Of a stretch of DNA of 64,000 nt, positions 1-64,000 are shown piece after piece. A model generated the notes under the pieces. That model was not told the DNA's origin. It saw nothing but the letters and a program-made list of their open reading frames with translations, and searched no databases. The stretch comes from Colius striatus (lineage: Eukaryota; Chordata; Aves; Coliiformes; Coliidae): contig NC_084771.1 in the NCBI RefSeq assembly GCF_028858725.1, positions 11,064,915-11,128,914 on the forward strand, given 5' to 3'. Made by a program: the position numbers and the translations under genes. Position 1 is the stretch's first letter. Each line of letters opens with the position of its first letter.

Positions 1-226
1 ATCCAAACCACTTTTGGGATGCATGAAAGGAGTAGGAACAAGCAGGTAACTATGAATAAACTGTCTGTGAAAATCATCTGGTTTTGCTGGTGCCGGGACA
101 GGTTTCCATTCAATGTCACGACAATTTTGACTGGTCAAGGAACTGCCTGGGAAACATTGTAACCTCCTCAAAGAGCAAAAGGAAAGATCAGAAGCGGATT
201 AGTCTGGTAGATGAAAGAGTAGTTAC

Positions 227-247
227 CTGTAAGGTTAAGTAGCCCAT
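227..247 (-). other. Possible first coding exon of a leftward gene at the window edge
   Basis: On the minus strand an ATG at 247 opens a seven-codon stretch (MGYLTLQ) that ends at a good donor, CAG|GTAACT, with the GT at 226-225. A TATA-like TATATAAA lies about 95 bases upstream. No following exon can be recognised in the remaining 226 bases, and the peptide is too short to identify. This could be chance. It is listed because the TATA, ATG and donor occur in the right order and spacing. Confidence 0.15.
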
Positions 248-343
248 GCTGCTGGCTGTCCCCAGTGCTCGATGCCCAGCTCTGCACTGCTCTATTCCAG
301 AGCTGGGAGAGGTGCCCGTCTGAAAGGTGCTGTGCTCTGAGGG

Positions 344-351
344 TTTATATA
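344..351 (-). promoter_or_regulatory. TATA-like box, minus strand
   Basis: TATATAAA on the minus strand. It lies about 270 bases from the rightward TATA box at 621, so the two could form a divergent promoter pair. Support is positional only. Confidence 0.25.
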
Positions 352-599
352 TGCTTCTGAAAGGCAATTTGCTTTTTGTTTTTTTGCAACTGAATTTCAA
401 GTGTGATGACATCAGCCTCTGGGGACTGAGAGGGTGGGGGGAATAGATGAGGAGGGGTGGTTTTGCTTTGCCGGACAGAAGGGAAACCCCCCTGTTGTCA
501 GGAAATAAAATACGATTTAAGACAATAACTGACAAAGTTCAAGGAAATTCCTGTCTCCAAAATGCCACAGGTGCCAATGAGTGAAGCAACCGGCCCCAG

Positions 600-628
600 G
601 CTCCTCCTACAGAGGAGGACTATAAAAC
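600..628 (+). promoter_or_regulatory. TATA promoter, probably for gene A
   Basis: A short GC-rich element with CTCCTCC and GAGGAGG arms is followed at once by ACTATAAAA (TATA at 621). The same arrangement (GGCCCCA, CTCCT, GAGGA, then ACTATAAAA) occurs upstream of the GATD3-family gene at 36506-36548. Initiation would fall near 650. The assignment to gene A is inferred from the downstream splice donor at 696 and the acceptor at 4380, just before gene A's ATG. Confidence 0.5.
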
Positions 629-649
629 TGGTACATACCAGGAAATGAG

Positions 650-695
650 AGGGACAAGAGCATCTTCTCATTGAGCCGAAGTGTCACCAAACCAG
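650..695 (+). other. Probable non-coding leader exon of gene A
   Basis: Starting about 28 bases after the TATA box, a short untranslated stretch ends at the donor CCAG|GTAACC (GT at 696). Gene A's ATG at 4385 is preceded by an acceptor-like ...TGTCTGGCAG ending at 4380, so the leader would splice to four bases ahead of the ATG. The start coordinate is approximate. Confidence 0.4.
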
Positions 696-3600
696 GTAAC
701 CCGAGCTGCAGAGGGAGAAGCGTAGCATTGGTGGTTTTCTTTGATGCTTTTTCTTGAATCCATTCAGTGGTTTGTCATTTGGCTGAACTGTTTCCACAGC
801 TCTCCTCCTTTGCCATGCTCAGCTCTGCGGTGCTGTCTGCCATGTGCTGCCAGTTCCTGGAAGCGGGAGTGCAGACATGAACTCTGTTGCTTCTGGGGGA
901 CCCTCGTTCCCAAATGACTATTGGGACTCTGAGGGCATGCCATAGTGAAGCCTGTGGACATTGATTTTGCATGTTACTTAGTACAGAGTAACAGCCTGGT
1001 GTGATACACTCTGCATCTAAAAGCAGCCTGAATTTTCTGCTGAACGCTAGGCAGACCTGTGCACTGTAAGTGTGCATCTCAGGCAACTCTGTGCTGCTTT
1101 CCACCAGAGGAGAGCCAGGATTGTGATGTTTAATCCAGCTGTCTAGCCTTGTTGTGCACCGCTAATCAGGCTGGGTGCTGATCCAAAAGGAATTACATTT
1201 CGGGCTCTTAACATGTTTTTCTTGAGAGATGTGTTTTCTCAGAGCTGTGTAAACAGTTGTTATCATTAATAAGGTGGGGTGGAAAACCTTTCCCAAAAAT
1301 GCCACTGGGGAATGTCTGAAAATGTAACACTTTGGTGTTTGTGTGTGTCACATGGCGTGCTAAGCCCTGCTTCAACCTCTTGTGGAGGGAAAGACCAAAC
1401 ACCAGCATATTCCCCTTAATATTAATGGAGGTGAAGTGGCACAGGCAGCACAAAGCAGATGCACACAGTGATGTCTGCAGAGCTCAGGTGTAACAGCAAG
1501 ATGGAAAGGGAGTGCAGAGGGGAATCACTTTTTCTGGAGGGTATGAAGGGAACTTAATGCAAGTAGGGTGGCAAGTAAAGCAGAAGGTGTTCAGAGGCTG
1601 CAGCCCAGCCGGCATTCCAGCCATGTGGGCATGGCTCAGAGGCCATGCTGATGACAGAGGAGCCAAGGCAGAGAGGGAGGACCTCACAAACCATTTCTGC
1701 AAACCCCAGGCTGAAGAATGCCAGAGGCAGGTAGGAAAAAGAAAGAAGATATAGGAGGCTGGGGGACTGAGGGACTGGTTTTGGCTTTGCCCTTGCTGCA
1801 TGAGGGATTTGTGCAAGAGAAGGATCGCCCTGGGCTGCCCCATCTGTTTGGTAGAGACAGCTCTCTGAAAGGTCTGGCAGCACCCCAGGTCTCCAGGTGC
1901 CTCCTCACCATGGGGATGTATCTATCCTTGTGGTTTCTGTGGTTGTGAGGACAGTGGCTGTACTGGCTGGTACCTTGTGTGTACAGAGAGCTGCTAACCC
2001 CACACAGTAGAAAGGGGCCTCATATTTGCTCCTCTGTTTCTGCACTGCCCTGCATTGCCTGCGTTATCTGTTTGGAATCAGTTCCACTGAGGATTGTCGG
2101 CTTCTGGCTTCAACACGAAGGAAAGACTTGGTGGGAGATGCTTCATTGATGTGTTGCAGAGAGTGGGGAGGAGAGGTGTCCCCTTATCAGTTTCCTGTAG
2201 TGCATGTGGAGAAACAGGTCCTTACCAAGTGCCAGAGGCAGGAGCAGGATGAAACAGAGACTGACAGCAGCAATGGGAGGGTTTGCCCTGGGAACAAATG
2301 AGGCTTGGGCATACTTTGAAGAGAAAACATGTCTGAGTGTTTCCATACAGGTCTTGGTGCAGCCCACAGCATTGCTAGTGCTGCTACATCCCTAGAGAAC
2401 AATGGGAGAGGATTAATTGTGTGATGAGTCCTTGTGTTGTGTGGAAGCAACACACAAGTACTGATATGGTCTGACAGGGAGCACAAGCCTGTGTTTGCAG
2501 TGGATACTCTGGATAGGTGTGAGCAGAGCAGGTCTGGAACTGTTTCCAAACCCAAAACCTTCTCTTCCCACAGGAAGCTCCTTCATTCTCCTCTTTTTCC
2601 ATACCTTAGTCTAAATCTTTTCACATCCTTTCCCTTTACACTCCCATAGACTGACCTGGCATATTCTAGTATTCCTCCACATCCCTCCTCTGTCCTATGA
2701 AGGAGTTCATTGCAAGTAGAAGGAAACAGCCTATTAGTGGTGTCTACATCCTTCCAAAAATCAAACTGCATGTCACAGGCTCTAAAGCTGTTAGCACAGC
2801 TAGGAACTGACAACAGAGCCTTGGCAAACTGGAAACCACTTCTGTGAGCCAAGCAGTCACTGGCCAGCCCATCTTCCTCCAGAAAAACCCACCTCATCCT
2901 CTTCCAGAGACCAGCTCAGGAGAGGGGCTCATTGCAGCTTGTCTAGAAGGGCACATTCTGAGCTATTTCAGAGCAAAACATCTGGAGGAACTTACTACTG
3001 TGGCCCATCTCCAAGTACAACCACTTAAACCAAACCACTTATTCATATCTGAAGGTCATTTTAAAAAAAAGCCAACATCATGGACTGCACAGGCTCAGCC
3101 CATCCTGGGGTGCATCATTTCTTAGGGTCCCCTTCAAGTCAGTAGTTTATACAGATGTTTGAAGTTAAAAGAGAGCATTTCTCCTGCAGACCTGTGATTT
3201 GGGGCATCTAGCCAGAAATTCTAACACTTGGCACAACCAATTTGGGGCACAACTGTCCCCCAAGATTCACTTGAAAGTTTTTAACCTTTCCATGTTTCAT
3301 GAGCATTTAAGCTGCTGAGATTCAGTTCATCCCTCATTCTTCACTTCTGTGAAAACTCTGTCCTTTAGAATAAGGAAAACACATGGCTTTTAGAGGGACA
3401 AAAGAGTCCAGAGGCCATTGATGTTTGCACAGGAATGTTGGGTGCCTCAGAGCAGACACTGGGATTTAGGTTCATTAATATTCACAACACTGTTTCTTCT
3501 TTGGGTGGTGCTCCTTCACTCCTCACTTCCCATATCAATAGCAGTGCCACATGCCCTCCTTTCTTTCCAAAAGGCTTTCTGGAATGGCTGAGAACAGAAT

Positions 3601-4380
3601 ACATCACTTTCTCCTTTTCCAGCTCCTTTAGGTCATGCAAAGTTCTAAAAATACCCAAAACAACAAGAACATTGCTGTTTTATTTTCATCTTTGTTTCCC
3701 AACAAAAACCTCCAGAGAGCAAACTCCAGCTCATGGTACCCAGGAGTGCAGAGGGATGGAAATGTGGGGGCTGCCTGCAAATAGGAGAGTTAATGGCAGA
3801 AATATGAAGGGTTTGAAAACAGATGATTTAGTCACTGGGGTTTCAAGCAAGGGATGGAGCTGGAAAATTCCATCTGGAAGGGAGACTGGGTATGTGTGCG
3901 TCGTGCCTGCCTGTTTGTCTGCAACAGTGGATAAGACATGTCCTGGAATGGCTCAAAAATACCTTGTGGGTTTCGTCTGAATGTTTGTTTGTTTGTGTTG
4001 GGCTATTCATTCCTCTCCATCTCCAGCAGCATGAAGAAGAGGGGGCGGGAACCATCACCACCACCTGCAGAGCTTTGGGGCACCTAAACATGTTTTTGCC
4101 AGAAACCCTCGTAAGCCTGAGTAGGTTGTGTGTGTTTTTTCTGGATAGGACTCTGGAAAGTAGGCACCTAAAGTTCTGCTTTGAATCAGGCCTTTGTCTG
4201 GAGCAACAAGCAGGGAGGCACTATGGAAACACCTGAGCCTGTCACCAGTTTCTCCCTCCTCGGAGCAGGGGCACGGCTCTGAAGGCTGGCTGGGTGCCCA
4301 GGCCGAAGCAGCGCTGGTCTAGACGCCGAGGACAGTGAGGTTGTGGGGGTGACCGCCGCCGCTCCTGTTGTGTCTGGCAG
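696..4380 (+). other. Probable first intron of gene A; no gene seen
   Basis: No exon with recognisable homology, RNA gene or CR1-type repeat was seen here. Several open frames exist, the longest 181 codons at 3435-3980. They lack recognisable domains, splice context or compositional support. If the leader exon is wrong, this is simply upstream intergenic DNA. Confidence 0.4.
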
Positions 4381-4384
4381 GGCC

Positions 4385-7300
4385 ATGGCCACCACAACGG
4401 GGTTTGCAGCCGTCTTCTACAGCGAACCCGCCGTGCTGGGGCTCCTCGCCAACGTGGTCAGCGCCTTCCTGCTCTGCCTGCAGAACCTGGCCGTGGTGCA
4501 CAGCGGCCTCAGGCCGCAGGGAGCGGAGGATATCCTCGCAGGTGAGTGATGCTGCTGCTCAGAGATCAACTCTCCCCAAGAGACTCTTCAAGAGTCATCC
4601 CCATGGGCCAATAGATTGCATTGGTGGGACAGGCGGGGAAATGTGGGCCTCCTCCAATGTACAGGTCTGTGTGCTCCTTAGCATGGCTGCTCCTCCCTCC
4701 GCAGCAACTCTGAGAGGAATGTGGTCCAAACTTTCCATGTGCCATTCCTTCATAGGTCCAGAGGACTCCTGGACTTGCTCCCCATGCTGAGCATACCAAG
4801 AGGCTCAATGGCCACACACTAACTATACTTTCAGTATAGACATTTGTATGAAGGAAGGTGGGAAGAGAGGAGAAGACAGAGGCCATAAGGCTGGTCAAAG
4901 AAGGCTGTAGGATCGGTGGTGCAGTGTGCCCCAGAGCTTGGAGACACAGCATTGCTTCCTGCAACTCAAGCCTTTTTGTGGTTTGCTTCCTACCTGACCT
5001 TTTCATGTGTCTCTCAGGTGTCCACCTCATCCTGATTGGAGGCCTTGTCCAGCTCCTGGCAGGATTTCTTGCCTTCCGGAAGTATGACCACCTTGGAGGA
5101 GCAGCTTTTCTGACCTTCTCTGCTCTGTGGAGTAGCTACGGGGCCACACGCATCATTGTGGCCACCTACCCCTCCCTGCAGAACCTAACACTGTCCCCAG
5201 GGAACAGCAGCCACCTCCTGCCCGCCGGCCTCGCCCACCTCTCTGCCAGCCAGAGTGCCGTGGCTGGGCTGGTGGCCTACATTTCCATTTCCTTTATCCT
5301 CTCCTTCTGCTCAGCCACGGTGAACTACATCATGCCCTTCATCTTCGGGGCCATCGGGTTGGCCCTGGTGTTTGAAGCAGTCGCACTGTTTGGCCAGTGG
5401 GCCCTGGTAGTGTCAGGTGTCATTGAGCTTGTCATTGTCCTGTGCGGGCTGTATGGAGCGGTGGCTCTCCTGCTCAAGGGCATCACGCAACGGTACGTTC
5501 TTCCAGGCTTTGGGCACCCTCTCTTCAATGTCTTGCTACTGGGGTCAGCACAGAAGAGCAATTCCAAGGCCATTGGGGAAGAAAAGAGGAAGAACACGAA
5601 GTACGCCGAGCCGATGGCCCTCGGCAACATCTGCGATACCATCTCTCCCTTTCTATTTGCCTTTTACTTCTTTGGGTACATGAAGAGCTTCTGTGTGGGA
5701 GCAGCGTGGATATCCGTCATCTCCAGCTGCCAGCTGCTGTCCAGCTTCTACAGTTATCTGAGAGGTGATGTCTACTACACTACCAAGTTTGGTGTCCACA
5801 GCCTGTACTGGTTGGTGATGTCTTGGGAAGAGTTTACACTCACCACCTTCCTCGGGCTGCCCAAGGCTCAGGAAAGCAGGCCGGGAATGTTTGGAGGGTG
5901 GTTCTTCCTGGCCATTGCCTGCATGCTCTTTCTGATGTCAGCCCACAAAGATGTCCTGGAGATGCTGCAAAATGCCTCCTTCATCATCCTCACCACCGCC
6001 TCCCTCCACCAGATCCCTGTGCCAGGTGCTTACCTGTTCCTTGGGGCTGCCTGCAGCCTCTGCGTTGCTCTCTCCATGTATGCCACTTTTGCCAGCCTTA
6101 TCAATTCCATTGGGGAGAAGGTTCTGATTCCAGTTGGTGTCCAGGCAATGTCCAGCTCAGCTCTTCAGACCACGCTGATGGCTGCCAAAACCTTCTTCAC
6201 AAGGTCCAAGAACGTCGCAAGCGGAACCAGTGCTGAAGTGCCAGATGCTCTGTTCTACATCTGCAACGGCCTGGCTGCAGCCTCTGCCATCCAGGCTACT
6301 GTCAGGGACCCCAGCAGGCAGCAGCTCTCCATACCCTCTGTGCTCATCCCAGGAGCCATAATGCAGCTGTATGTCTGCAGAATCCAGGTTCAAGGAGGGA
6401 GGAGGTTTGGTTGCATCCTTCCCTTCTGCTATGCTGCCTTCTGGGGAGCGTGGACCTGGCTGAGGTTTGCAGGTAAGGGAGGGTCAGAGTTACTGGTTTG
6501 CTAGCTCAGAAAAAAGGATGTTCTTAGGAGATTTCATCTCTCTTTCTGCAGATTTCCTTCTCCCAGGTGATTCAATGACACCAGGTTTACCAACATTCCT
6601 CCTTGTAAAAAGATAATGACCAAACAGTCCAGCTTATTTTCATGTCATTGAGTGCCATTGCTGCAGTTCACTTACTACTCTCACAGCTACAGGAGCCTAA
6701 GTTGTGTCTTCTGCTCCAACAGAGGCCAAGATTTCCCTGATAAACTATTGTCAGACAGCACTCAGATTGTCTCCAAGTCTCTACCTCAGAGTAACAGTTC
6801 AGGTGAGGCTTTTCAGGCAATGGAAGTTTCAGAGTCTGAATTTCTCCTACAGAAAGCTGGAACAATTCATCTTAGTTGATCACAGCCATAAAAGAAGTTC
6901 TCAAAATGATGAGCCTGGGCTTTAAAAAGCCTTCTTTAGCTCCAGGTGAGCAGCATGCTCATAGGGCCTCCCTGCCAGGTCCTATTAAAATGAGCACCTG
7001 TGGGGAAAGTTAAAGCTATTGCTTAAGAGGCATGGCAAGAAGCTATGAATGTTCTCAGCTAGACCCTGTTTATTACGAGCTGGGGGTAAAATCATCAGCT
7101 TTTTTTTGGCTAAGCATCACCAGTTGTTCAGTTTCTCCTCCAAATGATTTGCATTGCAGAAACAGCCTGTTTCCATGCAGTAGGTTTTCTTTGTAGTGAC
7201 CACCACCAATTCCTTTGAAGCACAGCCATCCCAGCTGCAGGGATGCCCTTCTGTTACGCTGCGCCTCACGGTTTGCTCACAACCAAATCTGCTCTCCTAT

Positions 7301-10300
7301 TTCAGGCCACTTGCTGAACATGAGTGTGGGGAACAGTGAAGGATTCAGTGCTGGTTCTATTGCCTTTCTGGTGCTCAATGCTTTTTTAATCATTTTAGGT
7401 AAGTCTCGGGGCCATATGTGACTGAGAGGTGTTTGGGGTCAGGTCATTAGATTATTTATTGCATCTGGGGTTACTCTCTGTAGAGATGCACAAGTGAGGG
7501 AGATTCAGAGCTTTCTGATTAAGCAAGAACTGAAATGTTTTGCCCACAGCCAGTAACAGAAGCTGGGTTGGAAGAAGAAACAGTCACAAGGGAATGGAAG
7601 AACATTTCAAAGAAAATAAAAGGTTCAAATAAGGTGAAAATGTTAGATGGACTGAGCCATTGGCATATGTCCACAGTCACCCTCCAGCCCAGCTGCTGTA
7701 AATCAGAATCTTGTTGGCTGCCTGAGAAGTGTTTTCCATGTGAGCAAAGTGTACTGGCAGATCAAGGGTTTGGCATCTTGTCTTTTGAAAGCTGAGGGCT
7801 GAACAAACCATAGCCCTACCTCTCTGTTCCTCCATGAACAGCAAAGCCAGATCACGGACTGTTCACTTTAATCAAATAAGATTAAGTTGATTTGCAAACT
7901 CTTCTGCTGTTTCAGGTACATTTTTATGAGCCACTCTCTGATGTCAGTCCCTCTTGTTCCTATTTCTTTTCACAGCTTCCTCTTTTAACGTGGTGCTTCT
8001 CTGTATGACCATTGCAACGGAGCTCTTGACAGTTTGTTTTCTGCTCTTTACATTGGAGAACCTCCCTTTGCTGTTTGAAAGTGAGTTTTAGGCGAACCTT
8101 AGTCTTCAAACCTTCACTCACAGAGTGCAGAGAGAGGGTCTCTTGTTGGGGAGCAATGTTCTACACAGGCTCAATGTGGATAAAAGGAAGCAGAAGAGTG
8201 TGTCATCTTTCCCTAGAAGACTTGTGTGTGTGCAAGCTGCAAATGCTGAGCCTTTCAGTTCCATGACTAGAGGAGGAAACCTTTCCTCATATCATCCTCA
8301 GGTCCTTGAGCTTTCTAATAAGCATCTAGGCACAACTGGTACTACTGAATCAAGACAAACTCCCAAGGTTCTGTACAGTCCTGCTTTCTAGTAGCTATTC
8401 AGTGAGCTAAGATGTGAGACGAACTAAACGTGCCACCTCTGTGAAAGGCTGTAGCTCTGTTGAAGCTTTGGCTTTGCAGCAAGTGAGAGTTTTATTTGCA
8501 ATTACACAGAGTGTTTTAGCAAGATGCTTTGTAGAAGCTACTCCACTAGGAAACCAAAACAAAAATAAAAGCCCTATGGCAAAAGATGCCCAGGTAGGAA
8601 AGCCTGGAAATGCCCTGGATTTTTAGACCCACAAATATGCTGGACTGCAAATGGTGCATGACAGGAAAAACTGAAGTAAGTTTGCAATGCTGGGAAGGCA
8701 TGAGGCATAGGAGAAAATTAAACTTTGCCATCACCCTTCCTGCCTCTGACTCTCTGGGTTGTTTTGTTTTTCCAGTTGTGACGCTGAGCATCTTCAGCAT
8801 CATCTGCTTCTATGGAGCAACAGCATCGCTTGCAAACAGCATGTTTGGGAAGGATCTTATGATGATGGGACCCCCTCTGCTCACAGTAAGAGATTTTTTT
8901 TACATGAGGCTGTAGCTTCCCTGGTCAGGAGGGATATCCTGGGGGCTTTGGTCTTACCTAGGGGAGTTCACATTGCCACTGACTGTCCTTCCTTTGAATC
9001 CCTTAGTACCATTCAAAACCCCAGTCACAGCACTTCTGTAAGGACCTATGAACTGAACACAAGGTGTCTTCCATTCTGCAGAACACATGTGGAAACTTGG
9101 AGAAAGGGCATTTACAAAACTCTTGCCTTGCTCCAGAATGCCTGTATCTTTGGTCCTGTGGAATTAGCCACCTCCAGTCCAAGAATTACTGACAGGCTAA
9201 AGTTTCAAAGGCCATAACCTTGGGGTGAGGGAAGTAAGGAGTGAAAAATTTCCCAAAGTGGATAGCAAGAGCTCCTCACTGTATCTCTTAACTTTAAGCA
9301 TTTTCTGCCAAGACCTTATCTGACCAAGGCTGTTCCATCTCCCTGGGTTGATTGATCTGACAGCTCTAATCCCTGCTACAGGGAAACATTTTCATGAAAT
9401 CCACGTTCCTGACCATGGAGACTCATGATAAAGAACTCAAAACTTTATCTTACTCAAGTTTCTCTAGATTTAAGATTGCCTAGCAGTTTCCTCAGAACAT
9501 TTTGGAGAGCAGTTATTTCTCCAGGAAGCAATCACTGTGCTGGGTGAGATTAATCTGCTGTAAATTTAGGCAGCAGCAGGTCGAATGTCCACACCTGAGC
9601 TATTCTCTTTGACTTTATTGCTGAGATGGAATGAATGACTTTTGTCTTGCAATTCATCTCACCTCCTCTTAGGTGAAGCATCCCTAGTAGTCCCTCTGCC
9701 TTTTGAGCACAGCACAGTGAGATACCTGCATTGAATAGATTACAACACAATATATTGAATCCTACTTTGTGTTTCATATGTTTGCTTATAACCAACATAA
9801 TGGATTTGCCTTTTGATTACTGCCAGGCTGAGAGCTCTAAGAAGGACATTGATGATCCTCCACCCTGCATCTGCCCCAAGTCCCACTGTACAAGTGGCTT
9901 GAGGACCATTGCTGACTTGTTGAACACAGGAGCAGTATGTGGAGTCCCAACAGACACTGTGTATGCTTTGGCAGCCTCTTGCAGACACCCTCAAGCCATT
10001 GAGAAGATCTACCAAATCAAGGTGTGAAAATGAAGCTGTCATCGTGTCACTTGGATCCTGTTTGTGTCCTGTAGATGAGTTATGTGCAGAGGCAGAAATG
10101 GGATACTATTGTTTTAAGTTGCCTTAAGACTCAGAATTTGACCACAGAGAGAATTTATGAGCTGCCACAACAAAACATCATGCTTTCTGAGCTGAGCAAC
10201 CAGGGGTGAAACATCTTCTGCTCTGGGGTGGGAATTAGACAACTACCTCCTGCTTCAATGGGAGGGCAGAGCACAAACCCGAAGTGGAACAATGGGTCCA

Positions 10301-13234
10301 AACCTGTATTTGTCCTTTCTGTCTTACGAAGTGCTGAATCAGAATCCCAGGTTTAAAATTCCCCAGACTTCTGGAGACAGTGCTGGAATCAAACTCAAAG
10401 TTTGCACCTTCAATACAACTTTTGCAGCCTGGCCCTGTCTATTCTCCATGAGGCAATTTCCTGGCTAGCCTGGAGAAATAAGCATAACAGACTATCTCAG
10501 CTGGCAACTTAGTGTGAACATCAGCAACAAAGGCAGTCTTTTCTGTCCTGCTTCTGTGCCAATGTTAACCTTCCCTGTCGATGAGATAATATAAACAGAA
10601 TGTAAATACATGCCCAGTTCCTTAGTCATTTGGCCCCACTGAAACTGATGTCAGTTTAGGATTGAAATGACACCACTTTGTAAGCAATTTGTATTTTCCC
10701 TTCATGACACTGTTCATTTTGCAGTGAGTTTAGCACCAAAGAACAAAGTTTGTCATGTAGAATTGGGTTTGCATGGGGTTAGTCTCTCCTTCCATTATCC
10801 TGTTGTGAATTGGTGGGTCTGACCTTGATTTATACCAGCATTAAGTGAGAAAAAACTCAGACCCCTGGTGTGTAAGATGTTTAAACCACCCATAATGAGC
10901 AAACATCATTGTCCCTCTTGTTGTGTGTAAATCAGGGAATCTGGATGCATCCTACCAAGATCCTAAGAGCAGACCCCTGTTCTCTCTCTTCTTCAATCTG
11001 CACATGGAGATTTGAGCATTCGGTGCCATCCTGTGCTCAGTACTTTGTGCAGAGACAGTATCTTGTTTGCTTGGAGCTCCTGGTCCCTGGGAAACAAACA
11101 AACTGGGATTCCAGTGGGCTCTGACCTTCTCAATGCAAACTTTCTCCCATCATTTATTTCTTTCTCTTCCTGGTTTTTGCAGGACAGGCCTCAGGAGAAG
11201 CCCATCTGCATCTTTATTTCAAACCTGGACCAACTTCGAGCAGCTGCTCCCCCCATCAGCCCCCTGCTTTGGGAATTCATGGAGAATGTTTACCCAGGTG
11301 GCATTGGCTGCATTATCCAGAAAGGAGAGTGGCTTAAGAAGTTAGGTGAGATGAACAGGACAGTCCTTCTCTCCCTCTTTTGTGTTTTCAATACAGCAGG
11401 TCTGCAACTCACTCACCTTTTTGAATATCAATGGGGAGTGATTCTGTCCAGAGAAGTGTCTCTGGAGCTCTTAAATGCTTGGCAAAGGGTGTTAATAGGC
11501 TGGAATGGGACAGTGTGACCCAGTGTGATGATTTTCTTAAACCAATCAGACTGGGCAGGGAGCCTCATCAGTTTGGAGGGTCACCTCTTCAGAGACTTTA
11601 GCAGTTAGCTGGGAATGAGCAACCCCTGGGTGGAGCATCAAAGACAGAACAGTTCTCTGGGGTGGGACTGGGTTCCCATGGGCATCCCTTCACCTCTTCC
11701 GTCCTGCCATATGGACAAAGTCAAAACAGTGTGAGCAGCAGCATGATTCATGCTCAAACCTGACTTCTGGGACTCAACAAAAACATTATGGACTAAGAAA
11801 GAGTAGGAGTGATACGTTTGATGGGCAGTGGTGTGTGTCAGAGGATGGGAGGGCAGGCAATGCTCATAAGTTTGACTCTGAGATAAAGGTAGATCCTATG
11901 TCCATGAAGGCAGCTATGCTGATCTTCAGCCACTGATCTTCACCTTTTATAGTCAGTCCCAAACTTACAGCTGCTCTTGTTGATTTTGTTTGGGATGTAG
12001 AGCAGCTTCTTGCAAAGAAAGCAGGAGGTCTCCCTCTGATGCCACACCAGGTATGGTGCCAGTCTGCCTCTCACAACATTCTCTATCTGTCATTCAAGGG
12101 GTTGGAGCAGGCTACAGCAGAGTGGGAACTCAAGACAGCATCATGATCAGAGTGCCTGACCTGACTGTCCTGGTGCACCTTATTGACATGACAGGACCTC
12201 TGGCAATCACATCTGCTAATCCCAGTGGAGAGGTTGATAGCACACACCACGACATGGTCATCTCGTGAGTAACTCCTTTACTGTGCAAACCACATGCCAG
12301 GTGGCTGGCCAGCAAGTTTATGTGGTGTATAGACCATGCTTTTCTGCCCTGCACTCAGGGGAACTTCAGCACAATGAAACATGAAGTACAGTGTAGTGTT
12401 GTTGCTTTTTTTTTCCCCTACAGGCGTCTTGGCCATAAACTGGAGGGTGTTCTCTGTGATGGAGAATCTGATGAGGTGGTGGCATCCACTGTGGTCAACT
12501 GCACAAAGTTTGATGAAAGTGAGTGTAAGAACCACCCTTTCTATGTCAGCAATTACATTTTCCTGGGATGTTTTCATTCCTTTCAATAATGGCAATCTGG
12601 CAGCACAGTGTGCTCCAAGAGTAACAGTTCTCAAATGCCCGGACACTTGCAAACGTGTTGATGAAGAGGAACAAACAAAAGATGTCCTTGGAGGACCTCT
12701 GTGTTGACAGAGAACAAGGCAGTGAGGAGAAACATGGTTGTGCAAGCAAAATCTGCCTCATAAGAGCAAAACATGCTCTAAGTGTGAGGGTGGTTGCTTC
12801 TGAAAGGAAGGGAGTATACTCCTTGTAGACCACCAGAATGAAGATGTTACAGGAGCTCATCCACAGTGATGTAACAACACAAGCTGAGGTGTCATTAGCT
12901 GGATCTGGGTTGTCATTTGAGTGGGACTCAGTAGTGGAAAACGAAACTCTTGAACACAGTGTGGGGTTCAATGTTGGTAGGTGTTTGTGATTTGTGACAG
13001 TTTCTGGCCCTTTTGCTACCCAACTTTATTATTTGGATGTCCTGAGCATTCCAATGGCTTTACTGGTTCAAGATATTCCTTTATACCCCCATCCCTTGCT
13101 TTTGCCCTCGGAGTATTATCCTAACTTTGACATTCTTCCCCTGGGAAGGTGGCATTACCATCATGCGAGAAGGCTGCATCCCAGCAGGCAAAGTGATGCA
13201 GATATTTGAAAGAGTGAAGAACAGAGCAGTCTGA
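4385..13234 (+). CDS. Gene A: triple AceTr-like membrane protein fused to a YrdC/Sua5 domain
   Basis: Ten coding exons: 4385-4541, 5018-6472, 7306-7398, 7976-8080, 8776-8885, 9827-10021, 11183-11345, 12099-12264, 12424-12518 and 13149-13234, giving 874 aa. Every junction keeps the frame. Residues 1-640 are mostly hydrophobic segments, perhaps 15-18 helices. They resemble three AceTr (GPR1/FUN34/SatP acetate transporter) units: YSEPAVLGLL at 12-21 with QLLAGFLAF at 64-72; YAEPMALGN at 248-256; and a third from about 461 with QLYVCRIQVQGGRRFG at 502-516. A Cys/His-containing linker (CICPKSHC, 654-661) leads to a YrdC-like domain from about 664 to the end. This has PTDTVY at 681-686, IKDRP at 704-708 (K705 and R707 are the KxR pair) and TSANPSG at 797-803. 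YrdC/Sua5 enzymes make threonylcarbamoyl-AMP for tRNA t6A. Activity or sensing here is unproven. The YrdC call is strong, and the AceTr call is by motif reading only. Confidence 0.85.
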
Positions 13235-13728
13235 AAGCAAAGGAAACTTTCCCTGGGTGAAAGAACAGCGTCTGGACTCACTGAAGGACAGGAGGCTTCC
13301 CCTGCCTCACTGGAGCACATGGCCTCGTGAAAGCCATACCTTTCCCAATCAGGCACTTACCTCCTTGGGAAACAGCAGCACTTCCCCACCCAGTGTCTCT
13401 CCTGGGAGCTTTCTGTGGCTATTTATTGTTTATCTCCAGTAAGTGCCTGAAACCGCTGGGAGAGCTGCCCACAGCATCAGGAGCTGATGCTTTATTGCAG
13501 GAATTCCCAGAGTGCGTGTTTCCCAAATGCCTTGAACTGTGAATGTCATGCCTGCTTGTATATCCCTTCCCACAACACTCACATCTGTGTATTTTGAACT
13601 GCTAAAATCCACTCAGTAAATCCTCTTTTTGGAACACAAGGAAAAGGCTTCGAGTTTCATTTGACTTCCGCTGAGCTATTCGCCCTCCAAAAAATTGCAA
13701 AGCTCTGTGGCTAAACCCAGGAGCAAGG

Positions 13729-13734
13729 AATAAA
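13729..13734 (+). terminator. Poly(A) signal of gene A
   Basis: An AATAAA hexamer about 495 bases after the gene A stop codon. It was the only canonical hexamer noticed in the likely 3' UTR. Confidence 0.55.
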
Positions 13735-13749
13735 TATTGGAAAGTGCAG

Positions 13750-16700
13750 TTCTGACAGAGGGTTTACAGCAAGTAACTCAGCCCCTGTCCTTCTCTGCCA
13801 TCTTCACAACCATTTTCTTCTCAGCCCAAGTGAGTCCTTGGTTTAATCTTGGGGGACACAGCTTCTGGCAACAAGCAGAGGCTGATGGGTCAATGGCCAA
13901 GCTGGGAGGGCTCGGTGGCCTCTGGCTGTGCTGCCTCAGGAGCCACCCCAAGCTGGTCCCCAAGCACGTGCACCTGTATCACACAGTGAGGGTGGAGGGA
14001 GTTTTCTGCCAAGAGCAGAGAACAGAACTTTCCTCTCCCCTAGAGCAAATAAGACGCAGAGGGAGGGAGACAGCGACAAGGGAAATTTGTTCTTAATAAA
14101 GACAAACCTCAACCAAGGAAACAATGACTTAGGGCCCAAAGGCAAGAGACTGTCTGCAAACCACTGAGAGGTACATTTCAGATTTGGAGGTTTTCTGTAA
14201 TGATTTTTCCTGTACTGGGGGCAGTGTCCAAGTGGCAGATCTCTGCCAGTTCCCTACTGTTGTTCCTTCTGATGTTCCCTCCTTCTCTGGGCACGGAGAT
14301 TATTCCCTCGGCACAGCCGCAGTACCACCACCCAAGGGACAAGCCCGTTCCCTTCTCTTCTTTGTCATCATTGTTTTGAAGCCTCTTTCTGTCTTGCTCC
14401 TGCACTTCTCCCTCAAGCCATAACTCCCCAAGCAGGAGCTGCTCCCTCCCTGCTCATCCAACACTGCTCTGGGACCTGAGCAGCCAAACTGGAAGCTTTT
14501 GGGGCCGGATTCCTCCCACGCTCCATTACTAACGTGTAAACAGTGACTCCAGTTTTAGCTGTGCTCAGCTTGCTTTGGCGCTGGGCTTGTTGTCCATCTC
14601 CTCCTCCACGAGCTGCAGTCTGCTATTTCGTTTGCACTCACCACAAATAGCAGCTTTTTCTCTGGCTCCAGGTGATGGATGTTGTTTCATTCAAGCAGCT
14701 CCCCAATTAAAAAAACTCTTGGCAGGTGTTCCTTGGGTCTGAACACAGACTCCCCTTCACCTTGCAGACCCACTTGCACCCTCAACTCCTGGGCTGAGGG
14801 CTGTCACTGTTCACTCTGCTGGGTATTCCCAGCCTCCTGTGGTTTCCCAGCCTGTGCCAGCATCTGTGAGTGGAATTCAGTCATGCCACATACCTCGTGG
14901 CAGCTAAACAAGCTTCAGCACACACTGGACTCTTCTCTCACACACAGATGTGTATTCTGCCTGGCTGAGCCATTGGCCAGGGCGGCACCTATATGACCAG
15001 TCCATGTGTCAGGAGTCCCTGCTCCTCCCCGGAGGTTAAAATCATCCTTTTTCTCTTGCTGTAACAGCACAGCATGTCCCTGTAACCTCTGCAAAAGGCT
15101 GTTCCATCTCCCTCTCTGCCTGCACCATGGGCTGAGAGCAAAGCAAACCTCTGTCTCTGCCAGCAACAGGGGCTGCCCTGGGCACTCCTGAGGTAAAGAG
15201 TGAGCCAGGAGGGCTCTGGCTTGTTGCTCATGCTCAGCTCAGGCAAGGAGCAGAACCTCTGTGCCAGCCCTTCTCCTCAGAGTTCTCTCTGACATTTGGA
15301 TCAGCCATTCCCCCTCTCATCCTGTGCTGAACAGCAGCTCCTTGTCCTCTCAAGGACGCTGTGCACCTCCCAGCACACACCACAGTGGTCAGCTGTATCT
15401 GGCATGAATGGCAAGTCAGTAGCACCACATCACCAGGCTGAGGTGGACCAGCTGGAAGGGGAGCAGGAAGCCACAGGAGACTGGGTAAACTGAAGATTAT
15501 TGTGGGGATTTCTGGGGAAGTTTTAAAATATCAACATCCTCTCTGGACCAGATGTAAAAAGGCACAGAACAAGGTCATCAATAGCTCAGTACAATAAAAT
15601 GTCACTGCTTCCCTGGGACAGTTACCTGTGGTACTCTCTGTGTATCTGCATCCCAGCTGCAGATCCTGCCACAGAATGTTTAGTTTAAATTTAGAAAAGT
15701 GAATTAGGTAAATAGACAAATAAGAGGAGGGGACCCTCACTAACAAAGGTTGTTAGTGTAGTGAAAAGAGCTGTTAACCTTCTACAAGCCCCAGCACAAC
15801 CAAATACTTGTTCAATAAGTGCATTTAAGTGCCAGCTGAGGCTCAGCACCACCCAGCAGAGGCTTAACTTTAAGCATGTGGTGAAGCCCCCCAATGTAGG
15901 ACTTCTCTCATCTTTTAATACTTGAAAAATTGCTTGACCTTTCCAACAAAATGGGGATTTTAGTATTGGCCATAAACTGATGGAACAAAAAAAAAAGCCC
16001 AAGTTCCCTTCTTGACTTGTCACCTCTGCAATGTGCATCTGTGTCAGACCGACTCCATGGCAGTGGCATGCACACTTCAGGACATTTCCGCTCAAGAAAA
16101 GGGTGTGGAGTTCCCCATCACTCTGCATACACAAAATGGCCCAGGATTTGGTTAACCAAGGCAGTTTTAGCCTGGATGTAAAAGTTACCCATGGAGGGAG
16201 GGGTCCTGGTTCTTCAGGGACATTGCACAGGGAGTGTTTTGGTAGCAGTAGCAGCTCCCATTTTACACTGCTGCTATCTGGTAGTAAATCAAGGTTGAGA
16301 TATCTCAGCCCTTGAGGAAAGCACTTGAGAGCATCATGGTGATTGGAAAAACAGAGGTTAAAATAGAAATAGTTTTGCAACTATGGGCAAATCTATAATT
16401 TACTTTATAAAGATAAGAAAACTATAGGAGCCTCGAGGCTTCAGAAAACCATGAATGGTATTTCCTTTGACAACATGCTCATGCAAGGAATTACTTACCA
16501 GCAGAGCACAATGAAATCAATAAACCAACTGTATTTATGGGCAGGGTGAAAGCCAGAAATGTAAAGATAAAGACTCTCTTCTGCATCAATTCAGTTGGGT
16601 TTAGTGGACAAGGAAGCAAACAAAAGGTGTTACAGAAAAAAACCCTCTGGGCTTCTTACCTTGTCACCCATTGTCCTGTAAGTGTTCTGCCATGTCTAAT

Positions 16701-17286
16701 TAGGGTAGAGATGTTTGCACTGGGGCTGTTTTCCAGCATCAGGTGTGGCCTGATCAAAAGAAAACACGTTTTTACTCAATGCATTAAACCATACTGTTGG
16801 TTTCATCTTCCCCCAGTTGTGCTGGGAACCAGTATGCACCCCTCTCTGCTGCAAACAAGGAAATAAAATGATCTCTCAGTGTTGACTCAGTGCTGCTAAC
16901 TAGAGTGGAATATTTCCTTTACAAAACCTATTAGGGTAAGTCCCCATTGTATTATTATAATGACAAATGTCTGTTAAAATGCTGTGAATTACAGTCTTTG
17001 TTGTGGTTGTTGTGGAGATTTAGCATGATTCTCCTCTTGATAAGCAAACCTGTTGCTCTGTAACCTCCAGTGGTGTTGGTCAGAAATGCCCAATTGCCTG
17101 TGCAAGAAATAGAAAAGCTGTAAAACTTAAACTGATTGAAGACATGTCTGGCTTGAGAGTTCATGGCCAGCAAACATCCTGCACAAATGCCACACACAAG
17201 TCCAGATTTTCCACGGTAGTCACTCATGCTTACCTCCAAGAGGGTTTCATTTCATTATATTCCCAATAGCAACAACTCTACATCCT
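13750..17286. other. Intergenic, no gene seen
   Basis: This is sequence downstream of gene A with no recognisable exon or repeat. A 229-codon minus-strand open frame at 15691-16380 is long for chance. It has no domain, no promoter and no splice partner that I can recognise. Confidence 0.5.
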
Positions 17287-17648
17287 GAGGTTTCTGGGGC
17301 TGTTTAGCCTGGAGAAAAGAAGGCTCAGAGGAGACCTCACTCTCTACAATCACCTGAAAAGAAGCTGTAGCGAGACAGGGGTCAGTCTGTTCTCCCTAGT
17401 AACAAGCAATAGAACAAGAGAAAAAAGCCTCAAGTTGCACCAGGGGAGATTCAGGCTGGATCTGAGGAGGAATTTCTTTACTGCAAGGGTTGTCAGGCAT
17501 TGGAAGGGGCTGCCCAGGGAGGTGCTGGAGGGTTTCAGAGATGGGTGGATGTTGCACTGAGGGAAATGGTCTCGTGGTTGATAGGGCTGGGACAAAGGCT
17601 GCACTCCATGAGCTTAAAGGTCTCTTCCAGCTGAAACTATTCTGTGAA
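17287..17648 (+). repeat. CR1 LINE fragment
   Basis: This is the CR1 3' region in plus orientation. It includes the stretch around GGGGCTGTTTAGCCTGGAGA, the body around GGCTGCCCAGGGAGGTGCTG and the end ATTCTGTGAATT. It is diverged and lacks the long 5' part, as most avian CR1 copies do. Confidence 0.85.
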
Positions 17649-18156
17649 TTGAATGCATCAGTATTTGCTGTTGGATCTCCAGAGATCCTTCATGATTTTG
17701 CTCTGTACATCACATTGTCAATTCCACCACTTCAGCCAAATATAAGAAAGAATTTGTCACTGGGCTCTGAACACTTATCAAGACAAGTTGACCTGGAATT
17801 GCTCAGTCACCAACCCCCAAGTGAGTGAGCAGCCCCATGTCCAGACTCCCTGAACACAACAGGTCTTTGCTTCCCATAAACTCATCACAAGAAGGTTGAG
17901 AGCTGGAACAGCCTCTGTGTGATTATGTATCTTCACTTCTTCCCAGGGACTCAAAGCAAACTCCCCAGGTCTAGACCACCCCTGCCTGCCAGAGTTTCTG
18001 CAAGGTTAGAAGGAAACAAACACACCTCCATTAGATCAACAACGGGACCTTTCAATTCCTTTATTCAATCTCTCTAAACACAGGGTCCTTTCATTAGGGC
18101 TATTGCTGAGATTGAATGCTTCTGGCTGTGTTTTCCATCACAACACACTATATATT

Positions 18157-18235
18157 GAACCTGCTTCTGCAGGGGGGTTGGACTAGATCATCTCTAAAGG
18201 TCCTTTCAAACCCTACCATTCTATGATTCTATGAT
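18157..18235 (+). repeat. CR1 LINE 3' end
   Basis: The terminal 80 bases of a CR1 in plus orientation. It carries GGGGGGTTGGACTAGATCAT, a TCTCTAAAGGTCC block and two ATTCTATG tail units. Confidence 0.9.
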
Positions 18236-18605
18236 ATTGCTGAAGGATCATTTCTAAATGGCAAGCAGCAATGAGCAACTTAGATCTTTGGTTTCCATCA
18301 GAGCTAGGGCTAAAGGGTGTAAACCACAGCGTATTTGTCCCTGAATCTCTCCTCTGAATGTGGTTCTTTGATTTGCTTTCCCTTTGCTTTCCCTTCTCAT
18401 CCTAGTGCTTGCTCAGAAGTGTGCTGAGTTCTGTTCCAGATGCTGAAGCCTGATGAAAGGAACATTAGGGCATGACCATCCAGCTCTTTATGGACAGGCC
18501 CATTCTGTGACAGACTAACATCTAGGAGGTGACAGCACATGTGGATGTGCCACGTCTCTGATGCCTCTGTGGTGCCTCCTTGCTCAGGAAGGCAAGATTT
18601 GGTTG

Positions 18606-19561
18606 TGTCGTGGTTTAGGCCCATCAGGGAACAAAGGCCACGATTAGCCTCGAGTACCGAAGAGGCTGAGGATTGCTCGAGGGCAGGGAGGGCTTAATTG
18701 CCGCTTAAGGTTCAGGACAAAACAGACCAGGCTACTCGGTTTTGGGGAAGAAAACAGAAAATAATTTAATGCAAAATCAACCAAAACATAACCAAAATGA
18801 AACAACCCAGAGTAATACATCAATGGAGAGTCCAACCAGCCTTTTTAAGAACACCTTCTTGCCACCCCTCCCCTCTTCCCGGGTTCAGAGCCCTGATCCC
18901 GGTGTTTTTACCTTGCCCCCCCCTGAACGGTTCGGGGGGGCAGGCAGTGGGGGGTTCAGTCAGTCGGTTTCCGAGAGCTTCTGCCGTTTGTCCCTCCTCA
19001 GGACGGGTGAACTCCACACCAGTCCTCCCTGCGAGTCCGTGGGGTAACTCACAAGCATGGCAGACTTGCACGGGCTGCTCCGATGCCCACTTATTCCAAA
19101 GGCTGCAGCTCCTCTCTGCCTCTCGTGTGCGGCTGCTCTGCGGCGCGCAGGCTCTCCAGCACGGCCTGGGCCATGGCCATCTCCCCACACAGTCCCCCGC
19201 CCGTCCGGGCTCACCCACACGGAGCTGTTGGTGGCTCTCAGTCTTGCCACGAATCTCCATAGGTTTCAGGGGCACAGCTTGTATTCTCGCCACGGCTTGC
19301 AGAGGGGTCTCCGGTCTACCGCTTCTCGTTCCTTCCTCCCTCTCTGGCTGAAGGGTCCGCGTGGTGGCCTCCATCTTGTATCACTCTCCACCTCCCGACT
19401 CGCATTTCAAATTCCCGTCCCCTAAATAGTGATCGCAGAGGCGCCAGATTGGCCCAGCCGGGCCGGAGGTGGGTCTGAACCTAGGAGCCGGGGGAGGGTC
19501 TTCACTGCAACCCGCTCCCCCTGTTACCAAGCCAAAAGCTGCTCCTGGCTAAACCAGGACA
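18606..19561 (-). mobile_element. Solo LTR of an endogenous retrovirus (ERVL-like)
   Basis: A 956-base GC-rich block with retroviral LTR ends. The plus strand begins TGTCGTGGTTTA and ends TAAACCAGGACA, so the termini are near-perfect inverted repeats with TG..CA ends. It is flanked by a 5-base direct repeat GGTTG (18601-18605 and 19562-19566), the target-site duplication. Five-base duplications are typical of ERVL-type elements, while ERVK types usually give six. No internal retroviral region is present, so this is a solo LTR left by recombination. The minus orientation is inferred because the minus strand starts TGTCCTGGTTTAGCC, the usual 5' look of such bird LTRs. The intact target duplication argues for a moderately young insertion. 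Confidence 0.75.
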
Positions 19562-19566
19562 GGTTG

Positions 19567-22500
19567 GTTCAGCTTCCCAGAGCAACAACTTTCCATCTCA
19601 ACACAGAGAACCAACTTGTCCACTCTCCCAGACTCTTAGCTGGTAGCTTTCACCAGTCATGGTTCAATCTGAAAACAAAAGAGTTATTGCTAAGCAGGAC
19701 CCATGAGCTGGTTACTCCCTTCCTGGAGCTGAGCTAGGGCCAGGTTTGTGCTGCCTGGTTTCGATTCTGCTCTGCCTATACCCATCTCTTTCCTTCTTCT
19801 TGTTTTGTTTTGGTTTTTTTTTCACTGATTCATTGTTTAATTTTATCCGTGAGATAATTTTATGAGTCTGAAAAAGGTGTTTTCCTGGAGGCAGTGAAGT
19901 TGGAACTCCATGAATTTGCATTTTATCAGCACAGGTGTTTAAATGCAATTTCGTGCAGCAGGAACAGTCTCTAGCATTTGTTGTACACATACATGCAACC
20001 TCCTCCAACTCCTCTCCTTTCCCTAGACATCTGCTGGGACTCATTTCCTCAATAAATGGAATTAATGGTACTGTTCTGGGAAAAGCATGTCCAAAAAGCT
20101 CAAAAAGCCACCAAATCTGCAGCATCAAAGCCAAGGCAACCTCAAAAGATCCAGCAGCTGCTGTGTAAAGCTGATCCTCAGTTATCAACCTCCCAAAAGC
20201 TGCTTTGGTTCATGTCAGAGGTTTAGCTATGAAGAGACACGGACAAGGCCTTTAGCTTCTTTTGACTCACATTTTGCTATGTCTTTGGAGAACTAGAGCT
20301 TGGGAGTGAGATGGAGAACACAATCAGCATTAATTATGTCTGTGGAAACTCCATCTCAATTCTTTCTGTGGCCAGAGAGAAGCAAGCCTGCATCCTGTGT
20401 CCCAGCAGTCATTTCATTGCTGCCTACTAGGTTTGGTTTCTTCCTCACACCTGCAACTGTAGCAAGCTGCTGTGTCTGCTTGTTCCTTAGTCTTCCTCCA
20501 CCTTTACTGCCATTTCTATTCCACACAAGACTCTTGAATTAACAATTAGGACTTGGCTTATTTTGCAAGTGGACAAAGCTGCTGGAGCTGCAGGCAAGTA
20601 GGACCTGGAGAGATTGTAGGGGGTGGTAAGAAGGAGGACTGGGGCTGTGGTACCCCTCAGGTCATGTAAGATCTGATAACCCACCGTGGGAGAGCATGGT
20701 CCTTTGCAAGGCTGCAGGGAAAGCTTGCCAGAGGTGGTTAGGGGGCTTGTGGGAATTTTGAGGAGATAAGGTGAGCTTGGTTGGGGCTGAGGCAGAGCTG
20801 CTGGTACTTCCCCATCCTCCAGGTTCTTAAGAATAGCTCACTGAAAGGAAATATGGGCACATCCTGCTAATTTAGGGTGTTGTCACAAACCACACGAGGT
20901 CATGGTAGAACCCATAATGGTTAACCAGAAACTGGTTATATGCATCAGTCATTAGTTCCACAAATAAGAGAGCAATTGTCTGGTGGGAATCGGTAGTTAG
21001 GTCCAAGGAGGAAGATTGTCATAGCACCTCCTGTAATTGGTGTTATGGCAGAGCAGGAATTCAGAGCTGGCTGTTTACCCAAAGTCACAGTAAACATCTC
21101 ATTACAAAAGGCCCAGCTTAGTTCCTGCTGCATAGATCACACGAAAAATAGGATCTGAGGATGGAGGTGCTCATGTAGAGGTCTCTAAATTCAGGATGCA
21201 ATCCTACAACCCCTGTTCCTCTAAGAGATGCATAGAGCCCAGACAGGCTGCCTTGCCAGATGGTCAAAGAGTTTTCTGCTTCTGCAGCAGCACATGGAGA
21301 ATGGGAGGTTCCTCAAAGGCATCTCCTGAGGGGACTGCAGAGTCTCTGTTCCATGGCTCCTGACACAGATGTACCTCAGGATAACTCCCTGAACCCTGAC
21401 ATCCATCTCATGGCCAGAGCAGAAGAATTTGTTGAAATTCCTGCTATTTTGGTATCTAGGAAGAGATAGTAACAGGAGTAAGATCTTTTTGTGTTTTCCA
21501 GAGAGGGATGAAAAGATGATTCTCACAAGAACTGATACTTCTGAGCCTTGGAACATGTGTTTTCAGTTGAAGTATTTATTACAGCTGCTGGACCATGCCC
21601 AGAGGCAGTGCTGAACTGGATGCACAGGACAGACCTCCCAGTCCCGCCCCTCAGCATGACCCCTTGCACTTTCTGCCTATCTTCCTCCATTCAGTCCATA
21701 GGACTGAGAAGCTGGGGACCCATGGCAGTGCTACTGTGAGATCTCTTGAGTACTGAGACAAGAACCAGTGCAGAGGGCTGGATCCTGTGCCTGGGTTGTC
21801 TTTGTGCCTTCACGTCTCACTGATGCATGCTGGATCTGAATGGAGAACTGCTGGGTCAGGCATCTACACTGACAGAGCTGGCATCAGCTCTGACAGACAG
21901 GCATCACAAGCTCTCACACATGTGGTTGGTTATTAACTGAGTTCTGTTGGCAGTAAGATGCCAGCAACTGTGGAAATGGAGCAGAGGATTCGATAAACCC
22001 ACCAATCCCTGCCCAAAGATGCACCTGCTGCAGAGTGTTTCCTTCCTCAGCCCCAGTTGTGTCAGTTCTGTGCTTAAAGAAAGGCTTGGAGACATCAGCT
22101 GCTTTTCTAGTTGGAGCAGAAAGGAAGAATGATGGAGTCACACTAGAAGTTAATCCTGTTAATTCTTGTTATGACTCAAGAAGCTCAATTTCCAGACTGC
22201 TGCTTTCACTCACAAGATTTTTTACACAATGGATTTTATTCACCTGGTAGATAAATTCCACACCAGACAACTTCAGGTGGGTTACAGTAAGGGAGATAGG
22301 CAGCAAAAACCAACTTTACCAGAGTTATCTTCTGCTCTGGTTAAGTGCCCAGACGCTGTCTCACAGCTGTCTCTGCTCTGAGTTATTCTGAGCCTCAGCT
22401 TAGAGCTGCTCCATAAATTCAGTTACAAGTAGCACAAAGACTTCCAGATGGGTCTGGACCATTAGAGGTTGTCCAGCTCTTGGCTCTCAGGTATGTAAAG

Positions 22501-24770
22501 CCAGCTCAGCTCTTAGGTATGTAAGCTAAAGCTGATCTGGCCCAGGATTTTGAAAAATGCTGTTTCCTTGTTGTTTTCAGCATTTCCCCAAAAAGCAACA
22601 AACCAGATTATCTGGTCATCTTGCTGTAATAACCCAAGGCCCTTGGTGCTGGAGGGAGGAGCACCAGGAAGAATGCAGCAAGGTGAGTATATCAAATCCT
22701 GAGGGCTGTCTTCTTAGGTGCTGTGCCCTCAACAGTGCCAAGACCAAAAGGGGTTTGCTTTGACTGATTGGCACCCAATCAAGCAGCACTCTGCCTATTC
22801 CTCCACCTCACGTTCCATCCCAAGCTATAGGAAGATTTTGCCTTTTGTATTTCAGGAGTCAAAAAGGAGAAGGCTCTGTCCCTACAGAGCTCCCAGTTCC
22901 TGGTGTTTCTTTAAGTTTGAGGTGGTCAAGGGCTCTTCACGACTCTGCCCATGTTTCAAGGCTCCTGCTCGGGCGGTTTCACTCAAGAGGTGGTTGTGAT
23001 GCCACCCTTCCTCTCTGAACCACTCTGCCCACTGTAGTATCAGGTCCACCCACTATACCAACATGCATCCTCAGAGATGTCGTTGAGTCAGTTCCTGTTC
23101 CTATGGCACAGCTCTATTCTCAGAAGAGTGAGCTGTTTTTTTCCTGTGACTGGAAAATAAACTCCTTTATTTTCCATTCTTTTTTTTTCTTTCCATTGAC
23201 ACAGGTGTCTAGACTCCACAAAGGGCAAAATCAAGGTGGGACAGCCCTTCTTCCTGGGTTGTTTCCAACCCCAGTGGGATTGAAGTGTTGGTGATTTCAC
23301 AAAGAGACCCATTCATGAGATTATTTTGTCTCCCAGGGTGACCTTTCAGGCCTAAAGGCCTCTGAAGCATTGACAATGCAACCCTAATTGGCCTTTCTCA
23401 GAAGCCTCTGATTTTCCTCAGTCATTTCAAATTCTTGCTGCGATGAACAGCAGAGGACCCCAAGTCTTCTTCTGTCCCTCTCAGCTGGTACAGTGACACA
23501 GAGCAATTCCTTTCCAGTCAGCAGGATCAGAGAGGAGCAGCACCAGAAGGGCTCTGAGAATCTCCTCTGACATAGGCTGGGCAATCATTTCTGAAGAAAA
23601 CCTCCATTTTTAGAGCGATGACAACATTGGATAAATCCTTGTCAACACCTCAAAACGGATTTGATCTGTGATGTTTCTGAAGGACATGTTGAGAAATGTT
23701 CATCTCAAGCAGTTTCATACTGAAGTGTTTGGGATTTGTCTCTTAAAATTGGCTTTTCCTCTCTGTACTTCTCTTTCAAAGTGTTTTTCTTCCCCTTGAA
23801 TGTTGGGAGAACTGGAAATATTAGAAACATTTTTTTTGCCTTGGTTTTACTCCTCCCTAAATGATTTCTTCCACTTTGCCTGTACTCATGAGAGCTGCAG
23901 GGAGGATTAAATAAGGACTGAACTTAAATGATCTCCCTGTCTTGCACCTCACTCAGGAAAGTGAGAAATGGTTCCCCAGTGTTATCCCAGTGTCCTGGTC
24001 CTGTGATTAAAACTTTCTGTAAGAAACAAGTACCATAGAGTAAAAGAGGGAAAACGGCCCCAGGCAAGGCACCTGATCCAGCTTTTTAAAGCACTTTTAA
24101 GTTGTGGCAAACTATAAATGTGTCATTACTTGCAACACAGGGCAGTAGCATCCACAATTCATTTAAGCCAGGGCTGTTTTCCCACAGTGAAAGGCTTTGT
24201 AGGACCTCTCCAGATTAATGCTGCTTCTCATACTCTCTCAGATTCCAGACTTTACAAGGTTTTTTTTTTTACTGAGTTAAGGGGTGAAACTCAGCCCTGG
24301 TGTTTACAAGATCATTAGCACTCCTCAGCAAGGGAGCTGGCACCAGGGGCTGGGTGTTAAATCTTCTCTTTTCCTCCTCTTCCCCACCTTGACAAGTGAT
24401 TCAATTGATCTTTCATACACAGACAGGAACCCCAACATTCTGCAATCCACAAGCCTTTTGACCCACAGGGGTTTTTTCCAGGTCCTTTCTGTAGATGACA
24501 GCACAGTCCTGTGTGACATATGACTGTTTATTGAAAATATCTTATTGCCTTCTGAAAATAACTTTTAATAAAAGAGATACAGTAAGTAGACCAGCAAAAT
24601 TATGTATCAAACTCAATTATCCTTCGTTTCCTTTCTCTGCAGGAAGAGAGCCAGCTCTGTGAGAACAAGCTGAGAAGACCTGGGTTTGCCATAGTTCATA
24701 GAGGTTGAGATCCTCTGACTGACAGTATTTATGCTTAAGTTCCAGCAGAACTTCAGGTGAAATCAATGGA
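19567..24770. other. Intergenic between the convergent genes A and B; no gene seen
   Basis: No exon, RNA gene or recognisable repeat was identified. Scattered short open frames have no domain or splice support. The right end may contain gene B's 3' UTR. Confidence 0.5.
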
Positions 24771-24774
24771 TCAT

Positions 24775-24780
24775 TTTATT
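24775..24780 (-). terminator. Candidate poly(A) signal of gene B
   Basis: AATAAA on the minus strand, about 980 bases beyond the gene B stop. A second minus-strand AATAAA lies at 24527-24532. Which one is used cannot be told from sequence. Confidence 0.35.
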
Positions 24781-25758
24781 GGTTTCAGCTGGAGTTTGAA
24801 CAGCACCTTGCACCTGAGTCAGGTAAGAATAAGATCAAGAGTTTTCAGAGTCCAAACAAGTCCCTAACTGTTCAGCCACACAGTTTCTGCCAAAGAAAGC
24901 TCCTCATGTTGGTTCAAAACCTCTTTTCACCTCTTCCCAGTCAGCAGCTACCACTCTGCCCTAAATCTGGGGGAGATGTACTAAGAGATGTGTACAGTTA
25001 TGCTATAAGGCAAGACACCAGCTTCTACCATCCTCATACGCAGTGCAGATGGTTCTCCTGAAATCCATGCTCTGCATAATGTACCATGGGAAGAGAAGGT
25101 CTTCCACAATGCTCCATCACTTCTAAGGAGATATTGGAGTCATCAGAATGGTAACTCCACCCTCACACTGACTATGAAATACAGAAAATAGTAGCTGAGA
25201 TAATGGCATTTCTTTTTAGTGTTGGATTCTGTGACCTCTGTTTTGAGAGAAGACATATCAGAAGATAGCCCCAGCTCATGCCCTGTCTTTATCTTAGGAA
25301 GTCCTCTGTGTTCACCAGCACAGTACCTGAATGCATCTTCCCTTCTCCCACTTCAAGTTTCATGCAGTGTTTTTCCCCCACAATGTGTAATTATGAAACA
25401 CTTCATGTTACTCTGTGCCTCAAACTGAAGGTATTGACTCCCAGTGAAAGAAATAAAGCTCTGTCATTCTGGGGCCAGTCTGTCCCAGATATAACACTTT
25501 CTTTGGTTGTGTCTGACCTTCAGTAAAAGCTGTCAGAGCTTTCAGCTGTCAGAAAGCTCCAAAAGGGAAAATTTTACTTCTGGGTGACAGTGGTTTGTAA
25601 ATCAGCTCTGCACTGGGATACTCTAGCAGTATCCATAGAAAGATGAATAAGTCACCCCTGCAGCTGGGAAACTTCTCCCATTCCCCAATTTGACCTATAC
25701 ATCACTTTCCAGCAAACAATTTCCAAGTGAGCATGTAACTGTGTGACCTGGACAGGAG

Positions 25759-28700
25759 TCAGAGGCGTGTGTGACTCTCACAGCCATCATCAGGGGACAG
25801 CGCCGGCACAGTCCCTTCCAAGGCAGCCATGGCTACCCCGTTGTGCACAGCATGGCCACGATTCAGATCTTCTTCCTGGCCTTTTGTGGTACAAGTGCCA
25901 CTGTTAAGCACCAATGTGTGTTTCTTCTGCACCTGCTCCAGTATCTGCAGCACCTGGAATTCACAAATGCAGCTGTGAGTGGGTTAGTAATTGAGAAGAG
26001 GCACTAATTTCTTCTTGAGCTGTTGAAATAATGCGCTACTTTCTTCCAAGCTACATGTCTGGACTCAGCCTTGGGATCACACTATGTGTTTCTGCCTGCT
26101 GAGAGGTCTCTGGGACAGGTGCAAATGGAGATCCTACTCCATGAAGGCCCACGGCCTTGGATCTCAGAGCTCTTTCAGCAAACGAGTCAGTGATACCTCA
26201 CACGTTCCTCAGCAACGTACTCAGCACACAGAGGTGCTGTGGTGGTCCAGAGGCACCATCAGGACTCAGACAACATGGAGCTGTGTTTGCCGGCTCTTTC
26301 ACACCTCCTGTGATAACTCCTCATACTATCACTTCTTTACACAACTAGGAAACCCTCAGGCTGACACTCAAAGGAGATGGAGAAAGGGAGCAGAAAGAAA
26401 ATCAAGGTGAATTTTACCTGAGACTTGGGGATGATTCCAACTCTGAAGAACCCGATGCTTCCACTGTCAATTTTGGTGCAGTCCACAACAGTGGAGGCAA
26501 TGTTCTCTGGAGAAGGCCCGTCACAAAGAACTGCATCCACCTGCAAAGCAGGAGATGTTCACATCAAATTCCCCTCAGACTCATGGGAAAGAACAGGGCA
26601 GTTTCCTCCTTCCACAGCAGGTAATTATTATCAAGGGCAACTCTGCTTCTTCCTGCCCCACTGTATAGACTCTAACCAAGAAAGACAGAGCTCTATGGGG
26701 TGTAGGTTAGGAGTACAGCACAGACAGGTTTACATCAGCTGAGGAGCTTTGAAGAAGCCCCATCCACACAGCAAATGTGTAGAAACCCAGATTTTTGAGG
26801 TGTGGAAGGTTTGTACCACCTCTTGTTTAAAACTCTCCTTCTCTAAGCTGCCACTGATGTACAAAATGCACAGCCAGGATTTAGCAGTGAAATGAAAGAC
26901 ATCCATTTAAATGGTCATGACCATTGTACTTCCTAAACTCACGAAAGTTCAAAAAGCTGGGTATATTTTGGAGCTTTGGCACTAGTTTTAGAGCAGCTTC
27001 AGCTTTAGAAGGGAATCCCCTGTGTTCTGACAGCTCAATGCCAGCTGGAGCCCCAGCACGTTCAGGCATCAGTGAGTTTATTGCTTGTAAGCAAAGAAGC
27101 ATTTGTTTTTTGGTTGCTCATCTCATTCTGTGTTGGAAGATGAACTAACTCACATTGCCAAGCCGTAACTATACTGTAGAAAACAGCAGAGTTTTGGGTT
27201 CTCACCAAGTTCTGTATTTCACACTGTAGGACACCAAGATGAAGAGTGTCCATGAGATTATTTTTTGAAGAGATGCTTTCCCAGGTTCATCTATTAGTTT
27301 GCCTACTGGAAAAACACATGGTTGCCTTCTTCCATCCCCACATCTTGAATGATCAGCTGGAATGAAAAGACACAGAGCCCAAATTACCTTATCTCCCAGC
27401 TTGGCATACACTTGGTTGTGGTGTGTGGTGTCTGCCTCTCCCGTTGGGTTAGCTGATGTGACCACAATGGGGCCAACCTGGTGACAGAGAAATGGGTATA
27501 AAAGCTCTGAGCAGGTTTTGTTGTATGACAGCATAAACAGATGACTTGAGTTCTTAAGTTCACTCATGAGTCTCTGTGTCTCTGAAGAGAACTCAGTATG
27601 ACTCACCCAGGCAGAGACAACTCTTTTGTAGGCAACTATAGGCCCACCAAATCTGTGAACAAGTGACTAACACTCTGCTGAATTGTGTTTACTGATGTTG
27701 GTCAGGAAAGAACATTTTTTTCCAGCAATAGCAACTGCCAGAGATCCAAAATGTCTGTCCTAAAGATGAGCAGAGCATGTAGGGTATCACAGTTCCGTGT
27801 TCTGGACCTTCTGAAGTTATTCTGGCTTCAGATAAGCCTGTGCTTACAACAAAACCGTTCCATATAGGAAATCAGACAAAGTGTCTGTTAATTGCATCTT
27901 TTCTGGCTTTCTGACCTGGTGGTTATTCCTTCTACCCTCTTTTCTGCAATAAAATCAGTTACCAACTGTCTGCATACCCCACCCCTTCTTAATGATATTT
28001 TTCTTGTGGGAGTTACTCATTTTAGCACTTTTCACTCCCCAAATCTGTCAGAACATGCTTGAATCCTCACTTCATAAAGAGGAAAGGTGACATGCCAAGG
28101 AGGCTGATAGAGTGCTCCAGCCTCTCACTATCCTTCTCTCCATCAGAGCAGAGGACCTGGGTGCTAGTGACTGACACCAAGCCTGCTCCTCAGGCAGTAG
28201 AACAGCAAGGTCTGGTTGCCAGTGCTTCTGAGCAGGGGTGAGTGGGCTCTGGACACTCACCAAGTCGATGAGGTGAGTGGTGACAGAGCAGTCAGGGATG
28301 CGGATGGCAACACTCTGAGGAGTGCCCACGTATTTAGCAGAGTCCTTCATTCCCAGGAAGTCCACCCATTCACCTGCAAAAGGAGGAGGTCACACAGCAC
28401 TCATGGATGCACATCAGTTCAATCATAGTGGTCTTACCAGAAGTATCACCACAGAACACACAGGTCTTATTGCAGGGATGTGTGACTTAAAGCTGGAGCT
28501 TCAAAGCCAAAGCTTTCCAGAGAGCTTGGAAGTAACAGCATTTCCTCACCTCTGGGAACCACCAAGCTAATAGGAGATGGCCAGGCAGCCTCCATGAAGT
28601 CCCAGAGGAGGGGAGTGAACAAATGCTTTGCAGGCTCCAGTTGTTTTAGGCTAGAAATCCAGAGTGACATGGGGCGATCCTGAGCCTGGCGCTTGGACCT

Positions 28701-31700
28701 GGAAAGGAGGTAAGAAAAATGAGCCTGGGAGTAAGATGGAGAATTACATTCAAGCTGAAAGGGGAATTGTGTTGGTGAGGCCTAGAGTTAAGACAAGGTG
28801 TGTAGTCTCCCTCAGGTCACCAGGCTGTTGTAAAAGTAGGACTGCACAAGAGATGACCTGACAGGAAAAGACATTAATGACTATTGCCAATCAGGAATCT
28901 CTACTACAAATCAAAGTCCCAACTGCCCCAGTCCTGAGCAAATCTCACCAACATGAAGGGTCCTGGCTGCTTCCAAAAGTACAGCTATAGGTATTTGTTA
29001 AACATGAGAGGGGTTTTGGTTGTGACAATAGGTACCTACAAATAAGCACAGTAACCCCCTGCTCAATTTACCACTTCTTTGGGTTCCCTTGTGATATTCA
29101 AGCTACCCATCTCCACTGCCTGCCCAGAGCCTTCAACATCCTGGAAGACAATTACAGCTCAACTGTCTCCGTATTCAGACCTTATCCCCCAGGCTCATCA
29201 CCTTGCTGTTCCCAAGAAGGCTCAGCTACATATCTCATTGCACTCAATGGTTGCTGTAGCCAGTACTCAGCAGCAGCTGCAAGTGCTAGAAGCTTCTTTG
29301 GAGCAGCCAAGGAAGCCCTCACTGGGGCAGCAAGGCAAATACTTACTGGTGAGCTTTCTCCACAGCATCAGGCCGATTACAGGCTGCCACAAGCACATAC
29401 ACAGTGTCCGTGGGGATGCCACAAGTCCCTCCACTCTTCAGGATATCTGTTGGCATGTGAACAGGGCAGAAACCCTTGAGTGACTAGAAGTGAGGGGCTG
29501 TAGTTCATGAAAGAGCTGTCACAGACCCAAAAGCCCACTTGGTGCTCTCATCTCCTTTTCCCAGCTAACAAAGCATTCCCTCTAACAGTGCATTTTCTAG
29601 CATTTATCCAAGAGGAGATCTGGCACTTAGGGCAGTTCTGGGCTATATTCATCAGGGCCAGAAGTCATTCAGCCCTGTGGAGACAGTAAGCACCATGCAT
29701 TTGCACTGATTTTTCTGTACAAAGCTTTCAGTGGTAGCCTTAGCCTGGAGGGTTCATGTATCTCAGGTTGGATGATCATACAGGGGTATCATACAGGAGA
29801 AACAGCAGCAGATCTACGGCTACACCCAGCCCCTATCAAGGGATTAGCCCTATTTCCCCCCATTTTCGGGTATTTAGCTTCTAATGGCTCTTGTAACTTG
29901 TCCCACTTCATCCAAATATCATCAGATTATCACAGTTTTCACATTTGGATTGGATCAATGTCTTTTTAATAGTGTCCTTCTACAAAATCTCCCAGAAACA
30001 CTCCCCCACACGCATGATGCCCTATGTATTTCCCTTACCTGCAATTCTCTTGACTGAGGAAGCTTTCCTGGCAGGCAGATGAAGGCACTTGCTCATTCCT
30101 CCCCCCACACCACTAAGCTGCACAATGGGCCTACCCATCGGTAAGCAGGAACCCTCAAAGATGCTGTTGAAAAGGGCAGAGAGGAAGCAGTAAAAGCTGA
30201 CCAGACCAAAGATGAGAGTGGCAGCAACATCATAGCCAGCAGGGAGAGCATGGAGGGCATCCAGCAAGAAGCTGACAGTGATGAGGAAGAAAGTGAGGGA
30301 GTAAAAGAACCAGGCCATGTTTAAGAAGAGAGTGCAGAAGACAATGAAGCCATTGAAGAGCATGAAAGCAATGATGCCTACCACTGCATGGAAGCTTCTG
30401 GTAGTGCCATAGAGGCCACCATATCTTGTCAAGCCCCAGATGATCCACATGACAGCATAGAGAATGAAGGCACTGCTCTCCAGGGTTTTACCCCGGGCAA
30501 AGGCCACTGAGCCACTTAGAAGCTTAAGGATTCCACCAGCTACCACCACCCATGGGATTACAACAGTAGCAAGTGGAGCCTTTGGGTCCCCTGTCATTGT
30601 TATAGCAAAAGAAGCGAGGACGCTGCAGGCATAGCCAAGTACTTCTGCATCTGCATACTTGGAATACCCTAGATAGGGAGCATGGAGGTCTGCCCCTTCA
30701 CGAAGCTTCACAAAACTGCTGCGAGCAAGAAGAGCCTTCACAGCAGCCTTCCCTGTTGGGATCTTGGCACTTGCTTTCTCATTGTAGAGGTGAACTAGAG
30801 TCATCAAGGCTGAAGCCACAAAAATGGCCACATCCACACCTTGGGGTCCACCTTCAAAAAATCCCTTGGGACTGCAAGATAATGCAATGCAATAGGCCAC
30901 ATAAAAGAGCAAATTCAGGCCATCCATTGGGCTTTGAAGAGCAAGAAAAAGAGACAAAACAAGAAAAAGAATAGAGAAAACCACCAGAAAAGGAGTAGGG
31001 AAAGATGGCACCTCTGGTTGCCAGACTGGGTACAGGAGGCAATAGCCCCCAGCAAATTTCAGGATGGAAGTGAAACCAAAGAATGTAGCCATTAGTACAT
31101 CCATGGCACGGTATGATAAAATGCAGATGCCAATCTGGTAGATCCCAGCTGCCCACAGCCAGGGCACTTGCCCCAGAAACAGTTTGTCAGTGATGCCCAG
31201 GAGCCTACAGCCAAAGACACTGGCAGACAACATGTTCAGGATCAAACCGGTGACTGCAAAATGATTTGTGCTGCCACTGGTGGATTTGATCTGTTCACGG
31301 GTCTTTGTCTTGGCCAGATCTGTGCCAGGGAGGGCAACTTTCTCTTTGGTTAGGAAATAAAGAATCCTCCCCAGAGCAAAATAACCACCAACCAAGCAGA
31401 CAATCATATAGTTGCAAGCTACAGCAGAGGAAGTGAAAGCTGTGCTGTAATGCACGGCAACTTCATGAGCACTGGCAAGTGAGACAGCAGAAGCAATCAT
31501 AGCTAGGATGACCTCTCTGCAAAGGAAGCCCACCACTGCAACAATGAGTAGTGCCACAGTAAATGTGACCAGGCCAGGCACCAAGGCATTGCGGAAATCA
31601 CCGGTGTCATTCAAAACTCCTTGCCCTCCCAGGATGAAAACCACTCCATAGCCACACCACAACACTGAGATGGTCAGGCAGAGAGACAAGAACAGGGAGG

Positions 31701-33740
31701 CATTTCTTAGGCTTCTTCGAATTCCTGTGAAACAAATGACAGAGGAGACAGAGGTGTGATGTGGAGGCAGTGGGTTATGGAAAGCAGTAGGTAGGACAGG
31801 CAGATATGTGCTGGAGGTATGATCACCACACTAGCATGGAGCTGCACAGGTTCTGCATGATGCTAGCAGAGCTATCTTGAGTTTGGGTAGGTCTGCATTG
31901 TGTCCCATAGACATGACTGTAAAGTTACCATCAGAACAACACTTTGGGTTCATCAGAGTGGCTGAGTTGAGCTCAAAGTACTTGTGTTCCTTCAACTCAG
32001 CACTGTGCCAGGCCTGGCACACAAGGTGTCCTAAAGAAGTCAAGGTTCAGCAAGCCATTGTCTTACCTTCCTCATGATGTCTACTAGACTCAATAACAAG
32101 ACCATAATACATTAACCCAAACCAAGTCCTGACACCTGAAAGCTTCTTTCCAAGCTGGAGCTCTACCATGGACCTATGCTTTGTTTCTTGCTCAAACTGA
32201 TACAGCCTTGTAAGCCAGACTCAAGTTGGGAAGGGAAAAAAAGGCTCTGCTGAATGAGTCCCCAAGCTCCAGAGGACTGCATGTATCTCTTGGAAGAAGG
32301 GAGTGTAGAAACACCTGCCTTTGGTAAGAGGTTGTTGATTCCCACCAGCTGTCAAACACCACCTGCCCAGTGGTCCATTCCATACAGTCCCATCAATAGA
32401 GACACTTTTATGAGCCTTATACTAACACTTTGTGCCACCACTGACGGAGAGAAGACATGGACTTAAGTTTTCCAGGTTAAAATACATAGTGGCTCTCCCA
32501 AGCTTCTGCATCAAATCCTGGGTTTTCCTGTACTTGTTGCTCCAATTAAAAAGGGAAAATTACTCTGCATTCATTCTGGAAATGAATATATGGAGACATG
32601 ATGTATTCAGTCTGTTAAAACCCTAAGAGATCCTGGTAAAGCATTTGTTCCAAACCAGCATGGATTTCTTTTGTTGCCTACAGAGGAAAAAGATTGCTGT
32701 GCTGACATACTCCTCTAGGAGAATGAATTGGTGAGGCTGCAAATGGTTTGTATAACCCTGTTGGTAAAGCAGATCAAATAAATGCAAAGCTATAGAAGGA
32801 GGAGGCCTTGCAGCTGGCCACCCTCAGAGTCTTACCTGCATACGCCAAAAGAGATGATAAAATCAACAGAAGGACTCCCAGAACTGTGCTGGGGATCAGA
32901 GGAGCTGCTCGGGGTAAGCTGTAGAAATGCACTGCCAGTAAGAGTGAGCCTGTATGTGACAAAGGGAAAAAAGGAAGAGCTTGTAAATTTTGCCTAAAAA
33001 GCCAGGAGAGAACCCTGCAAGAGCAGGGAACAGAAAAAAATAACAGTACAAGGTCTGCAGAGTGAAATCCAAGGAGCTGGGGGGCTATGTTGTAACTTTG
33101 TTTGTGTCCAAGGTCTCATCTCTTTCTGGGTGCCCAGTTTTAAGAAACTTGAACTTAATCATGTTTGAAAGTGCTCCCCTGTTATCTGACAAAGGTGAAA
33201 ACCAGCTCTGTGATTCCAGCTACACAAAAGTCAGCCAGCCAGCATGCACACCCTACAGATGATCACACAAGCCTCATGCCTACAGAACACTAGGCTGAAA
33301 ATGAAACGGGGCAGCACCCTGGAAGATGAAATACAAAGAAGCAGCAAATGAAAGGGAGTGAGCACAGGTGACAGAGCTGCAGGGAAAATGGTTAGAAAAG
33401 TGCATCCAAATAAAGATCATTTATGAAAATGACTACCAAAAAGTTTTGATTTGCTTCCCACTCAGGACGGATCGAGTACAAAAGTTCAGGCCAGCACTTT
33501 AAAGCCAAGACAAACATTTTGTTGGCTGCTGAAACAGTCACAGGGTTCTCCAGATCTAAAAGCTTTACCCAGGCAGAGAAGATTCAGGATAAACAAGACT
33601 CTTTAGCCCCCTTCGAAAAGGGGGTTGTCCATGAAAGTCCCAACCCCATCCTCCTGTGCCAAGAAGACTCGATCCCTACCTGCGGAAATGCCCAAGAGCC
33701 CTATGGAGGAATGCAGTGACTCAGCTTTTCTGTCTGCCAT
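25759..33740 (-). CDS. Gene B: paralogue of gene A, triple AceTr-like membrane protein fused to a YrdC-like domain
   Basis: Nine coding exons in transcript order: 33740-33680, 32949-32836, 31724-30039, 29446-29347, 28698-28550, 28373-28261, 27477-27388, 26540-26418 and 25953-25759, giving 876 aa. Phases agree throughout. Residues 1-620 are a multi-pass membrane region, mostly in one 1,686-base exon. The third unit is the clearest AceTr match: YADAEVLGY at 415-423, GGILKLLSGSVAFARGKTLE at 455-474, and LPMGRP at 586-591. The C-terminal domain carries PTDTVY at 632-637, SKRQ at 655-658 where gene A has IKDR, TSANPTG at 748-754, and IASTVVD at 785-791. The Arg of the canonical KxR is replaced by Gln, so catalysis is doubtful. 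A 53-residue hydrophilic tail after VLQILEQVQKK is absent from gene A. The start ATG sits about 60 bases after a minus-strand TATA box. Confidence 0.85.
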
Positions 33741-33800
33741 CGCACAGTCCGCTGAAGACCCGGCTGTGGGCTGAAGTGCTGCCTCTCTTTCCTCCCTAGC

Positions 33801-33808
33801 TCTTTATA
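33801..33808 (-). promoter_or_regulatory. TATA box of gene B
   Basis: TATAAAGA on the minus strand, 60 bases upstream of the gene B ATG. This predicts a 5' UTR of about 30-40 bases. Unlike the promoters of gene A and the GATD3-family gene, it lacks the paired CTCCT/GAGGA element. Confidence 0.5.
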
Positions 33809-33819
33809 ACCAAAGCAAC

Positions 33820-36500
33820 TCTGCTGGCTGGTGTTCCTCCCTGCTCTCCACCCCTTTTCCCTACAAACATCTTCTGTTCGTGTTCCTTTCTGCATGCGGG
33901 GGGAAATGCAAACCAGTTCCTCGCTGCAATAAATTTGGGTCTGTGAGTCAGCATAGGCTGCTGGTAGCTCCCTCCAGGGGCCCCTTAATTTTACTGTTGA
34001 TTAACCCTTGTTAAAAAAGACACTTGAAAAAAAACAATGCTGAGGGTTTATTACTCTTTACTGCCTTTTTGCTCCTGCCAGTGAGGAAGTTACACCGTTT
34101 TTTTTAAAGGGTTTTTTACAGAACCCATCTTGCTGGAGCAAACAAGTGCTTTGTAAGCCCAGCAGCTCCATGGGGACCAGTTATTTCTCCTAACACTGGC
34201 CACGGTCCTGCTGTTTGTCCCTGTCACAGCTATGAATGCCTGGCACCACTGTCCTGTGCTGGGCAAACCCAGAGCAGATGCAGTGCCATTCGCTTCAAGG
34301 TGACTCCTGTCCATGCGTCACTCCACAGCCAACGCAGCCTCTGCGCGTGCTCCCGGGAGCTCCTCCTAAGTGGTTTTCATGAGGGAGGTATCAGTGCAAA
34401 CATGCAGTCTGGAGACCATCAGGGTGAGGATAAAGCTTCCTGGCTTTCCAGGAGAACTATGCAGGCAGTGAGTATCAGTTCTGGCAATGATTGGCACTGT
34501 ATCCCAAAGGTGACGTGAAGGATCTATTCACAGCTTCCTACTGCTTCCCATGGGGAGTGTGATCAGGGCAGAAAGACCTTGACCAATGGAGAGGAGGCTG
34601 CAGAAAGCAGTGGACACTGGCCTCGGGATCACGCTGGGTCACACACCAAGCTCTGTGAGGCCTAACAGGGCTTTGATGGAAAATAGAAGAACCCCAGGCT
34701 GACAGATAATGTCTAAGGACTCTGCTCCTCCTGCTCTCTGAGCCAGCTGGAGCATGATGGCATGTTTCTGCTGCACAAATGGACCCCTATAATGGCTCCA
34801 TACTATCCTGGTTTCTTCAGTTTCTTTGGAGGACAGTTATGTTTAACTGTGTTCACCTTTGAAGAAGAGCTTTGAGGCAACAGGGTTCCTTCACACTCGT
34901 CTTTACTAGAACATCAATGCAGATCCAATGGAAGTGTTAATACTAAAGCCATTCCCTACTGTAATACATGTGTACAGACATTCCCACACAGAAGGGAATA
35001 ACTCATCTCAAAAGCATTATTTATGAAGAAAATATTTATTACAGATAGATCTTTAGGTTCAACATGTCTATTGAGATGTTATTACATGAGGAAGCCAGCA
35101 TTGGAGCCTGCCTGGTTTGGCCAGTTACACCTGATTAGATCAGTAAGGGGAATCAGTTCAGTCAGCTTGCAACAGGCAGAGCTACATGATGTGGTTTGCA
35201 GCAAGCAGTAAGTTTAAATCATCAGCCTCTGGCTTTGTTCCATCATTAATGGGATTGCTCTCTAACCAGTTGAAGGAGGAAAAAACTATCTGTTCAAATT
35301 GCAGCATGATTCAGCTGGTTTTTTTCATGCAAGTGGAAATAATGCATTTCTAAACCACAGCTAGAATACCTTAGATAGCAAATTGAACAGCAGTGAAGTG
35401 CCTTTGGGTGTTTTCCATCCATATTTCACACTTTAATTCCTGTCCTGGCTAATAAAAGTAACCAAAAACAAAAGCCTATGTTAGATTGGCTGGATTGCAA
35501 ATCCTTTCTCAAGTGCCTTTTGTTCCTGTTTGTATAGGTAGTAGCTAGGAGTATGTGGTGCCTGATATCACTGGTTTTAAGAGATGCATGCAATACATGA
35601 AGTTATGTGCATTAGCAATGAGTCTCTTCCTCATGCTTGCTATGGCCAACAAACTCACCAAAGCACTATTTCATTACACACAGAATGTACTTCATGTCTC
35701 TTCAAAACACGACAGAGACCCAAGGAAACTTTCTTATAAACAACCCTTGAAAAACATTCCTCATCCTTTTTGCATGAAGTTTTGTGTTCTGGAAGAACAA
35801 GACAGCCTCAACAGACCACAGCAACTTCAGCAGTGCAAAGCTGAAAGGGGGAGGTACATCATCATCTCAGGTGGGGGCATATCGAAGACAAGGAAGAACA
35901 AGGCTCTAACTGAAACATTGATTTTCCCCATCACAGGTTGTGAATCTTGCAGCCATGTGACCCTACAGAGGTCAAGGCTCTGCCAATTCCTGGTACCACT
36001 TTCCTGGCAAATGGAGAGATGGTGATGCTGCTGAGGTTATTATCTACCCTCAGGGTCCAGCAGCCAGGAAACAATTACAGCTGAGTGCAAAATGTCTGCT
36101 TTTGAGAGATGGGATATGACAATAAGAACATTTAAGGTTAGAAAAGGAAATCTTGGTATCTTAAGACCGAGGCTGCTTATGCAGTGTAGGGTTTAAAAAA
36201 ACAGGGCACAGAGAGGAATGCACTGGCCTGAATACTTGCTCTGGGCAGGCTCCCTTTGATACCATCACATGTGCAAAGACTTTGGTACTTTAGTCTGAAA
36301 TAGAACGGAAAATTGACAGCTGAGAAGGAAAAACACAGCTGCTCTGTTGAACAGGTCATGTCAGCTGGGGATGCTCTGGAGACAACGTGCTGGGAAGAAG
36401 ATCTGCAAGGGAGCAGCCAGTTGAGGAAACAAATAATATTTACATGCCCTGCCTGTGGCACTGGCAATAAAGCCTTCTTGCCAGTAAGAAATTCAGCCCA
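33820..36500. other. Intergenic between the divergent gene B and GATD3-family gene; no gene seen
   Basis: About 2.7 kb between two divergent transcription units, with no exon or repeat recognised. Open frames here, such as 35555-36025, show no domain. Distal regulatory elements for either gene could lie here but cannot be called by eye. Confidence 0.45.
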
Positions 36501-36505
36501 ACCCT

Positions 36506-36548
36506 CCTGGCCCCACCTGCTCCTGGAGGAGGGATCGCACTATAAAAG
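36506..36548 (+). promoter_or_regulatory. TATA promoter of the GATD3-family gene
   Basis: TATAAAAG at 36541 is preceded by a GGCCCCA...CTCCT..GAGGAGG block. Initiation would fall near 36570, leaving a 5' UTR of about 50 bases before the ATG at 36621. The layout closely matches the promoter proposed for gene A at 600-628. Confidence 0.6.
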
Positions 36549-36620
36549 CCTCCAGGCAGTGAACAGAGAGGCACAGGAATTTGAGGCTCTCCAGGGACAG
36601 CTCCTGCTCTGGCTGTGACC

Positions 36621-39385
36621 ATGGGGAAGAGAGTGGCTGTGGTGCTGGCTGGATGTGGGGTGTACGATGGTAGTGAGATCCACGAGGCTTCTGCTGTGCT
36701 GGTGCATCTCAGCAGGGAGGGGGCACAGGTAAGATGCACCCTGGCCACATTTTGAGCTCCTTTAACTCTGCTTTGCTTTTCATTCTCTCTCTTGCAGAAA
36801 GTACTTGTCTATAAGGAGCTTTGCAGCTTGCCAGACAGATCACAAGCTCCTCTTGGCTCCTAGAGTAATTACAAAGCCCAAGTGACTGGAGTCAAAGCAA
36901 ACAGTGGAGTGTAGGAGCTGCTGCAGTGAGCGGGGAGAACTCTCTGGTCCCTGCTTTGCTCTCACAGCTTTTGCTGGATGAGAGGATCGGCTTTGTGCTC
37001 TCTGTTGAGTGTACCCAAACTCTGAAACAAATTTCCATGAATGCATTCTCTATTCTTTTTTTTTGGCTTGCATCTGCTCTTTTCTGCTTTGGTATTTCTG
37101 TTTAAAGGACTATTGTTTTGGGTTGTTTGAAATTCATCTCTTTCTTTAAATCTTCCAAGATTAGAGTTGAAAATAGGCAACTTCTTGTGAGCTGAACTTG
37201 AATACAGATAAAAAAGGCAACCCTCAAGTACCCACCATTAGTCACAACAGCCACTCTGTGAGACTGGAAGCGGAGGGAGAGAAGCCTTTTTTAACATTAC
37301 CCCCAGCTCTGAGCCACCCACAAATCTGGATCAGAGCCAGAATTGGAACTGCTCAATGAAATAAAAAAGAACAGTACTGATATACATCACAGTAGTGATG
37401 TGCACCAGCCCACCCATTTCCAAAGCCTCCCAAGTGTCCATTCTCTGTTTGGCTTAAAGCTTAGACTTGTCCAAACTTTTTCTCCACTGTGTCTAATTTT
37501 TCCTCTTCTTCTCTTCTGGAGCTGCTGCAGCTTCTTCCCTCCTGCCCTGAATTGGCAGTACCATCCTCTCTCATCCCTTGATCAACAGGGACCTCTAGTG
37601 AAGGAAACTCAGGCGTAATTTCAAATCCCTCCTTTTATTTATTGGTTACGCTTGCCCGAGGAAACAAAGAATAGAACAGAACAGAATAGAATAGGAGTAG
37701 AGTAGAAGGATAAGAGAACTCTCCCCTTCCTCCTCAGGCAGAGGTTTATGCTCCTAATGTTGAGCAGATGCATGTGGTGGACCATGTGAAAGGACAGCCA
37801 ACTCAGGAGAAGCGCAACGTGCTGGTTGAAAGTGCCAGAATAGCCAGAGGCAACATCAAGGATCTCGCTACGTTGGATGTCAAGGAGCTGGATGCCCTAA
37901 TCATCCCAGGTAGGAGGGGGTGTGGGGTCTGCATGCCCAAGGTCTTGGGAACCGCTTAAATATGCCATAACTTGAATGACGTGGGGAGTCATGGGCTGGA
38001 GAGGAACTTGGCAAGAAGACAGAAGGCTGGAAGCAGAGCTTGGAAGGACAGATCTTCCATCTACAGTAGTATTGGTATGCTAGCTTGGACTTACATGAGA
38101 AGAGCACATAGCAATGCAGCAGCTTATCCCAAAAGCAGAGGGCAGACAACTGTTTACTGAATGTAAATCTATCTCCTCCCTCACCTACATGCCTACTTCC
38201 TTATCAGGAGGAGCTGGGACATAGAGGAGGGTGACTCAAAAGCAGGAAGCCTGGTCAGTCAGGCATTTTATCCTTAGTGGAAGTATGACCACATGACTTC
38301 AGTGGAAATGGACTAGGCCTGCAGGAAGGATTAAGAGACAAGTGAAAACTTGCCAGCATATTCCACCATAATTCAGAAGAGAGCTCATAGGTGAAACACA
38401 GTACCCAACACAACACTGATACCTCTCCAGTTCTGTATAGAAGCAAGAAAAGTGTTTTGAGACGTCTCATCTCCTGGCAGTCAGCTCACAAAGGTTCATA
38501 TGCTGTCATCCACCAAATCCATTTTAGCATTCTACCAAGTAATAACTGAAAAAACTACTGCCCTAGAGTACTAATCTGGTCTAATCTATTTCTGTTTTCT
38601 CAGGTGGTTTTGGAGTGGCTAAAAACCTGAGTACTTGGGCTACCCAAGGCAAGAACTGTGTCATCTCCAAAGAGGTGGAGGATGTTCTGAAGGCATTTCA
38701 TGCTGCCAAAAAGCCCATTGGCCTGTGTTGCATCTCCCCAGTGCTGGCAGCCAAAATCTTCCCAGGCTGTGAGCTGACTGTAGGTCACGACACAGAGTGT
38801 GAGAAGTAAGTAATCTTGGAGTGCTGATAGGGAAGGAACTATGATGGCTTGTGCTACACAGGGATAGGAGTAACGTCACTTGTAGGAAAGTGGCAAAAAC
38901 ACCCCAAACAAACCTAAATACCAAGTCTGGAGTGGGTAGAGTTTAGTAGTGGAACATCAAGGTCATTGGGCTTTACTTCTGCTTTTTAACTCACTGTAAT
39001 CTGGAGGTTCTCCTGGTTCTATAGTCCTGGAGAAACTCCTCTGGCAGGAAAAGATTTGGATCCTGTTGAGCAGGCTTTCTGTAGGGACTATCCATCTCTG
39101 CAATCAACAGACTTCTCATTCTAGGCCTTTGTCAAATCACTGTGTGTAATGACTGCTTCCCCACACAGGTTTATTGTCTTTTCCTCTTGCAGGTGGCCTT
39201 ATGCAAAGACTGCTGAGACCATGAAGGAATTGGGTTGCAAGCACATCAACAAACACGTCACTGAAACTCATGTGGATGCAAAGAACAAGCTGGTGACCAC
39301 CAGCGCCTTCATGTGCAATGCCCCCATCCACCAGATCCACGACGGCATTGGAAAAATGGTCAAAGAAGTGGTCAGCCTTGCCTGA
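36621..39385 (+). CDS. GATD3: GATD3/ES1-family protein (DJ-1/PfpI superfamily)
   Basis: Four exons, 36621-36728, 37738-37909, 38604-38805 and 39193-39385, give 224 aa that match the ES1/GATD3 family along their whole length. Family marks are [20 protein letters not shown] near the N-terminus, [20 protein letters not shown] in exon 2, the nucleophile elbow [14 protein letters not shown] at 131-144 (C135 and C136), and [15 protein letters not shown] in the last exon. The human protein is mitochondrial, about 268 aa, with a transit peptide. Here the ATG lies directly at the conserved core, 80 bases after a TATA box, and no presequence is encoded. The product may therefore be cytosolic, or an upstream exon was missed. 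In zebrafish an ES1 protein is known from cone mitochondria. The human GATD3 locus is on chromosome 21, away from CETN2, so this may be a paralogue and the symbol is given at family level. Confidence 0.9.
37668..37713 (+). repeat. Simple repeat, AGAATAGAACAG-like, in intron 1 of the GATD3-family gene
   Basis: Repeated GAATA, GAACA and GTAGA units run for about 45 bases, just upstream of the exon 2 acceptor at 37737. Confidence 0.7.
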
Positions 39386-39699
39386 ATGCCACGAAGGCAT
39401 AGAACCCATCTCCTCTGGAGGGCAGGCACTGACCCTAGGATAACATTCTTCCCCTTTTACATCACATCAGCAGGCAAACGGCCACTCAAAGGGAGTTCTT
39501 TCCCCCCAACAGACCACTGGTGGCTGCTGAGGAGGGAGAACTCCGGAGCAATGGAAGCAGAGTTGTGTTCTGCCAAGGACACATCACTTACCGACAGCAA
39601 ACTGGCAGCAACTGGGGTGTGGGCACGGATGGAGCTGGCAGGCAGAAGCTAGGCTTCCGTGAATTAGTGGCAAAGTGAAGGCACACAGCAAATTTACTG

Positions 39700-39705
39700 A
39701 ATAAA
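39700..39705 (+). terminator. Poly(A) signal of the GATD3-family gene
   Basis: AATAAA, 315 bases after the stop codon. Confidence 0.7.
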
Positions 39706-39719
39706 ACCTGAAGCTTTTT

Positions 39720-40960
39720 ACATTGGCTGCATTCTGCTTTCATTTTTTGCTTTTTCCTCTGGATTAGGATGTGCTTTTAGATACTGGTTGGCCAATGGGT
39801 GGGGAAAATGATACAGGACAAAGCCACCAGGAACAAGCCTCACTTGTTTTGCTAGGGTTTGTCAGAACCCAGACTTGGGCATGAATATGACACGGGTGAA
39901 AGCAAGATCAAACCACTGTTAGCACCCAGGCTGAAGGGGACGAAGTCAGCAGAAGGCTTGATGTGATAGCATGGAGTATTCTTAAAGCATCTTTCCATAT
40001 TGTTCCTAGGCAAAAAAGAGTCCAGGGAGAGGTCTAAGCATCCCAGAGAAAGTGCTGCAATCTCCAGTCCCTTCTAGTCTTTAGGAAAATCCTTAGAAAC
40101 AACCTGGACACACAATTCTGCATTGCAACAGGGTCAAAAAAGATAATCATTTAGCTGAAACCTGAATGGCAAGCTGTGAACTGACTGGGGGATTGCAAAG
40201 CCTGGCAAGCAGAAGGCACTAAAAATAACCCAGTATCACAGCAGTTCACATAACAGGCCAGGTATGGGTCTTGGAGGCCAGAGAGAACCATCTGTATAAT
40301 CTGACCACTCTGCAGTGATGCTGCAAAGAGGGATTCAAGCACATCTGGCAGTGAAAGCTGAGAGTAGTATGATGCAGCAATTCTACCCAGGTTTCTAATG
40401 AATGTGTAGCTTATCCAGTCACTCTGTTCTGTGTTACTTTTCCCCTCTGATTCTGTGATCGTATGATAAATCACTCTCATCTCATTGGCCACCTCCCATA
40501 ACCTTTTGCAAAGGTGTGAGGGCTTCCAAGACATAAAGAACCATCCAGTTTTGGGCAGTAGTTGCCAGGAAGAGGAGAGAAATATTTGCTGGCACAAGAA
40601 GTCCACTGTTACTTTGGTCTTTTGACAATTCCCTTTAGAGAACAGGGGTCAGTATCCCAACCACAGAGTAATGTCAGTCTGAATTAGCATTTGGTAAGGA
40701 TGGAAGCACAGATCTGTGGGAGGCCAGGCCTCAGAGCTGCCTGATTTTCTCCCATGCTGTTACTTCTGAAGGGGAATCCATAGTTTAAACGGTTTATTAC
40801 CTCACAGAAAGTAACTGTGCCCAAGCCCTTGACCTCTTGTCTTGTGTACACTTCAGGTACTTGGAAGAATTCACTATTTGAAAGCAGATCAGAGGGCACA
40901 CTGTACCAGCAGATTTGCCTGCATTTTTGTATACTTATTTCTACAACCCTGATGGCTTAA
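39720..40960. other. Intergenic between the convergent GATD3-family gene and CETN2; no gene seen
   Basis: No exon or recognisable repeat was found between the two 3' ends. Confidence 0.5.
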
Positions 40961-40970
40961 TATAAGATAC

Positions 40971-40976
40971 TTTATT
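40971..40976 (-). terminator. Candidate poly(A) signal of CETN2
   Basis: AATAAA on the minus strand, about 650 bases beyond the CETN2 stop. It is the first canonical hexamer noticed on that strand after the stop. Confidence 0.5.
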
Positions 40977-41627
40977 TTATATACAATCTTGTATTTGCAG
41001 CCTCTGAATATGCCTCCAAACAGACTGAGCTTTCAGCAGCAGCATTAGTAATCTTCCTCTTTTTTTGCAGTCCTCTTTAAATGTGTGAACAGCAGTAAGG
41101 TAAGTTGCAGCAGCTTGCTTAACTATTTTTTTTTTCAGTTTAAAGAACATACTAAAAGACGGGGAGGGGATAATCACCATAAGACAGAGTATAAAAAGCT
41201 GGTCCCTGAAAGTATGTCATACAGAGTTCACCACAAGTGGGGCCAAACCAAGATATTAAATCAAAAACTTCAACTGCTGGGAAATAGAGATTTACACTAT
41301 CTGCTTTGAGTCCTCTGTTTACCAAACATCATCTGACATATGGTTTTTAGTGAGAGGAGGATCTGAATACTGTCACTGAAAAACACGATTTGTGTAGTGG
41401 AAATAGAGTGTAAAGATCTTACCAGCAAAAACAAGCAACCATGTTGTGACATGTAAACAGAGAGCAGTTGGGAACTGTTCACAAACACAAGTTTAAGAGC
41501 ATTCACTTAGAAAAAAAAAATATTGACCTATATTTTCTGCTGTCTCAAAAGAAATATAAGACTGTAAAAAAAGTGAGGCACCTACCAAATGTATATACAC
41601 AAGTGCAAAAATAAATAACATTCTGTT

Positions 41628-44600
41628 TCAGTAAAGGCTGGTCTTCTTCATGATCCGCAGGAATTCTTGCTCGTTCACTTCCCCATCCCCATCTCTATCT
41701 GCTTCATCAATCATTTCCTGGAAGATATTTGTATTCAGAAATTAGATGCAGATTAGACTAGGATTGAAATTATTACAGTAATTCACAATGAGAACCACTT
41801 TATAGTAAATTGGATTGGAGGGGACAGTGTTAGATCTACTGTGCTACAAATTATTTACTAAACTAGTTAGTAACATGATTTTATATATATTTATAGAAAA
41901 ATCCACATGGGAAATGTTGTATGATAGGAACTCTGCTGGAAGAAACAAAAAGCTTAGGGCAGAATTGTTTCTTTTACATCACAGGAACTTGATAAAACTG
42001 TGATCCTGCTGATGCAATTTCAACAGCCACCTCTGACCTCAGAGCCCATTTCCCAATCCAAGGTGGCAGAAGCTGTGGCAGACTTCCTATTCTAATGGGC
42101 AAAGCATCACCTGGCCCCTTCTGTGTTCACAAACACAAAGGCAGAGAGCAAGTGTTTGTGTATGACAGGGTTTCATACCCCAGGAACACACCTGCAGCTC
42201 TTCATCCGTGAGATTTTCCCCCAGTTCTTTGGCAACACGTTTGAGGTTTTTGAAAGAGATTTTGCCAGTTTCATCATCATCAAAGAGTTTGAAAGCTTTG
42301 AGAATCTCCTCTTTGGAATCTTTTTCAGCCTTAAAGAAGTAAGCATGGGTTTAAGGAAAAAGAGTAGTGCTTATGTTGTAGGTAACACTCAAAACACAGT
42401 TATAAAAGACAAGCATTAGAGACCAAGAAGCTCTCTTAAGAGCAAGTTTCAAGCAGCCCAGCCAGCAGGAAGTGTATGTACAAAAGCTGAAGGCAGTGAC
42501 AGTGATGCTTCCTGAACCTCAGGCTTCCAGGCATATTTTTTTCCTTTTGTCACTAGCCAGATGTATTTGGGATTTCAGCACCAGTATCTTCCACTGTTAA
42601 ATATCTGCTTTCACTCAGCATTTGAAGGTTGTAAGATTTTTCAGACCAGAGATTCCACCTGTAACTATCTTAAAACCCAGGAAAAGAAAATACAGTGCAT
42701 TGCTGCCCAGACATCCATGTCACGTGTCAACACTCCCACCAGCTTCCTGTAGCCAGGGCTGGTTTCCATCTGCAATAAACACCTTGATTTCAGTTTTCAC
42801 AAACACACAGTTGATTGATGAAGAAACTTGTTAATGACATAATTATTTCAACATTACCTTCAAAAATCAGGTAGTCCCTGTGTTGCCATTCTAACTTCTA
42901 GATATTTTGTTGTTAAGATTAAAATAGTGACCTCAACTTCCACAAAAACCAAAAGGAGATGAAAAGTGCTCAGCCATTTGCAAACTGCTTTCACTTTGAC
43001 TTTTAAAATCCCCATACCATTCTCTGGGTCATCACTGCCAAGAAGTCATTGAAGCTGATTTTTCCTGTTCCTTCCTTATCGATATCTGATATCATTTTCT
43101 TGATCTCTTCTTTTTTAGGTTCAAAGCCTAGTGCTCTCATGGCCACCTGCAAGGACAAACTCAATTTATACACCATACAAAGCTATAAACAAAACAATGG
43201 TGAAGTTGAACTTTATGCCATATCATGTTAAAACATTCATTCTGTGTTTTAAGAAAAAATAGAAGGTAAGGGGCAGACTTGGAGCAATGTTTCTTCACAC
43301 ACAAGGGCATATCAAGATGTAGGAAACAGGAATGCAACTCTTCCTGTTCTGGAGTTGTCCTTCAGTTAAATCAGAAACTTCCTAAACACACTCTTACCCT
43401 TGCACCCACTAACCCCTGCTTAGAACCAGTATGAATTTGGAGCATCTAACAGAAGTACTTTCCCTGAGAAAATCCGGATTCCTGTGTGACCTGATCTAGG
43501 TGAACCTGCTTTAGCAGGGGTGTTTGACTAGATAATTTCTAAAGGTCCCTTCCAAACCCTACCATTCTGTGATTCTAAGTGATTCCATGAAAGAAGTTTC
43601 TATCATACTTGCAACTCCACTGAACTCCAGCCACCCAATCTCATGGCCCAAACACAGAAGGTGTTGAGCTCAGAGACCACATGGGACTTCAATCAGTTAA
43701 TTTTTCATTCTAGTGACAAAAAAAAAAATCTTTTCTTCAATGGGAAAACACAATTCAAATACTTATATACCTCCATAAGCACACTCATGTACTCCTAGAA
43801 GCAGCTTATCTGAGGATGCCTTCACTTGGGGACATGTGCAGGTACTCCTACACACTTCTTCCTCCTTTGATAAAGGGACAAGTGGCAAGTTTGAAATCAA
43901 GTCTCCTCCCTGCAGTCTTAATTAATTAAGATATACAGCTAGTATATACAAAGGGTATGTTCTGAAAGCAAAAGAAGTCCCAATTTCTTGACTATTATCC
44001 TTTCCAAACAACAGGGGTGGGGAGGGACAGAAAATGCTTTCCAGTAAATAAAAACATGACGACAAATTACATTGGTGTGTGCCACAGCTTGGAGAACCAA
44101 ATTTGCAAAGCATGCAATCCTCAACAACAGATAGGAGAGGGAAAAAAACCCTTCACATTTTTAATATGCACAACCTGTTCTTGATGTTTTACTAACAGAG
44201 AAGGAGATAGTATGGAAAACACAGACCTATCTATGTCTTTTGGCCAACCCAGCCCTAAGGAAACCTGATAACAGCTGTAAAGAGCTACAATGACAGAGAA
44301 AAATGTACCTGGTGACAAGAGAAGGGAGGACCTGGAATTTCTCTCTGCCTTTTTAAGGTCATTTAGGATTTTGTGCTTTATTACCTTAGTAGAACTGTAC
44401 TTTTTAGCACTAGGAACATTCTTACCTTTAGCTCTTTAACATCTATGTTCCCGGTTCCGTCTGTGTCAAACAGGTCGAAAGCCTCCCGGACCTCCTGCCT
44501 CTGCTCCTCAGTCAGCTCCAGCTTAGGACTCGCCTTCTTCCTCTGGCACGCGGCTCCTAGCGAGGGCTTCTTAAAGCTGGAGGCCTTGGCACAGCAACAC

Positions 44601-44824
44601 AAGAGCAAAGGAGGATCAGGCCGCGACGGACCGCTCCTGGAAGGCCGGGTGAGGCCCGTCGGGCCTCAGCCCCCAGCCCACACCGCGGCCGCTCCGGGCT
44701 GACCGGGGCCTCCCCCGCAGCCCCGTGACCGCGGCGCCGGGAAGCCAGAGGCAGCCGGAGGCCCGAGGCCGCCTCCCGCCGCCGGTGAGGGCGGTGTCAG
44801 GCCGGGACGCGCCGCACTCACCAT
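41628..44824 (-). CDS. CETN2: Centrin-2
   Basis: Five exons in transcript order: 44824-44822 (the ATG alone), 44584-44426, 43146-43018, 42329-42192 and 41717-41628. They give 172 aa, the same length as human CETN2. A variable basic N-terminus ([20 protein letters not shown]) precedes four EF-hands, with loops starting at D41, D77, D114 and D150. EF4 ([12 protein letters not shown]) and EF1 are textbook Ca2+ loops, and EF2 and EF3 are less acidic. The C-terminus is MKKTSLY as in the family. Centrin-2 acts at centrioles and basal bodies, in the XPC nucleotide-excision-repair complex and at nuclear pores (family knowledge). CETN1 is usually an intronless retrogene, while this gene has introns and lies beside NSDHL, which settles the identity. 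It shares a bidirectional promoter with NSDHL. Confidence 0.96.
43481..43575 (+). repeat. CR1 LINE 3' end in a CETN2 intron
   Basis: CR1 terminal segment in plus orientation, antisense to CETN2. It carries GTGACCTGATCTAGGTGAAC, the TTCTAAAGGTCCCTTCCAAA block and an ATTCTGTGATTCTA tail. Confidence 0.9.
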
Positions 44825-45260
44825 CCCGGTGGCCGGTGTTTTGCGGTGGCTTCAGTCCTGGCAGGGGCCGACGTTCAATGCTGCTCTTCCCCATTGGCTA
44901 ATGCTGCCACGCCGCTGCTGTGGCAACTACCCCTCCTATTGGGTGGAGCGCCGGGCGCGGGAGGCACTTAGGCGATAGCTATTGGCCAACACCTGTCCAG
45001 GGCGGGGCCAAGAGGTAACCGACCTGGGAGAAGGGACTCTCCTTCATCCGTCAATCCGATTGGCCAAAGGGAGGAAGCCGCAGGCCAATCAGCAAGCGGT
45101 ATGCGGCTAGCGCGATGCTCAGCCCAGGGCGCGCGGGAAGACAAGAGGCGGGAGGCGGTGGAGTGGGCGGGGCCTGTGGGAAGCTCCGCGCTGATTGGTG
45201 GGCGGGAGGGATGGGCGACCTGGAGCTGAGGGGCCGGGCCGGGCCGAGTCTGTGCGGTGA
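44825..45260. promoter_or_regulatory. Bidirectional CpG/CCAAT promoter of CETN2 and NSDHL
   Basis: This GC-rich, TATA-less stretch lies between the CETN2 ATG exon and the first probable NSDHL donor. It carries six CCAAT/ATTGG (NF-Y type) boxes, at 44893, 44938, 44981, 45059, 45085 and 45194, and GC boxes near 45001 and 45164. NF-Y commonly works with SREBP on sterol-synthesis genes, which fits NSDHL. No clear sterol response element was picked out by eye. The GC-rich island also extends left into CETN2 intron 1, to about 44590. Confidence 0.75.
45210..45256 (+). other. Possible non-coding first exon of NSDHL
   Basis: GC-rich sequence ends at a strong donor, TGCG|GTGAGT, with GT at 45257. It lies on the correct strand at the edge of the island, and the next probable exon starts at 46184. 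The start is approximate. Confidence 0.4.
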
Positions 45261-45459
45261 GTGGGCAGGGCCGGGCCCGGGGGCGGGGGGAGGAACAGAG
45301 CCTGCAGGGCCGTGAGGAGAGCTGCCGTGTGGGGTAGGTTGTGGGGACTGCGGAGCTGAGGGGTGGGCGTAGGGGCGGGTAAGGGAGGCTGTGAGGGAAC
45401 GTGAGGTAGGTTGTGGGGAGGGAGAGCGGGGCTGAGGGAGGCTTCGGGGATGTGAGGAG

Positions 45460-45702
45460 GGTTGAGTCCTGGGTAAGATTTAGACTGGAGCTGAGGAAGA
45501 ACTTTTTGCCTGAGAGAGTTGTCAGCCCCTGTGCCAGGCTGCCCAGGGAGCTGGGGGAGTGCCCAGCCCTGGAGGGATCCCAAAGCCATGGAGCTGAGGC
45601 GCTGAGGGCTGTGGGTCAGTGCTGGGCTGGGCAGGGTGAGGGGAGGGCTGGGACTGCAGCAGCTTAAAGAGCTTTTCCAACCAAAATGGTTCGGTGATAA
45701 TT
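45460..45702 (+). repeat. CR1 LINE fragment (plus), left arm of an inverted pair
   Basis: CR1 3' region with GTGCCAGGCTGCCCAGGGAG and GGGATCCCAAAGCCATGGAG, ending near AAATGGTTCGGTGAT. It lies in the NSDHL 5' intron. A closely related copy lies inverted at 45893-46045. Confidence 0.85.
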
Positions 45703-45892
45703 CTCTGCCCTGATGAACAAAACAAGCAGTACAAGAGTAACTGTAGTATCAAATAACTTTCTCAAAGGCATAATTTCAGTATCATAAAATGCTCCTGATA
45801 ACAAGGGCACCATTTATTTTACCTAGTATTAGCTTCATGCTCTTTCTTTAAGTCTGAATATTTACACTCCAAACAACAAGAAGACTCACCTC

Positions 45893-46045
45893 ACCCTGCC
45901 AAGCCCACCACTAACCCATGGCCCTCAGCATCTCAGCTCCATGGCTTTGCAATAGCTCCAGGGTTGAGGACTCTCCTACATCTCTGGGCAGCCTGGCACA
46001 GGGGCTGACAACACTCTCAGGGAAAAGGATCTTCCTAAATTAGCT
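45893..46045 (-). repeat. CR1 LINE fragment (minus), right arm of an inverted pair
   Basis: The reverse complement contains GTTGTCAGCCCCTGTGCCAG and GCAAAGCCATGGAGCTGAG, matching the preceding plus-strand CR1 over about 150 bases with moderate divergence. Confidence 0.8.
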
Positions 46046-46212
46046 CAACATTATGCTTTAGCATAATGGCTTCAAACCTCAATTTCTGTAACTAGAAACA
46101 TGTTTTAAAACAATAAGTTAGGTTTGTGTTAATGACATGTGTAAGTTTAAGTATTGGGAATAAAACATTCTCCTTTTTTAAAGGATCAGGTTGATAGTGA
46201 ATCATCTGAGAA

Positions 46213-49200
46213 ATGGCCACACGCCTCAGACTGGTAAGTTGAGGATTTTAATGATGCTTTCTGGAGATCTGTCTTGCAGAAACTTCTTATGAGCATTACT
46301 AGAGAAGACAGGAGACTGTTCCTGCATTAATGCTGATTCTAGAGATATTGGCAGAGGAAATGTGATCTTGCAGAGTCATTTACTGCTGTTAGTTCCCAGG
46401 AGATCCGGGTATGCTCCAACATCCTAAAACTTTGTCAGTGCAGCCAAATCTAGTCTGGAGATTTAGTTAATGAGAATCATTTCTACATGTCTCATTCCAT
46501 GTTACAGTGCAGATAAAAACCCATCTGAGGCCCTTGAGATCTACTAGACCATTGTAACCTCTTCCTGTGGTTACTGCATTGAACACAGAGGTTAGAAGAT
46601 GGAAAGAGCAACATTATTCTTAGCTCCAAGAGGTGTTTGGACATTATTCTTAGGAGTACATTTTATCAAGCTGTTCTATTGCGTTACCCATGGTTGTTTT
46701 TTATAGAGAAATCCCTCCCTTCTGACCTTTTTTCTCAAGAATTCATCTGAAGCTTATGGAAGACCAGTGAGTCTCAGATATTTAGGAAACAATCAGAAAA
46801 AAACAACGTAGTGTCATGGTAGAGAGTGTGAAAGAGCTGTAACATCTTTGGGCAGACAGGAATCTCATGAGATTCAACAAAGGTAAGTGCAGAGTCCTGC
46901 AGCTGGGGAGGAACAGCCCCATGCACCAGGACAGACTCGGGATTGACCTGCTAGAGAGCAGCTCCAGGAGAGACACCTGAGAGTCCTGGTTGATAATAAA
47001 CTAACCATGAGCCAGCAATGTGCCCTCTTGGGCAAGGAGGCCAATGGCATCCTGGGATGCATCGAGAAGAGTGTGGGCAACAGGTCGAGGGAGGTTCTCC
47101 TCCCCTTCTACTCTGCCCTGGTGAGGCCTCATCTAGAGTCCTGTGTCCAGTTCTGGGCTCACCCAGCTCAAGAGGGACAGGGAACTGCTGGAGAGAGTCC
47201 TGATTCTGGTCATTGAGTTGGTTTGTTTAGTACTTTCCCAAGCGTTGTGTGTGCTAGATTGTATTGTATATAACAACTGTGCACTACAGATTAATTAAAT
47301 AGTCTGTTTCTCATCACTGGTTAGATTACTGTCCTTTACCTGGACAAGTGGAAAACTGTAATACAGCAATCCGTCGGCTGTCTTCTTTGTGCCGGTAGGA
47401 AACGCTGCTGATATTTAGATTCAGGCAGAGGGCGTCAGTGTGCCGCTGGAAGCACACTGGAAGCTTCACGTGGAAGCGCAGCGTGAAGCTCTGATGCTCT
47501 CGCATTAACGAAGAACGAGCTGGAATGGGAAGAGAGCCAGAGGAAGGCAAGGAAAGATATCGATGAACCAGAATGACTGCCATTTGAGGAGGAGCTGAAA
47601 AGGCTGGACCCCTCGACAGGGAGGAGATATTGAAGAGCCAAGGGATGTGACTGGGTTTAGTGAATCGGGAAGCTGATGAGTAAGGCATGTGGAACAGTGT
47701 TGTGGGGGGAGTGTGAACTGAGGGAACTGCAGGGTCACATATTAAACACATTTTTTTCCTGTGTCATCTGTTTTCTTGTAACTGTCAAACCAAATAGACT
47801 GCTGGGCCAATTAATTAGAACTTCCCTTCAGTTATTTTAATCAGAGTGTACTTTGTATGTGTCATTTAACATAACTGGTTATGCTTTAGTGTAACTGAGC
47901 AACTGCAATGAACTCTTCAGATTTCTGCTGTGGATAACTGATACTCTGCAGTAGAACCTTAGTTTAAGGATGTAGCACTTAGAAACTTTGGAACAGTGCC
48001 CCGCTGAGCCTCATCTGGAGTCCTGTATCCAGTTCTGGGCTCCCCAGCTCCAGAGGGACAGGAAACTGCTGGAGAGAGGCCAGTGCAGGGCTACCAAGAT
48101 GACTGGAGCATCTTCCCTATGAGGAAAGGCTGCAGCACCTGGGGCTGTTTAGTCTGGAGAAGAGGAGGCTGCAGGGGGATCTTGTTAATATTTACAAATA
48201 TCTCACTGGTGGGTGTCAGGAGGTTGGGGCAGCACTTTTTTTTCTGTTGTATCCAGTGCCAGGACAAGGGGTGATGGGAAGAAGCTGGAACACAAAAAGT
48301 TTCATTTAAACATAAGGAAAAACTTTCAGTGTTGAGGTGAGGGAGCCCTGGCCCAAGCTGCCCAGGGAGGGTGTGGAGGCTCCTGCTCTGGAGGTTTCCA
48401 AACCCATCTGGGCACTTTCCTGTGTGACCTGATCTAGGTGGAGCTGCTTTGGCAGGGAGTTGGACTGGATGATCTCTAAAGGTCCCTTCCAACCCCTACC
48501 ATTCTGTGATTCTATGAATTGTCATCTTTGAGCAGTTTCACTGAGTTAGAACTCCCTTCAGCTCGATGGCATAACTGCAGAGGTGGAGTTTGTGTGGCAA
48601 CAAGAAGGAACAAATCTATTTCCAGCCAGGACAGAGCATTCTTTATATAAAAGTTTCCTCAGACTCCTTGCTTGTGTGTTCTGTGTTGGTGGTAAGGTCT
48701 TCAGTCTGGTTAGACAAGTGACTCGACTGGAATCTGTTAATTAGTGACTCTAGCCATTGATTGTTTTAAAAGCTTAAAAAAAGAAAGGGAGAATTAATGA
48801 CTAACTCCAAAGGCTAAGCCCTACCTTTACCTGATTGCTTTCTTGGCTTGGAGAAACTGAAGTTTCACACTCTCTGAAAATGGTTTTGCCCTTGCTACTG
48901 GTGACAGTTTCAGTATTGTGACTTATCTGTGTGGTGTGGCTGAAGGAAATTGTTTGCTTTCTTGTCAGGGCAGCTTGTCAGAGCCAGTCCTCTTTTTCTT
49001 CCCCACTATGTGAGCCACTTGGTTACAGGGCAGGGTCCTGCCAAGGTACAGGATTAACACGAGCCCTGCGGACCCACTAGCACTTCTCCAATTAAACTAG
49101 CTGCTGACTAGTTGTGCAGATTTCCAGCACAGTGAGATATTGGGCAGTTCAGAGCAGCTTACTTGTGCAGTGTCTTCATGCTAAAGAGCTTTTCTCCCTG

Positions 49201-52200
49201 TCTCTGCAGGCTGGTAAGAAATGTACAGTGATTGGCGGCTCAGGATTCTTAGGCCAGCACATGGTGGAGCAGCTCCTGGAGAAGGGATATGTGGTCAATG
49301 TATTTGATATTCAGAAGAGATTTGACAATGACAGAGTGCAGTTCTTCCTGGGAGACCTTTGTGACAAAGAGGTACAGACTTAACAGCAGTACATGCCATG
49401 GGCAGTGAGAAATGTCTGTTGAAATGATCAGCTTTCAGAGCTGAGCCTGAAGCACTGAAACACCCAAAGGCATTGCAGAGGTTGTAAAGGGGAATGTAGG
49501 TGTTTCCCCCAACCTTTCCTGGGAAGTCATTAGCCTAAGCCATTTTCTGTGGAACCCTCACTAGAACATTTAATGATACATACTTGATATCTGCTTGAAG
49601 CTGAAAAGAACAGGCTTTGTTTCTGTCCTATGATTTGCTTTACTGTTAGCTCAGGTGTACAGTCTAATTACAGCCACTGTTGGTAACTGCATGTGAGTAT
49701 TCTTCTAGCTAACCTCAGCTGCATGGGAGAGGCAGAACACATTATTCCTAACAGTCATGCTAATTTCTCTTGCTAGTTTGCATTTGTATGCAATGTGAAG
49801 AGATATCTCCCTACCACTATAAAGTTACACATCTCGGGGCTTTATGACAGTCATCTCAAACACAGACAGTGCCATGGGGTTAAACCTGCTGCTTGCTGAG
49901 TTTTCTAACTCCTAGCTCTGGATAATTTTGAGTCTCAGACCTACACTTGAGACTATTGCAAGTAGTTAAGTCTAGACAGCCTGCAGGTCTCAGAAGGTTC
50001 CCAAGTTTTTCTCTGGAAAGAAAAGATGATGCCTAGCAAGAAGGAGGGGACATTATGAAGATCCTGGACACTGATCCTATTCCAGTTGCTCACCTTTAGG
50101 GAAGGAAGAGCGCTTGAAATTTAGTGGGTTTGTTTCCAGTAAAACTGAGGTTTATTTCCTTCCTTGTTTTGTTGTTTTTTTTTTTTCTGATCATGTAATA
50201 TATCTTCTAGGCTTTGCTCCCAGCTTTACAAGGTGTGTCAGTGGCATTTCATTGTGCATCACCAGCACCTTCAAGTGACAACAGGGAACTGTTTTATAAG
50301 GTGAATTTTATGGGAACCAAAGCAGTCATCGAAGCTTGCAAAGAAGCTGGAGTGCAGGTAAGGGTAGAAAAGCAAATGGAGATTGTAAGATGTTGATGTG
50401 ACTTTATAACAATCACAACATGGACCAAATTCTATGTAGTTTGATAGAGGGGTAAAGGTCTCAGAGATAATCCTTACTTGTTCTGTGAAGTGAAAATTAG
50501 TAGGAGATACCCTGCTGGCCTTCTGCTCAGTGTCTGATGTATGTTCAGTCCATATTTGCCACAGAAAACCTGCACACTGCAATCTTCCTGACTGCAGGGA
50601 AAGCATCCATTGAAATTTGTCCTCCTAGATGTCTGGGAATCGCCCGCAGGAGAACCATGACAGATGGATTCTTTCATGTTTTAGTAGGGGGACAGTTCTA
50701 CAGATAGTTTCTCCTGCAGTGGAGGTATTCCTGGCATCTTTTACCTACATGAATTCTTTGACATATAATGAGAAGGAAGACACTTGTGCCATGAGTGTAC
50801 TATAATTTGATTTAGAAAGTTATTTGAACACAAAAGTAGGAGCCAGAGGAAACCAGGCTGCTCTCCAGGCAAGGCTGTGTGTGTTTTTGTTCTCCTTACA
50901 TTATTTTGATATCACGTGAGCCTTCATTTCAATTCTTTGCAAATTTCCAGGCACAATCCATGTGAAGATCTCTTACTTCTGGGCAGAGGTGTTCCCTCCA
51001 AAGCAGGCATTTTGCACAGTGTCTGTGTACAAAGATGGAAATGATGTTTAGAATTAAATGATACCTATCACATAGGACTCCCAGCCCTACAGTTTGTGGG
51101 GGTTTCCCCTCTACCTCCATGTGTAATAAGCTGTTGTAGGAGATGGGCCACGGGGCGTTTACCTTCAGGTTTAGTCTGGGTTCTGTCTCAGCAAGGAGCT
51201 AAGTCTTGTTGGAACTCGTTGGATCTCATCATCTTTCTATTACAATGTAGATGATCTTTAAAACCACCTGTTTCTGATTACTCAAATACATCACTAACTT
51301 CCTGTTTTGGATCCACTAGGGTATGTTTTTATCCAACAGAAACATCCCAGATTAGAATTCTAATTTGGTTTAGTCTACCATGATACTGTTCTCATCAAGA
51401 AGAGCAAATATATGTTAAACAACACTCATTGCATGTTAAGTGCTAAAATATGCCAAAAGCTGCCATCCTGGAGATGTTTTTGCTTTGACTGCTGCCTTGG
51501 ATATTTCTTGAAATGTTTTCATCTCCTTTAGGTAGCACAAAACAATGTGATGGAGTCAAAAGAGTAGGAGTTTTCTTACCTGCAGTTCAGATGATCAACG
51601 TTAGCCCACGTTCTTCTTGGCTCAGCTTGTTATCTGTAGAATCAGTAGATTAAACATTATTATTGTCTTTACTCAGCCAACCCTTTTGTCTTAGGCTCTA
51701 AACAACTGTTTTCTTTCACATTCATTGCAGAAATTGGTGTTGACTAGCAGTGCCAGTGTAGTTTTTGAGGGCACAGACATAAAAAATGGATCAGAAGACC
51801 TCCCTTATGCAAAAAACCCCATTGACTATTACACGGAGACGAAGATCCTACAGGAGAAGGTATTTGTCATCAGATGGTTGACATTGTGATTTCTTGATGC
51901 TTAAAACAGCCCTTCTAAACGTAGGGCATGCCCTAGGGGACATGACAGATCCTTCAAGACTGAACAGATCTCTGTTGTCCAGGATCTCTCATTAAAAAGG
52001 AGCATCTTGTTCTTACAGTTGCAAAGAGAATCTGGGCAGAATCAGCCATGTTTAGCAATGCTTGTGCTAGAGTTTTCTGACTATAACTGAAATTGGAAAT
52101 TCCTGTCTTCCAGACAAAAGAATCTGATTTTAGCCCCTATTCTCAGCACACAGGCTGGTGAGTCCTGGATTCATTTGCTCTGTTACAGAGAAATATGGCA

Positions 52201-55200
52201 GGTGGCTGCCTCTTGCATCTTTTTCAGATGTCCCATGTTCTTTTCCCCAGGCATGTCCATGGCTTGGCCCAAGGGATGCTTTCCAGGCAGCTCTCTAGCT
52301 GTCCAAACACTTAAGTACTTATTTAAGTCATTTTTGCCTGGTGAAGCTTTCAAGTAGTGTATTCACTTAATAACAAAGGAATAAAATAAAGCTGTGACAT
52401 AAATTACTGGGGAAGTTGAATGAAACAGTGTGCTACACTACAGAGGTTGTTTCTAGAGAAAGAACTGGCAGAGATGTTGCTTCTGTTGCAAGAACCAGGT
52501 TATAGTGTCACTCCTTAACTGATCCAGCTGTGTTTTAAGAGCAGTTGAGGGGAGTATTTTGCCTTTCTCTGCCCTTCTTGGAAGGCTGTTTCAGAACTCC
52601 ATTTACCTGATTTGCAGCCTGAAGTTACAGTTGGGATTGTGAACAAGTCACTGGGGAAGAAGGTGAGATGGAGATGTGGAGTGAGTTAAGGAGCATGCCA
52701 GCCTAATAACATGTTATCAGCTAATGCTATTGGCTCTGTAAGGAAAATATTCTTGTTAAAAAAGATCTGAAAGCTTTCTCTACATCTGCATGTCTGCTAT
52801 TTGGTCATTTGCAGATCACCAGTTGTCTGATCTATTCCAAGTTCTCAATACTGCAGTATCTATGGTTTAAATACAGTATGACAACATTTTAAATCAAAGC
52901 AAACAAACAGTTTCAAACCTTTTTCAGTGGCTTGCAGTTTCTGTTGTGGAAAGAATCTGTGCTTTTTGTGCAAGAAGAACTTAGACTTGCTTCCACACTG
53001 AAGCTGACATTGCATCCTCTAAAGCAGAGTATTAGCCTTGAAGAGTTTTTCTTACCTTCTTTGAAAAGAGCTTAATTGAAACTGCAGCATAGAACCAGCT
53101 GTTCATTCACAAGCATAGCCACTTTGCAGTGAAGTGGACTAATCAAGTGGAAGCTTAGTAGCAATCAAATCTAGCCCAAAATGCTTGTAATTACATCTTT
53201 GATGTGAGTGAAACAGGGAAAGTAGTCAGTGTACATTTGTATGTGTTGTTCTCGGATTTGTAATAGGAAATGCACCAGCTGTTAAAAATGAGTAGAACAT
53301 GTTGTTTGGAAACTCCCAGTAGCATTAAACCATCTTCAAAGATGCCTTGCTAAATCTGCTTAGCCCATGGTGCTACCAGGAAGATGGGATCATACCCCTT
53401 CTGAATGGGAAATCTTCCACTGGTTGATGAGAGAGACAGAGGCTGAATTGCTTCATGTCCTTCTTTTTTCCAACATGTCTATAAAGAGTTAATGGAGTGA
53501 AGGAACTTTCAAAACTCCTTTGCTTTTGATGGTGCTAAATGAGAGAAGCAAAGAGTTCCCTTCCTTTGCCTGTCAACTAAGTGTTCAGTAATGAAAACAG
53601 GTCCCAGAGATGGGAACAAAGGAAGCATCATTTGTAAAGATGTGAGTGGTCAGTAATTCTTCCACTGATGTCTTCCCAGGAAGATGGGGGAACACCCACC
53701 CCCTTTAGTGATGTCCTTGGAATATATTACTAAGTTTTATTTTCCCTCCCAGCCTTTCCTCCTCATTTTGTGACCATTTTCCCTACAGGAGGTGCTCAGT
53801 GCAAACGACCCAGGCAATAATTTCTTCACTACTGCTATTCGTCCCCATGGAATATTTGGTCCTAGAGACCCTCAGCTGGTTCCCATCCTCATCCAAGCAG
53901 CTAAGAGTGGCAAAATGAAGTTCATAATTGGGTGAGTCAGGCTCAGTTCTTTCATAGCTTCTGTTAAAACTGATGTTGAACCTAATATGTAGGGACTTTG
54001 TCTCTCTGGCAGGATATAGCCTGAAGTTGCAGCACAAGAGTGTGGGAGAGGAGAAAACTTGGAATAAATATATCTTGTGTGAAAGTCCTTCCTTTTGCCA
54101 CAAGCAGTTTTCTCAGCCTAACTTGCCTTAGGGCTAAACTACTTCCTTTTGTCTGTGCAGGGATGGAAAGAACTTGGTAGATTTCACCTATGTGGAAAAT
54201 GTGGTCCATGGACACATCTTAGCTGCAGAAAATCTTCAGAAAGACTCTCCTCTGTGTGGGAAGGTAAGGAAAGACCTAGTGAGGGGAGGGAAGTGGTGTC
54301 CCCTAGCTGAACTTTCATCTGCAAGCCTTGCTTGGCTGCATGTGTCTACTCAGTAATTCATGCTGATTTTTGTCTGTACTGACATCTATCTTGGAGAGGA
54401 GTGGAACTAACACACATTAAATAGGTCATTTTTTTTCCTGTCTGGGGGTACAATGAATGGTTGCTCAGCTGGTTGTGTGCAACCACATAGGATAAAATGG
54501 ATGAATATCCTTTAACCTGGTGCTATAAAACTCCTTCTGAAAGGCAATCTAGGCAGAGTTGTGGGCAGCTAAGATGTGTACATAAGAAACAGTAATTTAG
54601 CTTTTATGATAGAGGCTGGAACAGGAGGAACTTCTAAATTTTGATGGCACTGCTGTGCTCTGGCATGCACCTTACACACAGCTGGGATGCTTTACTGCAT
54701 TACACTGTGTTGTGACATTCAATTTGATCATTTATGAGTGATCTTCACCTCTGGGGTGTAGGAAGCAGCTGCCTTGCTTAGAAAAGAAGGAGTTTGTGGC
54801 TTTTTAGACAGAAGTGGTCAGTGCAAAGCAGATTCTCGTGAAAATGTGTTCTCAGCCAAATCAGGGATGTCATTCTCAGCATGAACATGAGATGGGTCAT
54901 CTCAGAGGCAAATTCTTGAAAACTCTAATGATTTTACCTCTGGCTTTTTGTCTTCCTCTCTTTCAGGCATTTCATATCACAAATGATGAACCAATTCCTT
55001 TCTGGGCTTTCATGTCCCGTGTCTTGACTGGCTTGAACTATGATCCTCCCAAGTACCACATTCCTTATTGGCTGGCATATTACCTCGCCCTACTCTTGTC
55101 TCTAGTGCTGGGGGTGCTAAGTCCACTGGTCACCATCAAGCCCACTTTTACCCCTATGAGGGTGGCACTGGCTGGAACATTTCACTACTATAGCTGTGAA

Positions 55201-55302
55201 CGGGCCAAAAGAGCCATGGGCTACAAACCAGTGGTGAGCTTGGATGAAGCAATAGACAGGACTGTGCAGAGCTACCCCCACCTACGCCGGGTGAAGGCCT
55301 GA
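46213..55302 (+). CDS. NSDHL: Sterol-4-alpha-carboxylate 3-dehydrogenase, decarboxylating
   Basis: Seven coding exons, 46213-46233, 49210-49371, 50211-50357, 51731-51859, 53789-53931, 54161-54263 and 54967-55302, give 346 aa. The enzyme oxidatively decarboxylates C4-carboxylated sterols in post-squalene cholesterol synthesis, on ER and lipid-droplet membranes. The order is Rossmann GGSGFLG at 16-22, TSSAS at 115-119, catalytic YxxxK (Y144, K148) in [12 protein letters not shown], the [17 protein letters not shown] substrate-side loop, and a hydrophobic membrane segment at about 267-290. The C-terminus ([13 protein letters not shown] onward) matches the human enzyme. The first coding exon encodes only MATRLRL. 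Upstream in-frame stops in the exon beginning at 46184 support this ATG, so the N-terminus is about 27 residues shorter than in human (373 aa). CETN2 lies head to head upstream, as in other vertebrates. Confidence 0.95.
46851..47205 (+). repeat. CR1 LINE fragment (part of the RT-ORF 3' end)
   Basis: Located in the first NSDHL intron. It carries GAGATTCAACAAAGG-type sequence, AAGGTAAGTGCAGAGTCCTG, the GCATCGAGAAGAGTGTGGGC block and GAGTCCTGTGTCCAGTTCTG, all CR1 coding-end hallmarks. It is truncated at both ends. Confidence 0.9.
47995..48518 (+). repeat. CR1 LINE fragment with 3' end
   Basis: The longest CR1 piece in the window, running from the GAGTCCTGTATCCAGTTCTG block through GAGGAGGCTGCAGGGGGATC to the terminal ATTCTGTGATTCTATGA. 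It lies in the first NSDHL intron. Its 5' edge begins with the sequence type at which the 46851-47205 piece ends, so the two might be parts of one insertion split by about 800 bases. Confidence 0.92.
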
Positions 55303-55420
55303 GAAGCCCTAGATGGACTTTTTTCTACTTGATTTTCGTCATTGCTTTGACATCTTAACACAAACATTGAAGCAAATGTCACTAATGCTCTGGAACAGAA
55401 GGTTTTCATGAAGTCCCTCC

Positions 55421-55438
55421 TCATCATCATCATCATCA
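55421..55438 (+). repeat. (TCA)6 microsatellite in the NSDHL 3' UTR
   Basis: Six tandem TCA units, about 120 bases after the stop codon. Confidence 0.85.
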
Positions 55439-55542
55439 AGGCAGCTTTATCTGGGTTGATAAACTCAAGTAGGAGCTGTGCTAACACTCTTCTTTGATGT
55501 GACTTCTTGTTTTGAAACGGCTCCTGAGCCTTATGGACTATG

Positions 55543-55548
55543 AATAAA
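55543..55548 (+). terminator. Proximal poly(A) signal of NSDHL
   Basis: AATAAA, 241 bases after the stop. A further AATAAA at 56215-56220 could be a distal site. Confidence 0.6.
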
Positions 55549-56214
55549 CACCCTGCTGTGCCCTCTTCAATCCCAACCCAGCACATCAGCATTCCTGCAT
55601 CTTCTTTCTCCACCCTTGTCCTCTGTTTTGTTGCTCTGGTGATAACAGTTGCCTCTTCTCATAGCTGCACATTGGGTCATGAAATACCTCTCACCACTGG
55701 TTCCTCTCTGATTTGGCTTTTTTTTGATCTATACAAGAGTGATGAAAGAGAGGCTTGTGCCAAAAAAAAAGGAGTTCTGCCAGCATCCCTTAAAACATTA
55801 TTCCCTCCATGGCTGGTGGGTGATTTCTTACTGAGGCATCAGAAGGAAAGCTGAGGAAAGGCATGCCAGGCCTCTCTTTGTGAGGAAACATGCCTTTGTT
55901 TCTGAAGGAACCTGTTTCTAAGTAAAAAAATAACTCAAATCAAGAAGAAATGACTTCCTAATTCCGTGTTTCATCTTTGAGAGGTCAGATCCTATTCTGA
56001 ACATCTCAGCATAAACATGATAATAATCATTCCCTGTGTTGGGGAGAGAAATATTTACTGTGGCTGTTGTCTGTCAGCACATACTATTTTCCATAGCTCA
56101 CTCCCCTTAAGAACAACGTTGGCTGGAAGATCCAACTGCCCAAAGCTCTCATCTTGTCTGACATGTTATTGCTGGTAATGGTGATTTTCTGTGGCTTTGA
56201 CTACTTAGTATATG

Positions 56215-56220
56215 AATAAA
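56215..56220 (+). terminator. Possible distal poly(A) signal of NSDHL
   Basis: AATAAA about 910 bases after the stop. Use is unknown. Confidence 0.35.
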
Positions 56221-56229
56221 ACCTCTTTT

Positions 56230-59200
56230 CCACAAGAAAATGGCTATCATAAAACTGTTTAGTTTGACATTTGTATTAAGTCTAATTTAGCCTGTAATCT
56301 TTTTAAGTGCTTCACTTCTGTTTTGGTTTTAAATGAAGAGTTTAGGATAGAGCTGGAACCAGTTGCTGGCTCTCCAGGAGTGCTGGTGTTTCAAATTTCA
56401 GAAGCATGGGAAGTGCCTCACTCAGTGAACCTTCATCTCACCTGGGAGCTCAATACACTGCTGGAGTCCTATAGTAATTAGTTCTATTTTAACTCCTGGC
56501 TGTTTTCTGGAGAGTTTTGGGTTGGGTTTTTTGTGTTTCTGTAAATCCTTATTTGCTGCTTTACCAGCTTGCTAGTTTTGACTAATTTTTGTCTTGCTTG
56601 ATCTTGAAGTAAATACTAGCCAGCTGCTTGGGCCAGTTCACACAGTTTTGGTTTGCACAGGTCAACCATCTTGGCCTTTTCTTTTTTTCCAGCCTGTAGG
56701 GTTAAATATTTAAAGCTTGAATTCAAAGGTGCAATTCTTCAGCAGCATGTTGGTCAAAAAAAAAAAGCCCTGTGGTTCCCAAGATTTCTGGAATTAGCTT
56801 GTGGCATCCCATAATCTGTTTCAGTGTGAGCTAGATCCTTCTTTCAAAGACCTGAGATGTGTTAACCTCCATGGGATGCACCAATGTGCCAGAACAACAC
56901 CAACATTAATGGGAAGACCCTTTCTTCTGTCACTGTTTTTGTGTGTCCCAGTGTCTCATCTAGATAAAAATGTTAATAAATTATGACATATAAAAAGCAC
57001 ACTCACGTGGTGAAACCACACCTGGCTGAGAGACAGGGCTCTATTCCCATGGTTTTGTGTAAGGTCAGGCATCTCACCTGCTTTGAGGGATGAGGAAAGA
57101 CTAGAGGATGTTACTTCCTTGCTCCTTTCCATAAAGCTGAGCCCACTTCTCCTTTTTGTAGTTGACTGACACTAAACTCTTAGCTCATTAATGAAAATGG
57201 CCTTTTATGACAATGGACAATGCTCTGCAGTAGAGGTAGCTGCTAAACCAAGCTGCTGAGTACAGAAATCCCTGAGGGAGAGTGTGTCAGAGGAAGTGCT
57301 GCACCAAAAAGGTGGGATTGCTTTTGGGACTTTGTGGTGCAGCACAGCAGAGAGCTTTAGCTCCTCCTCTGCAAAGCAGGGCTGATGCTGCCCTCACACA
57401 AAGAGGTGGGGAGAGAATGGGATTGTACTGAAGTGAAAGGAGCAAGCACCACGATTACTTGAAATCAAACATTAAAAAAATAGGTCAAAGCAGATTTTGG
57501 CCTCTAGATGGCATTTCTCAGCTAGATCTGCTTTGCAGCTTCAATCAGTCCCAAAAATGCTGACTCTCTGCCTTTGGAGTTCTAGGGGAGGGTTACTCAT
57601 CTCCCTGTGTCTTTGGAGGACTGTCAAGGTAAGAGGTGAAAGTAACAACCAGAAGGTGCTACAGAAACAAGAGGCACTGGAAGTTCAGGTCTGCTGGATA
57701 AAAAGCAGCAGGCAATATGGATTCTCTCACGTGTCTGGGTAATACACAAAGGGTAAAACAGAGGTTTGTATAGAGATGAGCAGCGTCCCAGAGCAGGGCA
57801 TGGAAAGAAGCATTGCATCACACTGAAGTTGGTTTGACTTGGTACTCCCTATATAATTAGGTCAGTTCCCAGCATTTCTTCTGGCAGGCTGACTAGCTTC
57901 TGTTTTCCAAAACAAGTAAACAGGCATTGTTGCTGTGGTGGAGCCTGACATTGCTGTGCCTATACCCCTAGCCACAACAGAGGAGAAACCTGGCTTTATC
58001 CATAGCTTTTTCTATCCATGATCAAGCTTCTTCCTCCTCTCAACCCATTTTCTCATTCTAATAAGCATCTGCATAAATCCCATCCTGTGTTTTCTGGGCA
58101 AGCCAATGAGATCCTTCTGGACTTTCCTGCCTATGATTTATTTGTCCTGGCAGCTCTTTGCAACCTGGATCTTGTGTGTATGTCAGCAAGCAAGCAGGAG
58201 CCTATGAAGCAAAATTGCCATCATCAAAATTCCCCTCAAGTGCCTAGGGTCAACTTGAGTTGCAAGGCATCCTTCTTGGTAATGCTGAACAGGAGCTGCT
58301 AAAGACTTCAAAGACTTTCCTAGAGCACTCTTGTCAAATTTCTTATCTCTCTCTCACTATGCCTTCCTTGCTTTTTCTTGCTGCAGTTCCTAATTTTGCT
58401 GACCTCAGACTGTTTTTGGTTTGACAAACAGTGGGAGAGATAAAGGAGATACCTTCTGTTGCTTATCCTGGAGAAAGGAGAGGGAGGGAAAGCATGTGAG
58501 AGGGAAAAAGGTGCTTTCAAAGTAAACAGGAACTCCATTTCTCTTCTTATAGAGAGATTGCAAAAGGAGCATATGCACAGGAGGAGTGTCAGTCTTTCAG
58601 TCTTGCCCTTAAGAGTGGAGGAGAAGCTCAGTGACAAAAAGGAGAAAGGGTGGCTTGGTTGTCATTACTTGAAACAAGTAAGAGAGGCACTTGATGAAAA
58701 AGCAGGTGAGAAATTATCTTGCATGTCCAGTGAGCAAAAAGGCATGGAGACAAATTTTAATCAAGACTGAGGTGGATATGTAGAGGGTTTCAGGTAGAGG
58801 ATAATGTTTGCACCATGCAAGCATGTGGTTACCACTGTGGAAGCTCAGTAGCTCCAGGGCCTTACATAAATACTGGGACCTAACATGCATTACAGTGCTC
58901 AAACACAACCTTTGGTGACACTGTGAAAGGGGCACCTTTCGACTCAGATCCTTGCATGTGTTACATCTGCTGATGCTAGTGATCACCAAGCACTGGTATG
59001 AGTTTCCACACCTTTGAGCACAGGAGAGCCAAACATGGCATGAGTGGGCTGGGCTCTGCTCCTTGAGAGGATTGTCTGCCAGGTTTCGCTGGTGCTTGTG
59101 CAAGCCTTTGGAGAACGCCGGGGCCACGGGTGGAAGCGATGGTGCAACCTGGTCCTTACCTTATTATGGGACAGGGAAAGCAACTTGTTTGCCTCAGAGC

Positions 59201-60745
59201 CCAGAAGCAGCTTGCTGAGCTGGTGATGAGAAATAAATAAGCATCTCCCTACTTGCAACAGAGCATGTTTGAGGTGCTGCTGTTACCTGATTGCACATGT
59301 TTTACTGTCTTGGCAATGCCATCGGGCTGGTGCTTGGCCACAGCCTCTCTTTGCACTGCATTTGCTGACAAGATCGTTTTGTCTCAGTGCTGAGAGCTCC
59401 TGACCTCCTGTGCAGGTGTGTCTTCATGACCATGGGTGAGATTATTGTATTCTGGCCCTAAACAGTCAAGGATATGCGTTTCTTTTCTGCTACCTGCTAT
59501 TAGGAAGGTGAGGTCTGGCGTTTTGGCAGTGCTTTGTAATGACACCTCATGAAAAACCGGTTTGATTCCCTTGTAACAAATGGGTGTAGTGGTTTTACAC
59601 CCTTCTACTCATCACAGCTCTGCTCAGTCTCTACTGAGGCTTTGGTTTTCTGTCACCTTTGCAAAGGCGTGAAGGACTGATGGAAGAACCACTTGCTTCC
59701 ACCTTCAGGACAAGGATGGGGTCCAGGTAGTTACTTGGGAGAAAGTGTTCTTGGAAAAAACAGGAAATGCACCAGTGCTCAGTGCTCTGGAATGGTGGGG
59801 ACTCATTTTTCATGACTAGAAAATAACAACAACAACAAAAAGATGAAGAATGTATTGTGGTAACTGTTCAAACACAAAGTGGCCTGGCCAGGGAGGCAGC
59901 ATGCCTCTGGGCACAAATCTGCTGCTGTCAGAGGAATGACAAGCATTGCTATGCTACTTGCTACAGCCACCTTCCCCTAAAATTGTCTGCCTGGATTTCC
60001 AGGGTTGAGCAGTTTCCTACCTTGTAGACGTCACTGTTTCTAAAGGTATGTGTTCTGCACCTCTGGAAAGGAATGTAGCAAAAAGTTATGCAAACTGGTT
60101 TTAAACTGGCTGTTTCTGGAAGTGGTAGCAGTGTGCCCGTGGCAGAAGTGAGTTTAGGGCATGCTGATTTACCCTGGCAGGAAGAGATTATAGCACAGGC
60201 ATAGCTGCAGTCCACAGCCAGCCAAACCTGATAGCCTGACCTTGCTGGCTGTGAGCTTTCCTACACTTACCTCTGTATGGCTCAGGGATCCCCTTTGGGA
60301 CACCTTCAAGAAGTGAAAAGCTGATGTGTGGATGTTTCAGAGCACAGGCAGTGTTGAAAGCCCTTTGCTCTTCCCAAAACTCCAAAGCAGCCAACTCCCA
60401 AACACAAAACTCTCATTGGAAAGTATCTTGTTTGCAGCTCAGTTCTTAAGTTTTCTGTTTTCAGTTCTTGGGAGCAAGTGCCCTTCATACTTGCCACATT
60501 CTCTCCTGGGTAGTTCTCTTACACTATGATCAACTGACCTCTGTTCCTTTCTTAAAATTGGGGTTTTTTTAAACTCAAATGGTCTGAGTCCTTTAAATCT
60601 TTTGCTTTTAGGCATTCTCTCCAGCCTGTGAATGGTTTCTGTGACTGCAGCTTCCTTGTGTGATGTAATTCTCATGTCTTGCTGATCCCAAATGATCTGC
60701 TTTGCAGTGTGCTGAGGATACAAGGGAGGGCAGATAAGCAGCAGT
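56230..60745. other. Intergenic, no gene seen
   Basis: No exon homology, RNA gene or CR1 was recognised. A short (AAC)n run lies at about 59824-59840. In mammals ZNF185 follows NSDHL, but no piece of it could be recognised here. Confidence 0.5.
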
Positions 60746-60751
60746 GAAACA

Positions 60752-60838
60752 CACCTGACCTAGGGGAACCTGCTTCTGCAGGGGGGTTGGACTGGATGAT
60801 CTCTAAAGGTCCCTTCCAACCCCTATGATTCTATGATA
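60752..60838 (+). repeat. CR1 LINE 3' end
   Basis: Terminal CR1 segment with GGGGGGTTGGACTGGATGAT, TCTCTAAAGGTCCCTTCCAA and an ATTCTATGAT tail. It is less diverged than the other copies. Confidence 0.93.
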
Positions 60839-60844
60839 AGCATT

Positions 60845-62810
60845 GACCAGTGCTAACTGTGAAACAACTTTGAGAGGTGCTTGTGTTATTTTATAAATGT
60901 GATTCAGGGATAAGCCATTTTTCTGGTAAAATCAGAGACTCTGGGCTGAAATTTACCTAGAGTGTTTGCAGAAAAACAATGTTTCCTGGAGATGGGAGCC
61001 CTCCTCCTCTGCTGCAGGAGCTTGTGACAGGACATTCCTCTTGCTTTGGGCTGGGCTGGCTTCTTTGGCACACCAGGAAAGCAGCCTCAGCTGCACCTTT
61101 GGCCCCTGACTGGAAGAGGGAGTCCAGATCTGCAGAAAGGTGGGGGGCTTTCAAGCCAGATCCTCTTGGTTTTAACCTAGTACAGAGGAAAAAATACCCC
61201 TCTTGAGCTCTGCTCCTGGACCGATGAAGAGAAGGGACTTTCTGTTGTTGTTGACTTCAGTACATGCAGGATTTGCCCCAGAGGTATGCAGGTTAACTGT
61301 GCTGTTTCCAGATGAGGCTGGTCTTGCCAGTGAAGCTGAGTTTGGTGGCTTTCCTCCAAAGCATCATGAATTTGTCAGTATTTAACCCATAGCTGCTAGC
61401 TTGGGAAAGCTGCTGCTGTTTCTTGCAATGCTAAGAATTACAATTTCACTGTCTTTGGTGTAGTATGGGGCTGTAGCTGCTATATATATCAGCAAAAAGG
61501 CTCAGTTTCACTCCCCTTACACACACATGTCCACACACACACTGCACTGCACAGGGAATAGATTCCTAACATAAATCTGGAGCCTTTATCCCTAAGCTTC
61601 TTCTAGAAGGCACAGAGATGATGCTCCTGATCTGATTTGTCTCAGTTAAATGCCTAAAGTGAAGTAAATTGTCTTCCCTATCAGAATTACCAGTCTTTCA
61701 GCCCTTGCTGTGGAGTGAGCTGGTGATGCTGTGTTTCAGTGGCCCTATGACATGATGCTACTGCAGATGTCACTCAGGCCTGCCACTTGCTAGCAAAAAA
61801 ACCTTCTGCCTCTGGCCACTGCTGTGATTTTCAAATGCTATGTCATTAAAAACAAAATATGCTCCTGTAATTATGAGGAACAAAAAAACCCATCAGGATT
61901 TCTGTGCCTGCTGGTGTGAGTGATATCCAGCTATACTTTGGAAAGAGTGGTTTATCTGAGAGCTTAATTGGTGTAAAACCACAAAGACTTGTTTGGGACT
62001 GATTGTCCCTAACTGTTCAAGCTGCTTGAGCACCAGTGGTGTACTCACAGAGCTTTGTGTGCAGTATGGGAGTACCGTGAACCGTGGTGACACGATAGCC
62101 CTGGAAATCTCCAGTTCAAGGTAAGCTGTCTGCATGGTTGGCCATGGTTATTTTCAACTGAACAAAGAGAATGAAAAGCCTTTTCTACAGAGGGGAAAAA
62201 AGGAAAAAGAAAGGAAGAAAAAAGAAGTGTGTTCCTATGCTACTCACATTACTGGGAAATAAAAGACAGAGCCGTGGTTTACATGAGTATACCTGTGTAC
62301 TAACATCAATACAGATACACTACATTTCTCCTGGTATCTAATGTCTGTGACCCTCTGGTGTTGTCCTAGTCCAAGTGAGAAAGACAGAACATCTTTTTCC
62401 ATGTTCTGCCAGTCCTAGAAGACAACTGTTCTTGAGACTCCCTTCTCCTTTCCAAACTTTTTAAAGTGCTCTCTCTTGCTCCCTGTTAATTGGGAGGTCC
62501 GTGATGTTTGTGCTGTCCTTGGAGCATCCACTTCTCTGCTTCTCTTTAGCAACAGCCATGGCTAGGAGAGTTTCCTTGCTTTAGTCTTTCTGCAGAAGGT
62601 AGTGTTTGGCAGCTCTACGCTAAATGGTGATGAGGGTACAGTGTCTTAGAGACATGACATTGTCCTTGGTGATCCTCCTGTGCAGACCTTGAGTCTCTGA
62701 AATGCCCGAGCTTGATTCTTCCTGTAATCACATTACTGCAAATGAAAGCAGCTCCCCTCAAGTGAAGGGCTACACTGCTTCAAAACAGACAGGAGACAGG
62801 ACTGGGGGTA
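60845..62810. other. Intergenic, no gene seen
   Basis: Only short low-complexity tracts were seen: CA-rich at about 61519-61543 and purine-rich at about 62190-62227. No exon was recognised. Confidence 0.5.
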
Positions 62811-62814
62811 ATGG

Positions 62815-63033
62815 ACATTAGCTGGAACACAAAAAGTTCCACTTCAACACAAGGAAAAACTTCTTTGCTCTAAGGATGAGGGAGCTCTTGGGTGTGGAGT
62901 CTCCTCTGGAGGTTTCCAAACCTGCCTGGACATGTTCCTGTGCCCCCTGATGGAGGGGAAGCTGCTTTAGCAGGGGTTTGGGCTGGAGGAGCACTGCAGG
63001 GACTTTACAACCCCCATCATTCTGTGATTCTAA
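62815..63033 (+). repeat. CR1 LINE 3' fragment
   Basis: Diverged CR1 3' region running from GCTGGAACACAAAAAGTTCC through GGAGGTTTCCAAACCTGCCT to ATTCTGTGATTCTA. Confidence 0.88.
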
Positions 63034-63039
63034 GTCCCT

Positions 63040-64000
63040 TTTATTCCCATGTAGGTTTTCTATGTGTGGCAGTTGTAGCAGTATCCTACTTCTCCCTTGG
63101 CTTTCCCAGACAAGCCTTAACTCTCCTCTTGCTTTCTTCCCATGAAGCTGCCCATGGCCAGCCTGACATACAGCACTGAGTAGGGAAACGCTCCCTTCCA
63201 CTTGACAAGTGCAGCTGTGCAACAGCCTTACACCTCACAGCTGCTTCAGCCAGCAGCTGAATTTATGGAGGTCAAGGTTACACTAAAAAAACATGGCTAA
63301 ATTAAGTGTAATGAAACATCTTTTGTCCCTTCTCTCAGGAGCATTGCTGCAGGATTAGCACAGCATGGACAACCCCGTGTGGGACTGATCCGGATTGCAG
63401 ACTGAGCTGGAGGATGGCTGTGTAAAGTCAGTGCTAAATCAGTGGGCCTTTGGGTGGCATCAGGAGGCTGAAGACTGAGGGGACTTTAGGGAGTGGAGTT
63501 GGACAGAGCTTGAGTGGTGGGTATTGGTGTTGTGGAGGAGCCACATCCCATGGGGGGTTTCTGTGCTATGCTACGTGCCCTGCAGCTTGTCTGGCACTAA
63601 CCACTCACTGGAGCTGCCAGCTGAGAAAGACATTCCTTGCTGTTCTACCTTTGCCACCACACCCCTGGCTTTAAGACTTGTCTTTGGATGTTTTGTACAT
63701 ATGCTTGGACCTGTATTTTCAAGCTAATAACAAAATGTTACTTAATACTGTGCCTATCTCCTCTTACTTAATTAGAAAAGTAGTTCTTTGCTGTGTTCCT
63801 TTCTTTTGAGCAATGCTGATAGACAGCTAATGTTGTAGCCTGCAGATCTACCAGTTCATCAGAAGTGTTCTGCAGCTGTGTGTATTGTTTTAGGGTCATC
63901 CTATTGATTTCTTTGGTGTTTAATATTAAGGTGCTCATCACAGATGCTTCTGAGGGGTTTTATTGAACAGTCATTGTGAACAATGTGTTCACATTGGAAT
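63040..64000. other. Window end, no gene seen
   Basis: No recognisable exon or repeat. Short open frames at 63450-63727 have no domain support. Confidence 0.45.

Follow-up and report, generated by a model that had tools for sequence, protein, structure and literature searches.

Two linked genes of Colius striatus join a membrane part of SatP/AceTr type to a YrdC domain

Does a single bird gene join a multi-pass membrane protein to a YrdC/Sua5 domain and, if it does, what might such a protein do? The question is raised by 64,000 nucleotides of the Colius striatus genome (contig NC_084771.1; this whole stretch is called here the window), in which a sequence-only reading had claimed a continuous ten-exon frame with the YrdC motifs PTDTVY, KxR and TSANPSG intact. 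We rebuilt this gene, hereafter gene 1, as ten exons on the plus strand that form a single frame from ATG at 4385 to TGA at 13234. Every intron is of the GT...AG type, the phases are compatible and the product has 874 residues, as the claim required; the three motifs are likewise in place, at residues 681-686 (PTDTVY), 705-707 (KDR) and 797-803 (TSANPSG).

The start codon and the first helix of AceTr repeat 1 (TM1; residues 7-40 in the structural model of a 92% identical orthologue) are encoded by exon 1 (4385..4541). Exon 2 (5018..6472) holds the remainder of repeat 1 (to residue 213, about 5499), the whole of repeat 2 (residues 250-418, about 5608-6114) and the start of repeat 3, which continues through exons 3 (7306..7398) and 4 (7976..8080). 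The final membrane helix (to residue 627) and the beginning of a linker lie in exon 5 (8776..8885), and exon 6 (9827..10021) encodes the disordered linker, the start of the YrdC domain and PTDTVY, with T682 at 9950-9952 and K705 at 10019-10021. The K-x-R motif is interrupted by the following intron, its arginine R707 (11186-11188) falling in exon 7 (11183..11345). The rest of the YrdC domain is spread over exon 8 (12099..12264; TSANPSG with S798 at 12212-12214 and N800 at 12218-12220), exon 9 (12424..12518; STV with S836 at 12485-12487) and exon 10 (13149..13234), which carries R853 (13166-13168) and the stop codon.

Both Pfam families that the sequence-only reading had proposed searching for score above their gathering thresholds in the 874-residue protein. 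Sua5_yciO_yrdC (PF01300) covers residues 671-855 (E 8.7e-35; 120.2 bits against a cut-off of 25.1) and Gpr1_Fun34_YaaH (PF01184) has its best stretch at residues 13-206 (E 1.2e-6; 28.8 against 25); no other Pfam domain appears at E up to 1. These matches are not due to chance. For the membrane part, the structural model of the orthologue predicts 18 helices in three groups of six, with the six-helix SatP fold. The proposed fusion of a multi-pass membrane protein to a YrdC domain holds. Repeats 2 and 3 are strongly similar and repeats 1 and 3 weakly so (0.034); plain BLAST between the two halves of the membrane part gives no match. The linker at residues 642-660 has pLDDT below 50 in the orthologue model.

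The same architecture was looked for in other vertebrates, as the earlier reading had advised. A search with the gene 1 protein gave 300 matches, and the best 120 of these include full-length fused relatives from sharks to birds, as well as platypus. Nine bird proteins (P0001, P0002, P0003, P0005-P0008, P0012 and P0014) have exactly 874 residues and align with 100% of the query, and bird relatives are 84-92% identical among the matches listed that cover at least 99% of it. At the same coverage of at least 99%, identities of 56-76% are found among the best 120 of 300 in turtle, lizards, platypus, caecilians, newts, frogs, lungfish, ray-finned fish, sharks and chimaera; the coelacanth relative in this set is 61% identical over 94%. 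Six further full-length fused relatives of 867-887 residues (P0039, P0055, P0056, P0060, P0096 and P0120) come from a source marked 'lgn', which we take to be spliced-transcript assemblies. Their longest contigs (2.9-3.5 kb) are too short for introns of the size found in gene 1, and we therefore read them as spliced transcripts carrying the fusion, which is indirect evidence that a fused mRNA exists in relatives. Many bird relatives, as well as P0069 and P0157, are mislabelled in the database as spectrin beta chain, centrin-2, YRDC protein or SUA5 synthase; in the case of centrin-2, the name may stem from read-through out of an adjacent gene.

The window also holds a complete paralogue, gene 2, which was spotted by tblastn of gene 1 against the window and then modelled as nine exons on the minus strand, from 33740 to 25759, encoding 876 residues. 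Exon 1 (33680..33740) carries the start codon and is followed by exon 2 (32836..32949) and by exon 3 (30039..31724), which encodes the bulk of the membrane helices. The YrdC domain starts in exon 4 (29347..29446), with PTDTVY, and extends through exons 5 (28550..28698), 6 (28261..28373), 7 (27388..27477; TSANPTG) and 8 (26418..26540); exon 9 (25759..25953) gives the C-terminal tail and the stop codon. The two proteins are 29% identical (238 of 814 alignment columns). Gene 2 has a Pfam YrdC match at E 3.7e-33 and a PF01184 match of 16.6 bits, under the gathering score of 25; its protein matches the Colius striatus entry P0241 with 100% identity across 93% of its length. The two genes lie tail to tail, 12.5 kb apart. 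Elsewhere on the plus strand, a codon-bias scan picked out exons of an ES1/ElbB-family gene at 36594-39382 (exon 38603-38767 matches PDB 1oy1, E 5e-12) and an open exon of 98 residues at 55006-55299, with weak Pfam and PDB matches, which we recognised by eye as, presumably, the C-terminus of NSDHL. A G+C-rich island at 44600-45600 (GC 0.572 in the bin 44001-46000) is possibly the promoter of a downstream plus-strand gene. A short open stretch at 17413-17560 (+) is probably repeat-derived, being of a type that we assume to be common in bird transcript and repeat annotations.

Gene-2-type relatives, read from the best 120 of 419 matches to the gene 2 protein, are mainly from birds, with others from crocodilians, turtles, geckos and other lizards, caecilians, newt, coelacanth, sturgeon and platypus; these 120 include none labelled as shark, frog or teleost. 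In 12 species, picked by eye as cases rather than as a rate, gene-1-type and gene-2-type proteins are located on contigs of identical size, and in Phrynocephalus the locus tags of the two types are consecutive. The gene pair is thus an old linked arrangement. Platypus (Ornithorhynchus anatinus) has both types, P0026 (872 residues, 67% identity) and P0350 (878 residues, 65%), on contigs of one size, and no therian mammal is named among the best 120 of 300 gene-1 and the best 120 of 419 gene-2 matches.

As a kind, the channel-YrdC fusion is already published. Ghasemi et al. (iScience, 22 June 2026, PMC13316224) describe vertebrate ATO proteins of about 900 residues with three Gpr1/Fun34/YaaH repeats, a C-terminal Sua5/YciO/YrdC domain in almost all sequences, two vertebrate clades in their tree and a distribution over all major vertebrate lineages other than mammals; in their proposed model two protomers build a six-domain ring, and function is left open. 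Gene 1 resembles these proteins, which in fish bear the name si:ch211-153b23.3, in length, in its three repeats and in its C-terminal YrdC domain. The window carries two such genes of different type, and we infer that gene-1 and gene-2 types are the two published clades. However, platypus retains both paralogues, so that the published exception of mammals fails for monotremes. The words catalytic, KxR, linkage, platypus and monotreme do not occur in the main text of that article. Our literature search found no further paper on the channel-YrdC family.

The membrane part looks derived from AceTr channels. SatP/AceTr channels (5ys3, 5zug; PF01184) lack three repeats per chain and a fused enzyme, and in gene 1 their signature NPAPLGL is replaced by EPAVLGL in repeat 1, EPMALGN in repeat 2 and VPDALFY in repeat 3. 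The glutamate of the altered signature is invariant among gene-1-type proteins (117 of 117 in repeat 1, 118 of 118 in repeat 2). Since substitutions within the signature impair yeast Ato1, as reported in PMC13316224, the cargo may differ from that of AceTr channels. The AceTr equivalog model NF038013 (cut-off 50) gave scores below its cut-off for three relatives scored in place of the window protein: 20.3 for P0001, 13.1 for P0026 and 36.7 for P0033. As to orientation, the loops assigned to the inside contain 17 Lys or Arg against 5 for those outside, with helix boundaries drawn manually, and the TM3-TM4 loop carries a glycosylation sequon in 115 of 118 gene-1-type rows (only 26 of 114 in the corresponding gene-2-type stretch). 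From the charges and this sequon we infer that the N-terminus and the YrdC domain are cytosolic.

Could the YrdC domain be an enzyme? In Pa-Sua5, ATP is bound by K56xR58 and S143xN145 and threonine by T33, S181 and R195 (PMC10321239). By alignment, these map to K705, R707, S798 and N800 (ATP) and to T682, S836 and R853 (threonine) of gene 1, in which the KxR/SxN tetrad is complete. The four ATP residues are kept in 118 gene-1-type sequences at every position with a letter; T682 gives way to Ser in 4 of 114, and 2 of 117 depart from R853. The threonine described as TsaC-specific (Thr138 in E. coli, PMC10321239) is present as T797 in all 118. With the seven residues and T797 kept, gene 1 appears competent as an enzyme of TsaC type, and activity is likely on sequence grounds. 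Gene-2-type proteins (n=114) keep six of the seven; at the R707 position they have Gln (108), His (3), Lys (2) or a gap (1), that is, Arg in none of 113 rows. In gene 2 itself, exon 5 reads SKRQAQDRP where gene 1 has IKDRPQEKP, so that the tetrad is broken (K-R-Q). The missing arginine makes gene 2 look like a binding or disarmed version.

A fold search with the YrdC domain matched TsaC/Sua5/YRDC and also YciO; HypF and TobZ matched more weakly. Gene 1 shares with the first group (PF01300) its fold and all seven substrate-binding residues, and differs in being membrane-tethered, in ending with the YrdC domain (no SUA5 domain) and in the Sua5 PGP loop, which is altered to PGG (PSP in gene 2); the gene-2 type differs further in its lost ATP arginine. 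The match to YciO in sequence is much weaker than that to Sua5 (E 0.0056 against 1.2e-16). With TIGR00057, the L-threonylcarbamoyladenylate synthase equivalog (cut-off 123.2), relatives alone were scored, giving 116.4 for P0001, 121.2 for P0026 and 128.3 for P0033. The interpretation offered by the earlier reading finds partial support. Among the chemistries that it suggested, the ATP type is in keeping with the conserved K705, R707, S798 and N800. The carbamoyl-phosphate type was rejected: HypF and TobZ carry a Kae1-type transferase domain (PMC9654439), whereas the gene 1 protein has no such carbamoyltransferase domain at E up to 1, and their folds match less well.

Where the YrdC domain came from was addressed with a tree of 48 rows, including 11 vertebrate YrdC-only entries chosen from 120 listed, bird ones left out. 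Ten of these cluster with fused proteins of the gene-1 type from their own or a related lineage and are likely partial models or late losses; the other, P0141 of Latimeria, belongs to the gene-1 clade but is not firmly placed within it and lies away from the fused protein of Latimeria. Furthermore, a hydrophobic stretch opens the YrdC-only entries P0138 and P0147. The tree lends no support to a fusion derived from an ancestral stand-alone vertebrate YrdC. Five stand-alone mollusc YrdC proteins (49-57% identity) group with the gene-1 clade at 88/87, in a tree whose very long outgroup branch warns of long-branch joining. Two snail proteins that stand alone and belong to this YrdC subfamily, P0154 (Pomacea; two matched stretches) and P0140 (Batillaria), have two YrdC copies, at least partial, per chain.

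A lead on function comes from fish, in which the name si:ch211-153b23.3 is borne by full-length fused proteins among the matches listed. It involves irg1l, a relative of irg1, which makes itaconate. Of six articles, among those searched, that mention zebrafish genes si:ch211-153b23.x, four (PMC8877790, PMC6980646, PMC11140123 and PMC9228135) mention irg1l as well, a gene found in 48 of the articles searched. The identity of irg1l to mouse irg1 is 62.1% (PMC3206475). Over 18 exposures, correlations with irg1l are 0.90 for 153b23.4, 0.88 for.3 and 0.86 for.5 (ranks 2, 4 and 5 of 62 genes); sult5a1 (0.91) and si:ch211-207n23.2 (0.90) are the other two at this level, after which the values drop to 0.62 (PMC8877790, Table 2). 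When the two strongest exposures are removed, the values become 0.85 (.4), 0.77 (.3) and 0.93 (.5), with hnrnpa0l (0.77) and tcp1 (0.71) close. As this table comprises only genes preselected as changed, the correlation shows co-regulation, not function. Elsewhere, irg1l, 153b23.4 and.5 adjoin one another in an infection heat map (PMC6980646), irg1l, 153b23.3 and.5 are hub genes of a single module (PMC11140123), and 153b23.4 and.5 are listed alongside irg1l (PMC9228135). The stickleback gene named.5 spans only about 1.4 kb. A catshark 'yrdc' transcript could not be assigned to the family; its authors dropped it for very low expression (PMC13188829). Our search found no paper linking the names threonylcarbamoyl-AMP synthase and cis-aconitate decarboxylase.

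The explanation that we favor, with chances that we judge evenly balanced, is a cytosol-facing domain of threonylcarbamoyl-AMP-synthase type mounted on a SatP-type channel ring that is probably composed of both paralogues. An even number of helices, positive charges inside and a sequon in an outside loop would put the YrdC domain in the cytosol, where that of gene 1 would work as an adenylate former, converting ATP, bicarbonate and an amino acid to threonylcarbamoyl-AMP or the analogue of a related amino acid. Less securely, two protomers, most likely one from each paralogue, might assemble, in the manner of the SatP hexamer, into a ring of six domains through which bicarbonate or a small carboxylate would pass; at the inner mouth of the ring, the enzyme might use the incoming substrate or signal its arrival. 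The gene 2 product would take part as an altered or catalytically inactive partner. That the fish genes are expressed together with irg1l points to an epithelial or inflammatory role, with itaconate-class carboxylates as candidate cargo. Channel-enzyme coupling, cargo and pairing of the paralogues are offered as hypotheses.

A sensor or gated channel is possible, if on the whole unlikely: the YrdC domain would bind a nucleotide and a small ligand without turnover and so gate the ring, gene 2 being a form that has already lost catalysis. The gene-2 type does keep its threonine pocket without the ATP arginine (113 of 113 rows with a letter), so that binding without turnover seems tolerated; the flexible linker between membrane part and YrdC domain and the match to the YciO fold also fit. 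However, the retention of all seven residues in the gene-1 type, with few exceptions, is hard to explain without turnover.

We find it quite improbable that the fusion supplements the small YRDC enzyme by making threonylcarbamoyl-AMP at a membrane for ordinary tRNA t6A, its channel supplying bicarbonate. Since vertebrates possess the small YRDC as well, t6A could do without the fusion; a membrane location is odd for a tRNA pathway, no therian is named among the matches read, and co-regulation with irg1l would be left unexplained. In its favor, the TsaC-type residues are in place, and YRDC uses threonine, ATP and CO2 or bicarbonate (PMC5951830). Hardly credible, finally, is a misjoining of two neighboring genes or a decayed copy, a reading that YrdC-only entries in several vertebrates might invite but that was rejected given the intact frame and splice sites, the second fused copy in the window, the contigs of about 3 kb encoding the whole fusion, the full-length fused relatives in sharks, bony fish, amphibians, reptiles, birds and platypus, and the YrdC-only entries themselves, ten of which group with fused proteins (that of Latimeria being unplaced in the gene-1 clade) while P0138 and P0147 start as a truncated fusion would. 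The gene 1 fusion is real and well conserved, and its identity is near certain.

A single chain combining a channel with an enzyme of threonylcarbamoyl-AMP type would characterize a vertebrate family for which the June 2026 paper is the only one we found. A complete and a disarmed enzyme copy, their linkage and the tie to irg1l together point to a short list of direct tests. In its most specific form, which we regard as a long shot, the favored explanation becomes an obligate pair, in which the complete enzyme of gene 1 and the disarmed copy of gene 2 would form a six-domain ring, switched on with irg1l in epithelia and coupling the transit of bicarbonate or an itaconate-class carboxylate to aminoacyl-carbamoyl-AMP formation. 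If true, this pair would serve vertebrate innate defence as an enzyme-coupled metabolite channel, lost in therians, with its gene-1 type retained all the way from sharks to platypus and both genes together present in lineages from sturgeon to platypus.
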